Source: Dechloromonas sp. ZY10 (GTDB lineage Bacteria; Pseudomonadota; Gammaproteobacteria; Burkholderiales; Rhodocyclaceae). Taken from it: a DNA stretch of 64,000 nucleotides. The stretch lies in the NCBI RefSeq assembly GCF_041378895.1, contig NZ_CP144212.1:3271501-3335500 (forward strand). Direction: 5' to 3'. Positions 1 to 64,000 of this stretch are shown one piece after another. Numbering within the stretch: the first letter of the stretch is position 1; the number at the start of each line of letters is the position of its first letter. Position numbers and translations under genes: made by a program. The notes under the pieces were generated by a model that did not search any database, was not told where the DNA came from, and saw nothing but the letters and a program-made list of their open reading frames with translations.

Positions 1-708
1 GAAGCCGGCGGTGTAGCAGAAGCAGTTGAGGATGTCCTTGTCGGCAGCGACGCTGCGCAGCCAGGCGCGGTTGTCGCGCTGGTCGAGGTAGAAGCCGGTT
101 TTGTGGCCGCCGACGACGTCGACCGCGAGCTTGACCCCGTACTCGTCGATCACCAGCCCCGGCCGCTCACCTTCGGTCGGCGCGCCGTGCAGCCAGCCGA
201 CGGTCGGCTCCAGGCCTTCGAGACCGCGCACGTCGGAGTCGGAACGCTCGTAGATGCGAGCACAGCCGGTGGCCTTGATCAGCCCGTGGACAATCGCGTT
301 GCGCCACTTGTCGGCGCCGGCCGAGGTCAGCTGCACCACCACCGTATCGCCATACTGATCAGCGACGACGCCGGGCAGGCCATCCGATTCGGCGTGGATC
401 AGGCGCAGCCCCTGCTGGCCACGCAACTCGGGCAGGGCCTGACGGCGGGCGACGGCTTGCGCAATGCGGCGCTTGAAGAAGGCATCGTCGACCGACTCGT
501 CGGCATCAAAGGTCCAGAAGCGGGCGCGGATCTGAGAGCTCGGGCTGTAAGCAGCCCGCCCCAGCGGCTTGAGGTTGTCGGAGAGGACTTCGACGGTATC
601 GCCCGGACGCGCCCGCCCTTCGAGACGACCGACCGAACCGGCAAACAACCAGGGATGCCGCTTCATTGCCGAGCGTTCCTTGCCCGGCATCAGGATCAAT
701 TGGGCCAT
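1..708 (-). CDS. rlmI: 23S rRNA m5C methyltransferase RlmI, 3' part missing
   Basis: Minus-strand gene whose first 236 codons are visible before the window edge cuts it. The start is the ATG at 708 (MAQLILMPGKERS). An N-terminal PUA-like region follows, with the sequence KRHPWLFAGSVGR and a GDTVEV segment typical of RlmI/YccW proteins. Next comes the start of the SAM-dependent methyltransferase domain, with GHKTGFYLDQRDNR and the beginning of a NCFCYTAGF stretch that in the family precedes the SAM-binding glycine loop. RlmI methylates C1962 of 23S rRNA in E. coli. The catalytic C-terminus lies outside the window, so activity cannot be judged here. A class I rRNA methyltransferase is near certain; exact target specificity is by family. 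Confidence 0.85.
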   Translation of the reverse strand, partial: MAQLILMPGKERSAMKRHPWLFAGSVGRLEGRARPGDTVEVLSDNLKPLGRAAYSPSSQIRARFWTFDADESVDDAFFKRRIAQAVARRQALPELRGQQGLRLIHAESDGLPGVVADQYGDTVVVQLTSAGADKWRNAIVHGLIKATGCARIYERSDSDVRGLEGLEPTVGWLHGAPTEGERPGLVIDEYGVKLAVDVVGGHKTGFYLDQRDNRAWLRSVAADKDILNCFCYTAGF

Positions 709-790
709 GATGACTTTCGATAGCACAAGACAGCGCAGAAAACGGAGGTGGGGCCACCAATCAGGCGAAATTCCCCAGCCAGAATGCAAC

Positions 791-821
791 AAGCCCCGGC
801 GCCTTGCGGCCACCGGGGCTT
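791..821 (-). terminator. Hairpin terminator after the small basic gene
   Basis: A 9-bp perfect stem (AAGCCCCGG / CCGGGGCTT) lies 17 bases past the stop of the small minus-strand gene ending at 838. On the minus strand it is followed by a weak T-rich stretch (TGTTGCATT). It probably ends that transcript and separates it from rlmI. Confidence 0.55.
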
Positions 822-837
822 GTCTCGGTATCGGTGC

Positions 838-990
838 TTACTGACCCAGGCCCTTGCGGTTGCGCTGGTGGCATTCAGCGGCGTAAACAGCCTTGAACAT
901 TGCCTTGCCATTGCCCTTGAACAGGCGCTTGGCGGACTTGGAAATGCAGCGGCGTTCCAGCGTGGAACGGCGGGTACGGTTGATGGCCAT
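838..990 (-). CDS. Small very basic protein of unknown function (50 aa)
   Basis: A 50-aa protein beginning MAINRTRRSTLERR, dominated by Arg and Lys, with two Cys (one in RRCISKSAKR, one in AAECHQR). The start is fixed by an AGGAG Shine-Dalgarno sequence six bases upstream of the ATG at 990. A consensus-like promoter (1029-1057) and a hairpin terminator (791-821) flank it, so it looks like a genuine independent gene despite its size. I do not recognise the family. The basic composition suggests a nucleic-acid or ribosome contact, but that is inference only; the composition also resembles small ribosomal proteins, none of which it matches by eye. Confidence 0.6.
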   Translation of the reverse strand: MAINRTRRSTLERRCISKSAKRLFKGNGKAMFKAVYAAECHQRNRKGLGQ

Positions 991-1028
991 GAGGAACTCC
1001 TGAGAATCCGGTTTTTTGCAAAAGCGGA

Positions 1029-1057
1029 ATAATAAAACCAGCCTGCCCAAAGGTCAA
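1029..1057 (-). promoter_or_regulatory. Sigma-70 type promoter for the small basic gene
   Basis: On the minus strand, TTGACC (1057-1052), a 17-base spacer, then TATTAT (1034-1029). The -10 lies 38 bases upstream of the ATG at 990. The rest of 991-1318 holds no other gene that I can see; it also serves as leader for the plus-strand gene at 1319. Confidence 0.6.
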
Positions 1058-1318
1058 TCGGCCGATCCACCGAGCAAGCTCAGTTGAGCGCTGATTCTTC
1101 AGCATTTTTGCCCCCCGAGCGTGACCCGGCCTAGCCCCGTGCCATCCGCCGACAACGCAACCCGGCCCCGCCCCGAAAAGAACCAGACATTCTGCATAAA
1201 AAATGCAAAGGAGTTAGCGAGTGCGATGGAAAAATTGGCAAATATGGAAATAAAATGAGCCTCTATGCCGGCCAGGCCGGACACGCCAATAATAATCGCA
1301 ATCATCCGGAGACAATCC

Positions 1319-2632
1319 ATGCCCTCGACCGTCGGCGCCCTTGGCCTCGAATGCCTGATGAACCGCGCCAACATCTATTTCACCAGCGGTTACCGCTTTG
1401 CCGGCCCGCTCGACACCGATGCCTTGTGCGCGAGCTACAACGCACTGCTCGATGCCACCGAAAAATTTTCCCAGCGCCTGCACTTCTCGGCCCAGACCGA
1501 TTACCAATGGCGCCCGGCACCACAACACCGCCATTTCCGGGTGATCGACAGCAACGACATCGAACGCGACTTCGCCGAACTCTGCCGCCAAAGCCTGGAA
1601 CTCAGCGACGAGGAAAAACACAGCGCCATGGCGTTGACCGTGTTGCGCCAGAACGGCAGCAACGAATTCATCATCGCCCAGACCTGCGAGCATACTTATG
1701 TCGATGCCCGTAGCGCCGAATGCCTGTTCAATCGCCTGATCGAGCATTACAACGCCGGCTTGCGCCGCGATCAACCGCGTCAGCAGGCCGTACTGTCGGC
1801 CGCCGCAACCACTCGCACCGCTGCGCTTGAAGAAATGCTGCCCTTGCTCGATCTCGATGAGCCAACCCACCAGCGCAATCTTGCCGGCCTCGGCACTTAC
1901 CCGGTTGCCGACGACGGGGCCTACGCCATACCGCTGGCAGCGGTTCCCGGCCATCTCGGCGAGTACCGCAAGCAGCGCTTTGCTCCGGTCAGCCGCCATT
2001 TGCCGCTCGCTGCGCTGGTCGAGCGCTGCCGCCGGCACAACCCGGAAGTCACCCGCAACAGCGTGATCTGCGCAGCACTGGCCAAGGGCTTTTACGAGCA
2101 GAACCGGCGGGAAAAACAGCTCCCGGAAAAGCAGACCATCAGTTTCAAGATGCTGTCAGACCTGCTACCGCCGGATGTACGAGAACGCTATTGCGGCAAT
2201 TACATCGCTTTTGTCCCGGTCAGCGTCGATGGCGAGCTGCCGATCGAACAGATCGCCGAGCAGATCCACCGCCGGATTCGCGAATTCAAGGACCAAAAGA
2301 TCGACGCCAGCCTGTTCCGCGCGGTTGAGGATGCCGTCCGCCAGGGCGTGGTCGGCACCAGCGACGACGCGCTTTCCTTCGTCGTCACCAACTGGAACAA
2401 CTACCGTTTCCTGCAACAGCCGGATTTCCTGCATGGCTGCACCTCGCTGCGCCATCAGAGCGGCGTCAATATCAGCCCGCGCGATACCCTGGGCGCAGTT
2501 CTGGTGAACCGGCCGATTCTGGTCATCAACGAATCGCCGCGCGACGAAGTCTGCCTTTCCTTCTTCCCGTCGCTGCGTGCCGAGGCCGAGAACATCGCAC
2601 TGGCCAACCGTATCGCCGCACACTTCGTCTAA
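1319..2632 (+). CDS. CoA-dependent acyltransferase / condensation-domain-like protein
   Basis: A 437-aa protein. The start is ATG 1319, preceded by GGAGA at normal spacing; an upstream in-frame start at 1265 lacks a ribosome site. Residues 125-129 read HTYVD within EHTYVDARSAECL, matching the HxxxD active-site motif of the chloramphenicol acetyltransferase/condensation superfamily, where the His is the general base. The C-terminal third has the typical FVVTNW and SGVNISPRDTLG segments. It stands alone, not fused to carrier domains, so a stand-alone acyl transferase fits better than a peptide synthetase module. It ends 47 bases before the giant kinase-GGDEF gene and is probably co-transcribed with it, suggesting it is an output or partner of that sensor. 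The substrate is unknown. Confidence 0.6.
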   Translation: MPSTVGALGLECLMNRANIYFTSGYRFAGPLDTDALCASYNALLDATEKFSQRLHFSAQTDYQWRPAPQHRHFRVIDSNDIERDFAELCRQSLELSDEEKHSAMALTVLRQNGSNEFIIAQTCEHTYVDARSAECLFNRLIEHYNAGLRRDQPRQQAVLSAAATTRTAALEEMLPLLDLDEPTHQRNLAGLGTYPVADDGAYAIPLAAVPGHLGEYRKQRFAPVSRHLPLAALVERCRRHNPEVTRNSVICAALAKGFYEQNRREKQLPEKQTISFKMLSDLLPPDVRERYCGNYIAFVPVSVDGELPIEQIAEQIHRRIREFKDQKIDASLFRAVEDAVRQGVVGTSDDALSFVVTNWNNYRFLQQPDFLHGCTSLRHQSGVNISPRDTLGAVLVNRPILVINESPRDEVCLSFFPSLRAEAENIALANRIAAHFV

Positions 2633-2679
2633 CTCCCAATGGCGGCCCGCCAGCCGCCATTTCCCGACAGGGCCATCCC

Positions 2680-5600
2680 ATGACGGCTTTCGCCAGCTCC
2701 GAATTCGAGCTTATCGAGAAACTGCACGATAACCGGCAGACCCGGGTATATCGCGCCCGCCGGATTCACGACGGCCTGCCGGTGATCCTGAAAATCCTCA
2801 GCGACGACCACCCGTCCCCGGAGTCGCTGCCCCGGCACCGACGCGAATACCAGTTGCTGCAGTTGCTTGGCGAAATGCCGGGGATCATCAAGCCACTCGA
2901 CCTGATCGACATCAACGGTTCGCTGACGATCGTCACCGAAGACATCGGCGCCGAATCGCTCGACCGGATACTGAAGCAAACCAATCTCAGCCTGCAACAG
3001 TCGCTCGAACTGGCCATTGCCATCACCCGCGCCCTGAGCGAAGTGCATCGAGCCCAGATCATCCACAAGGACATCAACCCGGCCAATGTGATCTGGAACC
3101 GGAGCAGAGGCGATGTACGCCTGATCGATTTCGGCATCGCCTCGCAACTGGCACAGGAAACCCAGGGTTTCCTGAGCCCGAAGCAACTCGAAGGAACGCT
3201 TGCCTACACCGCCCCCGAACAGACTGGCCGCATCAACCGTCCGCTCGACTACCGGGCCGACCTGTATTCCCTGGGCATCACCCTGTACGAACTTTTTGCC
3301 GGCACCCGGCCATTTACCGAGCGCGAAGGGATCGAACTGATCCACGCCCACATTGCATTACCGGCCACGCCACCGCACCAGGTCCATCCGAGGGTACCGA
3401 CGATGGTGTCGCGGATCATCATGCGCCTGATCGAGAAAATGGCCGATGACCGCTACCAGAGTGCAGACGGCGTCCTGCACGACCTGCAGATCTGCCTGTC
3501 CGCACACCGCAGCCTGGGCAGCATCCCCGATTTCCTGCTCAGCGAAGGCGACGCCCCGACCCATTTCCAGCTGCCGCAGAAGCTTTACGGTCGCAGCGAG
3601 GAAGTGGCCACCATCCTCTCCGCCTGCTCCAACGCCAATGCCGGACAAGCCTCGCTGCTGTTGGTACTCGGCTCCCCCGGGGTTGGCAAGAGCGCGCTGG
3701 TGCGCGAGGTGTACAAGCCGCTGACGGAGCAGCAAGGCAATTTCATCGTCGGAAAATTCGACCAGTACCAACGCGACATTCCCTTTTCAGCCTGGACCCA
3801 GGCGTTTCAAGAATTGTGCAACCTGCTGCTGCAGGAAGACGATGCCGTTCTCGCACGGTGGCGGGAACTGATCCTGGAAAGCATCGGCCCCCTCGGGCGG
3901 GTACTCACCGATGTCATTCCGTCGATCGAGCTGATCATCGGTCCCCAGCCGGAAATACCGCAACTTGATGGCGACAAGGCGCAAAACCGCCTCAACTATG
4001 TCTTCGGCAATTTCATCAGGGCGATCTGCCAGCCAGAGCATCCGCTGGTCGTCTTCATTGATGACTGGCAATGGGCTGATGCCGGCTCGCTGGCGCTGCT
4101 CCGCTTCATTCTCAGCGGCGGCGCCGATCACCTGCTGCTGATTGGTGCATATCGCGACAGCGAGGTCGACTCAACGCATCCGCTACACGCGGCCTTGGCG
4201 GATGTCGCCCGTTCCGGCTGCCCGATCGAAAGCCTGAAACTTGACAATCTGCGCCCGGAACACGTGGCGCAAATGGTCAACGACACGCTGGGAGAACACG
4301 CCGAGTGCGAGGGACTAGCCGACCTGCTCTATGAAAAGACGCATGGCAACGCATTCTTCCTGACCCAGTTGCTGACCGACCTGCACGAAGGCGGAGCCCT
4401 GTATTTCAACCGTAACAAGCGCCGCTGGCAATGCGATCGGGAAAAGATTCTGGCCGCAGAAATTTCGGGCAATGTGATCGACCTGATGGTCAGACGCATT
4501 CGCAATCTGCCCGGTAGCACCCAGAAGGCCATTCTCAAGGCCGCTTGCCTGGGCGATCGTTTTCGCCTCGGAACGCTCTCCCGACTGCTCGGCGAGCCAC
4601 CCTACATCGTCGCCAACTATCTTGAAGCGGCCCTGCACGAGGGTGTGCTGCTGCCAATCGGCTCTGCCTACCGTTACGCTCAGCAGAAGGACAACCGCAG
4701 CCAGGTGCATTACCGATTCGTGCACGATCGGGTCCGCCAGGCCGCATACAGCCTGATCGAACCCGAGGCCCGCGAGCAGACCCACTTCCGGATCGCCGAA
4801 ATCTGGCTACGCGGCAAACAGGACAAGGATCACGAATACAGCATTTTCGATATTGCCAACCAGTACAACGCCGGCCGGCGCCTGATTCAAGGAAGGGCCG
4901 GGCGCAGCGAACTCCGCAAAATCAACTTCCTGGCCGGCGAAAAGGCCAAGCAGGCAGCCGACCAGGCGACCGCCCTCAGTTACCTCCGGCAGGCACTCGA
5001 CCTGCGCGAGGAGAATTGCTGGCAGGAGCAACGCAGCGAAACCGAAACCCTGCTGTTGAGCGCCGCTGACAGTGCCCTGCTGTGCAAGGATTATGTGCTG
5101 ATGGAGCAGTGGCTGGACGAATATCTGGCGCATGTCAGCGAAACCTTTGCGCTGATTGCCGCCAGCAAGATTCGCCTGCAGGCTTACGTAGTCCAGAACC
5201 GCCTGGAAGAAGCTGTGGACGTTGGCCTGGCCGCTCTGAAGCGCCTCGGCTGCAAGCTCGACAAGACCCCGGGCAAGCTGCGCAATCTGCTCAAGCTGAT
5301 GCAGACCCGGTTGGCCATCCGCAGCAAATCGTTTACCGACCTGCATGCCCTGCCGGCAATGACCGACCGCCGCCAGCTCGAAACCATGGAATTGCTAGGC
5401 TTGTTGCTGCCGCCGGCCTACTGGACCTATCCGGACCTGCTCGCTCAGGTCGTGTTCCAGATGGTGCGCGACACGCTGACTCACGGCTACTCGCCCAATG
5501 CCGGTTACGGGCTGAGCTGGTGGGGAATCACCGAAAGCGCACTGCTCAACAACATCGACTCTGGCGTCGTTTTTGGCGATTTTGCGATCGAACTGGCGAA

Positions 5601-7809
5601 AAAACACGGCCTGCGCTTGCAACAGCCGCTGTTTTTTGTTGGCTGGATTGTCCTGAAATACAAGCATCACCTGCGCAAAACACTACCCTTGTTGCAGCAG
5701 GCTTACGCCATCTCGCTGGAAAAAGGGGATTTCGAATACGCCTCGTATGCCCGCAACAATGAAATGCAGGCGCGCCTCCATTGCGGCACGCCCCTGGCCG
5801 AACTGCTGCCCGAGATGGGTCTTGCCCACCGCGACCTGACCCGCTTTCAACTCGGCTCGTCGCTCTACTGGCATGCCATCTGGTGGCAAACGGCGCTCAA
5901 CTTTGCCGCCCCCAGCGACAACGCTACCGTTCTTTCAGGCTCGGCCTACGACGAACGCGGCGAGATCCAGAAGCACCTGGCCGCCAGCGACCACAGTACG
6001 CTCTTTCTGCTTTATTGCGCCAAAACCATGCTCTCGGTGTATTTTGGAGAAGGTCAGAAAGCCAATGATTACGCCCACGAAGCCAGAATTCGCCTGAATG
6101 CCGGAACCGGCATGTACGCCCATACCCTGTTCCATTTCCTCGAATCCCTGTTGCTGATGCAGTCGCCACAGGCGAACGAAAGTGCCGTCCAGCAACACGT
6201 TGCTGCCAACCAGAAGAAACTGGCCCACAGCGCCCAATACGCACCGAGTAACCACCGCCATCAATGGCTGCTGGTCGAGGCAGAACGGTTGCGTCTGAAC
6301 AAACAATATGAAAGCGCGCTGCTTCACTACGAAGAGGCGATCGATGTAGCCAGGGAACACGGTTTCCTGCACGAGGAAGCCCTGGCGCTCGAATTAACAG
6401 CTGGCTTCCATCGTTCGCGCAAGCGTTCGCGCCTGGCTGCCCATTATTTGCGCCAGGCCATCCAGACCTACGAGGCGTGGGGCGCCAAAGCCAAGGTCAT
6501 CCAATTGCGCAAGCAATACCCGATGGAATTGCTGGGCCTCTCGCAAAACGACATTCGCCCTTCGACCGAAACCCACCTGTCGTTCCGCAGCACCCTGCAC
6601 GGCAGCGAAGGCTTCGATCTGGAAGCTGCCAGCCAGGCCTCGCTCGCAATTTCAGGCGAAATCATGCTGCCGGCACTGACCCGGATGCTACTGCGGATTG
6701 CGATCAAGAACTCCGGTGCCCAACGGGCAGCGCTGATCCTGCAACAGCATGGCGAATTTTCGATCGAAGCGGTGGGCTGTTCCGACCGGGACATTGAGGT
6801 CAGTCTGTTATCCCGACCACTGGATGAGCAATCCGACCTGCCGGTCCCCCGCACCCTGATCCAGTATGTTGGACGCACCCAGAAATCGCTGGTCATCGAT
6901 GATGCCCGCGATCGCAGCGTTTTTTCGCGCGACCCATATTTTCTGCGCGAGCGTCCGATTTCCATCCTCTGCGAGCCGATTGTCCGCCAAGGCAAGCTGC
7001 TCGGCATGCTCTACCTCGAAAACAACCTGACTGTCGGCACCTTTGCCGCCAACCGGCTGACTCTGCTCCGCTTGCTGGCCGCCCAGGCTGCGATTTCGAT
7101 CGAAAATGCACTGCTCTACAGCGGCCTGGAAGAAAAAGTCGAAGAACGCACCCGCGAGTTGCGCGACTCGCTATCCACGCAAGAGCAGTTAAACAGCGAA
7201 CTGCAGTCCGCTTATGCCAAACTGCACACGGCAAACAGCAAGCTGGAGGAACTGGCGAATACCGACGGTCTCACCAGCCTGGCCAACCGCCGCCACCTCG
7301 CAGAACGCCTGAACTATGAAATCGGCCGCTGCGCCCGCGAAGGCCAGGCCTTGTCGCTGCTGATCTGCGACCTCGACAACTTCAAACGGTACAACGACAT
7401 CTACGGTCATGTCTGCGGCGACGATTGTCTGCGGGCAGTGGCCGGCGAAATCCGTCAGGTCTTTTCCCGCAGCAGCGATCTGGTGGCCCGCTACGGCGGC
7501 GAGGAGTTTGTCGTGCTGTTGCCGGGCATCGAGAGCGAAGAGGCTCAGCGACTGGCCGAGCGCATGCGTCAGAACGTTCTGGCCCTGGCCATTCCCCATG
7601 CCGGCAATGCCAGCTACGGGATCGCCACCATCAGTGTCGGCTGCCATACCCGGCAAGTCAGCTCCGACTGCCGCCTCAGCGACATCATCGAGAACGCCGA
7701 CCGTGCGCTTTATGAGGCCAAAGCACAAGGGCGCAATCTGGTTGTTGCGAACAGCGGGCAGCATGACTGGCCGCCGACCGCAGCGGATCGGGACTCGCTC
7801 GAGCCTTGA
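2680..7809 (+). CDS. Ser/Thr protein kinase - AAA ATPase - GAF - GGDEF signalling protein (1709 aa)
   Basis: Very large cytoplasmic signalling protein; no signal peptide or membrane segment seen. Domains in order: Hanks-type kinase (about 1-280) with Lys38, catalytic loop HKDINPAN (H129, K130, D131), DFG 150-152 and APE 178-180; an AAA/STAND-type ATPase with Walker A GSPGVGKS near 331-338 and Walker B VFIDDWQWAD near 458-467; a long helical TPR-like region (about 700-1300); a GAF domain (about 1330-1480); a coiled coil (about 1485-1530); and a GGDEF domain with active site GGEEF at 1606-1610 and an intact RxxD inhibitory site (R1597-D1600) five residues upstream. It should therefore both phosphorylate proteins and make c-di-GMP with product feedback. 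The architecture resembles multidomain sensor kinases in which the kinase-ATPase-GAF part precedes a histidine kinase; here a diguanylate cyclase takes that place. Ligand and targets are unknown. Confidence 0.85.
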   Translation: MTAFASSEFELIEKLHDNRQTRVYRARRIHDGLPVILKILSDDHPSPESLPRHRREYQLLQLLGEMPGIIKPLDLIDINGSLTIVTEDIGAESLDRILKQTNLSLQQSLELAIAITRALSEVHRAQIIHKDINPANVIWNRSRGDVRLIDFGIASQLAQETQGFLSPKQLEGTLAYTAPEQTGRINRPLDYRADLYSLGITLYELFAGTRPFTEREGIELIHAHIALPATPPHQVHPRVPTMVSRIIMRLIEKMADDRYQSADGVLHDLQICLSAHRSLGSIPDFLLSEGDAPTHFQLPQKLYGRSEEVATILSACSNANAGQASLLLVLGSPGVGKSALVREVYKPLTEQQGNFIVGKFDQYQRDIPFSAWTQAFQELCNLLLQEDDAVLARWRELILESIGPLGRVLTDVIPSIELIIGPQPEIPQLDGDKAQNRLNYVFGNFIRAICQPEHPLVVFIDDWQWADAGSLALLRFILSGGADHLLLIGAYRDSEVDSTHPLHAALADVARSGCPIESLKLDNLRPEHVAQMVNDTLGEHAECEGLADLLYEKTHGNAFFLTQLLTDLHEGGALYFNRNKRRWQCDREKILAAEISGNVIDLMVRRIRNLPGSTQKAILKAACLGDRFRLGTLSRLLGEPPYIVANYLEAALHEGVLLPIGSAYRYAQQKDNRSQVHYRFVHDRVRQAAYSLIEPEAREQTHFRIAEIWLRGKQDKDHEYSIFDIANQYNAGRRLIQGRAGRSELRKINFLAGEKAKQAADQATALSYLRQALDLREENCWQEQRSETETLLLSAADSALLCKDYVLMEQWLDEYLAHVSETFALIAASKIRLQAYVVQNRLEEAVDVGLAALKRLGCKLDKTPGKLRNLLKLMQTRLAIRSKSFTDLHALPAMTDRRQLETMELLGLLLPPAYWTYPDLLAQVVFQMVRDTLTHGYSPNAGYGLSWWGITESALLNNIDSGVVFGDFAIELAKKHGLRLQQPLFFVGWIVLKYKHHLRKTLPLLQQAYAISLEKGDFEYASYARNNEMQARLHCGTPLAELLPEMGLAHRDLTRFQLGSSLYWHAIWWQTALNFAAPSDNATVLSGSAYDERGEIQKHLAASDHSTLFLLYCAKTMLSVYFGEGQKANDYAHEARIRLNAGTGMYAHTLFHFLESLLLMQSPQANESAVQQHVAANQKKLAHSAQYAPSNHRHQWLLVEAERLRLNKQYESALLHYEEAIDVAREHGFLHEEALALELTAGFHRSRKRSRLAAHYLRQAIQTYEAWGAKAKVIQLRKQYPMELLGLSQNDIRPSTETHLSFRSTLHGSEGFDLEAASQASLAISGEIMLPALTRMLLRIAIKNSGAQRAALILQQHGEFSIEAVGCSDRDIEVSLLSRPLDEQSDLPVPRTLIQYVGRTQKSLVIDDARDRSVFSRDPYFLRERPISILCEPIVRQGKLLGMLYLENNLTVGTFAANRLTLLRLLAAQAAISIENALLYSGLEEKVEERTRELRDSLSTQEQLNSELQSAYAKLHTANSKLEELANTDGLTSLANRRHLAERLNYEIGRCAREGQALSLLICDLDNFKRYNDIYGHVCGDDCLRAVAGEIRQVFSRSSDLVARYGGEEFVVLLPGIESEEAQRLAERMRQNVLALAIPHAGNASYGIATISVGCHTRQVSSDCRLSDIIENADRALYEAKAQGRNLVVANSGQHDWPPTAADRDSLEP

Positions 7810-7830
7810 CCGCCCACTGATCCGGCGCCC

Positions 7831-7852
7831 AAGAGGGGGGCTGCCCCCCCTT
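7831..7852. terminator. Hairpin between convergent genes
   Basis: AAG-AGGGGGG / CCCCCCTT stem-loop in the 49-base gap between the plus-strand kinase gene (ends 7809) and the minus-strand exported-protein gene (ends 7859). It is symmetrical and could stop transcripts from both sides, although neither side has a good T-tract. Confidence 0.4.
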
Positions 7853-7858
7853 CGCAAG

Positions 7859-9106
7859 CTATTTCGAATAATCGGGCAACGGGCACGCCTGGTTCTGATT
7901 GGCAGCACACCAGGCCCGGGCCTTGGCAACGCTCCAGGGAGCTAGCTGCGGGCTCTTGTCCACCACCGCCATCGCACAAACCTGATTGGCCACCTCGACG
8001 CTGGGAGCACTGCTCAGGTACTGGCCATTGCACTGCTCGGCGACCTGGGCCGGAACAGCTCCCGGCGTTGCCGCCATGCTCTTGGCAAAGCAGGCGCTGG
8101 CCAAGTCCTGCTGCTCCATCTTGATCAATCCGGGTGTCGACGAACACGTCTGATATACCGCGGCAATCGGATGATTGGCTCCCGCATAGGGGGTCTGCAG
8201 CCCCCCCGCAGCCAATGCCGTGGCACCAGCCTGGTTCACCCCGATCGGGGCCGCAGGATAGGCCGCACGCCAGTAGCCCAAAGCCTCGGCACCAAATACC
8301 ATCACCGGCAGCGTCGTCACGGTATCGACCGCCAGGGCGAGGCCAGAAAGCATCCCCGGCACATATCCCGCGCCCTGGCTGCTGAAATACTGGACGGCCG
8401 ATGCGGTGCTGAAACACCCGCTTTCGCCACTACCCGGGGCAGCGATCGGAAAAATATCGACAATAGTCGAATACAGAGCCGTATCGGCATTGGCCACCCC
8501 CACCGTAGTCAATAAACGCTGCCACCGATTCAATGTGGCGTTATTCAGATAATCGGACTGCTGCATGGAAACGTAGGGGGGATAATGCAAGAGCATCAGC
8601 AACTTCTGCTGCACGATTGGCAAACCGAGTGGCAAATAAAACTGCCATGGCGCAGCGCATTGCAGTTGCCCCCCGGTCGGCTGCCAGCACGCGGCATCCA
8701 GCTGGCAGCTACGCACGCCTTGCAAACCCAAACGGCCATTGCTCAGCCACTGCGGGTGGGCTACCGGATACTGGGCGGCGGCGGCGGCACTTGAGCGGAA
8801 ACTGACCGAGTAGCGGCTGATCTTGCTGTCGGGCTTGACGCTTAATTCACAGTAGGCGATCTGATCGCGAGCCAGGGAGGATTGCAGATAAAACTGCACA
8901 CTGGCAGCAACGGCAGCACGCCGATCTGCATCGTTCATCGCGGCGGAGTTAATTGCCGGATACAGTTCGTCGATATCTTCGAGGATATAGCTGTATTGCG
9001 GCCAATCCTCACACTTGGCGATCGCGGCATTCGGCAGCAGCACCGCGAGGGACAACAACAGCGGAAACAACCAGCGGCTGGCTGATCGGGTTTGCACGGG
9101 GAACAC
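7859..9106 (-). CDS. Exported cysteine-rich protein of unknown function
   Basis: A 415-aa protein. The start is chosen as GTG 9106 because AAGGAGG sits six bases upstream; an ATG 12 codons earlier has no ribosome site. The N-terminus is a clear signal peptide (basic RSASRW, then a hydrophobic FPLLLSLAVLLPNAAIA core ending in an AIA-type cleavage site). The mature part has about ten Cys, often spaced as pairs (CQLDAAC, CAANQNQAC), suggesting disulphides in the periplasm or outside the cell. There is no lipobox. Regions rich in Ala and aromatic residues give no familiar fold. Nearest genes are xerC (76 bases away) and the convergent kinase gene, so context does not explain it. A conjugal-pilus or TraU-like assembly protein was considered from the Cys pattern but cannot be supported. 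Confidence 0.65.
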   Translation of the reverse strand: MFPVQTRSASRWLFPLLLSLAVLLPNAAIAKCEDWPQYSYILEDIDELYPAINSAAMNDADRRAAVAASVQFYLQSSLARDQIAYCELSVKPDSKISRYSVSFRSSAAAAAQYPVAHPQWLSNGRLGLQGVRSCQLDAACWQPTGGQLQCAAPWQFYLPLGLPIVQQKLLMLLHYPPYVSMQQSDYLNNATLNRWQRLLTTVGVANADTALYSTIVDIFPIAAPGSGESGCFSTASAVQYFSSQGAGYVPGMLSGLALAVDTVTTLPVMVFGAEALGYWRAAYPAAPIGVNQAGATALAAGGLQTPYAGANHPIAAVYQTCSSTPGLIKMEQQDLASACFAKSMAATPGAVPAQVAEQCNGQYLSSAPSVEVANQVCAMAVVDKSPQLAPWSVAKARAWCAANQNQACPLPDYSK

Positions 9107-9181
9107 ATTTGCCTCCTTGAACAACCGGTGGTAAAGACCCATTGTTACAGAAGAAAAATGCTTGGCGATACGCCTTTTGCA

Positions 9182-10120
9182 TCAGCCTTTGCGTCGGGCA
9201 CGGGGATGCGCCTGGTCATACACCGCCGCCAGGTGCTGAAAATCGAGATGGGTATAGACCTGGGTCGAGGCAATGCTGGCGTGGCCGAGCATTTCCTGGA
9301 CCGCCCGCAAGTCACCTGATGACTGCAGCACATGCGAAGCAAAAGAATGCCGCAGCATATGCGGATGCACGTGCTGCGGCAGGCCTTGCATCAGCGCCCG
9401 CCGGGCAAGGCGCAACTGGATTGACCGAGGCCCCAGACGCTGTCCGCGCTGACCGACGAACAATGCGTTTTCGTCGGCAACGGCCAATCCATCGCGCAAC
9501 GGCAACCAGGCCGCCAACGCTACCCGCGCCGCTTGTCCGACCGGGACCAGCCGGGCCTTGGCCCGCTTGCCGAGAACCCGCAACTCGCCTTCACCCAGCA
9601 CCCGCAGAGCCTCGCTACGATCAAGCATGGCCAATTCGGCCAATCGCAGGCCAGAGGAGTAAAACAGTTCGAACATCGCGCTGTCGCGCACCTCGAGAGG
9701 ATCGTCGGGGCTGCTCACGTCAAGCAGCCGTGCGGCCTCGTCGACGGCTAGCACCTTGGGCAAGCGCCGGGGCGACTTCGGCGGCCTGACCCCCTCGCAG
9801 GGATTCGCTGCCACCAGGCCTTGCCGGCCGAGCCAGGCGAAAAACCCGCGCCAGGCCGAAAGCATTCGGCCCAGGCTACGGCCGCCGAGCCCTCCGCCGT
9901 GCAACTGCGCCAGCCAGCGACGTATCAGGAAAACATCAATCTGTGCCAGCGGAGTGGCTGCAGCCAGCCCGAGCAATGCGGACAAATCCCGCCGATAACT
10001 GCTCAGGGTGTGAGGAGAGCAGCGCCGCTGCTCGGCCAAGGCCGCCAGCCAGGCGGTGGCCAGCGGTGCTTCGGGATGCTGGTCCTCTGCCACCGGAACC
10101 GGCACAGGAGGCCTGCTCAA
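9182..10120 (-). CDS. xerC: Tyrosine recombinase XerC
   Basis: A 312-aa site-specific recombinase that, with XerD, resolves chromosome dimers at dif. The N-terminal SAM-like core-binding domain contains the SPHTLSSYRRDL element. The catalytic domain shows the family residues: Arg in SSGLRLAEL, HMLRHSFASH supplying His and Arg, His in LGHASIAST and the nucleophilic Tyr in TQVYTHLD. Length is close to the usual 300 residues. It overlaps the DUF484 gene by 4 bases and forms the common dapF-DUF484-xerC operon. That conserved position separates XerC from integrases of mobile elements; no att sites or phage genes are near. Confidence 0.93.
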   Translation of the reverse strand: MSRPPVPVPVAEDQHPEAPLATAWLAALAEQRRCSPHTLSSYRRDLSALLGLAAATPLAQIDVFLIRRWLAQLHGGGLGGRSLGRMLSAWRGFFAWLGRQGLVAANPCEGVRPPKSPRRLPKVLAVDEAARLLDVSSPDDPLEVRDSAMFELFYSSGLRLAELAMLDRSEALRVLGEGELRVLGKRAKARLVPVGQAARVALAAWLPLRDGLAVADENALFVGQRGQRLGPRSIQLRLARRALMQGLPQHVHPHMLRHSFASHVLQSSGDLRAVQEMLGHASIASTQVYTHLDFQHLAAVYDQAHPRARRKG

Positions 10121-10788
10121 AGAATGCTGCGGGTAACGCGGGCCAGAGCGGCTGAAACCATCTCTCCCAGGCGCTCAAGGTACAGCGTGCCCATGTCGGC
10201 ATAAAAGCGCTGCGCCTCCTCGCTGCCCAGAGCCACCAACCCGATCGTGCCACCGCCGTTACGCAGCGCGATCAGCGCCTGCGAGCGGATGTGTGGTGCA
10301 TGCTCGCCGAACCAGGACTGGGTTCCGAAGCCGGCGGTCGAGCCGCAATACGGTCGACTCAGGGTTTCGGCGAAAACCTGTAGTTCTTCGCTGACCGCAG
10401 CGAACTCCGGCAAATCCTCGATCCCCTCGGGCTTGTGCCACAAGCGCAGTGCCACATGCGGCACCGCGAAATCGTCACGCAGGTGGAAATTCAGCAGGTG
10501 GATCACCGCCTGGAAGGTTTCCGCCGCAATCAGTCCAACCGACAGGCGGTGGACCTTTTCGCTGATGGCGTCGTTTTCCTCGCCGTAGGTAATCAACTCA
10601 GCCAGTTTGTACTCCAACTGGCGATTCTTCTCGCGCAGGGTCAGCATTTGCCGCTCGACCAGCGACACCGCCCGCCCGGCGTGCGGGTGCGGGACGAAAA
10701 TCTGTGCCATCAGATCGGCGTATTGCTCGAAGAAACCGGGGTTGCTTTGCAGATAATCGGCCACTTCTTCAGGAAAGAGAGCGCTCAT
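10117..10788 (-). CDS. DUF484 family protein (GAF-like)
   Basis: A 223-aa protein with the DUF484 hallmarks: an N-terminal [18 protein letters not shown] segment, the [22 protein letters not shown] coiled coil, and a C-terminal GAF-like region ending in the [17 protein letters not shown] helix. Its function is not established in the family. It is translationally coupled on both sides by ATGA-type 4-base overlaps, with dapF upstream and xerC downstream, the arrangement seen in many proteobacteria. Confidence 0.88.
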
Positions 10789-11615
10789 AGTTCGATTTCT
10801 CCAGTAAATACGGTCACCGCCGGACCGGTCATCAACACCGGGCGTCCCGGCCCCCCCCAGGCGATGGTCAGATCGCCACCCCGGGTCGACACTCGCACCG
10901 GGGAATCGAGCAAGCCACGCCGAATCCCGGCCACGGCAGCAGCACAGGCACCGGTCCCGCAGGCCAGCGTCTCGCCCGAACCACGCTCGTACACGCGCAG
11001 GCGAATCTGGTGCCGGTCGACGATCTGCATGAATCCCGCATTAACCCGCTTGGGAAAACGCTGATGGCGTTCGATCAACGGTCCGTGTCGTTCGACCGGG
11101 TGCCGCTCGACATCGTCCACCACCTGTACGGCATGCGGATTACCCATCGAGACCACGGTAGTTTCCAGCGTCTCATCGGCAACATCGAGGAGATGAATGA
11201 TCACATCTTCATCCGCCAGGAACGGAATTTCAGCCGGCAAAAACCGTGGTTCGCCCATGTCGACCGTGACACTCCCATCGGCCTCAAGGCGCGGGGCAAT
11301 GATCCCCTTCAGGGTTTCGACGCGGATTTCGCGCTTGTCGGTCAGGCCTTGCTCGTGGACGAAGCGGACGAAACAGCGGGCACCGTTGCCGCATTGTTCA
11401 ACCTCACCGCCATCGGCATTGAAAATCCGGTAACGGAAATCAATCCCGGCCTGCGCGGCCGGTTCGACCAGCAGGATTTGGTCGCAGCCCACGCCGAAAT
11501 GCCGGTCGGCGAGGTAGCAAAGTTGCTCCGGGGACAGCGAAACATTCTGGCGAACCCCGTCGAGGACGACGAAATCGTTGCCCAGCCCATGCATCTTGGA
11601 GAATTTGAGCTTCAC
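10785..11615 (-). CDS. dapF: Diaminopimelate epimerase
   Basis: A 276-aa enzyme converting LL- to meso-diaminopimelate for lysine and peptidoglycan synthesis. The GTG at 11615 is taken as start ([15 protein letters not shown]), because GGAGGG lies just upstream and the resulting length equals that of the family; a TTG seven codons earlier would put the ribosome site inside the gene. Both catalytic Cys are present, in EQCGNGARC and ACGTGACAA. It is the first gene of the dapF-DUF484-xerC operon. Confidence 0.95.
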
Positions 11616-11674
11616 TTTTCCCTCCGTTTTTGACAAGAAAAAGAATAACAGAGACAGTCACTTGCCTCAAATTA

Positions 11675-12181
11675 TTAAAGCTTTTTCTCCATCACGAAAT
11701 CATCCATCACATAACGGCCCAAATCCTCGACGGTAGTCTCACGAACCACGAACCCGTATTTCTGGTAGGAGGCAATCGCCTTGGTATTGCGCTTGTTAAC
11801 CTGCAGCACCAGAGCCGGATAGCCGAGTTTGCGCGCCCGGGCCGCCACATGCTCGATCATCTGCCCACCGACACCTCGCCGTTGCACATCGGGATGGATG
11901 TAGAGCTTGTCGAGCTTGAACTCGCCCTTACGCAATTCGCTGAAGGCAAAGCCGACCCGGCGCTCGCCGACCAGCGCCTGATCCAGCCACTTGTCGGCAT
12001 CTTCCAGGTCATCGTAGAGGCGCTCGTGGCCATAACGCTGCTCAAGCATGAAATCGATCTGCTCCTGGGTGATGATCCCCGGATAGCTGGCTTGCCAGAT
12101 TTCGCGGGCCAGCGCGGCAATCGCCGGAACGTCGGGCGGCGTGATCGGACGGATAGTGATATCGATGGGTGTTGCGCTCAT
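11675..12181 (-). CDS. GNAT family N-acetyltransferase
   Basis: A 168-aa protein with a complete GNAT fold: N-terminal ITIRPITPPDVPAI strand-helix, central KLDKLYIHPDVQRRGVGGQM holding the acetyl-CoA pyrophosphate loop (Q-R-R-G-V-G-G), and the C-terminal LQVNKRNTKAIASYQKYGF motif. The substrate is unknown. The start overlaps the end of the upstream acyltransferase gene by 4 bases, so it is the last gene of that transcript; a 59-base gap separates it from dapF. Confidence 0.85.
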   Translation of the reverse strand: MSATPIDITIRPITPPDVPAIAALAREIWQASYPGIITQEQIDFMLEQRYGHERLYDDLEDADKWLDQALVGERRVGFAFSELRKGEFKLDKLYIHPDVQRRGVGGQMIEHVAARARKLGYPALVLQVNKRNTKAIASYQKYGFVVRETTVEDLGRYVMDDFVMEKKL

Positions 12182-13053
12182 TTGTAAAACCTCTGTTCTC
12201 CGGCTGGCCGGGTTTTGAAACGTTTGTGCAACCAGAAGTACTGTTCCGGCATTTTCAGGACTTCAGACTCGATGAAGCGGTTCATGAACTCGGCATCAGC
12301 CTCGATGCTGGCTCCGGGAAAATTTTCCCAGGCCGGCTGCAACTCGACCTCGTAACCGTCAGCCACCTGGCGCGTGATGCAGGGCACGACCCGGGCACCG
12401 GTCAAGCGAACCAGCCGCGACAATGCCGGGATAGTAGCCGCCTGCACCCCGAAAAAGGATGAAAAAATCGATTCTTTCGGCCCGAAATCCATATCCGGCA
12501 GATAGTAGAAGGGATAACCCTCCTTCAGGTACTTGACCACCTTGCGCAGCCCCTCCTGGCGGGATGCCAGCTGCGACGGATTGAAACGCATCCGCCCCGT
12601 ATACAGCAAACGGTTCAGGACCGGGTTTTTCTGGTTCGAGTAGACGCTGCATACCGGCGTCTCCATCGTCATCCGCGTACCGCCAGCATCGAGGCCGACG
12701 AAATGTGGCGCCAGCAGGATCGTCGGCCGCCCGTCAGCAGAACGCAAATGCTCGCCCCCACGCAGGCGAATCAGGCGTTCGAGGCGGCAGCGCGGCGCCC
12801 ACCAGCCCAGCGTACGATCAAGTACGGCCTGAGCAAAGGCAACAAAATGCCGCCGCGCCAGTTGTTCACGGTCAACTTCGCTCAAGGTCGGAAAACACAG
12901 GCGCAGGTTGGTCAGTGCCACTTGCCGCCGCTCACGGCCAAAACGGTACAAAAGATGCCCGAGAGCCGCCCCCAGGGCGCGCAGCCAGCGCAGCGGCAGC
13001 CAATGTAACCACCACAGCAAACCCAGTCCGCAATACGTTGCCAGTTTTTTCAC
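12178..13053 (-). CDS. LpxL/LpxM-family lipid A acyltransferase (second copy)
   Basis: A 291-aa inner-membrane-associated acyltransferase. The start is GTG 13053, which overlaps the stop of the preceding gene (GTGA); no better start exists without a long overlap. It has an N-terminal hydrophobic anchor (CGLGLLWWLHWLPLRWL), the catalytic H-x4-D motif in APHFVGLDAGG, the FNPSQLASRQEGL segment, and PDMDFGPKESIFSSFFG near the middle. The family adds secondary acyl chains to Kdo-lipid A. Together with the adjacent paralogue it may supply both secondary acylations. Which one is laurate- or myristate-specific cannot be told from sequence. Confidence 0.82.
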   Translation of the reverse strand: MKKLATYCGLGLLWWLHWLPLRWLRALGAALGHLLYRFGRERRQVALTNLRLCFPTLSEVDREQLARRHFVAFAQAVLDRTLGWWAPRCRLERLIRLRGGEHLRSADGRPTILLAPHFVGLDAGGTRMTMETPVCSVYSNQKNPVLNRLLYTGRMRFNPSQLASRQEGLRKVVKYLKEGYPFYYLPDMDFGPKESIFSSFFGVQAATIPALSRLVRLTGARVVPCITRQVADGYEVELQPAWENFPGASIEADAEFMNRFIESEVLKMPEQYFWLHKRFKTRPAGEQRFYK

Positions 13054-13901
13054 GCCGCAGCTCCCGGCGGGGGCTCGGCACCACCCGGCTGCTTGTAGCG
13101 GTTGTAGCCCCACAAATATTGCTCGGGGCAAGTCCGGATCAATTGCTCAATTTCACGATTGATCTGCGCCGCCCGCGCCACCGTATCCCCCTGAAGCGGC
13201 TGACCAGGCTCGGAGAAGCGTACGCGAAACCCGCGCCCGCCGGACAAGCGTTCGCCCCAGACCAGCAAGGTCACGGCCTCGGTTTCAGTCAAGCGCGCAG
13301 CCAGCGTCATCGTGTACGCTGGGCGACCGAAGAAATCGAGCCACACACCTTCGCCAGTCTTGGGCGCCTGATCCGGCAGCATCCCGACCATCTGGCCTTT
13401 TTTCAGAGCTTTGATCAAGGCGCGGACACCCGACAAATCAGCCGGTGCCAAATGCAATTGCGGCCGCTGCCGTCCCTGCAGAATCAAGGTTTGCAGCGCC
13501 GCCGACTTGGGTGCCCGATACAGCACGGTGATGTCCGACAAAGCCGACAAATACTGCGCGGTAATTTCAAAACAGCCCAGATGCGGCGTCAGGAACACGA
13601 TGCCCTTGCCCGAAGCTCGCGCCGCTTCGACCAGGGCCAGCCCTTCGACCTCCGCCACCAGAGGCAAAGCCTCCTCCAGAGTGCGGCCCCAGATACGCGC
13701 CAGTTCGAGCATCTGCTTGCCGGTTTCGCGCGCCACCTGCAAGCGGCTCACGGTTTGTGCCAGTCCGGCTTGCGCCAGGTTCTCGCATAGATGGCGGCGA
13801 TAGGTGGGCGACAACAGATAGGCCAGCAGACCCAATGCGGCGCCCAGCCAGTGCAAAGCGCACAACGGCAGGCGACCGAGAAGACGAAACAGTAAGACCA
13901 T
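13050..13901 (-). CDS. LpxL/LpxM-family lipid A acyltransferase (first copy)
   Basis: A 283-aa paralogue of the next gene. Start ATG 13901 is preceded by AGGGG; a TTG nine codons further upstream is less likely. An N-terminal membrane anchor is followed by the catalytic H-x4-E motif in TPHLGCFEIT and the LPDQAPKTGEGVWLDFFGRPAYT segment typical of HtrB/LpxL enzymes. It is the first gene of a minus-strand run (two acyltransferases, GNAT) and is divergent from metK, with 160 bases between the starts. Neighbouring metK is a familiar location in betaproteobacteria. Confidence 0.85.
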   Translation of the reverse strand: MVLLFRLLGRLPLCALHWLGAALGLLAYLLSPTYRRHLCENLAQAGLAQTVSRLQVARETGKQMLELARIWGRTLEEALPLVAEVEGLALVEAARASGKGIVFLTPHLGCFEITAQYLSALSDITVLYRAPKSAALQTLILQGRQRPQLHLAPADLSGVRALIKALKKGQMVGMLPDQAPKTGEGVWLDFFGRPAYTMTLAARLTETEAVTLLVWGERLSGGRGFRVRFSEPGQPLQGDTVARAAQINREIEQLIRTCPEQYLWGYNRYKQPGGAEPPPGAAA

Positions 13902-13915
13902 GAAGCCCCTGGGGG

Positions 13916-13943
13916 TTGAATGCTGCAAGGAAAAGTTTATTAT
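13916..13943 (+). promoter_or_regulatory. Likely metK promoter
   Basis: TTGAAT (13916-13921), a 16-base spacer and TATTAT (13938-13943). A transcript starting near 13950 would have a leader of about 110 bases before the metK ATG, containing the hairpin at 14010-14056. Confidence 0.55.
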
Positions 13944-14009
13944 TATCGGATCGCCGAGTTAAACAGACAACTTGCGGGGCGATTCAGAAAATCCGCTAAA
14001 GCGTCACCC

Positions 14010-14056
14010 GCTCCTGGTCCGAAGCCGGTAACGCAGTACCGAAGGACCGCTGGAGC
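14010..14056 (+). promoter_or_regulatory. Stem-loop in the metK leader that hides the Shine-Dalgarno
   Basis: Three stacked 5-bp helices: GCTCC 14010-14014 with GGAGC 14052-14056; GGTCC 14016-14020 with GGACC 14044-14048; CGGTA 14026-14030 with TACCG 14037-14041. Asymmetric internal loops lie between them and the apical loop is ACGCAG. The last strand contains GGAG, the only Shine-Dalgarno candidate for metK (six bases before ATG 14062), so folding would block ribosome entry. It does not look like the SAH, SAM-I or SAM-II consensus. A regulatory role is inferred. Confidence 0.5.
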
Positions 14057-14061
14057 CCGCC

Positions 14062-15225
14062 ATGAGCGAATACTTCTTCACCTCGGAATCCGTTTCCGAA
14101 GGCCATCCCGACAAGGTCGCCGACCAGATTTCCGATGCCATCCTCGACGCCATCCTGGCGCAGGATCCGCACGCCCGGGTTGCCGCCGAAACCCTGTGCA
14201 ACACCGGCCTGGTCGTCCTTGCCGGCGAAATCACCACCCACGCCAACGTCGATTACATCCAGGTCGCCCGCGACACGATCAAGCGCATCGGCTACGACAA
14301 CACCGATTACGGTATCGACTACAAGGGCTGTGCCGTGCTCGTCGCCTACGACAAGCAGAGCCCGGACATCGCCCAGGGCGTGAACAAGGCCTACGACGAC
14401 AACCTTGATCAGGGCGCCGGCGATCAGGGTCTGATGTTCGGCTACGCCTGCGACGAAACCCCGTCGCTGATGCCTTTGCCGATTTATCTCTCCCATCGCC
14501 TGGTTGAGCGCCAAGCACTGCTGCGCAAGGACGGCCGCCTGGCCTGGGCGCGTCCGGATGCCAAGTCGCAAGTCACCATCAAGTACGTCGACGGCAAGCC
14601 TTACTGCATCGACACCGTGGTGCTGTCGACCCAGCATTCGCCGGAAATCAGCCTGGAAGACCTGCGCGAGCAGACGATCGAAGAAATCATCAAACCGGTG
14701 CTGCCGAAGGAACTGGTCAAGGGCGACATCAAGTATCTGGTCAACCCGACCGGCCGCTTCGTCGTCGGCGGCCCGCAGGGCGACTGCGGCCTGACCGGCC
14801 GCAAGATCATCGTCGACACCTACGGCGGCGCCGCGCCGCATGGCGGCGGTGCCTTCTCGGGCAAGGATCCGTCCAAGGTCGACCGTTCCGCTGCCTACGC
14901 CGGCCGCTACGTCGCCAAAAACATCGTCGCCGCCGGCCTGGCCTCCAAGTGCTTGGTGCAAGTTTCGTATGCAATCGGCGTATCGCACCCGACCTCGATC
15001 ATGGTCGACACCTTCGGTACCGGCAAGGTCAGCAACGAAACCCTGACCGCGTTGGTCAAGAAACACTTCGACCTGCGCCCGAAGGGCATCGTCAACATGC
15101 TCAACCTGCTGCGTCCGATCTATCAGAAGACCGCAGCCTATGGTCACTTCGGCCGCGAAGAGCCGGAATTCTCCTGGGAAGCCACCGACCGCGCCATCCT
15201 GCTGCGCAACGACGCCGGCCTCTGA
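14062..15225 (+). CDS. metK: S-adenosylmethionine synthetase
   Basis: A 387-aa enzyme forming SAM from methionine and ATP. The N-terminus reads [28 protein letters not shown], with the family's catalytic His in EGHPDK. The [12 protein letters not shown] loop and the [23 protein letters not shown] phosphate-binding segment are intact, and length is as in E. coli MetK (384). It is followed by a strong terminator, so it is monocistronic. Together with ahcY, tlyA and metF nearby it forms a methyl-cycle block. Translation is probably modulated by the leader hairpin described separately. Confidence 0.97.
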
Positions 15226-15269
15226 ACCACCACCGGGGACATGGCCGGACGGTACGGCCCTCCTCCCGC

Positions 15270-15300
15270 AATGGCGCCCCAAATCAGGGCGCCATTTTTT
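15270..15300 (+). terminator. metK terminator
   Basis: Perfect 10-bp stem AATGGCGCCC / GGGCGCCATT with a 7-base loop, ending in a run of six T at 15295-15300. It lies 45 bases after the metK stop. Confidence 0.9.
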
Positions 15301-15306
15301 CATCGC

Positions 15307-15747
15307 TCAACCGGCAGAAGGCGCTTTTCCGGCCAGCAGGAAAGCAGCCAGCTTTTTGTCGGTGTTCATGATGTGATCAACCAGCCACTGGTTCAGGAAA
15401 GCAATCAGATCATCCGGAGTGATCAAAACCCCCGCTTTCAGATTCTCGCGAATCGAAACCACCTTGGCCGAAAAATTGCGGTGCTGCTCAAGATGCAGCG
15501 CCTGCATTGCCGCATCCTGTTCGCTGTAGCCACTTTGCTGCATCAACTCCTCTTCGGTATCGAAGTGATACAAGGCATAGCCCAGCAAATCCTGAGTGAT
15601 CTGCCCGAGAATTTCCGCCGAACACTCGCGCCCAAGGCGCTCGGCAGCTTCATTCAAGGTATGCACCAGAATCATGTGCTGTTCGTCGATCTCCGGCACC
15701 CCGGTCATCAACGCTTCCCCCCATTCGAGACGGCTTTGCACGCTCAT
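15307..15747 (-). CDS. Bacteriohemerythrin
   Basis: A 146-aa single-domain hemerythrin, a diiron protein that binds O2 reversibly. Ligand motifs appear in order: His in IDEQHMILVH, HFDTEEELM, HLEQHRNF and DHIMNTD. The start ATG 15747 has AGGAGGGG just upstream and overlaps the stop of the GGDEF-EAL gene (ATGA), so the two are translationally coupled. This pairing suggests O2 storage or delivery, or O2 signalling linked to c-di-GMP turnover. It is shorter and more canonical than the hemerythrin-like domain fused to LivF at 44724. Confidence 0.9.
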   Translation of the reverse strand: MSVQSRLEWGEALMTGVPEIDEQHMILVHTLNEAAERLGRECSAEILGQITQDLLGYALYHFDTEEELMQQSGYSEQDAAMQALHLEQHRNFSAKVVSIRENLKAGVLITPDDLIAFLNQWLVDHIMNTDKKLAAFLLAGKAPSAG

Positions 15748-17915
15748 TTCCCCCCTCCTGACACGACACTTTTCTGTTGTTTGGCATGCCGGCGTACCTG
15801 AGCCTGCCGAAACTGAGCCAATAATCGCATGAAATCGCCATGCGCCGCGATCAGGGCCGCCCATCCCCCGTCAGTCATCGGCGCGGCCGCCCACTGTCCA
15901 GCCAGCCGATGCACCTCAAAGTGCAAGACCTCCAGCGCCTTGAAGCGCTGCGAGGCGGCAAACTGCTTGCGAGTGCGGGGATCGGCAAACCACTGGCTCA
16001 TACGGCAGGCTGCATGCTCAAGACAGGGCAACGCATCAGTCCTGCCGGCACTGGCTGCTGCCTGCAAACGCTCGAACCAGTGGCGATGCGCCGTCTCCTG
16101 CAGCAGCAACTGGAAATCAGCATGACTGGGATAGCCCGTCCCCGCAACCCGCCAGCGCGGATCCGGGCAAAACTCGTCCAGCCACTCATATAAACGCTCG
16201 GCCGGCATCGGTCGGGCAATTCCATATCCCTGCATGATGTCGCAGCCCAGCGCCAGGAGCAGTAATACATGCTCGATACTTTCAACCCCTTCGGCCACCA
16301 CCTGCCGGCGGAAAGCGCTCGCCAGTCCGATCACCCCCTGCACGATCGCCAGATCGCCAGGATCACCCAACATGTCGCGCACAAATGTCTGGTCAATTTT
16401 CAGCACATCGACCGGCAAATGTTTCAAATGCACCAGCGATGAATAGCCCGTCCCGAAATCATCGAGCGCAAAGCGCAGGCCGCCGGCGTGATAACGGGAA
16501 ATCAGGCGCACCACTTGCCCGACATCCTCAAGCGCGGCAGTTTCAACAATTTCGATTTCGAGAAAGGCCAGTAACGCCTCGGGATATTTGCCGAGTAACT
16601 CGCCCAGGCGTTCCTCAAGCTGCCCATGCTGAAAATGATAGGCCGAGATATTGACGCTGATCGAAACCGGGTGCCCTGCAGCGTGCAGTTTCTGCAACTG
16701 CCGCAGGGCCTCATCCAGCACCCACTCGCCCAAACGGACAATCATTTCGTCATGTTCGATCAAGGGCAGGAACTCTGCCGGCGTACGCACCCCGAGTACC
16801 GGATGATTCCAGCGAATCAGGGCTTCCAGACCAAGTACCCGACCGCGCCTGCAATCGACCTTGGGCTGGAAGTAGAGGCAAAAATCTCCCCGCTCAAGTG
16901 CCTGCTCGATCTTGCGACGTAAGCCCTGATTGGCCCGGGCCTTGGACTCGAGCATTGGATCAAAGATATCGAAGCGGTTTTTCCCCGACTGCTTCGCGCG
17001 GTACATCGCCTGATCCGCGTGCCGTAACAACTGATCGGCATCTGAAGGATCCTGCGGTGCCAGCGTCACGCCGATGCTGGCGGAGACCCGGGCTTCGTGC
17101 CCGCCGATCCGGCAAGGCGTGGCCACTGCCTCCAGGATGCGCCGCAGCACCTGTTCGCAAGCCCCGGAGGTCTTGATCCCGCCAAGTAGCAAGGCAAATT
17201 CGTCACCACCCAGGCGGGCAGCGGTATCTTCAATCCGCAGCACGTCCCCCAGCCGGCGGGCGATCTCCTGCAGCAGTTGATCGCCGGCTGCATGCCCAAG
17301 CGTGTCATTAACCGCCTTGAAACCGTCCAGATCCATCAGGCAGACCGCCAACCACTCCCCGGAGCGACGGGCCCGGGCAATCGCCTGGCGCATCCGGTCG
17401 GCCAGCAACACCCGGTTCGGCAGCCCGGTCAACGCATCGTAATGTGCGTCGTGCTGCAAACGCCTTTCCTGCTCGACCAGCAAGGTCACATCGACCGTAC
17501 TGCTGACCGCCCCGACCTGCTCACCGGTGGCATCATCGAACATTGCGTGGGCATTGAAGCGGACCCAGCGGTGGGTATCGTCCTTGCGGATGATCCTGAC
17601 CAGCAGATTACCAACCCCCGGGTCGCCGGCCAGCGCCCGGGCCACGGGAAAGCTTTCGGGGCGACAATAAGCACCCTGCTCGGATAAGCAAAACTGCATC
17701 CACTGCAACCAATGCACCCCGGGAGCCACCAGTTCGTCATTCGCCACTTGTTCTAGGCTCGCGGTATTGGCAAAAAGCAAGCGCCCTTCGCGATCCCAGA
17801 ACTGGATACCTTCCTGAATCGTCTCAAAGACCGAACTCATCCGCGCGGTGAACAACGGCGACCAGGGTCCGACCGGGCTTTCCGGATCAATTTGCTGGCT
17901 AGCGTCAAGCAACAA
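15744..17915 (-). CDS. PAS-GGDEF-EAL protein with CZB-like C-terminus
   Basis: A 723-aa cytoplasmic c-di-GMP enzyme. A PAS domain (about 25-150) precedes GGDEF (active site 236-240) with an intact RxxD I-site at R227-D230. The EAL domain has EAL at 364-366, VNIS at 421-424, DDFGTG at 485-490, LKID at 505-508 and AEGVE at 541-545, so both synthesis and hydrolysis residues are present. The C-terminal 120 residues carry HW at 612-613, CRMSQW at 637-642 and LHFEVH at 664-669. This resembles the His/Cys pattern of the CZB zinc-binding domain of chemoreceptors and DgcZ. The downstream bacteriohemerythrin overlaps it by 4 bases. PAS plus hemerythrin points to redox or oxygen control, which is inferred. 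Confidence 0.88.
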   Translation of the reverse strand: MLLDASQQIDPESPVGPWSPLFTARMSSVFETIQEGIQFWDREGRLLFANTASLEQVANDELVAPGVHWLQWMQFCLSEQGAYCRPESFPVARALAGDPGVGNLLVRIIRKDDTHRWVRFNAHAMFDDATGEQVGAVSSTVDVTLLVEQERRLQHDAHYDALTGLPNRVLLADRMRQAIARARRSGEWLAVCLMDLDGFKAVNDTLGHAAGDQLLQEIARRLGDVLRIEDTAARLGGDEFALLLGGIKTSGACEQVLRRILEAVATPCRIGGHEARVSASIGVTLAPQDPSDADQLLRHADQAMYRAKQSGKNRFDIFDPMLESKARANQGLRRKIEQALERGDFCLYFQPKVDCRRGRVLGLEALIRWNHPVLGVRTPAEFLPLIEHDEMIVRLGEWVLDEALRQLQKLHAAGHPVSISVNISAYHFQHGQLEERLGELLGKYPEALLAFLEIEIVETAALEDVGQVVRLISRYHAGGLRFALDDFGTGYSSLVHLKHLPVDVLKIDQTFVRDMLGDPGDLAIVQGVIGLASAFRRQVVAEGVESIEHVLLLLALGCDIMQGYGIARPMPAERLYEWLDEFCPDPRWRVAGTGYPSHADFQLLLQETAHRHWFERLQAAASAGRTDALPCLEHAACRMSQWFADPRTRKQFAASQRFKALEVLHFEVHRLAGQWAAAPMTDGGWAALIAAHGDFMRLLAQFRQAQVRRHAKQQKSVVSGGGK

Positions 17916-18010
17916 CTGGGCGATCCCTCATTAAGCAAACAGTGGTAAAGAATTTTCAGCTTCAACGTTAGATAATACTACCTAGTTGGACGCCCCCAAG
18001 AGTTTGCCAA

Positions 18011-19207
18011 GTGCTCAAAAAGATCAAAACAGAAGACCTGACGCTCGGCATGCACCTGCATGCCTTTTGCGGTTCCTACCTCGACCACCCGTTCTGGCGC
18101 ACCCGCTTCGTTCTCGAGGACCCCAAGGACCTGGCGCAGATCAAGGACTGTCCGGTGCGCGAGGTGTGGATCGATTCCGCGAAAGGCCTCGATATCGCCG
18201 CCGAACTCTCCTCAGACGAGGTCGAGGAACTTCCGCCGCCGCCCCCCGCTCCCGCCGCCATCGAAAAATCCTCGATGGGAGACGAAATCAAGCGTGCCTC
18301 GAAGATTGTCGCCAAAGGCCGCGAAGCGGTCGTTTCAATGTTCCAGGAAGCTCGCATGGGCAAGGCCATCGAGGCCGAGGCCGCCGCGCCGCTGGTCGAA
18401 GAAATTTCCAACTCGGTGCTGCGCAACCCAGGGGCCCTGATCAGTCTGGCCCGCCTGAAGACCGCCGACGATTACACCTACATGCATTCCGTCGCGGTCT
18501 GCGCGCTGATGATCGCCCTCGCCCGCCAACTCGGCCTCGATGAGCAACAGACCCGCGAGGCAGGGATGGCCGGCCTGTTGCACGACCTGGGCAAGGCGAT
18601 GATTCCGAACGAAATCCTCAACAAGCCGGGCAAGCTGACCGACGAAGAATTTGCCATCGTCAAGACCCACCCGGCCGAGGGCCACAAGTTGCTGCTCGAA
18701 GGCAAGGGCATCAGTGAAGTCACCAAGGACGTCTGCCTGCACCACCACGAAAAGGTCGATGGCAGCGGCTACCCCAAGGGTCTGAACAGCGAAACGATGA
18801 GCCTGTTCGCCAAGATGGGGGCCGTTTGCGACGTCTACGACGCGATCACCTCGACCCGCCCGTACAAGGCCGGCTGGGACCCGGCCGAGTCGATCAAGCG
18901 GATGGCCGAATGGAAGGGACATTTCGACCCGGCGGTATTCCAGGCTTTCGTCAAGAGCCTCGGCATCTACCCGACCGGCTCGCTGGTCCGGCTGGCCTCG
19001 GGCAAGCTCGGCGTGGTCATCGAGCAGGGTGAGAAATCCCTGCTGACGCCGAAGGTCAAGGTGTTCTACTCGACCAAGTCGCAAGCCTATATCCCGCCCG
19101 AGGTGGTCGACCTGGCGCGCAGCCCGGAGAAGATCGCCGGCCGCGAGGAGGCAAGCAAATGGGGAATCAAGGACATCGACCGGTACTGGGTCGGCGAGGC
19201 CGGTTGA
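18011..19207 (+). CDS. HD-GYP c-di-GMP phosphodiesterase with DUF3391 domain
   Basis: A 398-aa protein starting at GTG 18011. The N-terminal DUF3391-like region (LKKIKTEDLTLGMHLHAF, about 1-130) is followed by a Pro-rich linker and the HD-GYP domain: HSVAVCALM, GLLHDLGKAMIP (HD pair), IVKTHPAEGH, and HHHEKVDGSGYPKGL with the GYP motif. HD-GYP domains hydrolyse c-di-GMP. It is divergent from the GGDEF-EAL gene across a 95-base promoter gap, so the three neighbouring genes form a c-di-GMP make-and-break locus. It ends 33 bases before the ahcY -10 element. Confidence 0.92.
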   Translation: MLKKIKTEDLTLGMHLHAFCGSYLDHPFWRTRFVLEDPKDLAQIKDCPVREVWIDSAKGLDIAAELSSDEVEELPPPPPAPAAIEKSSMGDEIKRASKIVAKGREAVVSMFQEARMGKAIEAEAAAPLVEEISNSVLRNPGALISLARLKTADDYTYMHSVAVCALMIALARQLGLDEQQTREAGMAGLLHDLGKAMIPNEILNKPGKLTDEEFAIVKTHPAEGHKLLLEGKGISEVTKDVCLHHHEKVDGSGYPKGLNSETMSLFAKMGAVCDVYDAITSTRPYKAGWDPAESIKRMAEWKGHFDPAVFQAFVKSLGIYPTGSLVRLASGKLGVVIEQGEKSLLTPKVKVFYSTKSQAYIPPEVVDLARSPEKIAGREEASKWGIKDIDRYWVGEAG

Positions 19208-19240
19208 CGACGCTTGCTGCCGGCCGGCAAAAAACCGGTT

Positions 19241-19246
19241 TATAAT
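19241..19246 (+). promoter_or_regulatory. -10 element of the ahcY transcript
   Basis: A perfect TATAAT that would place the transcription start at about 19253, immediately before the SAH riboswitch. No good -35 is seen at 16-18 bases upstream. Confidence 0.6.
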
Positions 19247-19254
19247 CCAAAACT

Positions 19255-19321
19255 TCCGAGGGGCGCTGCAGGGCGGACAAAAACGTTCGCCCCAGGCTCG
19301 GTGCAAAAACGGCGCTCACCC
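19255..19321 (+). ncRNA. S-adenosylhomocysteine (SAH) riboswitch
   Basis: Matches the SAH riboswitch consensus in its conserved blocks: CCGAGGGGCGCTGCA (19256-19270), a variable hairpin closed by GGGCG/CGCCC (19271-19275 and 19288-19292), AGGCTCGG (19294-19301), and the 3' block ACGGCGCTCACC (19309-19320) expected to form the pseudoknot. The known class activates ahcY when toxic SAH accumulates, and it sits here just upstream of ahcY. The remaining leader (19322-19432) has no obvious terminator, so control may act through the ribosome site. Confidence 0.92.
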
Positions 19322-19432
19322 GATCATTGTTCCAATCCGTGCCGGGCACGGGGCAGCATACGGGTGGGCACGTCATTCGAGCCTCTCTTTTTGCCCCGTT
19401 CCGGCCACACAGTTCAATCGAAGGAGCTCGCT

Positions 19433-20833
19433 GTGGCTGAATTCAAAGACTACGTCATCGCTGACATCGCCCTTGCCGACTGGGGTCGCAAGGAAATCAA
19501 GATCGCCGAAGGTGAAATGCCGGGCCTGATGGCCATTCGCGAAGAATTCGCGAAGACTCAGCCGCTCAAGGGCGCGCGCATCACCGGCTCGCTGCACATG
19601 ACCATCCAGACCGCCGTGCTGATCGAGACGCTGACCGCGCTCGGCGCCGAAGTCCGCTGGGCCTCGTGCAACATCTTCTCGACGCAGGACCATGCGGCTG
19701 CCGCCATCGCCGCCGCCAACATCCCGGTCTTTGCCGTCAAGGGCGAAACCCTGGTCGACTACTGGGATTACACCCACCGCATCTTCGAATGGGCCGACGG
19801 TGGCTATTCGAACATGATCCTCGACGACGGTGGCGATGCCACCCTGCTGCTGCACCTCGGTGCCAAGGCCGAAAAGGACATCTCCGTGCTGGCGAAGCCG
19901 GGCTCCGAAGAAGAAACCATCCTCTTTGCCGCAATCAAGGCCAAGCTGGCCGTCGATCCCACCTGGTACTCGGTGCGTCTGGCCCAGATCAAGGGCGTGA
20001 CCGAAGAAACCACCACCGGCGTCCATCGCCTGTACCAGATGCACGCCCGTGGCGACCTCAAGTTCCCGGCGATCAACGTCAACGACTCCGTCACCAAGTC
20101 GAAGTTCGACAACCTTTACGGCTGCCGCGAATCGCTGGTTGACGGCATCAAGCGCGCCACCGACGTCATGGTTGCCGGCAAGATCGCCGTCGTCTGCGGC
20201 TACGGCGACGTGGGCAAAGGCTCGGCGCAAGCCCTGCGCGCTCTGTCGGCACAAGTCTGGGTCACTGAAATCGACCCGATCTGCGCCCTGCAGGCCGCGA
20301 TGGAAGGCTATCGCGTCGTGACCATGGAATACGCCGCCGACAAGGCCGACATCTTCGTCACCACTACCGGCAACTTCCACGTCATCCAGCACGACCACAT
20401 GGTCAAGATGAAGAACAACGCCATCGTCTGCAACATCGGCCACTTCGACAACGAAATCGACGTTGCTTCGCTGGAACAGTACCAGTGGGAAGAAATCAAG
20501 CCGCAGGTCGATCACGTTATCTTCCCGGACGGCAAGCGCATCATCCTGCTCGCCAAGGGCCGCCTGGTGAACCTCGGCTGCGCCACCGGCCATCCGTCCT
20601 ACGTGATGTCCTCGTCCTTCGCCAACCAGACCATCGCCCAGATCGAGCTGTTCACCAAGACCGGCGAATACCCGGTCGGCGTGTACACGCTGCCCAAGCA
20701 TCTGGACGAGAAGGTCGCCCGCCTGCAACTGAAGACGCTCAACGTGCAACTGACGACGCTGACGCAGCAGCAGGCCGACTACATCGGCGTGCCGGTGGAA
20801 GGTCCGTACAAGGCCGATCACTACCGCTATTGA
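19433..20833 (+). CDS. ahcY: Adenosylhomocysteinase
   Basis: A 466-aa enzyme splitting SAH to adenosine and homocysteine. Start GTG 19433 ([18 protein letters not shown]) follows AAGGAG by six bases; the long upstream extension of the frame lies inside the riboswitch leader. Conserved parts include [39 protein letters not shown], the NAD-binding [16 protein letters not shown], and the C-terminal PYKADHYRY. Length fits the long bacterial form. It is regulated by the SAH riboswitch and followed by tlyA and metF in the same direction. Confidence 0.97.
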
Positions 20834-20920
20834 TCTGGCGGCCGGCGGTCGGCGCTTAGGGGAAGAGTTCAATTCTTCCCTTCTCTATTCATCGCTGACC
20901 GCCAACACCTGACAACCCAC

Positions 20921-21745
20921 ATGAGCATGAACTCCTTCCACGCCCGGCAAGGCAAGCCGCGCGACGAAAAACCGGCGAAAAAACCGGTCGACCGTGGCGG
21001 CATGCTGCGCGCCGATGCCTTGCTCGTCCAGCAAGGCCTGGCCACATCGCGCACCGCTGCGCAGCGCCTGATCGAAGCCGGCCGGGTGCTGCTCGACGGC
21101 ACCGTGCTCAACAAGGCCGCGCTGTCGTTGCCGCCGGACGCCGCGCTCAGCGTGGTCGCCGACGCCGACGACCGCTACGTCTCGCGCGGCGGCCTCAAGC
21201 TGGCCGGGGCGCTGACAGAAAGCGGAATGCGCGTGGCGGGGCTCCGCTGCCTCGACGTTGGGCAATCGACCGGCGGCTTTTCCGACTGCCTGCTGCAGGC
21301 CGGTGCGGCGCAGGTGGTCGGAGTCGATGTCGGCCACGGTCAACTGCACCCACGGCTGAAAACCGAGCCGCGCCTGACTGCAATCGAAGGCGTCAATTGC
21401 CGCCATCTGAGCCCGGCCGATCTCGGCCCGGCGCTCCCTCCCGGCGGCTTCGACCGGATCGTCGGCGACGTCTCGTTCATCTCGCTGACGCTGATCCTGC
21501 CGCAACTGCCGCCGCTGCTGGCCGCCGACGGCGAAATGCTGCTGCTGGTCAAACCGCAGTTCGAGGTCGGCCCCGGCAATCTTGGCAAAGGCGGCATCGT
21601 CCGCGACCCGGCGCTCTACGCCGAAGTTGAGCAGAAGCTCCGCGATTTTGCGCAAAATCTCGGGTTGACCGTAAAAGCCTGGCTGAACAGCCCGATTGCG
21701 GGCGGCGACGGCAACCGTGAATTCTTCATCTGGCTGAACCAATGA
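20921..21745 (+). CDS. tlyA: TlyA-family rRNA methyltransferase
   Basis: A 274-aa protein with an N-terminal S4 RNA-binding domain (about 28-90; RADALLVQQGLATSRTAAQRLIEAGRVLLDG) and an FtsJ-like methyltransferase fold (CLDVGQSTGGFSDCLLQAGA SAM loop; DVSFISLTLILP; LLVKPQFEVG). TlyA enzymes 2'-O-methylate rRNA cytidines; some members were described as haemolysins, but the methyltransferase role is better supported. Being between ahcY and metF fits use of SAM. It overlaps metF by 4 bases. Confidence 0.88.
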   Translation: MSMNSFHARQGKPRDEKPAKKPVDRGGMLRADALLVQQGLATSRTAAQRLIEAGRVLLDGTVLNKAALSLPPDAALSVVADADDRYVSRGGLKLAGALTESGMRVAGLRCLDVGQSTGGFSDCLLQAGAAQVVGVDVGHGQLHPRLKTEPRLTAIEGVNCRHLSPADLGPALPPGGFDRIVGDVSFISLTLILPQLPPLLAADGEMLLLVKPQFEVGPGNLGKGGIVRDPALYAEVEQKLRDFAQNLGLTVKAWLNSPIAGGDGNREFFIWLNQ

Positions 21746-22566
21746 AAACCGAAATCTCCATCGAATTCTTCCCGCCGCAGACGCCCGAAGGCATCGAAAA
21801 ACTGCGCGCGACGCGCCAGAAGCTGGCGGAACTCAAGCCCGAGTTCTTCTCGGTCACCTACGGTGCCGGCGGCTCGACCCGCGAGCGCACCTTCGCCGTG
21901 GTCAAGGAAATCGCCGCCGAAGGCTTCGACGCCGCACCGCACCTCTCGTGCATCGGCTCCAGCCGCGAGTCGATCCGCGAAATCCTGGCTGAATACAAGG
22001 AGGCCGGCATCCGCCGCATCGTCGCCCTGCGCGGCGACCTGCCCTCGGGTATGGCCGAAACCGGTGAATTCCGCTACGCCAACGAACTGGTCGAATTCAT
22101 CCGTGCCGAAACCGGCGACCACTTCAGCCTCGAAGTCGCCGCCTACCCGGAGTGGCACCCCCAGGCCAAGAGCCCGAAGGATGACCTCGAAGCCTTCGCG
22201 CGCAAGGTCAAGGCTGGTGCCAACTCGGCGATCACGCAGTACTTCTACAACGCCGACGCCTATTTCCATTTTGTGGATGAAGCCCGCGCCCTCGGCGTCG
22301 ACGTGCCGATCACCCCCGGGATCATGCCCATCGTCGGCTTCACCAAGCTGGCCCGCTTCTCGGACGCCTGCGGCGCTGACATCCCGCGCTGGATGCGCAA
22401 GAAGTTCGAAAGCTTCGGCGACGACAGCGACTCAATCCGCGCCTTCGGCCTCGACGTGGTCACCGAACTCTGCGAACGCCTGCTCCAGGGCGGCGCCCCC
22501 GGCCTCCACTTCTATTGCATGAACCAGGCCGCACTGACCACCGAAATCTGCCGCCGCCTCGGCTGA
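21742..22566 (+). CDS. metF: Methylenetetrahydrofolate reductase
   Basis: A 274-aa flavoenzyme giving 5-methyl-THF for methionine synthesis. Family motifs: ISIEFFPPQTPEG at the start, FSVTYGAGGSTRERT, RRIVALRGDLPSG, FSLEVAAYPEWHPQA, ITQYFYNADAYFHFVD and ITPGIMPIVGF. The start codon overlaps the tlyA stop (ATGA). It closes the ahcY-tlyA-metF operon and is followed by a very strong terminator. Confidence 0.96.
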   Translation: MKTEISIEFFPPQTPEGIEKLRATRQKLAELKPEFFSVTYGAGGSTRERTFAVVKEIAAEGFDAAPHLSCIGSSRESIREILAEYKEAGIRRIVALRGDLPSGMAETGEFRYANELVEFIRAETGDHFSLEVAAYPEWHPQAKSPKDDLEAFARKVKAGANSAITQYFYNADAYFHFVDEARALGVDVPITPGIMPIVGFTKLARFSDACGADIPRWMRKKFESFGDDSDSIRAFGLDVVTELCERLLQGGAPGLHFYCMNQAALTTEICRRLG

Positions 22567-22578
22567 AAAGGCTGATTT

Positions 22579-22594
22579 CCACGGTCGACCGTGG
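22579..22594. repeat. ACGGTCGACCGT palindrome, copy 1
   Basis: A 16-base perfect palindrome (CC-ACGGTCGACCGT-GG) just after metF, sharing its last two bases with the terminator stem that follows. It is a member of a family of intergenic palindromes in this window (see the repeats near 47.9 kb and 54.3-55.1 kb). Confidence 0.7.
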
Positions 22595-22642
22595 CAGAAA
22601 GTAAAAAGCCCATCGCTGCCGATGGGCTTTTTACTTTCTGCC
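22593..22642 (+). terminator. metF operon terminator with a 23-bp stem
   Basis: Perfect inverted repeat 22593-22615 / 22620-22642 with tetraloop CTGC. The upper part (AAAAAGCCCATCG / CGATGGGCTTTTT) is a classical bidirectional terminator. It separates metF from the convergent tRNA cluster. Nothing else is seen in 22643-22791. Confidence 0.92.
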
Positions 22643-22791
22643 CGGCCAAACCATCTCGCGCCAACGATAAAGCGCGACTGCAAGCACGGATAGAACCAGG
22701 CGCAGCGATACCAGCCGACAGCCACCCAGAAACGACACGGGAGCGCAGGGGCAAGCAAACAGGAGGCGGGGGGGAATACTGGGGGAGGAAA

Positions 22792-22867
22792 TGGAGCGGC
22801 AGAAGAGTCTCGAACTCTCGACCTATACCTTGGCAAGGTATCGCTCTACCAACTGAGCTACTGCCGC
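22792..22867 (-). tRNA. tRNA-Gly (GCC), copy 2
   Basis: A 76-base cloverleaf with encoded CCA. Acceptor GCGGCAG/CTGCCGC, anticodon loop CTTGCCAAG giving GCC, T-loop TTCGAGA. It is last in the minus-strand tRNA cluster and identical over its tRNA body to the copy at 23259. Confidence 0.95.
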
Positions 22868-22871
22868 TTCG

Positions 22872-22947
22872 TGGTTGCGGGGACAGGACTTGAACCTGTG
22901 ACCTTCGGGTTATGAGCCCGACGAGCTGCCAACTGCTCCACCCCGCG
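22872..22947 (-). tRNA. Initiator tRNA-fMet (CAT), copy 2
   Basis: 76 bases, anticodon CAT. It has the initiator features: an unpaired C1-A72 end (CGCGGGG with CCCCGCA) and three G-C pairs closing the anticodon stem (GGG/CCC). CCA is encoded. It is identical to the copy at 23139. Confidence 0.95.
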
Positions 22948-22988
22948 CCCGATGGCTGCCTGCAAGCACAGGCAAACCGAGAACACGC

Positions 22989-23065
22989 TGGTGCGTCCCA
23001 ACGGAATCGAACCGCTGACCTCCACGATGTCAACGTGGCGCTCTAACCAACTGAGCTAGGGACGC
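22989..23065 (-). tRNA. tRNA-Val (GAC)
   Basis: 77 bases with encoded CCA; acceptor GCGTCCC/GGGACGC, anticodon loop around TTGACAT giving GAC. It lies between the two initiator tRNA copies. Confidence 0.95.
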
Positions 23066-23138
23066 ATCCCGTCGCAGCCAACTGCGCTACGACTTAAAAG
23101 CAAAGGCCCCGTTGACCGGGGCCAGATGCTTGAATCTG

Positions 23139-23214
23139 TGGTTGCGGGGACAGGACTTGAACCTGTGACCTTCGGGTTATGAGCCCGACGAGCTGCCAAC
23201 TGCTCCACCCCGCG
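23139..23214 (-). tRNA. Initiator tRNA-fMet (CAT), copy 1
   Basis: Same 76-base sequence as 22872-22947, with C1-A72 mismatch and GGG/CCC anticodon-stem pairs. It is followed on the minus strand by a GGCCCCG/CGGGGCC hairpin (23105-23123) and a T-rich stretch that may partly terminate the transcript here. Confidence 0.95.
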
Positions 23215-23258
23215 CCCGATTGGCGCGCTGCACTTTTACAACAACGCTCCAGATAAAC

Positions 23259-23334
23259 TGGAGCGGCAGAAGAGTCTCGAACTCTCGACCTATACCTTGG
23301 CAAGGTATCGCTCTACCAACTGAGCTACTGCCGC
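23259..23334 (-). tRNA. tRNA-Gly (GCC), copy 1
   Basis: A 76-base cloverleaf with encoded CCA and anticodon GCC; identical to the copy at 22792-22867. Confidence 0.95.
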
Positions 23335-23374
23335 TTTGTACTGCTTGAACCGGCTTCAGCCGATTACCAAATCC

Positions 23375-23450
23375 TGGTGGGGCGTCACAGATTCGAACTG
23401 TGGACCTACGGATTAAGAGTCCGCTGCTCTACCAACTGAGCTAACGCCCC
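23375..23450 (-). tRNA. tRNA-Lys (CTT)
   Basis: 76 bases, acceptor GGGGCGT/ACGCCCC, anticodon loop CTCTTAA giving CTT, encoded CCA. CTT lysine isoacceptors are typical of GC-rich genomes that use AAG heavily. Confidence 0.94.
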
Positions 23451-23463
23451 ATTTCCGCAAGCT

Positions 23464-23539
23464 TGGTGGGTCGGGCGAGATTCGAACTCGCGACCAACGG
23501 ATTAAAAGTCCGCTGCTCTACCGACTGAGCTACCGACCC
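23464..23539 (-). tRNA. tRNA-Lys (TTT)
   Basis: 76 bases, acceptor GGGTCGG/CCGACCC, anticodon loop CTTTTAA giving TTT, encoded CCA. It is the first gene of the cluster, about 20 bases after the -10 element. Confidence 0.95.
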
Positions 23540-23558
23540 ATGCCGCCGGAAAGCAAGC

Positions 23559-23587
23559 ATTATAGACAGACCACAGGGGCGAGTCAA
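23559..23587 (-). promoter_or_regulatory. Promoter of the tRNA cluster
   Basis: On the minus strand TTGACT (23587-23582), an exact 17-base spacer and a perfect TATAAT (23564-23559), as expected for a strong stable-RNA promoter serving all seven tRNAs. Confidence 0.9.
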
Positions 23588-23655
23588 CACTTTCTGACGC
23601 ATTTTCTCAAAAACTGCGAGAAACCCATCGCGACAAGCTCGCTGCAGCAAATAGA

Positions 23656-23690
23656 AACGGCGCGCCCAGCCATCGCCAGAGCACGCCGTT
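23656..23690 (-). terminator. Possible terminator after paaF
   Basis: AACGGCG / CGCCGTT stem separated by 21 bases, followed on the minus strand by TTCTATTTGC. It lies 56 bases past the paaF stop, upstream of the tRNA promoter. A one-mismatch copy of the ACGGTCGACCGT palindrome (23723-23734) lies between. Confidence 0.4.
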
Positions 23691-23745
23691 AGTAGTCGCA
23701 ACCGGCAAATTCCGCTTTTTGCACGGTTGACCGTAGTCGAGTCGC

Positions 23746-24519
23746 TTAACGGTTCTTGAACACCGGCTTGCGTTTTTCGACGAAGGCAGACATCCCTTCC
23801 TTCTGGTCTTCCAGCGCGAAGGCCGAATGGAAGGTGCGGCGCTCGAAGAGCAAGCCCTCGTTGAGCGAGGACTCGTAGGCACGATTGACCGACTCCTTGA
23901 TCATCATGATCACCGGCAGCGAGAAGCCGGCAATGGTCTGCGCCGCCTTGAGGGTGTCTTCGAGCAGTTGCTCGGCCGGGATCACGCGCGCGACCAGGCC
24001 GCTCTTCTCGGCTTCGGCTGCGTCCATCATGCGGGCCGTCAGGCACAAGTCCATCGCCTTGGCCTTGCCGACCGCGCGCGGCAGGCGCTGCGTACCGCCG
24101 GCACCGGGCATGGTGCCGAGCTTGATTTCGGGCTGGCCGAACTTGGCGGTATCGGCGGCAAAGATCATGTCGCACATCATCGCCATTTCACAGCCACCGC
24201 CGAGCGCGAAGCCGGCCACCGCTGCGATCACCGGCTTGCGGGCGGTCTTGATCCGCTCCCAGTTGCGGGTAATGAAGTCGGTTTTGTAGGCGTGCATGTA
24301 ATCGAAGTCCTTCATGAAGCCGATATCGGCCCCGGCAGCAAAGGCCTTTTCGCTGCCGGTCAGCACGATGCACCCGATGTTTTCGTCGGCCTCGAAGGTA
24401 TCGACAGCGGCGGCAATACCATCCACCACATCGTTATTCAGCGCATTCAGGGCTTCCGGACGGTTGATGCGAATCAGGCCCACTTTGCCGTGGACTTCGG
24501 TTAAAACGACTTGCGTCAT
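23746..24519 (-). CDS. paaF: Enoyl-CoA hydratase (PaaF-type)
   Basis: A 257-aa crotonase-fold enzyme; start ATG 24519 with GGAG nine bases upstream. It has the oxyanion-hole segments AFAAGADIGFM and AGFALGGGCEMAM, the catalytic Glu pair region QPEIKLGTMPGAGGTQRLPR, and the C-terminal LNEGLLFERRTFHSAFALEDQKEGMSAF. In the phenylacetate pathway PaaF hydrates 2,3-dehydroadipyl-CoA. It is the last gene of the minus-strand paa run but is separated from the binding-protein gene by a strong terminator, so its expression may depend on read-through or an unseen promoter. It could also be a general short-chain enoyl-CoA hydratase. Confidence 0.85.
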   Translation of the reverse strand: MTQVVLTEVHGKVGLIRINRPEALNALNNDVVDGIAAAVDTFEADENIGCIVLTGSEKAFAAGADIGFMKDFDYMHAYKTDFITRNWERIKTARKPVIAAVAGFALGGGCEMAMMCDMIFAADTAKFGQPEIKLGTMPGAGGTQRLPRAVGKAKAMDLCLTARMMDAAEAEKSGLVARVIPAEQLLEDTLKAAQTIAGFSLPVIMMIKESVNRAYESSLNEGLLFERRTFHSAFALEDQKEGMSAFVEKRKPVFKNR

Positions 24520-24532
24520 CTGTGTGTTCTCC

Positions 24533-24567
24533 AAAAAAAAGGCCGCCCGAGGTTGCCCCCGGCGGCC
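24533..24567 (-). terminator. Intrinsic terminator between the LivK-type gene and paaF
   Basis: On the minus strand GGCCGCC (24567-24561) pairs with GGCGGCC (24547-24541), followed by an uninterrupted run of eight T (24540-24533). The T-run abuts the paaF Shine-Dalgarno. It probably sets a high ratio of binding protein to PaaF. Confidence 0.88.
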
Positions 24568-24585
24568 CAAGTCGAATGATTTCTG

Positions 24586-25731
24586 TTATTGGACCAGCGA
24601 CCAGTCACCGTTCTTGATTTCGAGCAGGCGGAATGCCGAAAGATCAAGACCCATGTGATCGGTGGCCGACATATTAACGACTCCACCGGTACCGATGTAG
24701 CCCTTGGTCGCCTCAATCGCATCGCGAACCTTGGCCTTGTCGGTCGAACCGGCACGCTTGATGGCATCGACAGCGATCATCAGACCATCGTAAGCGTGGC
24801 CACCGAAGGCCGACACATCGGTCTTCCACTTCTCTTCAAAGGCTTTGCTGTAGCCGACCACGACCGGCTTCTGCGGGTCCTTGTTGTCCAGCTTGTTGGC
24901 CACCAGCAGTGCCGAGGCCGGCAGGCGAACCCCCTCGGCGGCCGGGCCGGCGAGCTTGATGAACTCTTCGGATGCGACGCCGTGCGACTGATACAGCGGC
25001 AAGCTCATGCCGAGTTGCTTGAAGTTCTTGGTCACAATCGCAGGCCCCTGTCCCAGACCGAAAACGAACAAGGCCTGCACCCCGGCGGTGTTCTTGATCT
25101 TGGTCAGCTGCGGGCTCATGTCGGTATCCTTGGGGCCATAAGTCTCACTGGCGACCAGGGTAATCCCGTATTTGGCGGCAACAGCTTCGGTTTCCTTCTT
25201 GCCCGACTGGCCAAAGCCGGAGGTCTCGGAAAGCAGGGCAACCTTGGTCAGGCCACGCTTCTTCATGTCTTCGAAAACCTTCTCGGCTGCCATACGGTCG
25301 GTATGCGGGGTCTTGAAGACGTGCTTCTTGACCGGCTCAACGATAACCACGGCACCGGCCAGGGAAATGAAGGGAACCCCCGCCTTCTCGACCAGTGGAA
25401 CCATCGACATGGTTGCGCCGGTGGTGGTGCCGCCCACCATCACATCGACTTTGTCATCGTCGATCAGGCGCTTGGCAAAACCGTTGGCCTTGTTGGCATC
25501 GCTACCATCGTCATAATGCACCAGCTGCAGCGGCCGGCCGATCACGCCGCCCTTCTTGTTGATTTCCTCGACGTACTGCTGCAGCGTCTTCAGCTCCGGG
25601 TCGCCCAGAAAAGCGGCCGGACCGGTGACTGACAGGACCGAGCCGATCTTGATCGGATCAGCAGCAATGGCACCAAAGGCACCCAGCACCAGGGCGGCGC
25701 CGGCAACAAGCTTCTTGATGGTCTGCTTCAT
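24586..25731 (-). CDS. LivK-type ABC transporter substrate-binding protein
   Basis: A 381-aa periplasmic protein with signal peptide MKQTIKKLVAGAALVLGAFGAIAA. Mature part is a type I periplasmic binding fold (Peripla_BP_6): IKIGSVLSVTGPAAFLGDPELKTLQQYVEEIN, VDVMVGGTTTGATMSMVPL, ETSGFGQSGKKE, FGGHAYDGLMIAVDAI. Members of this family in aromatic gene clusters bind aromatic acids rather than branched amino acids, and its place inside the paa operon suggests phenylacetate or a related acid; this is inference. The membrane and ATPase parts are probably livHMGF at 42-46 kb. A 27-base inverted repeat (25762-25788) precedes it and a strong terminator follows. Confidence 0.88.
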   Translation of the reverse strand: MKQTIKKLVAGAALVLGAFGAIAADPIKIGSVLSVTGPAAFLGDPELKTLQQYVEEINKKGGVIGRPLQLVHYDDGSDANKANGFAKRLIDDDKVDVMVGGTTTGATMSMVPLVEKAGVPFISLAGAVVIVEPVKKHVFKTPHTDRMAAEKVFEDMKKRGLTKVALLSETSGFGQSGKKETEAVAAKYGITLVASETYGPKDTDMSPQLTKIKNTAGVQALFVFGLGQGPAIVTKNFKQLGMSLPLYQSHGVASEEFIKLAGPAAEGVRLPASALLVANKLDNKDPQKPVVVGYSKAFEEKWKTDVSAFGGHAYDGLMIAVDAIKRAGSTDKAKVRDAIEATKGYIGTGGVVNMSATDHMGLDLSAFRLLEIKNGDWSLVQ

Positions 25732-25761
25732 GGGGTTGTCTCCTCCGTTAAGATATTAGTA

Positions 25762-25788
25762 TTTCGGATTATGTAACGAATTCCGAAA
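25762..25788. promoter_or_regulatory. Inverted repeat upstream of the LivK-type gene
   Basis: Perfect 7-base arms TTTCGGA (25762-25768) and TCCGAAA (25782-25788) with a 13-base AT-rich centre, 31 bases before the ATG at 25731. The TTTCG core recurs at the iclR promoter (41109-41123), and a related site overlaps the livH -10 element. It may be an operator for a shared regulator such as the IclR protein. Confidence 0.45.
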
Positions 25789-25803
25789 AAATGAAATGCA
25801 AGA

Positions 25804-27009
25804 TCAAATCCGCTCAATCACCATCGCAATTCCCTGCCCGACGCCGATACACATGGTGCACAAGGCGTAACGACCGTTGCGCCGCTGCAGTTCGTATAAG
25901 GCAGTCGTCACGAGACGGGCGCCGCTCATCCCGAGGGGATGCCCCATCGCAATCGCTCCGCCATTGGGATTCACGTGGGGCGCATCGTCGGCCAGACCGA
26001 GGTCGCGCAGCACAGCCAGTGCTTGTGCAGCAAAAGCCTCATTGAGTTCGATCACATCCATTTGCTCAAGCCGCAAGCCGGTCTGCGCCAAGACCTTGCG
26101 CACCGCTGGGGCCGGACCAAAGCCCATGATCCTCGGTGCCAGGCCGGCACTCGCCATGCCGACCACGCGGGCGCGCGGCGTCAGGCCGTACTTGCCGGCG
26201 GCAGCTTCAGAGGCAATCAGCAAGGCGCAAGCGCCATCATTGACCCCGGAGGCATTGCCGGCGGTCACCGTCAGCTCCGGGCCATTGACGCCCTTGAGCT
26301 TGGCCAGCTGCGCCAGCGTCGTTTCCGGGCGCGGGTGTTCGTCACGGTCGACCACCAGCGGCTCGCCTTTTTTCTGCGGGATCAGCACCGGAGTCAATTC
26401 ATCGGCAAAACGTCCTGCCGCATCGGCCGCCGCCCAGCGCTGCTGGCTGCGCAGCGCGAAGGCGTCCTGGTCGGCACGGTTGATACTGAACTCTTCGGCG
26501 ACGTTATCGGCCGTCTGCGGCATCGAATGCGTGTCGTAGAGCTTTTTCATCAGCGGATTGGGGAAGCGCCAACCGATGGTCGTGTCATAGATCGAGGCCT
26601 GGCGCGACCAGGCAGTTTCCGCCTTGCCCATCACGAACGGTGCCCGCGACATGCTCTCGACCCCACCGGCCAACATCAGCGAAGTCTCGCCGGCCTTGAT
26701 CGAGCGGGCGGCCAGCCCGACCGCGTCCATTCCCGAGCCACACAGGCGGTTGACCGTGGTGCCCGGCACCTCGACCGGCAGGCCGGCCAGCAGGCCGGAC
26801 ATCCGGGCGACGTTACGGTTGTCCTCACCGGCCTGGTTGGCGCAGCCGTAGATGATGTCCTCGACGGCCGCCCAGTCCACCTGCGGATTGCGCTCGATCA
26901 GCGCCTTGAGCGGAATGGCGCCGAGATCGTCGGCCCGCACCCCGGCCAGGGCACCACCGTAACGGCCAATCGGAGTACGAATCGCGTCACAGATAAAAGC
27001 TTGAGTCAT
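25804..27009 (-). CDS. paaJ: 3-oxoadipyl-CoA / 3-oxo-5,6-dehydrosuberyl-CoA thiolase
   Basis: A 401-aa thiolase with nucleophilic Cys in NRLCGSGMDA, the ELNEAFAAQ segment, catalytic His in NPNGGAIAMGHPLG and second Cys in LCTMCIGVGQG. Length equals that of PaaJ/PcaF. In the phenylacetate pathway it acts twice, releasing acetyl-CoA from the C8 intermediate and later from 3-oxoadipyl-CoA. PcaF of the protocatechuate branch is nearly identical in sequence type, so the name rests on its position after paaK. Confidence 0.92.
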   Translation of the reverse strand: MTQAFICDAIRTPIGRYGGALAGVRADDLGAIPLKALIERNPQVDWAAVEDIIYGCANQAGEDNRNVARMSGLLAGLPVEVPGTTVNRLCGSGMDAVGLAARSIKAGETSLMLAGGVESMSRAPFVMGKAETAWSRQASIYDTTIGWRFPNPLMKKLYDTHSMPQTADNVAEEFSINRADQDAFALRSQQRWAAADAAGRFADELTPVLIPQKKGEPLVVDRDEHPRPETTLAQLAKLKGVNGPELTVTAGNASGVNDGACALLIASEAAAGKYGLTPRARVVGMASAGLAPRIMGFGPAPAVRKVLAQTGLRLEQMDVIELNEAFAAQALAVLRDLGLADDAPHVNPNGGAIAMGHPLGMSGARLVTTALYELQRRNGRYALCTMCIGVGQGIAMVIERI

Positions 27010-27099
27010 GAGTTGCTAGTCCTTGGTTATTAGCCGAAAGGCAGCCAGTCGTCAGCGGGCAAGGGCCTGGCCCCACCCGGCAAAACAACTAGCAACCAA

Positions 27100-28425
27100 C
27101 TACTGTTGCTTGGGCCGCTCGTCGAGAACGCGGCGGGCCTTGCCGACCTGGGTACGCGGAATCGAATCGAATTCCATCACCGTCACCCGGGTGGTGACGC
27201 CGATAATTGTCTTGATCCGGTGCTGCAGCTCCTTACCCACCGCCTGTACCTGCTCCGGCGTCAAGGCACTGGACTGGGCACTCTGCAACTCACAACGCAC
27301 TTCGAGGTTGTCGAGATGCCCATCGCGGGTCACCACCACCTGATAATTCCCGCTCAGACGCGGGTCGCGCAGGATCTGCTCCTCAATCTGGGTTGGGAAC
27401 ACATTGACCCCGCGAATGATCAGCATGTCGTCGGAACGCCCGGTGATCTTGTCGATGCGACGGAAGGCGCGGGCAGTCGGCGGCAGCAGACGGGTCAGGT
27501 CACGGGTGCGGTAGCGGATGACCGGGAAGGCTTCCTTGGTCAGCGAGGTGAACACCAGTTCCCCTTCTTCGCCATCGGGCAGGACTTCGCCGGTTTCCGG
27601 ATCGATGATTTCCGGATAGAAGTGGTCTTCCCAGATCACCGGGCCGTCCTTGGTCTCGATGCACTCGTTGGCCACCCCCGGCCCCATCACTTCGGTCAGA
27701 CCATAGATGTCGATCGCGTCGATCCCGAGCTTGCGCTCGATTTCGGCGCGCATGCCCTGCCCCCAGGGTTCGGCACCAAAAATGCCGACTTTCAGCGAGA
27801 TTTCCTCGGGGGAGATACCCAACCGCTCGAACTCTTCGGCGATTACCAGCGAATATGACGGCGTGACCATGATCGCATCCGGCTTGAAATCCATGATCTG
27901 CTGCACCTGCTTCTCGGTCTGGCCGCCGGACATCGGCACCGCGATGCAGCCGGCACGCTCAATCCCGTAATGCGCCCCCAGACCGCCGGTGAACATTCCG
28001 TAGCCGTAGGCGTTGTGCACCATGTCACCGGGACGCAGGCCGGAAGCGCGCAACGAGCGGGCGACGACGTTGGCCCAGTGATCCAGGTCATTCTTGGTGT
28101 AACCAACCACCACCGGCTTGCCAGTGGTGCCGCTCGATGCATGCAGGCGGGCCAGCTTGTTGCGCGGTACGGCAAACAGCCCGAAGGGATAGTGATCGCG
28201 CAGGTCGGTCTTGGTCATGAACGGGAACTTGGCCAGATCCTCTAGGCGCTGCAGATCGTCCGGATGCACGCCCTTGGCGATGCACTTCTGGCGGTACGGC
28301 TCGACGTTATCGTAGGTATGGCGCACCGACCATTTCAGGCGCTCCAGCTGCAAGGCCGAAATCTCGTCGCGGCTGGCGGTTTCGATCGGCTCCAGGTCGC
28401 CGGGTAGGGGCTTCTTGACGGGCAT
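27100..28425 (-). CDS. paaK: Phenylacetate-CoA ligase
   Basis: A 441-aa adenylate-forming enzyme making phenylacetyl-CoA, the entry step. Motifs: FMTKTDLRDHYPFGLFAVP, HASSGTTGKPVVVGYT (ATP-phosphate loop), IFGAEPWGQGMRAEIE, DIYGLTEVMGPGVANEC, and the C-terminal TGRSDDMLIIRGVNVFPTQIE hinge. Length is typical (430-440). It lies between paaI and paaJ, 30 and 90 bases apart. Confidence 0.96.
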   Translation of the reverse strand: MPVKKPLPGDLEPIETASRDEISALQLERLKWSVRHTYDNVEPYRQKCIAKGVHPDDLQRLEDLAKFPFMTKTDLRDHYPFGLFAVPRNKLARLHASSGTTGKPVVVGYTKNDLDHWANVVARSLRASGLRPGDMVHNAYGYGMFTGGLGAHYGIERAGCIAVPMSGGQTEKQVQQIMDFKPDAIMVTPSYSLVIAEEFERLGISPEEISLKVGIFGAEPWGQGMRAEIERKLGIDAIDIYGLTEVMGPGVANECIETKDGPVIWEDHFYPEIIDPETGEVLPDGEEGELVFTSLTKEAFPVIRYRTRDLTRLLPPTARAFRRIDKITGRSDDMLIIRGVNVFPTQIEEQILRDPRLSGNYQVVVTRDGHLDNLEVRCELQSAQSSALTPEQVQAVGKELQHRIKTIIGVTTRVTVMEFDSIPRTQVGKARRVLDERPKQQ

Positions 28426-28455
28426 GTTTGTCTCCTCTGCGTTATCTGATGTGTT

Positions 28456-28926
28456 TTATTTGGCGTCCGCTGCTTGCAGGCCGGCAATCACCTCGCCGCT
28501 GATGCGGTAAGACTTGCCCCGGAACAGCGCCACGGTCCGCCCGCCGGCAATGCGCACGGTGACGTCGTAGACGCCGGTGCGCCCGGCCGCCGATTGCTCG
28601 ACGGCCTCGGCCTCAAGCAACTCGCCCTCTTTGGCCGGGGCGAGAAAGTCGATATGGCAGGCCGAAGCCACCGTATTGCGGTTGTAGCTGTTGCAGGCGT
28701 AGGCAAAGGCGGTATCGGCCAGGCTGAAGATCATCCCGCCATGGCAGATGTGGTGACCATTGACCATGTCGCGGCGTACCGGCATGGTCAGCAGTGCGGC
28801 ACCGGGCTGAACACGGACGATGGCGATCCCCAGCGCCTGCGCCGCGTGGTCACGCGACCACATCGCCTTGGCGGTTTCGTCGGCCAGCGCCTGCGCGGCG
28901 AGGGGGTCGAGTGGAGCATCAGTCAT
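28456..28926 (-). CDS. paaI: Phenylacetyl-CoA-pathway thioesterase PaaI
   Basis: A 156-aa hot-dog-fold thioesterase; start ATG 28926, which overlaps the end of paaH by 8 bases. The family motif GHHICHGGMIFSLADTAFAYACN is present, including the catalytic Asp. PaaI hydrolyses dead-end ring-hydroxylated phenylacetyl-CoAs and frees CoA. It sits in the conserved paaG-H-I-K order. Confidence 0.93.
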   Translation of the reverse strand: MTDAPLDPLAAQALADETAKAMWSRDHAAQALGIAIVRVQPGAALLTMPVRRDMVNGHHICHGGMIFSLADTAFAYACNSYNRNTVASACHIDFLAPAKEGELLEAEAVEQSAAGRTGVYDVTVRIAGGRTVALFRGKSYRISGEVIAGLQAADAK

Positions 28927-30451
28927 GAATCTTTCTTCCGGCAAATACCGCTTGGTGCAGCAAGGGCGAAATACGGTAGCGATCTTCGCCATAGCTGTCG
29001 GCGAGATTGGCCAGCACGTCACGCACTGCGGCGACGCCGATCTGGTCCGCCCAGGCCAGCGGCCCTTGCGGATAATTGACGCCGAGACGCATCGCCTGGT
29101 CGGCACCGGCGGCGCTGCATACCCCTTGATTGACTGCATCAGCCGCCTCGTTGGCGAGCATCGCCACTGTTCGCATCACGGCCAGGCCGGGAACGTCGGC
29201 AAAGCGCGAGACCTGGAAACCCGCTGCCTGCAACAAGCCCACCGCAGCATTAACCGCTGCCATCTCGGCTTGGGTTGCGGCGGCCAGGGCCAGCCGGGTG
29301 GACTTGGCATAGTCCAGGGCGAGGTCGAGCAGCACGCAATTGCCGATACCGGTTTCGGCAGCTCGGCGGGTCGCGCTGCGCCCGTCGGTCACATAGAGCA
29401 CGGCACCGTCGGCTTCGGCAACCCGGCCGTCGGCGCTCACCTGCTGCGTGTAAGCCACGCCGGCAGCGGCCAAACGGGCGGCCAAGGCATTGGCCACGGT
29501 AGACGTGCCACAAATGGTGATTTTGCCCGGGACGGGCTGGGCAGCTTCGCTCGCGGCAACCGGTTTGGCGGCGCCTTCGCGGTAGTCGTAGAAACCGCGT
29601 CCGTTCTTGCGGCCATAGAACCCGGCATCGACCAGTTCCTGCTGCAGCAACGACGGCAAAAAGCGCTGGTCGTTGTAGAACGCCCGCCAGACCGAGTTGG
29701 TCACCGCAAAATTGACGTCGTGCCCGATCATGTCCATCAGCTCGAACGGCCCCATGCGGAAACCGCCGGCCTCGCGGCAGCAGGCGTCGATGGTCGCGTA
29801 GTCGGCCGCGCCTTCCTGCGCCAGGCGCAGGGCCTCGGCGTAATACGGGCGGGCGACGCGATTGACGATGAAACCCGGTGTCGACTTGGCATGCACTGGG
29901 GTTTTGCCCCAGGCGGCCGCAGTCGCAAATAAGGTCTCCGCCACTGCGCGCTCGGTGGCCAGACCGGAAACGATCTCGACCAGCGCCATCAACGGTGCGG
30001 GATTGAAAAAGTGCAAGCCAGCCAGCCGTTCCGGGCGCTTGAGCGCGGCGCCGATGGCGGTGACCGAAATCGACGAGGTATTGGTGCCGAAAATGCAGTC
30101 GGCGCCAACGATGACTTCAAGATCGGCGTAGAGCTTCTGCTTGGCTTCGAGGTTTTCGACAATCGCCTCGACCACCAGTGCGCAATCGGCAAGTTCGGCC
30201 AGTTCGCTGACCGGTTGCAGCCGTGCGCCAGCCGCAGCGGCGGCTTCCACGGTCAACTTGCCTTTTTCGGCCATTTTCGCGAACTGGGCGCGAATGCCTT
30301 CGACGGCTTTTTCGGCTGCGCCCGGACGGTTATCGAGCAGCTTGACCGGATGCCCGGCCTGGGCCGCGACCTGGGCGATCCCGGCGCCCATCGCACCGGT
30401 TCCGACCACCGCAACCACGGCCTCCGGCGCCAACGGATTGGCGTGCGTCAT
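28919..30451 (-). CDS. paaH: 3-hydroxyadipyl-CoA dehydrogenase
   Basis: A 510-aa long-form dehydrogenase. Start ATG 30451 has GGAG seven bases upstream; an ATG two codons earlier overlaps paaG but is too close to that ribosome site. Rossmann loop VVGTGAMGAGIAQVAAQAGHPV, GTNTSSISVTAI, HFFNPAPLM with the catalytic His, and a second C-terminal 3HCDH domain (AVMRTVAMLANEAADAV, LGVNYPQGPLAWADQIG). This long form with duplicated C-terminal domains is the PaaH type. It oxidises 3-hydroxyadipyl-CoA to 3-oxoadipyl-CoA. Confidence 0.95.
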   Translation of the reverse strand: MTHANPLAPEAVVAVVGTGAMGAGIAQVAAQAGHPVKLLDNRPGAAEKAVEGIRAQFAKMAEKGKLTVEAAAAAGARLQPVSELAELADCALVVEAIVENLEAKQKLYADLEVIVGADCIFGTNTSSISVTAIGAALKRPERLAGLHFFNPAPLMALVEIVSGLATERAVAETLFATAAAWGKTPVHAKSTPGFIVNRVARPYYAEALRLAQEGAADYATIDACCREAGGFRMGPFELMDMIGHDVNFAVTNSVWRAFYNDQRFLPSLLQQELVDAGFYGRKNGRGFYDYREGAAKPVAASEAAQPVPGKITICGTSTVANALAARLAAAGVAYTQQVSADGRVAEADGAVLYVTDGRSATRRAAETGIGNCVLLDLALDYAKSTRLALAAATQAEMAAVNAAVGLLQAAGFQVSRFADVPGLAVMRTVAMLANEAADAVNQGVCSAAGADQAMRLGVNYPQGPLAWADQIGVAAVRDVLANLADSYGEDRYRISPLLHQAVFAGRKIHD

Positions 30452-30453
30452 GC

Positions 30454-31260
30454 TCATTCTCCGGTGAATTGCGGTGCGCGCTTTTCCATGAAGGCGGCGA
30501 CGCCTTCTGCGTAATCCGGCGACCAGCCGAGTTCGCGCATGAAGCTGCCCTCGAAGGACAATTGCTGCTCCAGCGTGTGACCCAGACCGGCGTGCATCGC
30601 CTGACGGGTACGCACCAGCGCTTTGGTCGGTGCCGTCGCCAGTTGTGCAGCCAGCGCATCGATACGGGCGGCAAAGGCCTCGTCCTCGACGCATTCCCAG
30701 ATCAGGCCCCACTGCGCGGCCTTTTCCGCCGGCAGCTTGTCGGCGAGCAGCGCCAGGCCCATCGCCCGCGCCATGCCCACCCGTTGCGGCAGGAACCAGG
30801 TGCCGCCGGTATCGGGGATCAGGCCGATCTTGGAAAACGCCTGCAGGAAGGAGGCCGACTTGGTCGCCACCACCAGATCGCAGGCCAGCGCTACCGACGC
30901 ACCGGCGCCGGCGGCGATGCCGTTCACTGCGGCGATGGTCGGCACGCGCAGGTTCTGCAGACGCAGCACCAAAGGCTTGTAGTTGCGCTCGACGGTGTTA
31001 CCGATGTCGGGCATCTTGCCTTCCTTGATCTGCATCGCGCGGTCGCCGAGGTCCTGGCCGGCGGAGAAGCCACGTCCGGCCCCGCTCAACACCAGCACGC
31101 GGGCAGCGGCAGCTTCGCCGCGACCGGACTGGATCGCATCCAGCGCATCGCGCAGTTCGGCGTGCATGGCATCGGTAAAACTGTTCAGCTTGTCGGGACG
31201 ATTGAGGGTCAGGCGGGCAATGCCGCCCTCGACGGTGAATTGAATATTTTCGTAGTTCAT
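30454..31260 (-). CDS. paaG: Ring 1,2-epoxyphenylacetyl-CoA isomerase
   Basis: A 268-aa crotonase-fold enzyme; start ATG 31260. It has GRGFSAGQDL, NGIAAGAGASVALACDL and the PaaG-type IGLIPDTGGTWFLPQRVG segment with the Asp used for isomerisation instead of the hydratase Glu. It converts the epoxide to the oxepin and also isomerises a double bond later. Its presence implies that an epoxidised phenylacetyl-CoA is made in this cell, although paaABCDE are not in the window. Confidence 0.94.
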   Translation of the reverse strand: MNYENIQFTVEGGIARLTLNRPDKLNSFTDAMHAELRDALDAIQSGRGEAAAARVLVLSGAGRGFSAGQDLGDRAMQIKEGKMPDIGNTVERNYKPLVLRLQNLRVPTIAAVNGIAAGAGASVALACDLVVATKSASFLQAFSKIGLIPDTGGTWFLPQRVGMARAMGLALLADKLPAEKAAQWGLIWECVEDEAFAARIDALAAQLATAPTKALVRTRQAMHAGLGHTLEQQLSFEGSFMRELGWSPDYAEGVAAFMEKRAPQFTGE

Positions 31261-31314
31261 GTTCTCTGTCCGGGGGCTGGGCGGTTGCCGGCAGGGCCGC
31301 AACCGCCCACGGGA

Positions 31315-32982
31315 TTAGACGTGGTAGCGACGCTGGACGACACGGAAGCGGTTGGCGACGAAGGCCGAGTCGGCATACGAGGCATTCGCTGCCGGGTTGC
31401 CGCCGGTACCGTGGTAATCGGAGAAAGCTGCCGACTGGTTCACGAACACGCCGCCGGTCAGGTTGATCGAGAGCGCGACCTTGGAGCGCCAGGTAGCCTC
31501 GGTCATCGCTTCGATCACCGCTTCACTGGTCGAGTAGAGGCCGGCCGTCAGCGCGCCGTGGGTGCTGACGATGCGCTCGGACAAGGCAATCGCCGCCGCC
31601 GTGTCGGCAACCTTGACGATGAAGCTGATCGGGCCGAAGCGCTCTTCCATGTAGGCGGCTTCGTCAGCCGCATCGCAGGCGAGCAGCACCGGGGTGCGTA
31701 CTTCGGCCTGCGGGAACTCCGGGTTCTCCAGCTTGCTCGACGCCAGGACCACCTTGCCCAATGAACCGCTGTCAGCCTCGACGATCCGCTTCAGGGTATC
31801 GGCCGACTGCACCGCGCCGAGCACGGCGTGCGCCACTTCCGGCTTGGCCAGGAAGCCGCTGACCGCCTGCGCCAGATCGGCACAGAATTCGTCGTAGGAC
31901 TTGTGCCCCTGGTCGGTCTCGATGCCACCAGCCGGCACGAACAGTGCCTGCGAGGTGGTGCACATCTGGCCCGAGTACAGCGCCAGGGTGAAGGCCAGAT
32001 TGCCGAGCATGCGCTTGTAGCTGTCAGTCGAGTCGACCACGATGTTGTTGACCCCGGCCAGTTCGGCATAAACCTGCGCCTGGCGGCAGTTGTCGATCAG
32101 CCACTGACCGAAGACGTTGCCGCCGGTGAAGTCGATCGACTTGACCTTGGCATGCGTCACCAGCTTCTGCGTGGTGGCGCGGTCGTTGGCGACCGCCAGC
32201 GTGACCAGGTTGGCATCGAGGCCGTTTTCAGCCAGTACGGCACGGATGGTGCGCACCGTGATCGCCGCCGGCAGGATGGCGTTGCTGTGCGGCTTGACGA
32301 TCACCGCATTGCCGGTTGCCAGCGCGGCGAACAGACCAGGATAGGTATTCCAGGTCGGGAAGGTGCCGCAACCGACGACCACGCCGATACCGCGCCCGAC
32401 GACTTCGAAGTGTTTTTTCAGGACCAGCGGCGGATTTTTGCCCTGCGGCTTTTCCCAGACCGTTTCGGCCGGCACGAAAGCCTGCTCGCGGTAGGCATAA
32501 GCCACCGCCTCCAGGCCGCGATCCTGGGCGTGCGGAGCACCGGCCTGGAAGGCCATCATCCAGCCCTGGCCGGTGGTCATCATCACTGCATGCGCCAGCT
32601 CAAAACTCTGCTGATTCAAGCGCTGCAGGATTTCGAGACAGACACCGGCCCGGCCGTCGGCGCCGATTCTCTGCCAACCGCCCATCGCAGCCTCGCCGGC
32701 GGCAATCAGCGCCTCGATGTCGCACACCGGGTATTGCACGCCCAGTTCAACGCCGTAAGGCGACTTTTCACCGCCGTGCCAATCCTTCTGTCCCGGCTGC
32801 CCAAGTTCGAAACGCTGCCCGAGATGGGCTTCGTAAGCCTTTTTGCCGTCTTCCGGCGCAGTTTCGCCATAGAGCTTGGGGCTCGGCATCTCGGGATATG
32901 CGGACCAGTAGCCACGGCTGGCGATCGCGCTCAAGGCGCCATCGAGGGTCGCGCGATGCTTTTCGAGCAGCGGATGGGACAT
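31315..32982 (-). CDS. paaN: PaaN-type aldehyde dehydrogenase (ring-cleavage side product, no hydratase domain)
   Basis: A 555-aa aldehyde dehydrogenase. Start ATG 32982 follows AGGAGG by six bases. NAD-site and catalytic segments: GCGTFPTWNTYPGLFAAL, FTGGNVFGQWL, catalytic Cys in YSGQMCTTSQAL, and C-terminal INLTGGVFVNQSAAFSDYHGTGGNP. It matches the PaaN form, which lacks the C-terminal MaoC-like hydratase domain of E. coli PaaZ (681 aa). The oxepin-CoA hydrolase step must therefore be supplied by a separate enzyme not obvious here. First gene of the minus-strand paa operon. Confidence 0.92.
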   Translation of the reverse strand: MSHPLLEKHRATLDGALSAIASRGYWSAYPEMPSPKLYGETAPEDGKKAYEAHLGQRFELGQPGQKDWHGGEKSPYGVELGVQYPVCDIEALIAAGEAAMGGWQRIGADGRAGVCLEILQRLNQQSFELAHAVMMTTGQGWMMAFQAGAPHAQDRGLEAVAYAYREQAFVPAETVWEKPQGKNPPLVLKKHFEVVGRGIGVVVGCGTFPTWNTYPGLFAALATGNAVIVKPHSNAILPAAITVRTIRAVLAENGLDANLVTLAVANDRATTQKLVTHAKVKSIDFTGGNVFGQWLIDNCRQAQVYAELAGVNNIVVDSTDSYKRMLGNLAFTLALYSGQMCTTSQALFVPAGGIETDQGHKSYDEFCADLAQAVSGFLAKPEVAHAVLGAVQSADTLKRIVEADSGSLGKVVLASSKLENPEFPQAEVRTPVLLACDAADEAAYMEERFGPISFIVKVADTAAAIALSERIVSTHGALTAGLYSTSEAVIEAMTEATWRSKVALSINLTGGVFVNQSAAFSDYHGTGGNPAANASYADSAFVANRFRVVQRRYHV

Positions 32983-33045
32983 GAACAACCTCCTCGGGGG
33001 AAATACGTTTTTATGGGAACAGGCAAATCGCTTCTGTCAGATGTC

Positions 33046-33074
33046 ACGTTACGAAGTAATGCAATTACTGTCAA
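33046..33074 (-). promoter_or_regulatory. Likely promoter of the paaN operon
   Basis: On the minus strand TTGACA (33074-33069), a 17-base spacer and TAACGT (33051-33046). The spacer contains a 13-base palindrome GTAATgcaATTAC (33056-33068), well placed for a repressor. The divergent region 32983-33353 is strikingly AT-rich against the GC-rich surroundings and contains no credible gene. Confidence 0.6.
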
Positions 33075-33257
33075 TACAATGTATCACTACAAGGCATGAC
33101 GGACAACATTCTACAAAGAGGAAATAATTCCGACAACAAAGTATTTACTTATAAAAAACATACAACTAACCAACCAACAATCAGCAGATTTTGCGGAATT
33201 TTTTTTCTACAAACCAGTGGCCGCTTTCAAAAAAACCAACATCTGATACAAAAAGTA

Positions 33258-33284
33258 TTGACAATTTGCCGCGCGGTGTAACAT
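33258..33284 (+). promoter_or_regulatory. Likely promoter of the diiron oxygenase operon
   Basis: TTGACA (33258-33263), a 15-base spacer and TAACAT (33279-33284), followed directly by TGATTCAC, which resembles half of the PaaX operator known from E. coli (TGATTC). Like the paaN promoter its -35 lies in GTATTGACA, suggesting a common regulator. Confidence 0.5.
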
Positions 33285-33353
33285 GATTCACCTCGAGGCG
33301 ACGCACCCGGTGCGAGCGACCGTAACCCGACCCAATCAGGAGGAGACTGAGAG

Positions 33354-34382
33354 ATGGCTAGCAACAAGGAAAAATTTGCCGACAAGATGGAATTCCCGCC
33401 GGAAACCGTTCAGCCGAACGTCTATCCGCTGTCCTGGCATTCGCACACCAAGAAACTGCAGGAAGTCTGGGAAGCCGCCCTGCGCGAGAACTGGGACCCG
33501 GAAAAGCTGCCCTGGGACACCCTGGACGTCGACAGCTACTCTTGGGAAGAGCGTGAATCCATCGCCTATTGGTGGACCCTGCTGTCGGTCTTCGACGCCT
33601 CCGCCCCCCCGGTGTTTGCCGAAGCGCTGATCAAGACCTATGAAGTGCATGAAGAAGACCCGGTGCGCAAGTGCTTCTTCTCGGTCACCCGCGACGAACA
33701 GAACCACGAAATCATGTGCGGTCTGGCCATCACCAAACTGCTCGGCCATTCCGACCCGCTGACCTACCAGCCGAAGACCGAACTCGGCAAGCGCCTGCAG
33801 AAGAACGCCCAGTGGCTGTACTTCAACGGCGGCCGTTACTGGACCGGCTACAAGCAGGCCGTACCCAAGTATGACTTGGCGGTATTGTTCAGCTCCTTCC
33901 TGATGGGCGAAATCGCTGCCGCGACCATCTTCAAGCAGATGTACGACAACTCCCGCGAAGCCGTCTTCAAGGAAGGCTTCAAGAACATCGGCCGCGACGA
34001 AGGCCGCCACATGGCGATCTGCATGGCCGTGATGGAGCGCGACTACCCGAAAATGGGCCCGGAAAACAAGGCCGTGATCACCAAGCAGATCCGCGCTGGC
34101 TACCTGTTCCTGTCGGCCGTCCTGTTCGAGCCGCCGATGGAATTCTGGGACCTGCCCGCCGACTTCATCGCCAACCAGCGCGAAGCCGAGGAAGTTGCCC
34201 GTGCCGCCGGTTTTGGCATCCCGACCTACGAAGCCAAGAAGGAAAACTGGCGCAACGCGATCATCAACCTGAAGGGCGTGCTGGATCGCTTCAACATTCC
34301 GTTCCCGGCGATCCCGGAAGTCGGCATCACCGGCCAGGAAATTTCCGATCTCGAAATGGAAGACATCATCCCGGTCTTCTAA
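33354..34382 (+). CDS. Single-subunit carboxylate-bridged diiron protein, candidate phenylacetyl-CoA oxygenase
   Basis: A 342-aa ferritin/R2-like protein. Start ATG 33354 follows AGGAGG. Four-helix ligands are visible: E115-x-x-H118 (DEQNH), E186 (MGEIAAA), E216-x-x-H219 (DEGRH), and a first-helix acidic residue, D81 or E90. No third His four residues before E216, so it is not AurF-like. It does not resemble PaaA, PaaC or BoxB, and there is no signal peptide. It is followed by a dedicated reductase and paaX, and is divergent from the paa operon at the place where paaABCDE would be expected. Activation of O2 by the diiron pair with electrons from the reductase is expected from the family; epoxidation or hydroxylation of phenylacetyl-CoA is a hypothesis from context. 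A role in a related aromatic or in oxidative protection cannot be excluded. Confidence 0.75.
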   Translation: MASNKEKFADKMEFPPETVQPNVYPLSWHSHTKKLQEVWEAALRENWDPEKLPWDTLDVDSYSWEERESIAYWWTLLSVFDASAPPVFAEALIKTYEVHEEDPVRKCFFSVTRDEQNHEIMCGLAITKLLGHSDPLTYQPKTELGKRLQKNAQWLYFNGGRYWTGYKQAVPKYDLAVLFSSFLMGEIAAATIFKQMYDNSREAVFKEGFKNIGRDEGRHMAICMAVMERDYPKMGPENKAVITKQIRAGYLFLSAVLFEPPMEFWDLPADFIANQREAEEVARAAGFGIPTYEAKKENWRNAIINLKGVLDRFNIPFPAIPEVGITGQEISDLEMEDIIPVF

Positions 34383-34405
34383 TATTCCGCACTGATCCTG
34401 CCATG

Positions 34406-34431
34406 GCCGGCACACCTCCGGGTGTGCCGGC
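34406..34431 (+). promoter_or_regulatory. Strong hairpin between the diiron gene and its reductase
   Basis: Perfect 11-bp stem GCCGGCACACC (34406-34416) / GGTGTGCCGGC (34421-34431) with a UCCG loop closed by C-G, followed by only three T. Too weak in T to be a full terminator; more likely a 3'-end stabiliser or partial attenuator keeping oxygenase above reductase. Confidence 0.6.
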
Positions 34432-34473
34432 TTTGCCGCAACAGAGAAACCACTAACAATAAGGGGAAGAGCA

Positions 34474-35523
34474 ATGGCTCGTATCGTGATGCAACCCTCA
34501 GGCAAATCGGTCGAATGCGCTTATGGCGACACCGTGCTGATGGCACTGGAAAAAGCAGGTTATGCCCTGCCCAACAACTGCCGTGCCGGCGCCTGCGGCG
34601 AGTGCAAGGTCAAGGTCACCTCCGGCCAGTTCGATCAGGGCATGGTGCTCGACATGGCGCTCTCGCAGGACGAGCGGAAACAAGGCTACGGCCTGATGTG
34701 CATGGCCAAGCCGATTTCCGACGAGTTGACCATCGAATGGGGCACCGAGGACGCCAAGCCCAAACTCTTCCCACCGCGTGAAGATGCCCTGTTTGTCGTG
34801 ATCGACAAGAAGTCAGTCGCCGCCCGCGTCGTCGAACTGCGCCTGCGTCCGGTCGGCCAGCCGATCCGCTATTGGCCCGGGCAATACGTCACCCTAGGCA
34901 ATCCGCGCGAGAACATTCCCGCCCGCGCCTACTCGATTTCCAACCCGCCCCGCCCGGATGGCGAACTGGTGCTGCAGATTGCCCGTGCCGAAGACGGCGT
35001 TACCAGCAACTGGGTGCACGACACGCTGCAAATCGGCGATAACGTCAAGATTTCGGGCGCCTACGGTACTTTTATCGGCGACCCGTCGGTCGACACTCCA
35101 GTCCTTTGCCTTGCAGCCGGCACCGGTCTGGCACCGATTCTTGCCCTGGCCGAAGCTGCATTGCGCCGGGGTTTCAAGAAGCCGGTGGCAATGGTCGTCT
35201 CGGCACGCAGCCGGGCAGACGTCTACAGCCAGGGGATGATGGCCTGGTGGCGCACCAAGCACCGCAACTTCGACTACAAGATCACTCTGACCCGCGAGGA
35301 AGCCGAAGGTTATCTGGCCGGAAGAATCGGTACGGTCCTGCCGAAGCTGTTCCCGGATCTGTCAAAACACACCATCTTTGCTGCCGGCAGCCCGGAATTT
35401 GTCGATGCCTGCGTCGCCGCCGTCAAACAACTCGGCGCCAAGGATGAGCTGATCCATGTAGAAGGTTTCTTCGCCCAGCAACAACCCGTCGTGGCCGACG
35501 ACGACCATTTGCTGAAGCTTTAA
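34474..35523 (+). CDS. NAD(P)H:2Fe-2S flavin oxidoreductase (oxygenase reductase component)
   Basis: A 349-aa electron-transfer protein. Order of domains: plant-type 2Fe-2S ferredoxin at the N-terminus (C36, C41, C44, C76), FAD-binding barrel with R151-A-Y-S motif (RAYSISNPP), and NAD-binding domain with AAGTGLAP at 214-221 and a C-terminal AGSPEFVDA segment. This order is that of MmoC, DmpP and TmoF; PaaE has the ferredoxin at the other end. It should pass electrons from NAD(P)H to the diiron protein encoded 92 bases upstream. The adjacent hairpin suggests lower expression than the oxygenase. Confidence 0.9.
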   Translation: MARIVMQPSGKSVECAYGDTVLMALEKAGYALPNNCRAGACGECKVKVTSGQFDQGMVLDMALSQDERKQGYGLMCMAKPISDELTIEWGTEDAKPKLFPPREDALFVVIDKKSVAARVVELRLRPVGQPIRYWPGQYVTLGNPRENIPARAYSISNPPRPDGELVLQIARAEDGVTSNWVHDTLQIGDNVKISGAYGTFIGDPSVDTPVLCLAAGTGLAPILALAEAALRRGFKKPVAMVVSARSRADVYSQGMMAWWRTKHRNFDYKITLTREEAEGYLAGRIGTVLPKLFPDLSKHTIFAAGSPEFVDACVAAVKQLGAKDELIHVEGFFAQQQPVVADDDHLLKL

Positions 35524-35554
35524 GCGGAGACGCGACTGTTCAGGGGGGCATGAA

Positions 35555-36568
35555 ATGGGTAACATGCGCGGTTTGCCCGCTGCGACTCATTTCGTGATCC
35601 CGTCCGTCAAACAGCGGCTGGACGACTTCCGGCAACAGAAGCGCGTTCAGGCCGGCTCCCTGATCATTTCCGCCTTTGGCGACGCCGTCGTGCCACGCGG
35701 CGGCCGCATCTGGCTGGGCAGCCTGATCCGCCTGCTGGAACCGCTCGAACTCAACGAACGCCTGATTCGCACCTCGGTCTTCCGCCTGGCCAAGGAGGAG
35801 TGGCTGCGCACCGAAAGCGTTGGCCGGCGGGCCGATTACGTCCTGACCCATTCCGGCAGAAGACGCTTCGACGAAGCCTCGCGGCATATTTATGCATCGC
35901 ACTCCCCGCTCTGGGACCGCCGGTGGCGGCTGATCCTGTCGGTTGGCGAACTCGACGCCCGCGACCGGGAAAAACTGAAACGCGCCCTGTTCTGGCAAGG
36001 CTTCGGCGCCCTGGGCAACGAGTGCTTCGTACATCCCAGCGCCGACCTCACCGCCGCTTTTGACGCTCTGGTCGCGGAAGGACTGGGCGAATTACTCGAC
36101 CGCTTGATGCCGCTGTTGGCGGTCGACTCCCGTGCCGGCCTGTCGGCCAACGATGCCGATCTGGTGCGCCGAGCCTGGGACCTGGAAGAACTGGGCGAAG
36201 CCTATGCCGGTTTTGTCGCGACCTATCTGCCGATTCTCGCCGAGCTACGCCAGGAACGGGAGGCCGGCATTGGCGAGGAAGACGCTTTCCTGGTCCGCCT
36301 GCTACTGATCCACGACTACCGCCGCCTGCTGCTGCGCGACCCTGAACTCCCCGATGTCCTACTGCCCAGCGACTGGCCGGGTCAGAAAGCCCGCCTGCTC
36401 TGCCGCGAGCTCTACCGGCGCCTGGCCGGCGCCTCGGAAAGCCATCTCGACCGCGTGTTGCAACTCGCCGATGGCAGCACGCCGACCTACGACCCCGCCT
36501 ACAACGAACGCTTCCCCCAGGACGACCCGCTGCCTGGCGGAAACCAATCCCTGCCGCCAGAGCGCTAA
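35555..36568 (+). CDS. paaX: Phenylacetate-operon repressor PaaX
   Basis: A 337-aa GntR-like transcription regulator. An N-terminal winged helix (SLIISAFGDAVVPRGGRIWLGSLIRLLEPL, ERLIRTSVFRLAKEEWL) is followed by the PaaX-specific middle (WDRRWRLILSVGEL, LFWQGFGALGNECFVHPS) and a C-terminal ligand domain (LLIHDYRRLLLRDPELPDVLLPSDWPGQKARLLCRELY). In E. coli PaaX represses paa genes until phenylacetyl-CoA binds. Located directly behind the diiron/reductase pair, it ties that pair to phenylacetyl-CoA control. Its stop overlaps that of the convergent TRAP gene by 4 bases. Confidence 0.94.
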   Translation: MGNMRGLPAATHFVIPSVKQRLDDFRQQKRVQAGSLIISAFGDAVVPRGGRIWLGSLIRLLEPLELNERLIRTSVFRLAKEEWLRTESVGRRADYVLTHSGRRRFDEASRHIYASHSPLWDRRWRLILSVGELDARDREKLKRALFWQGFGALGNECFVHPSADLTAAFDALVAEGLGELLDRLMPLLAVDSRAGLSANDADLVRRAWDLEELGEAYAGFVATYLPILAELRQEREAGIGEEDAFLVRLLLIHDYRRLLLRDPELPDVLLPSDWPGQKARLLCRELYRRLAGASESHLDRVLQLADGSTPTYDPAYNERFPQDDPLPGGNQSLPPER

Positions 36569-37593
36569 GGCTCCTTGCGCGCGGCAATCGCCTGCTCGGC
36601 CAGCCCCACCAGTTCAGCGCCAATGGTTTTCCGCCACTTGTCGTAAACAGGACGAGTCGCCTGAACAAACGCAGCACGCTGGGCAGCTGTCAGGTGGGTC
36701 ACACTCACCCCGGCAGCTTCCAGTTGCCGCCACTGGCTGGCATCGTGTCCCATCAGTCCGCGTCTGGCACGTTCAATGTTTTCGCGCGCAGCCTGCTGCG
36801 CAGCTTGGCGTACGATCTGCCGATCCGATACCGACCAACCTGCCCATACCTGCGGATTGACAACAAAAATCAGCGGATCGGCAACATAGCGCCAGGCTGT
36901 CAGGTAACGCTGCCCGACTCGAAGCATATTCGATGCCAGATACACCGAAAGCGGATTTTCCTGTCCATCAACCACGCCCTCAACCAGTGCCGGCTGGGCA
37001 TCGACCCAACTCATCAGCATCGGGCGCGCCTTCAGCGCATTGAAAATATCGACAAACACCGGGGAACCCACAACCCGGAATTTCATGCCTTTCATGTCGG
37101 CCGGCAGGGCAATCGGCTTGCGCGAATTGGACAACTCACGGAAACCGTTCTCCCCCCAGGCAAGCGGAATCACGCCATTCTTCTCGAGCACGGCGAATAA
37201 TTCTCGCCCTACCGCCCCCTGGGTCAAGGCGTCAATTGCCTTATGGTCAGGCAGCAGGAAGGGCAGAGAGAACAAATTCAATTCCTTGACCTGCGGCGAC
37301 CAGTTGATGGTCGACCCAACCGCCAGATCGATCACCCCTTGCTGGATCGATGGAAACTCCCGGGTCTGGTCCCCCCCGACCAGCGAGGCACCCGTGTATA
37401 ACCGGATGTTGATGCGCCCCTGCGTTTGCTCGCGCACCAACTCTGCCCAACGCTCGGCCGCCTGTCCCCAGGGAAATCCACTCCCCAGCACGCAGGAAAG
37501 GCGATACTCGGAACGGTAACTCTGCGCAGCTGCCTGGGGAATGACCAGTACCGCAGCACACACCAACAGCAAACGCGTCAAATGAAGCAGCAT
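36565..37593 (-). CDS. TRAP transporter substrate-binding protein (DctP family)
   Basis: A 342-aa periplasmic protein. Start ATG 37593 gives signal peptide MLLHLTRLLLVCAAVLVIPQAAAQ; an earlier start lacks a ribosome site. DctP features: GSGFPWGQAAERWAELVREQTQGRINIRLY, GGDQTREFPSIQQGVIDLAVG, FSLPFLLPDHKAID, KGMKFRVVGSPVFVDIFNALKARPM, and WVDAQPALVEGVVDGQENP with the Arg (FRV) that in TRAP binding proteins pairs with the ligand carboxylate. There are no DctQM genes beside it; the nearest are at 62.4-64 kb. It may serve the neighbouring Cache histidine kinase as a sensor partner. Ligand probably an organic or aromatic acid. Confidence 0.88.
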   Translation of the reverse strand: MLLHLTRLLLVCAAVLVIPQAAAQSYRSEYRLSCVLGSGFPWGQAAERWAELVREQTQGRINIRLYTGASLVGGDQTREFPSIQQGVIDLAVGSTINWSPQVKELNLFSLPFLLPDHKAIDALTQGAVGRELFAVLEKNGVIPLAWGENGFRELSNSRKPIALPADMKGMKFRVVGSPVFVDIFNALKARPMLMSWVDAQPALVEGVVDGQENPLSVYLASNMLRVGQRYLTAWRYVADPLIFVVNPQVWAGWSVSDRQIVRQAAQQAARENIERARRGLMGHDASQWRQLEAAGVSVTHLTAAQRAAFVQATRPVYDKWRKTIGAELVGLAEQAIAARKEP

Positions 37594-37641
37594 GACAACC
37601 TCGGTGCGGGCCAAGGCAGTCTTGCCCGCAGCATCAATAAT

Positions 37642-37657
37642 TATAACTTTCGTTATA
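37642..37657. promoter_or_regulatory. Inverted repeat in the TRAP gene promoter
   Basis: TATAAC-tttc-GTTATA, a perfect 6-base-arm palindrome 49 bases upstream of the ATG at 37593. On the minus strand it contains TATAAC/TATAAT-like -10 words, so a bound regulator would cover the promoter. Confidence 0.4.
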
Positions 37658-37707
37658 GTACCATCGCAGGATCAGGGTATACCGTGATTGACGGACAAAA
37701 TCATCGT

Positions 37708-40260
37708 TCAATCGCAGATTTCCCGTGCTGGCAGCCAGCGCCCGAGCATTTCCTGCAATGCCGACGCATTGACCGGCTTGGGCAGAAAGTCATCCATTCC
37801 GGCATCAACACAGTTCTGCCGATCCTGCGAAAACACCCCGGCGGTAAAGGCTATGATCGGAGTCCGCCGCCAGGACTGTGCCCCCTCCCAGCGGCGAATC
37901 CTGCGGGTTGCCTCAAAGCCGTCCATGACCGGCATCTGGCAATCCATCAGAATCAGGTCTGGCGCCTGGCGCCGATAGAAATCGTCAGCCTCGCGGCCAT
38001 TTTCAACACAATCGACGCGATGCCCGCCCTTTTTCAGCAACGCGGCCACCACCTTACGATTGGTGGCGTTGTCATCAACCACCAGAATGTGCCCGGATAC
38101 CGAAGCCGCAGGAGCGGCCGGCGGATGCACCGGCATGGTCCGGACCACGCTGCTGGCTTGCTCGGCCCGCTCGCGCACCAAGCCTACCCGGACCGTAAAC
38201 CAGAAGCAGGCCCCTTCCCCAATCTTGCTGACGACACCGACCGCACCATCCATCATTTCCGCCAGATTGCGAACGATCGACAAACCGAGGCCCGTACCGC
38301 CGAATTTCCGGGTAGTGGAGCTGTCTGCCTGACTGAATGGCTGGAACAGCAAAGCCTGCTTTTCCTCAGGAATACCAATCCCCTGATCGCAAACCTCGAA
38401 GCGCAAAACCGCAGCATCGGCCTCAACCTCCACTTCCTTGGCCAGAACCCGGACTTCTCCGCCGTGGCTGAACTTGATCGCATTGCTGACCAGATTGCCG
38501 AGCATCTGGCGCAGACGCGTCGGATCCCCCTGGTAATGATGGCCAAAATGCTCTTCCCACTGACCTTGCAACAGCACTCCCTGGCGCTCGGCAGCATCAG
38601 CGAACAATTCGAGTGTGTCGCGGATCAATTGCCCGGGGTCGAAGGCTGTCACTTCCAACTGCAGCTTGCCCGCCTCGATTTTTGACAGGTCGAGAATATC
38701 GTTCAACAAGGTCAGCAGCATCTGTCCGGAATTGAAGATGGTCTGCGCACAATCACGGCTTTCGCCATCGGCGGCATCGTTCATCAGCATGATCTGGGCC
38801 ATGCCCAGGATACCGTTCAGCGGCGTCCTGATTTCGTGCGACATGGTCGCCAGAAACTGACTCTTGGCCAGACTCGCCGCCTCGGCAACCTCCCGCGCAG
38901 CAAGCAACTCCTGCTCATGACGCTTGCGTTCGGTGATGTCGATGAAGGCGCCGATAATCCCGGCCACATCCCCTTTTTCATCAAGAAAAATGTTACGGGC
39001 AAAAATTACCTGTCGGGGATCGCCATGGCGATCACGAATCGCAAACTCATAGACCTGCGGCGCCTCACTGGCAATCAGTTCGCGGTCTTTCTGGACATAG
39101 ATATCGGACAGGTGAGTGGGCCAGACCTCGGCAGTTGTCCGCCCGATCAGGTCAGCCGGTGCCACACCAAGAATCTCGGTGTACGCCGGATTGCAGCCTA
39201 GATAACGGCCATCGCGGTCCTTGAAAAAGACTGGAACGGGGATCGCCTTGAGCAGAGCCTCGTTAAAACGCAGCAACCGCAGATTCTCGGCTCGCGCCTG
39301 CTCATGCGCGCACCAGACCCGCACAATCACGTAAGCACCGGCCCCGGTCAATATCGCAAACAGCAGGAAGGCCACCAGCGAGAAGCGCAGTTCCTTGTAC
39401 CAGGGCGCCAGATAATCTTCGGACATCAAATCGACTGCGATCAGGAAGGGCCAGTCTGCCGACTTGCGCAACGCCAGCATGTGAATTCCATCCCCCCCCG
39501 CCAATTCATGAGCGTTGCCCATCATCGCATCGCCCGGCTGCAGCAAAGGCAGCAGCCCTTCCAACTGTGAATTCCCGGCGTTCTGCCGCTCACCTTTGGC
39601 ACGTGGATGGTGAGCGATCTGCCGCTGCTCCTCATCCAGCAGCGTGACCGTGCCACGTCCGCCAACCCTGACCTGCGTTAGCGCCCGGGCAAAACGATCG
39701 ACTTCGGCCAGAACGACCAGGCTACCGGCAAAACTGCCGTCCGAGTGGGCAATCCGGCGGGCGAAAGGAAGCAGCAATTGGTGCCCGAGAGGATCTGGCT
39801 GCGGCCGGCCGACCACCAGGCCGGCATAATGATCCAGGCTAACCCGGCGAAAATAATCGGTGTCGGCTAAAGACCCGCCAGCGCTGCTCTCAAATCCGGA
39901 ACTGGCGACGATACGCCCCCGCGCATCAAGCAATAAAATCCGGTCGGCATCGGGTTGACGGGCCTGGTGCTGGGTTAGCAAACCATACAGCTTCTGCTGC
40001 TCCAGGCTCTTGCCCTCACCCAACGCACGCACCACGACATCGCCCACCGAACGCAGCGAGATATCGATCTGGCGGATCGATGCGTTCAACTGTTGCTCAA
40101 GCAACTGCGACAGGTTCTGTGCCGAAATGGCGGCCTTCTCGCTGTACTGAGCCCGGCTTTCCAGCAGAAAAAAGCCGATCATCACGGCGACAAAGCCATT
40201 CAGCACGAGGAACGCCAGCAAGCCCCAGCGGCTCAAGCGGGTACGGGAGAAGGCAAGCAT
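37708..40260 (-). CDS. Hybrid histidine kinase: Cache - PAS - HisKA - HATPase - receiver
   Basis: An 850-aa membrane sensor. TM1 (LLAFLVLNGFVAVMIGFFLL) and TM2 (FSLVAFLLFAILTGAGAYVIV, about 298-318) bracket a periplasmic double-Cache-type sensor domain. Then PAS (about 340-460; VFFKDRDGRYLGCNPAY), HisKA with phospho-His H475 in ATMSHEIRTPLNG, HATPase with NAIKF, DQGIGIP and FGGTGLGLSI boxes, and a C-terminal receiver with D773 in LILMDCQMPVMDG. No separate response regulator is adjacent, so the signal must pass by an external phosphotransfer partner. A TRAP binding protein lies 115 bases downstream on the same strand, a pairing seen in solute-sensing systems. Confidence 0.92.
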   Translation of the reverse strand: MLAFSRTRLSRWGLLAFLVLNGFVAVMIGFFLLESRAQYSEKAAISAQNLSQLLEQQLNASIRQIDISLRSVGDVVVRALGEGKSLEQQKLYGLLTQHQARQPDADRILLLDARGRIVASSGFESSAGGSLADTDYFRRVSLDHYAGLVVGRPQPDPLGHQLLLPFARRIAHSDGSFAGSLVVLAEVDRFARALTQVRVGGRGTVTLLDEEQRQIAHHPRAKGERQNAGNSQLEGLLPLLQPGDAMMGNAHELAGGDGIHMLALRKSADWPFLIAVDLMSEDYLAPWYKELRFSLVAFLLFAILTGAGAYVIVRVWCAHEQARAENLRLLRFNEALLKAIPVPVFFKDRDGRYLGCNPAYTEILGVAPADLIGRTTAEVWPTHLSDIYVQKDRELIASEAPQVYEFAIRDRHGDPRQVIFARNIFLDEKGDVAGIIGAFIDITERKRHEQELLAAREVAEAASLAKSQFLATMSHEIRTPLNGILGMAQIMLMNDAADGESRDCAQTIFNSGQMLLTLLNDILDLSKIEAGKLQLEVTAFDPGQLIRDTLELFADAAERQGVLLQGQWEEHFGHHYQGDPTRLRQMLGNLVSNAIKFSHGGEVRVLAKEVEVEADAAVLRFEVCDQGIGIPEEKQALLFQPFSQADSSTTRKFGGTGLGLSIVRNLAEMMDGAVGVVSKIGEGACFWFTVRVGLVRERAEQASSVVRTMPVHPPAAPAASVSGHILVVDDNATNRKVVAALLKKGGHRVDCVENGREADDFYRRQAPDLILMDCQMPVMDGFEATRRIRRWEGAQSWRRTPIIAFTAGVFSQDRQNCVDAGMDDFLPKPVNASALQEMLGRWLPAREICD

Positions 40261-40439
40261 CGAAAAATACCGGCTACGGCGCGGACCGGCTTATTCATTC
40301 CTGATGGGATTGCCGGACGCAACCGCAGTCACGCATCGGCAAATCATGTTATTCCAATGACGATCTGCGATTGTACAGTCATCCTGCCACCCCGGGGCTG
40401 AAAATCACCAAAGAGCCAAGCACCGCCGCTGGCGCAGCG

Positions 40440-41057
40440 TCAACCGGCTCCTTTTTTCAACGCAACCAGAGGCACCACATCGGGAATACTGATCCGCGGC
40501 CGTTCGGCCTCGATAGCCGTCAGCGGAGCACACTCGACCATGGTGGCCAGGCTACGCCGGGCCAGGTCCTGATAGGTCTGCGTTCCCTGCCCCTTCCAGG
40601 CAATTTCCTCATCCGACAATTCGCGGATCACCCGAGCCGGCGAACCAGCCGCCAGACTACGCGCCGGAATCTCCGCTGCCGCTTTGACAAAGGCGCTGGC
40701 GGCAACAATCGCTGACTCGCCGATCACCGCATTATCCATGATCACTGCGTTCATCCCGACCAGCGCATTGCGCCCGACACGACAGCCGTGCAGCACCGCA
40801 CCATGCCCGATATGGCCATCCTCTTCGACCACCGTATCGGTTCCCGGGAAACCGTGCATCACGCAGGTATCCTGCAGGTTGGCGCCGCGCTCCAGAATCA
40901 ATCGACCAAAATCACCGCGCAAGCAGGCACAAGGCCCGACATAGCACCCCGGCCCGACGATCACGTCACCGATCAGCACTGCCGAGGGATGCACAAACGC
41001 CGTCGGGTCGACGACGGGAACAATGCCATCGATGGCAAAAACACGTAAAGGCAACAT
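40440..41057 (-). CDS. paaY: PaaY, left-handed beta-helix protein (gamma-carbonic-anhydrase-like thioesterase)
   Basis: A 205-aa protein aligning along its length with E. coli Paa[106 protein letters not shown]. The hexapeptide-repeat His ligands for a metal are in [20 protein letters not shown]. PaaY hydrolyses side-product CoA thioesters of the pathway. Start ATG 41057 chosen from GGAG upstream and alignment; an ATG five codons earlier is possible. It is divergent from the iclR gene, with 81 bases between. Confidence 0.93.
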
Positions 41058-41108
41058 TCCTCGAATCTCCATGACATGACCAGACGGAATTCTATAAAAT
41101 AAAACCAG

Positions 41109-41123
41109 TTTCGTATTTGGAAA
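41109..41123. promoter_or_regulatory. Candidate operator between paaY and the IclR gene
   Basis: TTTCGTATTTGGAAA, an imperfect palindrome in the 81-base divergent promoter. It shares the TTTCG word with the inverted repeat before the LivK-type gene. IclR proteins commonly bind palindromes in their own promoters, so autoregulation is plausible. Confidence 0.35.
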
Positions 41124-41138
41124 TTTTGGAGAATTCAG

Positions 41139-41930
41139 ATGAGCGAAGAACTGGAAGGTAAACACGGCGTCCAGTCCCTGGAAATCGGCATGAGCATCCT
41201 CCGCGCGATGGTCAACGGCCAGCGCTCGATGATGCTCAAGGATATTGCTGCGGCAGCCGACATGCCGGCGTCGAAAGCCCACCGCTACCTGGTCAGCCTG
41301 ATCCGGGCCGGACTGGTAGAACAGGACCCGCTGACCTCGCGCTACGACCTTGGCGGTTTCGCGCTGAATATCGGTCTGGTCGCCATCGACCGGCTCGATC
41401 GCGTGCGCCTCGGATTATCCGAGATCGCCCGCCTGCGCGACGAAATCAACGAGACCACCGCGCTCGCAGTGTGGAGCGAGAACGGTCCGGTGATCGTCCG
41501 CTGGGAACGCCCGCGCCGGGCAATCACGGTCAATGTGGTTACCGGCACGGCTCTGCACATCCTCAATTCGGCGAGCGGGCGGATATTCGCTGCCTGGCTG
41601 AAGAATGACACGGTCGACCGCCTGATTGGCCAGGAATTGAAAAACAAGAAACTGCCGCCACACCTGCAAACCCGCACCCAGGTCGAACAAATGCTGGCCC
41701 AGGTACGCCAGGATGGCTATTGCGCCCTCTCCGACTATTACATGGCCAGCGGCGTTGAAGCTGTCGCCGCCCCGGTTTTCAACTTCCGCAACGAAATCAC
41801 GATGGGGATTGTGGTCGTCGGCGTCAAAGGCATGTTCGACATGAGCCCGGACAGCCAGGTGGTCTCCGCATTGCGCCGCTCGGCCAGCGCATTGTCGCAA
41901 CGCCTGGGAGCCACCGGTCACCCTGCCTGA
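41139..41930 (+). CDS. IclR-family transcription regulator
   Basis: A 263-aa regulator with an N-terminal winged helix ([53 protein letters not shown], about 10-70) and a C-terminal GAF-like effector domain ([57 protein letters not shown]). It is not PaaR (TetR type). Flanked by paaY (divergent) and the livHMGF operon (same strand, 200 bases away), it is the obvious candidate regulator of aromatic-acid uptake. Confidence 0.92.
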
Positions 41931-41990
41931 CCCCGCGACGGCTTTGCGATACGCAAAACAAAAAAAAACAGAGTTTTTGTATCATTTCTA

Positions 41991-42019
41991 TTGACAGAAT
42001 CAATTACGAAATACAGAAT
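41991..42019 (+). promoter_or_regulatory. livH promoter with overlapping palindrome
   Basis: TTGACA (41991-41996), 17-base spacer, CAGAAT (42014-42019). A perfect-arm palindrome GAAAT-acaga-ATTTC (42008-42022) covers the -10, so a repressor bound there would block polymerase. Confidence 0.55.
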
Positions 42020-42075
42020 TTCAAATCAGTGACCATGGTTTTCCCACGGTCAGACAGATAACAACAGGAGGAGAC

Positions 42076-42135
42076 ATGACGAATCGTCGCGTTCCGCGGA
42101 GAGCGATGCCCCAGGGCATCGGGAGGATCTGCTGA
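42076..42135 (+). CDS. 19-aa leader peptide coupled to livH
   Basis: Short reading frame MTNRRVPRRAMPQGIGRIC with a strong AGGAGG ribosome site just upstream of its ATG. Its stop TGA shares one base with the livH ATG (TGATG), the standard layout for translational coupling. A small hairpin (GATGCC / GGCATC, 42105-42120) lies inside it, before a second GGGAGG site for livH. No run of one amino acid suggests classical attenuation, though five of 19 residues are Arg. Translation is not proven. Confidence 0.45.
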   Translation: MTNRRVPRRAMPQGIGRIC

Positions 42136-43010
42136 TGTTGGCCCAGTTCCTGCAGTTCCTATTTTCCGGCGTCACCGTCGGCGCGACCTACGCGCTGGCT
42201 GCGCTCGGCTTCACGCTGATCTACAACGCCAGCCATGTGATCAACTTCGCCCAGGGCGAATTCATCATGCTCGGCGGCATGCTCGCAGTCTTCTTCACCC
42301 AGGCCGGCCTGCCGCTACCGGTGGCTCTGCTGCTGGCGATCCTGATTCCGGCTATCGTCGGCATCCTGGTCGAAAAACTCGCCATCGAGCCGGTCAAGGG
42401 CGCCGAAACGGTCACCCTGATCATCATCACCATCGGCGCCTCGCTGGTCATCCGCGGCCTGATCCAGGTCTGGCTGGGCAAGGGTACCTTCAGCCTGCCG
42501 GCCTTCTCCGGCGACACCCCGATCGAGATCATGGGCGCCACCCTGTTGCCGCAAAGCCTCTGGGTGCTCGGCGTCACCGCGCTGGTCGTCGCCGGTCTGT
42601 GGTATTTCTTCAACCGCACGCTGCAGGGCAAGGCCATGCTCGCCACCTCGGTCAACCGCCTGGCCGCCGAACTGGTCGGGATCAACACCAGCTGGGTGCT
42701 GTTCATGAGCTTCGCGATGTCAGCGGCACTCGGTGCCATCGGCGGCATCCTGGTCACCCCGATCACCCTGACCTCCTACGACGTCGGGATCATGCTCGGC
42801 CTCAAGGGCTTCGTCGCCGCCGTCGTCGGCGGCCTCGGCAACGGCCTCGGCGCAGTCATCGGCGGCCTGCTGGTCGGGATTCTCGAAGCGATGGGTGCCG
42901 GCTACATTTCGTCGGCCTACAAGGATGCGATTCCCTTCGTCCTGATCCTGCTCATCCTCTTCTTCATGCCGCGCGGCCTGTTTGGCGGCAAATCGACGGA
43001 CCGGGTGTAA
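42135..43010 (+). CDS. livH: Branched-chain/aromatic acid ABC permease LivH
   Basis: A 291-aa inner-membrane permease with about eight hydrophobic segments. LivH signatures: FLQFLFSGVTVGATYALAALGFTLIYNASHVINFAQGEFIMLGGM at the N-terminus and GLKGFVAAVVGGLGNGLGAVIGGLLVGILEAMGAGY towards the end. It forms the channel with LivM. The substrate is probably the ligand of the LivK-type protein in the paa operon; no binding-protein gene occurs in this operon. Confidence 0.93.
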   Translation: MLAQFLQFLFSGVTVGATYALAALGFTLIYNASHVINFAQGEFIMLGGMLAVFFTQAGLPLPVALLLAILIPAIVGILVEKLAIEPVKGAETVTLIIITIGASLVIRGLIQVWLGKGTFSLPAFSGDTPIEIMGATLLPQSLWVLGVTALVVAGLWYFFNRTLQGKAMLATSVNRLAAELVGINTSWVLFMSFAMSAALGAIGGILVTPITLTSYDVGIMLGLKGFVAAVVGGLGNGLGAVIGGLLVGILEAMGAGYISSAYKDAIPFVLILLILFFMPRGLFGGKSTDRV

Positions 43011-43013
43011 GCC

Positions 43014-43946
43014 ATGCAAAAGAACGTCTACTTCGGCCTGCTGATCGTCATCGCGGCACTGCTGGTCCTGCCTTTCGCAGTCCCCAACAGTTTTTACCTC
43101 GACCTGGTGATCCGGATGGCGATCAACGCCACCATCGTCCTTGGCCTCAACCTGCTGATCGGCTTTGCCGGCCAGATCAGCCTCGGTCACGCCGGTTTCC
43201 TCGGCATCGGCGCCTATGCCTCAGCCGTACTGCCAACGCATTTCGGCTGGCACCCGCTGCTGGCGATGCTCGCCGGCGCAGTCGCCACCGGTCTGCTGGC
43301 GGCGCTGGTCGCCCGGCCGATTTTTAAACTCAAGGGGCACTACCTGGCGATGGCCACCCTTGGTCTCGGCATCATCATCAACATTGCGCTGCGCAACGAA
43401 GCCCAATGGACCGGTGGCCCGGACGGGATGCCGGTGTCGGCAATGGGCTTATTCGGATTCGAACTGAGCAGCGACAAGCAATGGTATTGGGTAATCGCCG
43501 CACTGCTCGTAGCGAGCATCTGGACCTCGCTGAACCTGATCGACTCGCCCTTCGGCCGCGCGCTGCGTGCGCTGCATGGTTCTGAAGTCGCCTCGCAGGT
43601 GGTCGGCGTCGATGTCGTCCGCTACAAGGTCGCGATCTTCGTGCTGTCGGCGGTCTTTGCTTCGCTGATGGGCAGCGTCACGGCCCACTACATCGGTTTC
43701 GTCAGCCCCAATTTCGCCGATTTCTTCCACTCCATCGAACTGGTCACCATGGTCGTCGTCGGCGGCATGGCCTCGGTCTACGGCTCGCTGATCGGTGCCA
43801 TCCTGCTGACCGCCCTGCCGCAAGCCCTGGCCACCTTCGAAGGCTGGGAAACCGTGGTCTTCGGCGCGATCCTGATGGGCTTCATGATTTTCCTGCCGCG
43901 CGGCATCGTACCGACGCTCGCGGCCAAGTTCGGCAAGGGGGAATGA
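43014..43946 (+). CDS. livM: Branched-chain/aromatic acid ABC permease LivM
   Basis: A 310-aa permease beginning three bases after livH. Signatures: NLLIGFAGQISLGHAGFLGIGAYASAVL, FKLKGHYLAMATLGLGIIINI, LKVxx-type LRALHGSEVASQVVGVDVVRYK, and VVVGGMASVYGSLIGAILL. Stop overlaps the livG start (ATGA). Confidence 0.93.
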   Translation: MQKNVYFGLLIVIAALLVLPFAVPNSFYLDLVIRMAINATIVLGLNLLIGFAGQISLGHAGFLGIGAYASAVLPTHFGWHPLLAMLAGAVATGLLAALVARPIFKLKGHYLAMATLGLGIIINIALRNEAQWTGGPDGMPVSAMGLFGFELSSDKQWYWVIAALLVASIWTSLNLIDSPFGRALRALHGSEVASQVVGVDVVRYKVAIFVLSAVFASLMGSVTAHYIGFVSPNFADFFHSIELVTMVVVGGMASVYGSLIGAILLTALPQALATFEGWETVVFGAILMGFMIFLPRGIVPTLAAKFGKGE

Positions 43947-44710
43947 GCATGGCCCTGCTTGAAGTCAAGGATCTGTCGATCCACTTTGGCGGCGTCAAGG
44001 CCGTCCAAAACGTCAGCTTCACCATTGATGCCGGTATCGTCTATTCGGTGATCGGCCCCAACGGCGCCGGCAAGACCACCCTGTTCAACCTGATCACCGG
44101 GGTCTACCAGCCGACCACCGGCCAGATCCGGCTCGACGGCGAGGCGATCGAGGGCAAGTCGCCCAACGAACTGGCCCGCCGGGGCATGGCGCGCACCTTT
44201 CAGAACCTGCAGATCTGCATGAACATGAGCGCGCTGGAAAACGTCATGGTCGGCGCCCATCTGCGCCTCGACCGCAACCTGTTCAAGGCAGCCTTGCGCC
44301 TGCCCGGACTCAAGCGCCGCGATGCCGAATTGCGCGGCGAGGCCGCCGAACTGATGCGCTTCGTCGGCCTGGAAAAGTACATCGAGGCACGCGCCGACAG
44401 CATGCCCTACGGCGCGCTCAAGCGGCTGGAGATCGCCCGCGCGCTGGCCATGAAGCCGCGCCTGATCTTCCTCGACGAGCCGGCCGCCGGCCTCAATCCC
44501 AAGGAAACCATCGAGGTCGACCATCTGGTCCGCAAGGTCGCCGATTCCGGCGTCACTGTGGTTCTGGTGGAGCACGACATGAAGATGGTCATGAACCTGT
44601 CCGACCGCATCCTGGTGCTCGACTACGGCAAGAAGCTGGCCGAAGGCACCGGCGAAGAGGTCCGCAAGAACCCGGACGTGATCGCCGCCTATCTCGGCGC
44701 CCACGCCTGA
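43943..44710 (+). CDS. livG: ABC transporter ATPase LivG
   Basis: A 255-aa ATPase. Walker A GPNGAGKTT, the RTFQNLQICMNMSALENVMVG segment typical of LivG, degenerate signature PYGALKRLEIARAL, Walker B LIFLDEPAAGLNP, and H-loop VEHDMKMVMNLSDRI. It pairs with the LivF fusion encoded 13 bases downstream. Confidence 0.94.
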   Translation: MSMALLEVKDLSIHFGGVKAVQNVSFTIDAGIVYSVIGPNGAGKTTLFNLITGVYQPTTGQIRLDGEAIEGKSPNELARRGMARTFQNLQICMNMSALENVMVGAHLRLDRNLFKAALRLPGLKRRDAELRGEAAELMRFVGLEKYIEARADSMPYGALKRLEIARALAMKPRLIFLDEPAAGLNPKETIEVDHLVRKVADSGVTVVLVEHDMKMVMNLSDRILVLDYGKKLAEGTGEEVRKNPDVIAAYLGAHA

Positions 44711-44723
44711 CAAGGGGAGCAGC

Positions 44724-46040
44724 ATGGAAGCCCTGCGCATCATCACCGAAGAACACCAGAACCTGTGGCGGATCGCCACCACCATCGACCTGCTGGCCGG
44801 CGAGATGGACGATGGCGGCCAGGTCGACCCGGCGCTGTTCGCGTCGATTTTCGACTACATCGAACAGTTCATGGACGCCTGCCACCACGCCAAGGAAGAC
44901 CTGCATCTGTTCCCGCTGCTGCGCCAGCGCAACGAAGCCGCCGGACCGATTCTTGACCGACTGCAGGCCGAGCACCGCAATGGCCCGGAAGTCCTCAAGT
45001 CGCTGCGTCAGCAACTCGCGGAAGCCGCAGCCGGCAGACTGGGGGCGCCGGAATTCGCGGCTGCATTGCGGATCTACACCCAGAGCCTGAAAAACCATAT
45101 CCGGACCGAGGAAAAAGACGCGATGCCAATGGCCCGCGAGAGCTTTTTCCCCGGCGACTGGGAGCCGATCGACCGCGCCTTCCTCGACAACGAAGATCCA
45201 CTCTTCGGCGAGCGCGCCAAGGCCGAATTCCGCCAGTTGTTCCATCGTATCGCCAGCCTCGCCCCCGAATCGATTGGTCTGGGCGCCCACAGCGCCGGCG
45301 AGCTCGAACCCGGCAAGGTGCACCGTACCGGCGAAATCCTGCTCTCAGTCTCCGGGCTGGAAAGCTGCTACGGCCGGATCAAGGCGCTCAAGGGCATGGA
45401 CATCGAAGTCCGTCGTGGCGAACTGGTCGCGCTGGTCGGCGCCAACGGCGCCGGCAAGACCACCTTCCTGCGTACCCTGTCGGGCATCCAGCCGATGAGT
45501 GCCGGCAAGATCCTGTTCGACGGTGCCGACATTTCCAGCGTCCGTTCCGACCAGCGCATGCGCCGCGGCATCTGCCAGAGCCCGGAAGGCCGTCAGGTTT
45601 TCGGCCCGCTGTCGATCGAGGACAACCTGCGGCTGGGCGCCTACACCCAGCCCAAGGCCCATGTCGAGGAAGACCTGGAAAAGGTGTTCACGATGTTCCC
45701 GATCCTCAAGGAAAAACGCGCCTTGCCGGCCGGCACGCTATCCGGCGGCCAGCAGCAGATGCTGGCCATCGGCCGCGCGCTGATGGGCCGGCCCAAGCTG
45801 TTGCTGCTCGACGAACCGTCGATGGGTTTGGCGCCGCTGCTGGTTGAAGAAGTCTTCAACGTGGTCAAGGCGCTCAAGGCCCAGGGGATGACCATCATCC
45901 TTGCCGAGCAGAACGCCTTTGCCGCGCTGGCCATTGCCGACCGTGGTTATGTCATCGAAACCGGTCTGGTCACGCTGTCCGGCAGCGGCCAGGAACTGAT
46001 CAGCAACGAGCAGGTACGCGCCGCCTATCTCGGCATGTAA
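44724..46040 (+). CDS. livF: Hemerythrin-like domain fused to ABC transporter ATPase LivF
   Basis: A 438-aa protein, about 200 residues longer than normal LivF. Residues 1-180 form a hemerythrin/HHE-type four-helix domain with candidate metal ligands H11 (EEHQN), H54/H55 and E58 (CHHAKED), H61, H84 (EHRN), H125 and E129 (NHIRTEE). A short linker leads to a complete LivF domain (about 204-438): GRIKALKGMDIEVRRGE, Walker A GANGAGKTT at 239-247, LSGGQQQMLAIGRALM, Walker B LLLLDEPSMGLAP, AEQNAFAALAIADR. The reading frame is continuous with one ribosome site (AGGGGAG) at 44724. The fusion suggests that oxygen, iron or NO state affects uptake of the aromatic acid; that function is inference. Confidence 0.9.
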   Translation: MEALRIITEEHQNLWRIATTIDLLAGEMDDGGQVDPALFASIFDYIEQFMDACHHAKEDLHLFPLLRQRNEAAGPILDRLQAEHRNGPEVLKSLRQQLAEAAAGRLGAPEFAAALRIYTQSLKNHIRTEEKDAMPMARESFFPGDWEPIDRAFLDNEDPLFGERAKAEFRQLFHRIASLAPESIGLGAHSAGELEPGKVHRTGEILLSVSGLESCYGRIKALKGMDIEVRRGELVALVGANGAGKTTFLRTLSGIQPMSAGKILFDGADISSVRSDQRMRRGICQSPEGRQVFGPLSIEDNLRLGAYTQPKAHVEEDLEKVFTMFPILKEKRALPAGTLSGGQQQMLAIGRALMGRPKLLLLDEPSMGLAPLLVEEVFNVVKALKAQGMTIILAEQNAFAALAIADRGYVIETGLVTLSGSGQELISNEQVRAAYLGM

Positions 46041-46075
46041 GCCCTGCTGATTGCCTCCGCTTGCTTTGCGGTTTG

Positions 46076-46115
46076 ACCGGGGAGTGCCTCCCCCTCTCGG
46101 CCTCCCCGGTTTTTT
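46076..46115 (+). terminator. liv operon terminator
   Basis: ACCGGGGAG (46076-46084) pairs with CTCCCCGGT (46102-46110), followed by six T. It lies 36 bases after the LivF stop. 46116-46272 contains a partial ACGGTCGACC-like palindrome (46151-46161) and otherwise nothing recognisable. Confidence 0.88.
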
Positions 46116-46272
46116 CTTGCCCGGCTGCGCAGCCACTGCTGGCCAGGTACACGGTCAACCGCAGGGCAGCGGCTTTTTCCGCAGCCACCTGCGGTAATCC
46201 CTTATTCAGGATTCTTCAGGCAGACGGTATAAGGCCAACTTCCAAAAATGGGAAAACTCCCGGGGGATGCCA

Positions 46273-47916
46273 ATGTCTGTCAAATCCGAGTTCAGCCTGC
46301 GTCAGCGCCTGCTGCTGATTGTCCTGGCGGCTTTTGTCGGGATGACCACGCTTGCTGCGTTCAGCGCTTATCATGCCCGCCAGTCCTTGCTGGAAAGCCG
46401 CAAGACGCTGATCCGGACCGGCGTCCAGGGCATCCACAATGCCGTCGCCGAACTGCAGCGCCAGGTCGAAGCCGGCACCCTGCCGCTCGAAGAGGCCCAG
46501 CGCCGTGCCCGGGAAACCATACGCAGCGCCCGCTACGGCGGTGCTGACGGCAAAACCGAGTACTACTACGCCTGGACTCTGGATGGGGTCAGCGTTGCCC
46601 ACATCAAGCGTGAACTGGAAGGGCAGAACATGCTCGACAAGATCAAGGATGGCAATGGCCGCTACACCATCCGCGACCTCACCGCCGCACTGGTCAGCGC
46701 CGACGAAGCTTATGTCGACACTCAGTTTCCCCGGCCCGGCGGCACGCAAGCCTTGCCCAAACTGCAATTCGTCAAAAAATTTCCGGCCTGGGGCTGGCTG
46801 ATCGGGACCGGGATTTATACCGACGATCTGGACGCCGAATTCCGCAGCATCCTGCTCCAGCAAATCCTGATCTCGCTGGGCCTGACCGCACTGATCGGCC
46901 TGCTCGGTTTCCTCATCGCACGCGGCATCCTGCGCCAGATCGGCGGCGAACCCGCCGCCGCCAGCGCAGTGATGCAGGCAGTAGCCGCTGGTGACCTGAC
47001 TGCACAGGTGGGACACCCCGCTCCCGGCAGCCTGCTCGCTGCCCTCGACCAGATGCTGAAGGTACAACACGACCTGATCGCCGGGATTCGCGACAGCGCC
47101 GCAACGCTGGTCCAAAGCGCCCGCGGTATCGGCCACTCGGCGGCTGAGGTGGCACAAGCCGCCGAACACCAGGCCGACGCCACCACCGAAATGGCGGCCG
47201 CCATCGAAGAACTGACGGTCAGTTCGACCCATATTTCTGACAGTGCCCGCGCCACCGAAGACGACTCGCAGCAGGCGATGGCGCTGGCGGGTAACGGCAG
47301 CCAGCGTGTCGATCAGGCCACCCGCGCGATCCGCCAGATTGCCGGCACGGTCGACCAGGCTTCGCAACGCATCCGCGCCCTTGAAGCGCGAGCCAGCGAA
47401 GTGTCGAGCATTGCCAATACGATCAAGGAAATCGCCGGCCAGACCAATCTGCTCGCGCTCAACGCCGCGATCGAGGCGGCCCGTGCCGGCGAACAGGGAC
47501 GAGGCTTCGCCGTGGTCGCCGACGAGGTGCGCAAGCTGGCCGAACGGACCTCGCTGGCGACCACCGAGATCGAAACGGTGATCGCCGGCATCCAGGGCGA
47601 AACCGGGGGCGCTGTTGCGGCGATGAGCGCAGTCTTGCCCGAGGTCGAGCAAGGCGTCGATCTGGCCGGCGAAGCTTCGCTGTCTCTGCAGCAGATCGAA
47701 GACGGCGCCAGCCGCACGCTGACCCGGATTCGCGACGTCGCCAATGCCACCCGCGAACAGAGCGCCAGCAGCGGCTCGATCGCGCTGCGGGTTGAGGAGA
47801 TCACCCGGATGGTTGACCAGACCGCGCGCAATGTACGCGGCACCGCTGAAGCGGCCAATACCCTGGAACGCATCGCCGACGACTTGATGCGGCGGGTCGA
47901 ACGCTTCCGCGTCTGA
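46273..47916 (+). CDS. Methyl-accepting chemotaxis protein with single-Cache sensor domain
   Basis: A 547-aa chemoreceptor; start ATG 46273 chosen by GGGGG seven bases upstream (an ATG two codons earlier abuts it). TM1 ([20 protein letters not shown]), a periplasmic sCache_2-type domain (about 35-185; [37 protein letters not shown]), TM2 ([17 protein letters not shown]), HAMP, and a signalling domain with the conserved tip [41 protein letters not shown]. sCache receptors usually bind small organic acids, so this may direct taxis to substrates imported by the adjacent systems. There is no C-terminal CheR-binding pentapeptide. Confidence 0.94.
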
Positions 47917-47935
47917 GCCGCCCCAGGGGATTTTT

Positions 47936-47967
47936 GCCCGCTGCCACGGTCGACCGTGGCAGCGGGC
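47936..47967. terminator. 32-base perfect palindrome between convergent genes (terminator and palindrome family copy)
   Basis: Perfect self-complementary 32-base sequence centred on GTCGAC, containing ACGGTCGACCGT at 47946-47957 and flanked by TTTTT on the left and ATTTTT on the right. It lies between the stops of the chemoreceptor (47916) and the aminotransferase (47973), so it would terminate both. It shows the repeat family acting as a terminator stem. Confidence 0.85.
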
Positions 47968-47972
47968 ATTTT

Positions 47973-49157
47973 TCATTCGCCCTGCAACAAGGTGTCGAGT
48001 GCCGCCAGCATTTCGTCGATTTCGTCGCGCGTTACATTGAGCGCCGGCATGAAGCGCAGCAGGTTGGGGCGCGGCGAATTGAGCAGCAGGCCATGTGGTT
48101 CCATCGCCAGCGCCCGCTGCACGATCTGCGGTCCGCTCTCATCCGACAGGATCAGGGCCCGCAACAAGCCGCTGCCGCGCTCGCCGACATGTCCGTATTT
48201 GCCGGCCAGATCGCGCAAGCCTTGAGCCAGATATTCGCCAAGCGCCACCACCTCGTCGAGAAAACCGTCGGTCAGCAGGCGCCGGATGACGGCAGCGCCG
48301 ACCGCAGTCATCAACGGGTTGCCGTTGTAGGTACCGCCCTGGTCGCCGGGTTCGAAACAGCAGACCGCTTCGCGGGCCAGCAATGCGGCCAGCGGCACGC
48401 CGCCGCCGATGCCTTTGCCCAGAGTCATGATGTCCGGCTCGATGCCGGCATGCTGGTAGGCAAAGAGCTTGCCGGTCCGCCCCATGCCGGTCTGCACTTC
48501 GTCGACGATGAGCAGAATGCCGCGCTCCCGGGTGAGTTTGCGCAGACCCTGCAGGAATTCGATCTCGGCCGGGATCACCCCGCCCTCGCCCTGCACCGGT
48601 TCGAGCATCACCGCGACGGTTTTCTCGCCGATCAACGCCGCCACCGAGTCGAGATGGTTGTACTCGGCCTTGGGGAAGCCCATCACCTGCGGCGCGTACA
48701 GGGTATCCCAGCCAGCCTTGCCGGATGCCGACATGGTCGCCAAGGTGCGGCCATGGAAGGAATGGCCGAAGGTGATGATTTCGTGCGCCCCGCCGCGATG
48801 CAGCCGGCCCCACTTGCGTGCCAGCTTGATCGCGCCTTCGTTGGCCTCGGCGCCGGTGTTGGCGAAGAACACCCGCTCGAAGCACGAATTGCGGGTAAGC
48901 AGGCCGGCGAGTTCAACCATCGGCCCGTTGTAGAAGGCCGGACTCGGGTTGATCAGTTGCTTGCTCTGCGCTGCCAGCGTGTCACTGATTTCCGGAGGAC
49001 AGTGGCCGAGGCAATTCACCGCCCAGCCCTGGATGAAATCGAGGTAGCGGCGACCAGCGTGATCAGTCAGCCAGGAACCCTGGCCGCGCTCGAAAACAAT
49101 GTCGGGACGCTGGGTAATGAACATCAGCGCGTCGGTCGAAGAATCTTTGTAGTCCAT
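47973..49157 (-). CDS. argD: Class III aminotransferase, acetylornithine aminotransferase type
   Basis: A 394-aa PLP enzyme. Motifs: [67 protein letters not shown] with the PLP Asp, [16 protein letters not shown] with the Schiff-base Lys, and [17 protein letters not shown]. Length and motifs fit ArgD, which transfers the amino group from acetylornithine in arginine synthesis. Related enzymes (succinylornithine or GABA aminotransferases) look alike; nearby GabD-type dehydrogenase makes GABA use possible. It stands alone on the minus strand. Confidence 0.85.
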
Positions 49158-49418
49158 GCAAAATCCTGAGGCAGTAGAAGCAAAAACGAAGGCACGGCCG
49201 ACATTGTCGGGGAAGGGACCTTACCGGAGTATGACGCTGGCGGCAAGCGCCGACAAAATGATGGCAACAAGCGTCAAGCAGACGTCAAAGCGCGGCTAAA
49301 AAAAGGAACCGTCTTGCCGCCACCGGATCAGAATGAGACATGGCGACAGAAGCTCGGGGCCCTTCGTCGGTGGCTCCGGTTTCTTCGCCCTGCTGCGGCC
49401 AGACCCCAGGAGGCAAGC

Positions 49419-49766
49419 ATGAACACTTCAATTCCCCCCGCCTGCGATGCCCGCGACCTGGTCAAGGCCGCCCTGGCGCTCGACCCACGATTATCGGCCA
49501 GCGATCCGGCCGAATTCATTCGCCGCCGCCACGACCTGCTCGAAACCCTGATGGCCCAGGCCGGCGCCCATCGGGCCCAGCTCCACCAGTTGCAGGAACA
49601 GATCGACCACTCGGGTGCCGTCAATCCTTCACCACAGCAGGCGGTGGAAGGCTTGTTGCTGGCCCTGCAGGATCGGCTGCGGCTGCTCAATCAGCTCTTC
49701 GCCGAGCTTGACTCGCTGGCCCAGGCCGTAGCTACCGAGCACCAGCCGCCGCCGGGCGAACACTGA
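49419..49766 (+). CDS. Small helical protein of unknown function
   Basis: A 115-aa soluble protein; start ATG 49419 set by CAGGAGG five bases upstream (the frame is open further upstream without a ribosome site). Predicted almost wholly helical with two segments rich in Leu and Gln (RRRHDLLETLMAQAGAHRAQLHQLQEQI and VEGLLLALQDRLRLLNQLFAELDSLAQAV), suggesting a coiled-coil or helical hairpin. No family recognised; flagellar chaperones such as FliT have a similar look, but no flagellar genes are present. 49158-49418 holds its promoter region and nothing else that I can identify. Confidence 0.5.
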   Translation: MNTSIPPACDARDLVKAALALDPRLSASDPAEFIRRRHDLLETLMAQAGAHRAQLHQLQEQIDHSGAVNPSPQQAVEGLLLALQDRLRLLNQLFAELDSLAQAVATEHQPPPGEH

Positions 49767-49788
49767 TCGCCAATGCGAACCGGGGCCG

Positions 49789-50205
49789 CTAGGCTGTGGC
49801 CAGCGCCGCCGCCGCGATCGCACAATCCTGCGCTTCGCTGCCGCCGGAAATCCCGATCCCGCCGACCCGTTGCCCTTCGTGTTCGACTGGCAGGCCGCCG
49901 CCGAAGCCGACAAAGCGCTCGCGGCGGATCAGGCCGTGCCGCAACTGTTCGCTGCCAGCCGCCAGCCGCTCGTTCCAGGCCGCCGTCGGACGGCCGAAAC
50001 TGACCGCCGTATAGGCCTTGTCGAGCGCAATGTCGATGGAGTGCAGCGGTGCTGCCGGCTGCCGTTTGAAAACCAGCGGCAGGCCGGCGCGGTCGACCAC
50101 GGCAACGCAGATTGCGACACCGTTCGCCGTAGCCGCCGCTAATGCCCGTTCGGCCAGTTGCTCGGCGGCACACAGGGACAGGGAAGGAATTTGTTCGATC
50201 TGCAT
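49789..50205 (-). CDS. GlcG/HbpS-family protein
   Basis: A 138-aa heme-degrading-type domain (GlcG/HbpS, formerly DUF336). Start ATG 50205, 15 bases after the MFS stop. Family features: SLCAAEQLAERALAAATANGVAICVAVVDRAGLPLVFKR, DIALDKAYTAVSFGRPT, FGGGLPVEHEGQRVGGIGISGG and the Ala-rich end. Some relatives bind heme or are encoded beside glycolate oxidase or transporters; the role here is unknown. Last gene of the minus-strand run with the two exporters. Confidence 0.82.
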   Translation of the reverse strand: MQIEQIPSLSLCAAEQLAERALAAATANGVAICVAVVDRAGLPLVFKRQPAAPLHSIDIALDKAYTAVSFGRPTAAWNERLAAGSEQLRHGLIRRERFVGFGGGLPVEHEGQRVGGIGISGGSEAQDCAIAAAALATA

Positions 50206-50219
50206 GGAGCCATCCGGAA

Positions 50220-51479
50220 TCAGGAACCGGCCGCTTCCGGCGCCACCACCTGGGCCAGCAGGCGCTGCCGGCGCCGGTAGAGGAAAAGGACAAACAGCAA
50301 TAACAACAGGCCTTCGCCGATCAGCGTTCGGGCGGCGCCGAAATGGCTGGCGAGGAAGCCGGCGAGCAAGCCGCCCAGCGCGTCGAAACCGAAGCGCGCC
50401 GAGGTGAAGAAGGAGACGATGCGGCCGCGCAGGGCTTCCGGGGCGGCACTCTGCAGCAGCATGTTGATGCCGACGTTGCAGACCGAAATTCCGAAACCGA
50501 CACCGAACATCCCGAGCAAGGCCAGCGCCAGCCAGTCGCTGGCGGCAAAGAGCAGCAGCGACAGCGCCGCAATCGCGGTTCCCGCCACCACCGCGCCAAC
50601 CACCGCCGGCAAGGCCTTGCGCGTCGCCAGTACAACGGTCGAGGCGAAGGCGCCGCAACCGGCCGCCCCCCACAGCCAACCCAGCGTCGTCGCATCGCCG
50701 TGAAAGACATCGGCGGCGAACACCGGCAGCAGCACAGCGTAGGCCGACGCCGTCAGGTTGAGCGCAACCAGCGTCAGGATCAGCATTTTCACGGTCCACG
50801 TCCGCCAGGCATAAAAAAGCCCCTCGCGGAACACCTCGCCAACCGAGCCGCTGGCACGGGGCGGCGGTGCACCGCGCACGACCAGGATGGCGACAATCAG
50901 CGCGAGGAAGGAAAGGGCATTGAGCGCAAAGCAAGCCGCTTCGGAAGTCAGCCCGAGCAGCAGCCCGGCAACCGGGGGGCCGACAAAGCGGCCGGCGTTG
51001 AACAACATCGCGTTGAGCGCCAGCGCATTCGGCAGGTCGTCGCGCCGGCCGACAAAGGAGCCGATCAGGGATTGCCGCAAGGGTGCGTCGAAACTCGACA
51101 GGACGCCGAGCAGCAGCGCCATTGCGATGATCAGCGGCGGATTGATCAGGCCGCTCCAGGTCAGTCCGGCGAGTACCAGCGCCTGCAGCGCCATCGCCGA
51201 CTGCACCCCGATCAGCCAGCTTTTCTTGTCGTGCTTGTCGATCCAGGCACCGGCAAAGGGGCCAACCAGCAACTGCGGAATCAGTCCGCAAAAGGCGGTG
51301 ATCCCGAGCAAGGCCGCCGAGCCGGTGAGCCGATAGACCAGCCAGGCCAGCGCCACCTGCTGAATCCACGAGCCGAGAATGGATATCGCCTGGCCGGCGA
51401 AGTAGAGCCGGAAGTTGCGGTGCGCCAGCGCGCGCAGGCCATTGGGCCAGCGCCGGGTCGAAGTCGGAGTCTGCGTCAT
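50220..51479 (-). CDS. MFS transporter (EntS/tetracycline-exporter-like)
   Basis: A 419-aa protein starting at ATG 51479 (MTQTPTSTRRWPNGLRALAHRNFRLYFAGQ). Twelve hydrophobic segments; motif A-like GPFAGAWIDKHDKKSW between TM2 and TM3, and the second-half repeat LGMFGVGFGISVCNVGINMLLQSAAPEALRGRIVSFF. This is the MFS_3/EntS class, often siderophore or drug export. It begins 10 bases after the Bcr/CflA gene ends, so they share a transcript. Confidence 0.88.
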   Translation of the reverse strand: MTQTPTSTRRWPNGLRALAHRNFRLYFAGQAISILGSWIQQVALAWLVYRLTGSAALLGITAFCGLIPQLLVGPFAGAWIDKHDKKSWLIGVQSAMALQALVLAGLTWSGLINPPLIIAMALLLGVLSSFDAPLRQSLIGSFVGRRDDLPNALALNAMLFNAGRFVGPPVAGLLLGLTSEAACFALNALSFLALIVAILVVRGAPPPRASGSVGEVFREGLFYAWRTWTVKMLILTLVALNLTASAYAVLLPVFAADVFHGDATTLGWLWGAAGCGAFASTVVLATRKALPAVVGAVVAGTAIAALSLLLFAASDWLALALLGMFGVGFGISVCNVGINMLLQSAAPEALRGRIVSFFTSARFGFDALGGLLAGFLASHFGAARTLIGEGLLLLLFVLFLYRRRQRLLAQVVAPEAAGS

Positions 51480-51489
51480 CGGCCGGATC

Positions 51490-52695
51490 TTAACCGGCCC
51501 GCCGGGCCGCGTGGCGATAGAGCAGATAGCCGGCAAACGAGGCCAGCGCGCAACCGAGGATCACCCCGGCCATGCGCCGCCCGTCGGGTGCATGCTCGTA
51601 GGCCACGGCGGCACTCGCCCACATCCCCAGGCCAAATTGCGCCGAACCGAACAAAGCAGCCGCTGCGCCGGCATTCTGCGGGTAGCGCGCCAGCAGCAGG
51701 CCGACGCAATTGGCACCGAGCAGGCCGGTGGTAGCGACCACGATAAACAGCATCGCGATCACCGCCAGCGTCGCCGCCGGATTGCCGATGGCCAGCCACA
51801 GCACTAGCGCCGCCAGCAGGCTCATGCCGCTGCCGACCCCGGCCAGCACCGCGCCCCCCCGTTGCCGCACCAGCCGGCTATTGACGAAATTGGCAGCAAA
51901 AATTCCCAGCGCGTTGGCGGCGAACAGGAAGCTGTAGGCCTGCGGCGTCCAGCCCTGCGCCTCGATGAAGTAAAACGGACTGCCCGTGATGTAAGCGAAC
52001 ATCGCCGCAAACGACATGCCGCCGGCCAGCAGCAAACCGAGTGCCAGCGGATCGGTAGCCAGCCGGAAATAGGCAGCGAACGCCGCCGCCAGCGGCAGTT
52101 GCCCGCGCTGCCCGGGCGCCAGGGTTTCCGGCAGGCGGCGCCAGACCACGGCAAAGCTGGCGATCCCCCACAGCAGCACTGCGGCGAAGGTGCCGCGCCA
52201 GCCAAAGGCGAGCAGCAGGCCGCTGCCGAGCAAAGGCGCGAGCAAGGGCGCAATCGCCGTCACCATCGCCATCAGTGACAGCTTGCGGATTGCCTCGGCC
52301 GGGGCGTAGACATCGCGCACCACCGCCCGCGCCAGCACCGATGCGGCACCGCCCCCGAGGGCCTGGACGAAACGCGCCAGCACCAGCTGCTCGCCACTGG
52401 CAGCGAGCAGACAGGCCAGACTGGCGAGCGTGAACAACGCGATCCCGGCCAGCATCACCGGACGCCGCCCGTAGCGGTCCGACAGCGGACCGTAAAACAA
52501 CATCCCCAGGGCAAAACCGGCGAGAAAGACGGTAATCGACGCCTGCACCTGCGCTGCCGAAGCCCCCAGGCCGGCCGCGATGGCCGGCAGCGCCGGCAGA
52601 TAAAGGTCGATGGCCAGCGGCCCGAAGGCAACCAGCGCACCGAGCAATAAAAGGAAACGGCCCTCGCGGGCCGCAGGGATCAGGGCTGAATTCAT
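51490..52695 (-). CDS. Bcr/CflA-family multidrug MFS exporter
   Basis: A 401-aa twelve-helix protein. Bcr/CflA hallmarks: GALVAFGPLAIDLYLPALPAIAAGLGAS at TM1, GMLFYGPLSDRYGRRPVML motif A, and ARFVQALGGGAASVLARAVVRDVY motif C in TM4-5. Family members export bicyclomycin, chloramphenicol or other small compounds. It lies 78 bases after the aldehyde dehydrogenase on the same strand, with a GC-rich hairpin (52745-52763) in the gap. Confidence 0.9.
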   Translation of the reverse strand: MNSALIPAAREGRFLLLLGALVAFGPLAIDLYLPALPAIAAGLGASAAQVQASITVFLAGFALGMLFYGPLSDRYGRRPVMLAGIALFTLASLACLLAASGEQLVLARFVQALGGGAASVLARAVVRDVYAPAEAIRKLSLMAMVTAIAPLLAPLLGSGLLLAFGWRGTFAAVLLWGIASFAVVWRRLPETLAPGQRGQLPLAAAFAAYFRLATDPLALGLLLAGGMSFAAMFAYITGSPFYFIEAQGWTPQAYSFLFAANALGIFAANFVNSRLVRQRGGAVLAGVGSGMSLLAALVLWLAIGNPAATLAVIAMLFIVVATTGLLGANCVGLLLARYPQNAGAAAALFGSAQFGLGMWASAAVAYEHAPDGRRMAGVILGCALASFAGYLLYRHAARRAG

Positions 52696-52773
52696 CGCTG
52701 CCTTGCTGTCAAACCGGGAGGACGGCCCGCCGGGCCGCCGCCATCCACCGGAACGGCCGGTGGGCCGGAGATT

Positions 52774-54228
52774 TTACAGGCCACCGAGCGCCAGGTACTT
52801 GAGCTCCATGTATTCCTCGATCCCGTGGCTGGACCCTTCGCGGCCAACGCCGGAGAGCTTGACCCCGCCGAAGGGGGCGACCTCGGTCGAAATCAGGCCG
52901 GTATTGACCCCGACCATGCCGTATTCGAGTTGCTTGGAGACGCGCCAGACGCGGCCGTGATCCTTCGAGAAAAAATAGGCGGCAAGACCGAACTCGGTAT
53001 CGTTGGCCATGCGCACCGCTTCTTCTTCGCTCTTGAAGCGGAACAGCGGCGCCACCGGCCCGAAGATTTCCTCCTTGGCCACCGCCATCGCGGGAGTCAC
53101 GTCGGCAAGGATGGTCGGCTCGAACCAGGTACGGCCGAGCGCGTGGCGCTTGCCGCCGGTGACGACGCGGGCGCCCTTGGCGACCGCATCCTGCACCAGC
53201 TCCTCGACCTTGTTGATCGCAGCGTCGTCGATCAGCGGGCCTTGGGTAACGCCCTCTTCCATGCCGTTGCCGATCTTGAGCCCGGCCACTGCCGCCGCCA
53301 GCTTGGCGGCAAAGGCTTCATAGACGCCGTCCTGGACCAGGAAACGGTTGGAGCAGACGCAGGTCTGGCCGGCGTTGCGGTACTTGGAAGCAAGGGCGCC
53401 AGCGACGGCGGCATCGAGATCGGCGTCGTCGAAGACGATGAAAGGCGCGTTGCCGCCCAGTTCCAGCGACAGTTTCTTGACCGTGCCGGCGCACTGCTGC
53501 ATCAGCAACTGGCCAATCGGCGTCGAACCGGTGAAGGTCAGCTTGCGCACAGTCGGGCTGGACGTCATCACGCCGCCAATCGCCGAAGCCTTGCCGGTGA
53601 CCACGCTGAACACCCCGGCCGGGACGCCGGCGCGCTCGGCCAGCTCGGCCAGCGCCAGCGCCGACAGCGGCGTCTGCTCGGCCGGCTTCAAGACGATGGT
53701 GCAGCCGGCGGCGAGCGCCGGGGCAACCTTGCGGGTAATCATCGCCGACGGGAAATTCCACGGCGTGATCGCCGCGCAGACGCCGACCGGCTCCTTGGTG
53801 ACCACGATCTGACGATCCTTGAACGGCGACGGAATCACCTCGCCGTAAGCGCGCTTGGCCTCCTCGGCAAACCATTCGACATAGGCGGCAGCATAGGCGA
53901 TCTCGCCCTTGGCCTCGGCCAGCGGCTTGCCCTGCTCGGCGGTCATCAGCTTGGCCAGGTCTTCCTGGTGGCTCATCAGCAAGTCGAACCAGCGGCGCAG
54001 GATGCGCGCGCGCTCGGCAGCGGTGGTCTCGCGCCAGGTTTTCAGCGCCTGATCGGCGGCAGCAATCGCCCGCTCGGTCTCGGCGGCACCGCAACGCGGC
54101 ACGCTGGCGATGGTCTCGCCGGTCGCCGGATTGGTCACCGCGATGGTCTCACCGCTATCGGCGCCAACCCAGGCGCCATCGATGTAGCAAGCCTGGCGGA
54201 GAAGGTTTTGATCGTTCAGGGACAACAT
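52774..54228 (-). CDS. gabD: NAD(P)-dependent succinate-semialdehyde dehydrogenase type
   Basis: A 484-aa aldehyde dehydrogenase; start ATG 54228 follows AAGGAG. GabD-like sequence throughout: CYIDGAWVGADSGETIAVTNPATGETIASVP, AITPWNFPSAMITRKVAPALAAGCTIVLKPAEQTPLSAL, FTGSTPIGQLL, ELGGNAPFIVFDDADLDAAV with the catalytic Glu, NAGQTCVCSNRFLVQ with the catalytic Cys, and EVAPFGGVKLSGVGREGSSHGIEEYMELKYL. It oxidises succinate semialdehyde to succinate in GABA and in 4-hydroxyphenylacetate breakdown, where the Hpa pathway yields succinate semialdehyde. Being upstream of the hpa operon supports that role. Confidence 0.9.
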   Translation of the reverse strand: MLSLNDQNLLRQACYIDGAWVGADSGETIAVTNPATGETIASVPRCGAAETERAIAAADQALKTWRETTAAERARILRRWFDLLMSHQEDLAKLMTAEQGKPLAEAKGEIAYAAAYVEWFAEEAKRAYGEVIPSPFKDRQIVVTKEPVGVCAAITPWNFPSAMITRKVAPALAAGCTIVLKPAEQTPLSALALAELAERAGVPAGVFSVVTGKASAIGGVMTSSPTVRKLTFTGSTPIGQLLMQQCAGTVKKLSLELGGNAPFIVFDDADLDAAVAGALASKYRNAGQTCVCSNRFLVQDGVYEAFAAKLAAAVAGLKIGNGMEEGVTQGPLIDDAAINKVEELVQDAVAKGARVVTGGKRHALGRTWFEPTILADVTPAMAVAKEEIFGPVAPLFRFKSEEEAVRMANDTEFGLAAYFFSKDHGRVWRVSKQLEYGMVGVNTGLISTEVAPFGGVKLSGVGREGSSHGIEEYMELKYLALGGL

Positions 54229-54289
54229 GCAGGGCTCCTTCGGAGTGATGCGCCTGCCGTTTATACGGCAGGTCGGGGATTTTTCGGGG

Positions 54290-54311
54290 TTTTCACGGTC
54301 GACCGTGAAAA
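54290..54311. repeat. ACGGTCGACCGT palindrome, 22-base copy
   Basis: Perfect palindrome TTTTC-ACGGTCGACCGT-GAAAA, 62 bases upstream of the gabD start. The bases that follow (AGTGGGGTTTTT) resemble those following the copies at 54695 and 55127 (AAATGGCGTTTTT-like), so more than the core is repeated. Confidence 0.75.
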
Positions 54312-54481
54312 GTGGGGTTTTTGGGCTGCGATTTGGGCTGAAAAATGGGGAAATGGTTCGCGGCTGACACTGCTTGCGGCCTGACCGTCGCACGGGAACC
54401 GCCGCTGCCGCCTGCCGGTCGGGCTACGGCGCAACCGTTTCTATTCTCTGCTTGAGGCTGGTTTCCGCCGTTGACCGGCGG

Positions 54482-54672
54482 GCGTACTTTTTCTTGTCTT
54501 GCCAAGAAAAAGTAGCCAAAAAGAAGGCGCGCCCGCTGCAGCGCCCGGCTGCGCCGGGTGCACTGCGCTGCTCGCGAACAACGGGGGGTTGCGGAACTCG
54601 GCCCTTTGGGTCTCAGACAGTCCTCGCCCTTTTTCCCGTTGCCCGCTGCGCTGCTCGACGCCGCAGAGGGCT
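54482..54672. repeat. Divergent third copy of the intergenic repeat
   Basis: Has the same plan as the two copies downstream: a TACTTTTTCTTG / CAAGAAAAAGTA hairpin (about 54484-54513), then GGCGCGCCCGCTGC and a stretch with GTTGCGGAACTCGGCCCTTTGGG, which mirrors the reverse complement of the GGCCGAGTTCCGCAGC part of the other copies. It is therefore inverted and diverged relative to them. Confidence 0.5.
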
Positions 54673-54677
54673 GGGGG

Positions 54678-55003
54678 AAAAACATCTCGGATTCACGGTC
54701 GACCGTAAAAAATGGCGTTTTTACTAGTCGACCGTAAAAAACAGTTTGCTTTGTTTTTTGCTCCAGCCTTTCCGCCGCGACACCTCTGGGTCCCCATGTG
54801 AAGCGCCGAGCAACGCAGGCGGGCCGGGGGATTTCGGCGAGGACTGTTTGAGGCCCGCAGGGCCGAGTTCCGCAGCCGCCCGGCTCGACGAGTAGCGCAG
54901 GGCAGTCGGCGTAGCCGACCGCGTAGCCTGGGGTCGCCTTTTCTTTGCTTACTTTCTTTTGGCGAAGCAAAAGAAAGTAAGGCGCCGTCAAGGCGAAACT
55001 CGG
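54678..55003. repeat. Long direct repeat, copy A (about 326 bp)
   Basis: Begins with the palindrome ACGGTCGACCGT (54695), continues through CTTTCCGCCGCGACACCTCT and a CG-rich middle, and ends with a perfect 14-bp stem-loop CTTACTTTCTTTTG / CAAAAGAAAGTAAG (about 54948-54981) and AAGGCGAAACTCGG. Nearly identical to copy B 432 bases downstream. The same type of element is often mis-annotated as hypothetical protein in proteobacterial genomes; I treat it as non-coding. Confidence 0.8.
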
Positions 55004-55109
55004 CCGTTCAGCCAGCGCCAAAGCAAAACCTGAGCAAGCAGCCGCTGTCCTGGCAGAACCCAGTCGCAAAACAGACCGCAATAAGCCCCCTGCTGCAAAG
55101 GGCCGCGAG

Positions 55110-55435
55110 AAAAACCTCGCGAATTCACGGTCGACCGTAAAAATGGACGTTTTTGCCGGTAGACCGCAAAAAACAATCAGCTGCGTTTTTTGCTCAAAGC
55201 TTTCCGCCGCGACGCCTCTGGGTCCCCATGTGGAGCGCCGAGCAACGCAGGCGGGCCGGGGGATTTCGGCGAGGACTGTTTGAGGCCCGCAGGGCCGAGT
55301 TCCGCAGCCGCCCGGCTCGCTGAGTAGCGCAGGGGAGTCGGCGCAGCCGACCGCATAGCCTGGGGTCGCCTTTTCTTTGCTTACTTTCTTTTGGCAAAGC
55401 AAAAGAAAGTAAGGCGCCGTCAAGGCGAAACTCGG
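55110..55435. repeat. Long direct repeat, copy B (about 326 bp)
   Basis: Aligns with copy A over its full length with few differences (for example GCAAAG instead of GCGAAG in the loop of the 14-bp hairpin, and GACGCC for GACACC). It starts with palindrome 55127-55138 and ends at AAACTCGG 55435. Between copies lies about 106 bases of unique sequence. Confidence 0.8.
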
Positions 55436-55606
55436 TTGATCAGCCACCGGCACGGCAGGAACAGGCCGCTCGGCAACCACCAAAAACCGCATTTCCCGCC
55501 GTCGACCGTGAATCGCCAAACTCACGCAGCACCCCGAACTCAACCCTCCCCCCGCCGTGAGCGGCAGGGACCGGCGAGAATAAAAGCACGGGCGCCGCGC
55601 CATGGC

Positions 55607-56401
55607 CTAATACGCCGCGCCACCCGCCGCCGTCTGCCCGGCAGCCTTGAATTTGTCAGCCAGCGCCACTGCCGAGTTACGCAGCAGCAAGGCGTCGACA
55701 CCGACCAGCAGGAAGCTGGCACCGATCTGCCGGTAGGCTTCGGCGGCGGCCGGATCGGCCGAGAAAACGCCGGCAGCGAGGCCGGCGGCGGAAATCTTGC
55801 GGATGGCGCCTTCGACCGCCGCCTTGACTTCCGGGTGGCCCGGATTGCCGAGATAGCCCATCGATGCGGCCAGGTCGGAGGGGCCGATGAACACGGCATC
55901 GACGCCCTCAACCTGAAGAATCTCGTCGATGGCGGCGAGGCCGGTGGTCGATTCGATCTGCACGATCAGGCACATTTCCTGGTCGGCCTGGGCGAAGTAG
56001 CCGTTCACGCCGTTCCAGCGCGCGGCACGGGCCATTGCGGTGCCGACGCCACGGATGCCGTTGGGCGGGTAGCGCATGGCGCGCACCAGCTTTTCGGCAT
56101 CGGCAGCGGATTCGACCATCGGCACCATCAGCGTCTGGGCGCCGCCGTCGAGCAGTTGCTTGATCCGCGCCACGTCGTGGTCGACGGTGCGCACCACCGG
56201 CCGTACCGGGTACGGCGCCAGCGCCTGCAGCTGGGCGATGATCGTGCGCAGGTCGTTGGGGCCGTGCTCGCCGTCGATCAGCAGCCAGTCGAAGCCGGTG
56301 GTGGCGACGACTTCGGCGGTGTAGGCGTTGGCCAGGCCGAGAAAGAGGCCGATCTGCGTTTCACCGGCAGCCAGCGCGCGCTTGAATGTATTGAGGGGCA
56401 T
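55607..56401 (-). CDS. hpaI: 4-hydroxy-2-oxoheptanedioate aldolase
   Basis: A 264-aa class II pyruvate aldolase splitting the C7 intermediate into pyruvate and succinate semialdehyde. It aligns with E. coli HpaI: IGLFLGLANAYTAEVVATTGFDWLLIDGEHGPND (catalytic His), PVVRTVDHDVARIKQLLDGGAQTLMVPMVESAADAE, RYPPNGIRGVGTAMARAARWN, QIESTTGLAAIDEILQVEGVDAVFIGPSDLAASMGY with metal-binding Glu and Asp. Start ATG 56401; a GTG two codons before it is possible. Last gene of the hpa operon; its stop abuts the repeat region. Confidence 0.94.
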   Translation of the reverse strand: MPLNTFKRALAAGETQIGLFLGLANAYTAEVVATTGFDWLLIDGEHGPNDLRTIIAQLQALAPYPVRPVVRTVDHDVARIKQLLDGGAQTLMVPMVESAADAEKLVRAMRYPPNGIRGVGTAMARAARWNGVNGYFAQADQEMCLIVQIESTTGLAAIDEILQVEGVDAVFIGPSDLAASMGYLGNPGHPEVKAAVEGAIRKISAAGLAAGVFSADPAAAEAYRQIGASFLLVGVDALLLRNSAVALADKFKAAGQTAAGGAAY

Positions 56402-56433
56402 GTCCACGGTCGACGTCCTTTATCCCGGCAAAA

Positions 56434-57237
56434 TCAGACAAAACGGGCAGTGATGTTGCCCAGCGGGCCGTAATCGACGTGGATGGTATCACCCGGCGCG
56501 ACCTTGACCGGACGGGTGAAGGAGCCGGCGAGGATGATCTGGCCCGGTTCCAGCGCCACGCCGTGCGGCGCGAACTTCTTGGCCAGCCAGACGATACCGT
56601 TGGCCGGATGGTTCAGGACACCGGCGGCGACGCCGGTTTCCTCGATCACGCCGTTCTTGTAGAGCAGCGCGGCGGCCCAGCGCAGGTCGATGTCCATCGG
56701 CTTGATCGGGCGACCGCCGAGGATGATGCCGACGTTGGCGGCGTTGTCGGAAATGGTGTCCATCACCTTGCGCGGCCGCTTGGTTTCCGGATCGATGCGA
56801 TGGCAGCGGGCATCGATGATCTCGACCGCCGGCACCACGTAATCGGTGGCCGAGAGCACGTCGAAGATGGTGACGTTCTCGCCTTCCAGGCGATCCTTGA
56901 GGATGAAGGCCAGCTCGACCTCGACCATCGGGTCGATGAAGCGCGAGCAGGGAATGTCGCTGGCATCTTTGTAGACCATCTCGTCGAGCAGGGTGCCGAA
57001 GTCCGGCTCGTTGATCTGCGACGACATCTGCATGGCGCGCGAGGTCAGGCCGATCTTGTGGCCGACGACCTTCTGGCCCTCGGCCAGCTTGATCTGGACC
57101 CAGGCTTTCTGGATCGCGTAGGCGTCCTCGATGGTGATTTCCGGGTGGTCGAGCGAAATCTGGCGCACCGGCTGGCGGGCCTGTTCGGCGGCGTGCAGGC
57201 GCTGGGCGGCGGCCTGAATGATGTCTTGGCTGAGCAT
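56434..57237 (-). CDS. hpaH: 2-oxo-hept-4-ene-1,7-dioate hydratase
   Basis: A 267-aa hydratase of the HpaH/MhpD family: [70 protein letters not shown] with the metal-ligand Glu pair, and [39 protein letters not shown]. It adds water before the aldolase step. 32 bases separate it from hpaI and 15 from hpaF. Confidence 0.95.
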
Positions 57238-57252
57238 GTTGATTCTCCTCTG

Positions 57253-57648
57253 TCAGTTCTTCTTGTAGCGGGGGTGAATGTTGTTTTTCTTCCAGGTGCC
57301 GGCCTCGCTGAACTCGGCGATTTCCATGGAGAGCGCCAGACCATGACGCTCGAAGAAGGCGGCGAAGTGCGCGCTCAACATCGCGAACAGTTCGTCACCG
57401 GTCTTTTTCTTGGCCTCGTCGGAACGGCCCGCACCGATCTTCAGCGTGGCATGCACGAAGGCATCGCTGGTCTGGGCGCCATCGGCAACGCAGTAATCCT
57501 TGAGCCAATGCACGCGGGAGCGGATACCCCCGGTCGGGAAAACGCCCCCCTGATCGATCAGGACCTGGTTGCTCTTCTTCAGCAGGCCCTGAATGTCAGC
57601 CTCGGCCACGTTCAGGTTGTCGGTGATTTCGTAGATCAGGTGGGGCAT
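57253..57648 (-). CDS. hpaF: 5-carboxymethyl-2-hydroxymuconate isomerase
   Basis: A 131-aa tautomerase-superfamily isomerase. Begins Met-Pro-His-Leu (PHLIYEITDNL), so the catalytic N-terminal proline is exposed after Met removal. GIRSRVHWLKDYCVADGAQTSDAFVHATLKIGAGRSDEAKKKTGDELFAML is characteristic of HpaF. Length close to the E. coli enzyme (126). It makes the substrate for the HpaG decarboxylase steps. Confidence 0.94.
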   Translation of the reverse strand: MPHLIYEITDNLNVAEADIQGLLKKSNQVLIDQGGVFPTGGIRSRVHWLKDYCVADGAQTSDAFVHATLKIGAGRSDEAKKKTGDELFAMLSAHFAAFFERHGLALSMEIAEFSEAGTWKKNNIHPRYKKN

Positions 57649-57682
57649 GTTCCTCTCCAGATAGTTCTTTTACGGTCGACGC

Positions 57683-58579
57683 TCAGGAAACCGGCATTTC
57701 CATGCCGACGCCCTTGGCCTGCGGCGGAATGCCGGCAACCGGCAGGCTGACCACCACCTGCCCGGTGCCCGAGCTTTCGAAATAGGGGCAGACGATCTCG
57801 GCCTTGCCTTCGTACTTGTCCCAGCCGAGGGCGCCGAAGAGCATCGCGGTGTCGTGCATCTTGCCTTCGCCGGTGCAGTACTGCGCGTACTCGGGCAGCA
57901 TGCGCAGGAAGGGGCCCCAATCGCCGGCCTCCCACAGTTGCAGCGCGCGCAGATCGACCTGCTTGTTGAATTCGCGGCTGATCGTGTTGAAGCCCTGCTC
58001 GACCAGACGGTTTTCCCAGATCTGGTGCGACATCGAGCCGGAGGCGACGATGGCGACCTTGCAATTGCTGCGGGCGACGGCCTTGGCCAGTGCTTCGCCG
58101 AGGATGCGCGACTCGTCCAGCGAGCCGAAGGTACTCCAGCCGGCAATCGAGATCACGCGGATCTTGCCTTCCGGGTTCATGTAGCGCATCGGCAGGATGG
58201 TGCCGTACTCGAGGTCGAGCGAAGCCACTTCATGGGCACGGGTCTTGACGCCCATCGCCGTCGCTTCCTCGGCGATCATCCGGCCCAGTTCCGGGTTGCC
58301 CGGGAAGGCGTAGGGCAGGTCCTGGATGAAGTGCGGGAACTCGTGGCTGGTGTAATTGCCCTGATGCACCGCGTTGTTGTTGATGTGGTAACCCGCATTG
58401 ACCAGCCAGTGCGTGTCGAACACGATGAAGGTATCGACGCCGAGTTCGACGGCGCGCCGGCCCAGCTCGCGCTCGGCATCGATGGCAGCCTGACGGCAGC
58501 CATGCGCCGGCCCCGGCTGTTCGGAAATCAGCATCGAGGGCACGTGCGTGCACTTGATGGCCATGACGATTTCACCCAT
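57683..58579 (-). CDS. Second HpaD-like class III extradiol dioxygenase
   Basis: A 298-aa LigB-fold dioxygenase, paralogous to the next gene. It retains the Fe(II) ligand and acid-base His regions: CTHVPSMLISEQ, FIVFDTHWLVNAGYHIN, SHEFPHFIQDLPYAF, and ASGSMSHQIW; DGHKEI of HpaD is replaced by DAERELGRR, and a 12-residue C-terminal tail is added. It may be a second 3,4-dihydroxyphenylacetate dioxygenase, an enzyme for a different catechol, or a partner subunit as in two-subunit enzymes such as AmnAB. All three options remain open. 34 bases before hpaF on the same transcript. Confidence 0.85.
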   Translation of the reverse strand: MGEIVMAIKCTHVPSMLISEQPGPAHGCRQAAIDAERELGRRAVELGVDTFIVFDTHWLVNAGYHINNNAVHQGNYTSHEFPHFIQDLPYAFPGNPELGRMIAEEATAMGVKTRAHEVASLDLEYGTILPMRYMNPEGKIRVISIAGWSTFGSLDESRILGEALAKAVARSNCKVAIVASGSMSHQIWENRLVEQGFNTISREFNKQVDLRALQLWEAGDWGPFLRMLPEYAQYCTGEGKMHDTAMLFGALGWDKYEGKAEIVCPYFESSGTGQVVVSLPVAGIPPQAKGVGMEMPVS

Positions 58580-58643
58580 GTTTGTCTCCCTTATCCTTTG
58601 GAAATTGGCTTCTCTGCGGGGTTGACCGTGGCTTTACGCTCTT

Positions 58644-59492
58644 TTAGACGGGAAAGACGACGTTGATCTGGCCGGTGCCGGATGAGCCGAAGTACGGCGT
58701 CACCACCTCGGCCTGGCCGGTGTAGCTTTCGCCACCGAGCACGCCGAGCAGCATTGCCGTGTCGTGCATCATCCCTTCGCCGTGACACTTGACCGCGTAC
58801 TCGGGCAACATGCCGCAGAAGGTCTTCCAGTCGCCCTTTTTCCACAACTCGACGACGTGGTGATCGACGGTTTCCAGGAACGGGTCCCAGACCTTGTGCA
58901 GGAATTGCTCGGAAACGCCGTTCTGGGCGAAGCGGTGCGACAGCGAGCCGGAGGCAAGCACGGCGACGGTGCCGTCGTACTGTTCCTCGATCGCCTTTCT
59001 TACCGCCTGACCGAGCACGATGGAGTCGGCCAGGTTGTGCACCGTGCACAGCGCCGAAACCGAGACCACCTTGAACTCTTTGTCCGGGTTCATGTAGCGC
59101 ATCGGCACCAGGGTGCCGTACTCCGGGGCCAGGCTGGTCGCGTCGTGGGCACGGGTATGCACCCCCATGGCCGTCGCCGTGTCGGCGATGGCCTTGCCCA
59201 GCTCCGGGTTGCCGACGTAGGAGAACGGCAGGTTCTTGATGAAGTGCGGCAGCTCGTTGGAGGTGTAGATGCCCTCCCAACTCGGTGCGCAGTTGATGTG
59301 GTAACCGGAATTGACCAGCCAGTGCGTATCGAAGACGACGACGGTGTCGACGCCGGCCTCACGCATACGGCGGGCGATCTCCTTGTGACCGTCGATGGCG
59401 GCCTGACGGCAGCCCTTGTGTGGTCCGTCCTGCTCGGACAGGTACATCGACGGCACGTGGGTGATCTTGGCGGCTAAAGCGAGTTTTCCCAT
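58644..59492 (-). CDS. hpaD: 3,4-dihydroxyphenylacetate 2,3-dioxygenase
   Basis: A 282-aa Fe(II) extradiol dioxygenase, very close to E. coli HpaD from the first residues (MGKLALAAKITHVPSMYLSEQ). Metal and catalytic regions: AKITHVPSM (His), VVVFDTHWLVNSGYHINC, YTSNELPHFIKNLPFSY, LASGSLSHRFA. It opens the homoprotocatechuate ring at the meta position. Lies between hpaE and the second paralogue. Confidence 0.95.
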   Translation of the reverse strand: MGKLALAAKITHVPSMYLSEQDGPHKGCRQAAIDGHKEIARRMREAGVDTVVVFDTHWLVNSGYHINCAPSWEGIYTSNELPHFIKNLPFSYVGNPELGKAIADTATAMGVHTRAHDATSLAPEYGTLVPMRYMNPDKEFKVVSVSALCTVHNLADSIVLGQAVRKAIEEQYDGTVAVLASGSLSHRFAQNGVSEQFLHKVWDPFLETVDHHVVELWKKGDWKTFCGMLPEYAVKCHGEGMMHDTAMLLGVLGGESYTGQAEVVTPYFGSSGTGQINVVFPV

Positions 59493-59513
59493 GATTGTCT
59501 CCTCCGTGCGTCC

Positions 59514-60968
59514 TCAGACGCCCCAACGCGGGATCGGGTGGCTGCCGTAGGACACGGCGATGTTCTTCGCCTCGCAGAACACTTCGTAGCTGTAGTGGTT
59601 GCCTTCGCGGCCGGTACCGGAGGCCTTGGAGCCGCCGAAGGGCTGGCGCAGGTCGCGCACGTTCTGGCTGTTCACGAAGGTCATGCCGGACTCGATGGCC
59701 TTGGCCAGGCGGATGGCGCGGCCGGTGTTGTTGGTCCACAAGTACGACGAGAGGCCGTAGATGGTGTCGTTGGCGATCTGGATCGCTTCTTCTTCGGTCT
59801 TGAAGCGGATGATGCACGGCACCGGCCCGAAGATTTCTTCCTGGGCGATGCGCATCTTGTTATCCACCCCGGCGAACACCGTCGGCTGAACCCAGAAGCC
59901 GTTCTTGAACTTGTCGTCGACCGTCGGCGTGCCGCCGCCGAAAACGACTTCGGCACCTTCCTGCTTGCCGAGTTCGATGTAGTAATTGACCTTTTCCTGG
60001 TGGCCCTTGGAGATCATCGGCCCGATGATGGTGCTCATGTCGGTCGGGTCGCCGACCTTGATCTTGGCGGCGCGGGCGGCGAAATCGGCGACGAACTTGT
60101 CGTAGATGCCGGCCTGAACAATGATCCGCGAGCCGGCGGTGCAGCGCTCGCCATTGTTCGAGAAGATCATGAAGATGGCGGCGTCGAGGGCGCGTTCGTA
60201 GTCGGCGTCGTCGAAAATGATGAAGGGCGACTTGCCGCCCAGTTCCATCGAGAACTTCTTGAGGCCGGCCGACTTGACGATGCGGTTGCCGGTGGCGGTC
60301 GAGCCGGTAAAGGAAATCGAACGCACATCCGGGTGAGCGACCAGCGGCTCGCCGGCGGTGTTGCCGAAGCCATGGACGACGTTGAAGACGCCCGGCGGGA
60401 TGCCGGCTTCGAGCGCCAGTTCGCCGAGGCGGTTGGCGGTCAGCGGCGACAACTCGGACATCTTGAGCACGGCGGTGTTGCCGAAGGCCAGGCAAGGCGC
60501 GGTCTTCCAGGTGGCGGTCATGAACGGCACGTTCCACGGCGAGATCAGCGCGCAGACGCCCACCGGCTGCCACAGCGTGTAGTTCAGGTGGCCGGTGTCG
60601 GAATCGTAGGTTTCGCCGTGCATGTGCTGGATCAGCTCGGCGAAGTAGTTGAAGTTGTCGGAGGCGCGCGGCACCAGCACCTTCTTGGTCTGGTAGGTGA
60701 CCTGGCCGGTGTCGGCGGTTTCCATGTCGGCGATCGGCTCGACGTTGGCGGCAATCAGCTCGCCCAGCTTGCGCACCAGGCGGGCGCGCTCCTTGACCGG
60801 CGTGGCGGCCCAGCCCGGGAAAGCGGCCTTGGCGGCGGCCACTGCGGCATTGACTTCGGCTTCGCCGCCGCTGGCAACGGTATCGATCACTTCGCCGGTC
60901 GCCGGATTGACCGTTTCGAAGGTCTCCTTGCTCTCGACCTTCTGGCCGTTGATGATGTGCTTGATCAT
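59514..60968 (-). CDS. hpaE: 5-carboxymethyl-2-hydroxymuconate semialdehyde dehydrogenase
   Basis: A 484-aa aldehyde dehydrogenase; start ATG 60968 (MIKHIINGQKVESKETFETVNPATGEVIDTVASG), length as in E. coli HpaE (488). Motifs: ISPWNVPFMTATWKTAPCLAFGNTAVLKMSELSPL, FTGSTATGNRI, MELGGKSPFIIFDDADYE, NNGERCTAGSRIIVQ with catalytic Cys, and the C-terminal RQPFGGSKASGTGREGNHYSYEVFCEAKNIAVSYG. It oxidises the ring-cleavage semialdehyde. Confidence 0.95.
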   Translation of the reverse strand: MIKHIINGQKVESKETFETVNPATGEVIDTVASGGEAEVNAAVAAAKAAFPGWAATPVKERARLVRKLGELIAANVEPIADMETADTGQVTYQTKKVLVPRASDNFNYFAELIQHMHGETYDSDTGHLNYTLWQPVGVCALISPWNVPFMTATWKTAPCLAFGNTAVLKMSELSPLTANRLGELALEAGIPPGVFNVVHGFGNTAGEPLVAHPDVRSISFTGSTATGNRIVKSAGLKKFSMELGGKSPFIIFDDADYERALDAAIFMIFSNNGERCTAGSRIIVQAGIYDKFVADFAARAAKIKVGDPTDMSTIIGPMISKGHQEKVNYYIELGKQEGAEVVFGGGTPTVDDKFKNGFWVQPTVFAGVDNKMRIAQEEIFGPVPCIIRFKTEEEAIQIANDTIYGLSSYLWTNNTGRAIRLAKAIESGMTFVNSQNVRDLRQPFGGSKASGTGREGNHYSYEVFCEAKNIAVSYGSHPIPRWGV

Positions 60969-60984
60969 GCTGTTCTCGCTTTCT

Positions 60985-61758
60985 TTAAACGGGGGCGAAC
61001 CAGGTCTGGTCGTCGACGATGGTGTTGACCAGACAGCAGACGTTTTCAACTTCGGTTTCGATGACATCGCCCGGCTTCACATCGGCCAGGCCTTCCGGCG
61101 TGCCGGTCAGGATGACGTCGCCCGGATTCAGGGTCATGAAGGACGACAGGTATTCGATCAGGGTAGCGATGTCGAAAATCATGTCGGCGGTCGTTCCTTC
61201 CTGCGTCGTCTGGCCATTGACGCGGGTGGTCAGCTTGAGCGCCATCGGGCTCGGCACATCGGCGGCATCGACCAGCCACGGGCCGAGCGGCGTGCAGGCG
61301 TCACGGTTCTTGACCCGCAGGTTCGGGCGGTAATAGTTCTCGAGGTAGTCGCGGATGGCGTAGTCGTTGGCCACGGTGTAGCCGGCGACCATGTCCATCG
61401 CCTCGGCCTTGTTCACGTTCTTGCCGGTCTTGCCGATGACCACGGCCAACTCGCACTCATAGTGCATGTAGGTGGCGTCGGCCGGGCGGCGCGTCTTGGC
61501 CTTGTGGCCAGTGATGGTGTTCGGCCCCTTGAGGAAGACCAGCGGCACTTCCGGCGCCTTGAAGGCGAGTTCCTTGGCGTGGTCGGCGTAGTTCAGGCCG
61601 AGCGCGAAGACAGTACCGACTTCGACCGGCGGCAGCCATTGAAATTCGCCCTCGCTGAGCAGTCGACCGTCGGCGAGGCGAACGCGGCCCGCATTTTCAA
61701 CACCTGCGTCCGTCACCTGATGGACGGCGCCGTTGTAACTGATCCGACCGTGCTTCAT
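60985..61758 (-). CDS. hpaG2: HpaG C-terminal-type subunit (isomerase/decarboxylase)
   Basis: A 257-aa fumarylacetoacetate-hydrolase-fold enzyme; start ATG 61758 overlaps the previous stop (ATGA). Motifs: FALGLNYADHAKELAFKAPEVPLVFLKGPNTITGH, MHYECELAVVIGKTGKNVNKAEAMDMVAGYTVANDYAIRDYLENYYRPNLRVKNRDACTPLGPWLVDA, and FMTLNPGDVILTGTPEGLADVKPGD. The metal-ligand Glu, Glu, Asp set is present. Corresponds to one half of the fused E. coli HpaG (429 aa). Confidence 0.93.
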   Translation of the reverse strand: MKHGRISYNGAVHQVTDAGVENAGRVRLADGRLLSEGEFQWLPPVEVGTVFALGLNYADHAKELAFKAPEVPLVFLKGPNTITGHKAKTRRPADATYMHYECELAVVIGKTGKNVNKAEAMDMVAGYTVANDYAIRDYLENYYRPNLRVKNRDACTPLGPWLVDAADVPSPMALKLTTRVNGQTTQEGTTADMIFDIATLIEYLSSFMTLNPGDVILTGTPEGLADVKPGDVIETEVENVCCLVNTIVDDQTWFAPV

Positions 61759-62399
61759 GCGGCGACTCCTTGTGCGATGGTGAAATTCAGGCTGCCCAGG
61801 CCTTCGGCACTGAGGCGGACGACGCTGCCGGCCTTGGCCTGCGGCGCCTGGTAGCGCACGCCGACGAGCAACACGTCGCCGGCATTGAGGGTCATCCATT
61901 CCGAGACATCGGCCAGCAGTTGCGCCGGCTGGCGGATCAGATCATTGAGCGGGCGACGATCCACGACCTCGCCATCGATTTCGGTGACCAGGGTCAGGCC
62001 GGCGATATCGACCAGCGGCTTGACCGAGGACAGCGGCAGCGCACCGTCGAAACACTTTTCCTTGATCGCCGGGCGGTAGTAGCTGGCGTGCGGCAGGCTG
62101 AGATCGGCAGCGAGCACCAGGCCGCTGACGTGACCCAAGGCATCGGCCGCCGTCACGCGGGCGGCAGCCTGGCCGATGACCAGACCGACGGTAGCGGCGA
62201 CTTCGACCGAATGGGCACCCTGCGGCAGGTTGACCGTCGAACCACATCCAACACGGGTGTTGGCCGGCTTGATGTAGAGCACCGGGGCCTTCGGGGCACC
62301 CTTGTACGGGGCCTCCTCGAGCGAACCGATTTTTTGCACGGAGACGGCATCGTTGAGGATGACGCCGTAGGCCGTGCCGCGAACGTGTTGCTTGATCAT
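61755..62399 (-). CDS. hpaG1: HpaG N-terminal-type subunit (isomerase/decarboxylase)
   Basis: A 214-aa protein of the same fold, corresponding to the other half of E. coli HpaG. It has AYGVILNDAVSVQKIGS, PKAPVLYIKPANTRVGCGSTVNLPQGAHSVEVAATVGLVIG, the LPHASYYRPAIKEKCFDGALPL segment and WMTLNAGDVLLVGVRYQAPQAKAGS. The first Glu-rich metal site is less complete than in HpaG2 (VEVAATVG where the partner has CELAVVIG), as in the less active half of fused HpaG. The split genes are coupled by a 4-base overlap. Confidence 0.92.
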   Translation of the reverse strand: MIKQHVRGTAYGVILNDAVSVQKIGSLEEAPYKGAPKAPVLYIKPANTRVGCGSTVNLPQGAHSVEVAATVGLVIGQAAARVTAADALGHVSGLVLAADLSLPHASYYRPAIKEKCFDGALPLSSVKPLVDIAGLTLVTEIDGEVVDRRPLNDLIRQPAQLLADVSEWMTLNAGDVLLVGVRYQAPQAKAGSVVRLSAEGLGSLNFTIAQGVAA

Positions 62400-62414
62400 G
62401 GATTCAGACTCCGC

Positions 62415-63743
62415 TCAGCCGAGGAAATGCACCAGGCCGAGGCACAGGGTGGGGAAGAAGACCAGCGCGATGATGCGGATGAAGTCGGAGGCGAGGAAAG
62501 GCATCACGCCCAGCGCGGTTTCCTTCATCGGGACATCCTTGGCGATCTTGTTGATGACGTAGAGGTTCATGCCGACCGGCGGATGGACCAGACCGATTTC
62601 GACCACCATCAGCGCCAGGATGCCGAACCAGATCGACTTGTCCTCGACGCTCATGCCGAAAAAGTCCAGCCCCATGACCATCGGATAGAAGATGGGAATG
62701 GTCAAGAGGATCATCGCCAGCGAATCCATCACGCAGCCGAGCAGGATGTAAATGAGCAGGATCGCGAACAGCACGACCAGCGCCGGCAGACCGCTGTTCT
62801 GCACCCACAGCGCCAGCTCGGTCGGCATTTGCGACAGGGCCAGGCTGGAGTTGAGCAGATCGGCGCCGATCAGGACCATGAAGATCATCCCGGTGGCGTG
62901 GGCGGTGCCATAGACGCTCTGCAGGAAATCCTTGGTGCGCATGCCGCCGGAGACCGCCGCGATGATGCCGCAGGCGGCCGCGCCGATGGATGCGGCTTCG
63001 GTCGGGTTGGCCCAGCCACCGTAGATGCCGACGATGACGACGAGGAAGACGCAGAGCACCGGAATGATGTTGATCTGGGCTTTGATCATTTCGGCGAAGG
63101 GCACCTTCTCGCCGGCCGGACCGGCCGCCGGGTCGCGGCGGACGATGATCGCGATCACCAGCAGGTAACCGAGAGCGGCAACGATACCGGGCACAACGGC
63201 CGCGACGAACAGCTTGCCGATCGACTCCTGGGTCAGCACCGCGTAGATGACCAGCGGCACGGAGGGCGGGATCAGGATGCCCAAGGTGCCCGAGGCAGCC
63301 AGCGTGGCCGTGGACAGCTTGCCGGAATAGCCGTGCGACTTCAGTTCCGGCAGCGCCACCTGCCCCATGGTCGCGGCGGTGGCCAGCGAGGAACCGCAGA
63401 TCGCGCCGAAGGCCGCACAGGCTGCCGTCGAGGCCATCGCCAGACCGCCGCGCCAGTGGCCGATCAGCGTGCCGGCGGCACGGAACAGCGCCTTGGACAA
63501 GCCGCCGTGGGTCGCAAACTGGCCCATGAGAATAAACAGCGGGATCACCGCCAGGTCATAGTTGGAAACCCGGGCATAGACCAGGTTGTTCAGGGTGTAC
63601 ATCAGGGCCGAGGTTTCACCCTGATTCATGACGAGATAGATGCCGGCGCCGGTGATGAACATCGCCATCGTGATGTGCACCCGCACGGCGAGCATGGCCA
63701 GCAGACAGCCAAAGCCGATCAGGCCGATGGTGGTACCGCTCAT
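62415..63743 (-). CDS. dctM: TRAP transporter large permease DctM
   Basis: A 442-aa membrane protein with about twelve hydrophobic segments: IGLIGFGCLLAMLAVRVHITMAMFITGAGIYLV, the GGLSKALFRAAGTLIGHWRGGLAMASTAACAAFGAICGSSLATAATMGQVALPELKSHGYSGKLSTATLAASGTLGILIPPSVPLVIYAVLTQESIGKLFVAAVVPG block typical of DctM, and GCVMDSLAMILLTIPIFYPMV. Energised by the sodium or proton gradient. Immediately upstream of hpaG1 (15 bases), so it most likely imports 4-hydroxyphenylacetate or homoprotocatechuate in place of the MFS porter HpaX. The binding protein is not adjacent within the window. Confidence 0.93.
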   Translation of the reverse strand: MSGTTIGLIGFGCLLAMLAVRVHITMAMFITGAGIYLVMNQGETSALMYTLNNLVYARVSNYDLAVIPLFILMGQFATHGGLSKALFRAAGTLIGHWRGGLAMASTAACAAFGAICGSSLATAATMGQVALPELKSHGYSGKLSTATLAASGTLGILIPPSVPLVIYAVLTQESIGKLFVAAVVPGIVAALGYLLVIAIIVRRDPAAGPAGEKVPFAEMIKAQINIIPVLCVFLVVIVGIYGGWANPTEAASIGAAACGIIAAVSGGMRTKDFLQSVYGTAHATGMIFMVLIGADLLNSSLALSQMPTELALWVQNSGLPALVVLFAILLIYILLGCVMDSLAMILLTIPIFYPMVMGLDFFGMSVEDKSIWFGILALMVVEIGLVHPPVGMNLYVINKIAKDVPMKETALGVMPFLASDFIRIIALVFFPTLCLGLVHFLG

Positions 63744-64000
63744 TTGTGGGCTCCCGGAAGTTTCTTGGTGGGATGGAAGGAGGCGTAGGCGCGGTAGAAG
63801 GCACAGACGGCCATCAGCACGATGCCCGGCACCAGCAGCGCGGTCGGAATCCAGAGCGGCAGCGAGACCAGGGTCGTGACCTCTTGCGATTCATAGGTGG
63901 AAATCGCCGACAAGACGGTACGCCAGGCGAGCAGCACCGACACCCCGCCGAGCAGCAGCTCGGCGATGCCGTCGATCGGGCGCTTCAGGGAATCACGCAT
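63740..64000 (-). CDS. dctQ: TRAP transporter small permease DctQ, 5' end outside window
   Basis: 87 codons visible to the window edge: a hydrophobic helix (GIAELLLGGVSVLLAWRTVLSA), then SLPLWIPTALLVPGIVLMAVCAFYRAYASF, the usual last two helices of DctQ, which is normally about 160-190 aa. An ATG at the very last bases is probably internal. Stop overlaps the dctM start by 4 bases. Confidence 0.82.
   Translation of the reverse strand: MRDSLKRPIDGIAELLLGGVSVLLAWRTVLSAISTYESQEVTTLVSLPLWIPTALLVPGIVLMAVCAFYRAYASFHPTKKLPGAHK

Follow-up and report, generated by a model that had tools for sequence, protein, structure and literature searches.

In the aerobic phenylacetate pathway, PaaABCDE is regarded as the entry enzyme, and PaaA and PaaC are recommended as genomic markers. 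Which enzyme, then, might oxygenate the ring of phenylacetyl-CoA in a bacterium that encodes the remainder of the pathway and lacks this complex? The question is raised by a 64,000-nucleotide stretch of the Dechloromonas sp. ZY10 genome (hereafter, the window), where genes for a diiron-type protein (DI) and a reductase (RED) stand divergent from paaN. A 2026 survey, as described in part of its text, kept only ligases lying with PaaABCDE (PMC13186573), and strains like that of the window would drop out of a survey keyed in this way. No description of DI-RED was found in searches of an open-access library.

Gene content of the window

On the minus strand, the window encodes the ring-opening aldehyde dehydrogenase PaaN (31315-32988; TIGR02288, 908.1 bits), an enoyl-CoA hydratase/isomerase in the place of paaG (30454-31302), PaaH (28919-30712), the thioesterase PaaI (28456-29139), the phenylacetate-CoA ligase PaaK (27100-28425; TIGR02155, 702.2 bits), PaaJ or 3-oxoadipyl-CoA thiolase (25804-27009), an enoyl-CoA hydratase in the place of paaF (23746-24570), and PaaY (40440-41282), with a gene for a liv substrate-binding protein lying between the paaJ and paaF places. 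The open reading frames (ORFs) of paaH, paaI, and paaY are over-extended at their starts. An initial annotation had named these paa genes along with paaX; profile searches bore this out for paaN, paaH, paaI, paaK, paaJ, paaX, and paaY, whereas for the products in the paaG and paaF places the identification goes no further than Pfam ECH_1. Divergent from paaN, on the plus strand, are the ORFs of DI (33354-34382; 342 aa, with an ATG start and GGAGGAG just 5' of it), RED (34474-35523; 349 aa), and the repressor PaaX (35555-36568; TIGR02277, 274.3 bits, over the NCBIfam cut-off of 264.55), all three of which were found where they had been annotated. Their GC3 values are 0.82, 0.74, and 0.78, respectively.

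It had also been noted that paaABCDE is missing from the window, with a genome-wide search named as the check. The genome comprises a single contig of 3,568,927 bases that is 99.99% complete, and neither the PaaA/PaaC family (PF05138; 0 matches) nor PaaB (PF06243; 0 matches) was detected in the complete 3.57-Mb sequence; the genome-wide absence of PaaABCDE rests on these two profiles. A search of the same genome for DI returned one match.

The residues E115xxH118, E186, and E216xxH219, which had been annotated as metal ligands of DI, are indeed present and are invariant in all 100 aligned rows (the window protein and 99 distinct DI proteins), and the same set is kept in DI relatives at 47-51% identity. 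However, the annotated set was incomplete in that it left out a first-helix ligand. D81, E97, E100, and E101 are likewise invariant in the 100-row alignment, and any of the four may be that ligand. Two ExxH motifs accompanied by further conserved carboxylates are the features by which ferritin-like diiron carboxylate proteins are recognized, and they suggest that DI carries a diiron site.

When compared with profiles of the PaaA, BoxB, and AurF families, as had been proposed, DI scored over no cut-off. It had no match to PF05138 and, at E values up to 1, none to the NCBIfam model of BoxB, so that the reading of DI as a PaaA/PaaC or BoxB homolog was dropped. An ordinary AurF protein was likewise dropped, as the score of the window protein against AurF (PF11583; 22.5 bits) is below the curated gathering cut-off of 29.6. 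Weak matches to AurF (best E value, 4.5e-6) and Rubrerythrin were observed in 17 of 17 aligned DI members and to the R2 family in 10 of the 17, and a DI profile yielded 0 matches among solved structures at E values up to 0.1. The domains of RED, according to Pfam, are Fer2 (residues 7-80) followed by FAD_binding_6 (114-200) and NAD_binding_1 (213-313), which agrees with the order that the initial annotation had given and is that of BenC/DmpP/MmoC-type reductases; the 2Fe-2S cysteines, read from sequence, are C36, C41, C44, and C76. By profile models, DI-RED belongs to none of PaaABCDE, BoxAB, and AurF.

Distribution of DI, PaaN, and PaaA/PaaC

Matches to DI were identified in 28 of 150 genomes of the family Rhodocyclaceae. 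Of these, 26 are full-length, and the other two were not counted as carriers: a fragment in G041, located beside a PaaX-like gene on a 4.4-kb contig in a genome with no PaaN over the cut-off, and a remote match (27% identity) in another kind of cluster in G130. In samples spread evenly over the groups of higher ranks, DI was detected in 9 of 399 genomes of the order (five of these from the family), in 1 of 369 genomes of the class (the window itself), and in 2 of 398 genomes of the phylum (one being the window itself). Across a named collection of 84,980 species, DI relatives are encoded in 305 stretches. The best 80 of these 305 were kept and include Dechloromonas, Azonexus, Zoogloea, Paraburkholderia, Achromobacter, Castellaniella, Brachymonas, and the alphaproteobacterium Insolitispirillum. 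RED follows DI in 79 of these best 80 loci, the remaining contig ending inside DI, and the frames of both genes are open in 25 of 25 loci from the family.

PaaN scored over its NCBIfam cut-off in all 26 full-length DI carriers as compared to 58 of the 150 family genomes (hypergeometric probability of 2e-13 with kinship ignored; the genomes are related, so the carrier counts are not independent), and each of the 26 also encodes a PaaK of at least 67% identity. DI is strongly tied to PaaN. Membership in the hpa cluster of the window had been considered for DI-RED and was dropped; DI carriers track PaaN. PaaN is itself an imperfect marker, since five family genomes (G001, G024, G035, G085, and G117) encode strong PaaA/PaaC without PaaN over the cut-off.

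PaaA/PaaC (PF05138 at more than 250 bits) was present in 14 of the 26 DI carriers, and the other 12 had no strong match. Among the 42 family genomes with strong PaaN (at least 860 bits, a limit picked after the scores had been seen), 14 encode PaaA/PaaC only, 14 encode both enzymes, 12 encode DI only, and 2 (G008 and G038) encode only a divergent PF05138 protein. The other 16 of the 58 PaaN genomes comprise one with PaaA/PaaC (G124), one with a divergent PF05138 protein (G029), and 14 with neither enzyme. In 12 of these 14, PaaN is more divergent and no paaG is seen beside it, although some of the contigs are short. The remaining two, G078 and G017, encode paaY-paaN-paaG, but an oxygenase was not recognized there, so unrecognized routes may exist. 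Fisher tests of DI against PaaA/PaaC gave p = 0.0027 for 40 strong-PaaN genomes (G008 and G038 left out), p = 0.042 for all 42, and p = 0.79 for all 58 genomes over the PaaN cut-off. Since the outcome varies with the set of genomes, the profile alone is no proof of substitution.

Twenty-two further carriers were picked by hand from the 80 named loci and four others, and among these G857 and G919 look like one genome and G918 looks like G108. A strong PF05138 match was present in 10 and none in 12; the latter, mostly drafts of unstated completeness, include Brachymonas denitrificans, two Azonexus hydrophilus, Dechloromonas hortensis, Insolitispirillum peregrinum, and three Castellaniella. A tree built from 46 DI proteins (L153 and L074, which look like G108 and G919, were left out) comprises 23 from genomes with DI only and 23 from genomes with PaaA/PaaC too, and this label requires at least eight changes on the tree, or three when only well supported branches are counted, with loss and gain not separable. 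Five further records that stand outside of the 46-protein tree (G1189, three more genomes, and a Vitreoscilla plasmid) also encode PaaA/PaaC as well as DI. Absence of PaaA/PaaC is recurrent among DI carriers, and given that PaaABCDE is retained in half of the 46 carriers and that neither enzyme was found in some PaaN genomes, replacement would account for one part of this distribution.

Gene order and operators

The 26 family loci fall into 13 in which DI-RED lies within or adjoins a paa cluster and 13 in which it lies outside of paa operons. Eleven of these outside loci are on another contig or far away, and in G076 and G015 the pair is found at the far end of a paa-liv cluster, about 11 kb from paaA. 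Several of the outside loci adjoin genes read as argG, argF, and argD. Two carriers, G096 and G134, have the order paaY-paaN | paaG-H-I-K, followed by a TetR gene, paaJ, and liv genes, with DI-RED on another contig; paaABCDE is absent from this cluster, whereas in the syntenic cluster of G057 and G067 it lies between paaK and the TetR gene. Among the 84 mapped loci (the best 80 of 305 and four others), 76 have a paa gene nearby (at least 45% identity) and eight have none.

The PaaR-operator pattern TGACCRACCGGTC was identified upstream of DI in 13 of 13 outside loci. Over these 13 genomes the pattern has 24 matches, 13 before DI, 8 before paaN, and 3 elsewhere, as compared to 13 matches for the reversed control pattern. 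G096 and G134 have a site with one mismatch before paaN, and no PaaR match was detected in the paa locus retrieved from G086. The site found before DI is the same as the operator of PaaR in Burkholderia cenocepacia, the mutation of which relieves control (ACCGACCGGTCGGT; PMC2770484).

Loci in which DI is divergent from paaN mostly have a different element. In the window, an inverted repeat GATAC-N28-GTAAC (33245-33282, plus strand) precedes DI, and a repeat of the same type (33048-33085, minus strand) precedes paaN. Among 71 paaN-DI intergenic regions, GATAC-N25-29-GTWWC was identified in the DI promoter of 68 (61 of 64 distinct regions; base-shuffled mean, 0.47 of 71) and in both promoters of 59 (53 of 64 distinct regions; base-shuffled mean, 0.11 of 71). 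The Escherichia coli PaaX site is given as TGATTC(N27)GAATCA in part of a published account (PMC9493321), and we infer that PaaX binds the GATAC repeat. As is the case for PaaABCDE, DI-RED is preceded by operators of the PaaX or PaaR type, as recognized by sequence. In 23 further carriers, within a stretch of 400 bases upstream (157 in L149), the PaaX-type repeat was identified in 11, the PaaR site in 2, and neither in 10.

Operators were also detected where paa genes are not close by. Three Achromobacter DI-RED pairs have no paa reference match of at least 45% identity within 10 kb, and the PaaX-type repeat is present in all three DI promoters and was not found in the paaA regions of these genomes. 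In G1189, a complete gammaproteobacterial genome from outside the order with no paa gene near DI, the repeat precedes both DI and a distant paaA.

In 12 of the 13 outside Rhodocyclaceae DI loci (shuffled mean, 0.06), an FNR-like box lies at a distance of 28-29 bases from the PaaR operator, and such a box is present in three of three Achromobacter DI promoters and in none of the three fetched paaA regions of those genomes, which suggests a role for DI-RED at low oxygen. This reading is weakened by two observations: the DI promoter of the window has no such box, and one also occurs in 10 of the 11 paaN promoters fetched from the outside genomes (G076 and G015 left out). The data do not support low-oxygen control for the window's own promoter, and among the 71 paaN-DI regions the box is found in four (shuffled mean, 1.8).

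Proposed function and comparison with known systems

Linkage to paa genes, the phylogenetic profile, the PaaR- and PaaX-type operators, the paaABCDE gap in two carriers, and the gene content of a Variovorax cluster described below lead us to read DI-RED as an arylacetyl-CoA ring oxygenase. Specifically, with a probability of roughly 0.8, the pair is a second phenylacetyl-CoA (arylacetyl-CoA) epoxidase, one that performs the step of PaaABCDE without being homologous to it. DI and RED would form a two-component diiron oxygenase dependent on O2 and NAD(P)H, in which electrons from NAD(P)H would travel through RED, by way of FAD and the 2Fe-2S cluster, to a diiron site in DI. This site would activate O2 and insert one oxygen atom into the ring of phenylacetyl-CoA to yield the epoxide, after which PaaG, the ring-opening hydratase, and PaaN would act as usual. 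The initial annotation had put forward a phenylacetyl-CoA ring oxygenase of this kind, and linkage, profile, operators, and synteny now support it, although the pair also occurs in genomes that have paaABCDE.

DI relatives at 50-53% identity were identified in three Variovorax plasmid records, and no match to PF05138 was found on these three plasmids, to which that search was confined. In VAI-C, a run of genes on one strand encodes a MaoC protein with a match to the hydratase end of PaaZ, an enoyl-CoA hydratase that matches both PaaG and the alternative oxepin-CoA hydrolase, an OB-fold protein, a thiolase, PaaN, a PaaK-like ligase, a CoA transferase, DI, RED, a liv transporter, and a GlcD-like oxidase; on the other side of a regulator lies an indolepyruvate oxidoreductase. 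The locus of PDNC026 resembles that of VAI-C; PaaN is not among the genes listed for the RA8 locus. We read the cluster as a putative arylacetyl-CoA epoxide/oxepin route with DI-RED as its oxygenase.

The Variovorax loci and the 23 of 46 carriers that hold PaaA/PaaC too are also what would be expected if DI acted on another arylacetyl-CoA or under other conditions. In the full form of this alternative, DI-RED oxygenates other (e.g., substituted) arylacetyl-CoAs, the products of paaG, paaN, paaH, and paaJ serve that purpose, and strains with DI only do not consume phenylacetate aerobically; the glcD-like and indolepyruvate oxidoreductase genes that adjoin the pair in VAI-C and RA8 point to arylacetyl-CoA formed from an aryl-2-oxoacid. 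We consider it unlikely, as PaaK is conserved in 26 of 26 family carriers and the operators before DI are of the PaaX and PaaR types, phenylacetyl-CoA being the effector of both regulators (PMC9493321). Nothing usable was found in the literature on growth of the DI-only type strains.

Less likely still, DI-RED may be an accessory of the paa regulon (e.g., for clearing dead-end products), with an unrecognized oxygenase making the epoxide in DI-only genomes. G078 and G017 lend this some credence in having paaY-paaN-paaG with neither known oxygenase, but no other oxygenase was noticed in the paa loci of carriers (by reference-protein mapping, in which not every ORF was identified), and paaABCDE is cleanly absent in G096 and G134. 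That the paa clusters of DI-only strains are decaying or used only anaerobically, with DI-RED unrelated to them, is hardly credible given the open frames of DI and RED, the operator common to DI and paaN, the co-occurrence with PaaN in 26 of 26 carriers, and the conserved pairing in 79 of the best 80 loci, even though the species name denitrificans is found in 3 of the best 80 of 305 records.

An epoxidase reading of DI-RED may be extended further. In a broader form, for and against which the odds seem to us even, DI-RED would be the founder of an evolutionarily separate, second family of arylacetyl-CoA ring epoxidases that replaced PaaABCDE in some lineages and stands beside it in others, possibly as a low-oxygen form, with the Variovorax relatives serving other arylacetyl-CoAs. 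If the epoxidase reading is true, the same ring chemistry would have arisen twice in evolution, and an arylacetyl-CoA epoxidase of two proteins would be easier to express and study than a multi-subunit complex.

Among known systems, RED is akin to BenC/MmoC/DmpP-type reductases in domain order and in sequence. The top NCBIfam profile for RED is BenC (152.3 bits) followed by MmoC (127.1 bits), yet both scores are far below the respective equivalog cut-offs (430 and 500); its closest chain in the PDB is 5ogx, which is GcoB-like. DI shares weak Pfam matches with AurF (p-aminobenzoate N-oxygenase) and the ferritin-like superfamily in every aligned member, but it differs from AurF in scoring under the cut-off, in having its own reductase gene, and in its acyl-CoA context. 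BoxAB (benzoyl-CoA 2,3-epoxidase) is a two-component diiron epoxidase that acts on an aryl-CoA. Unlike BoxAB, however, DI-RED comprises a 342-aa protein with no BoxB match and a reductase that scores 28.9 bits against the BoxA model, the cut-off of which is 459.2. PaaE, the reductase of the phenylacetyl-CoA complex, has its Fer2 domain placed last. DI-RED differs from PaaABCDE (1,2-phenylacetyl-CoA epoxidase) in the Fer2-FAD-NAD order of RED, in lacking the PF05138 domain, in having one oxygenase protein in place of PaaA and PaaC, and in the absence of PaaB from the genome, whereas the two systems are alike in their proposed step, their gene neighbors, their PaaX/PaaR-type operators, and their use of a flavin/2Fe-2S reductase.

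Sequence features around DI and RED

An FNR-like box, TTGAYNNNNRTCAA, was identified 5' of the gene for the diiron-type protein DI in 12 of the 13 Rhodocyclaceae loci that carry DI and its reductase RED outside of paa operons (e.g., L060, position 2582). Among the 11 paaN loci retrieved, 10 also carry the box 5' of paaN. The spacing between this box and the PaaR operator is near-fixed. The box suggests that parts of the phenylacetate regulon are under oxygen-dependent control.

In the window, a GC-rich inverted repeat read by eye (GCCGGCACACC...GGTGTGCCGGC) occupies the DI/RED intergenic region (34383-34473). The homoprotocatechuate (hpa) meta-cleavage cluster (window 55607-63743) includes two adjacent HpaD dioxygenase genes.

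An actinobacterial relative of DI (47-49% identity) was detected in Nonomuraea gerenzanensis (L175, 12001-12978), with no RED-like match in the surrounding 25-kb locus.

paaN loci with no match to paaG and paaH, and paaN loci with no recognised oxygenase

Copies of PaaK were identified alongside divergent PaaN in five loci (L064, 8653-13471, genome G101; L158; L160; L165; and L166), accompanied by PaaI in all except L166, and none of the five yielded a match to paaG or paaH. These loci possibly represent a separate arylacetyl-CoA pathway.

The order paaY-paaN-paaG was observed at L156, which additionally encodes paaI and paaJ, and at L159. No oxygenase was recognised in either locus, and neither DI nor a strong PaaA/PaaC match was detected across the corresponding genomes (G078 and G017).

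Loci with a single divergent PaaA-like protein

A third arrangement, in which paaN occurs with a single divergent PaaA-like protein (PF05138 scores of 73-89 bits), was identified at L169 (11447-12890), L170, and L171 (genomes G008, G038, and G029, respectively). This protein adjoins paaG-I-J-K or paaG-I-K, and paaY accompanies paaN in two of the three loci; at L169, a flavodoxin gene separates paaN from the PaaA-like protein. None of these loci yielded a match to PaaB-E. The arrangement may constitute another reduced epoxidase.
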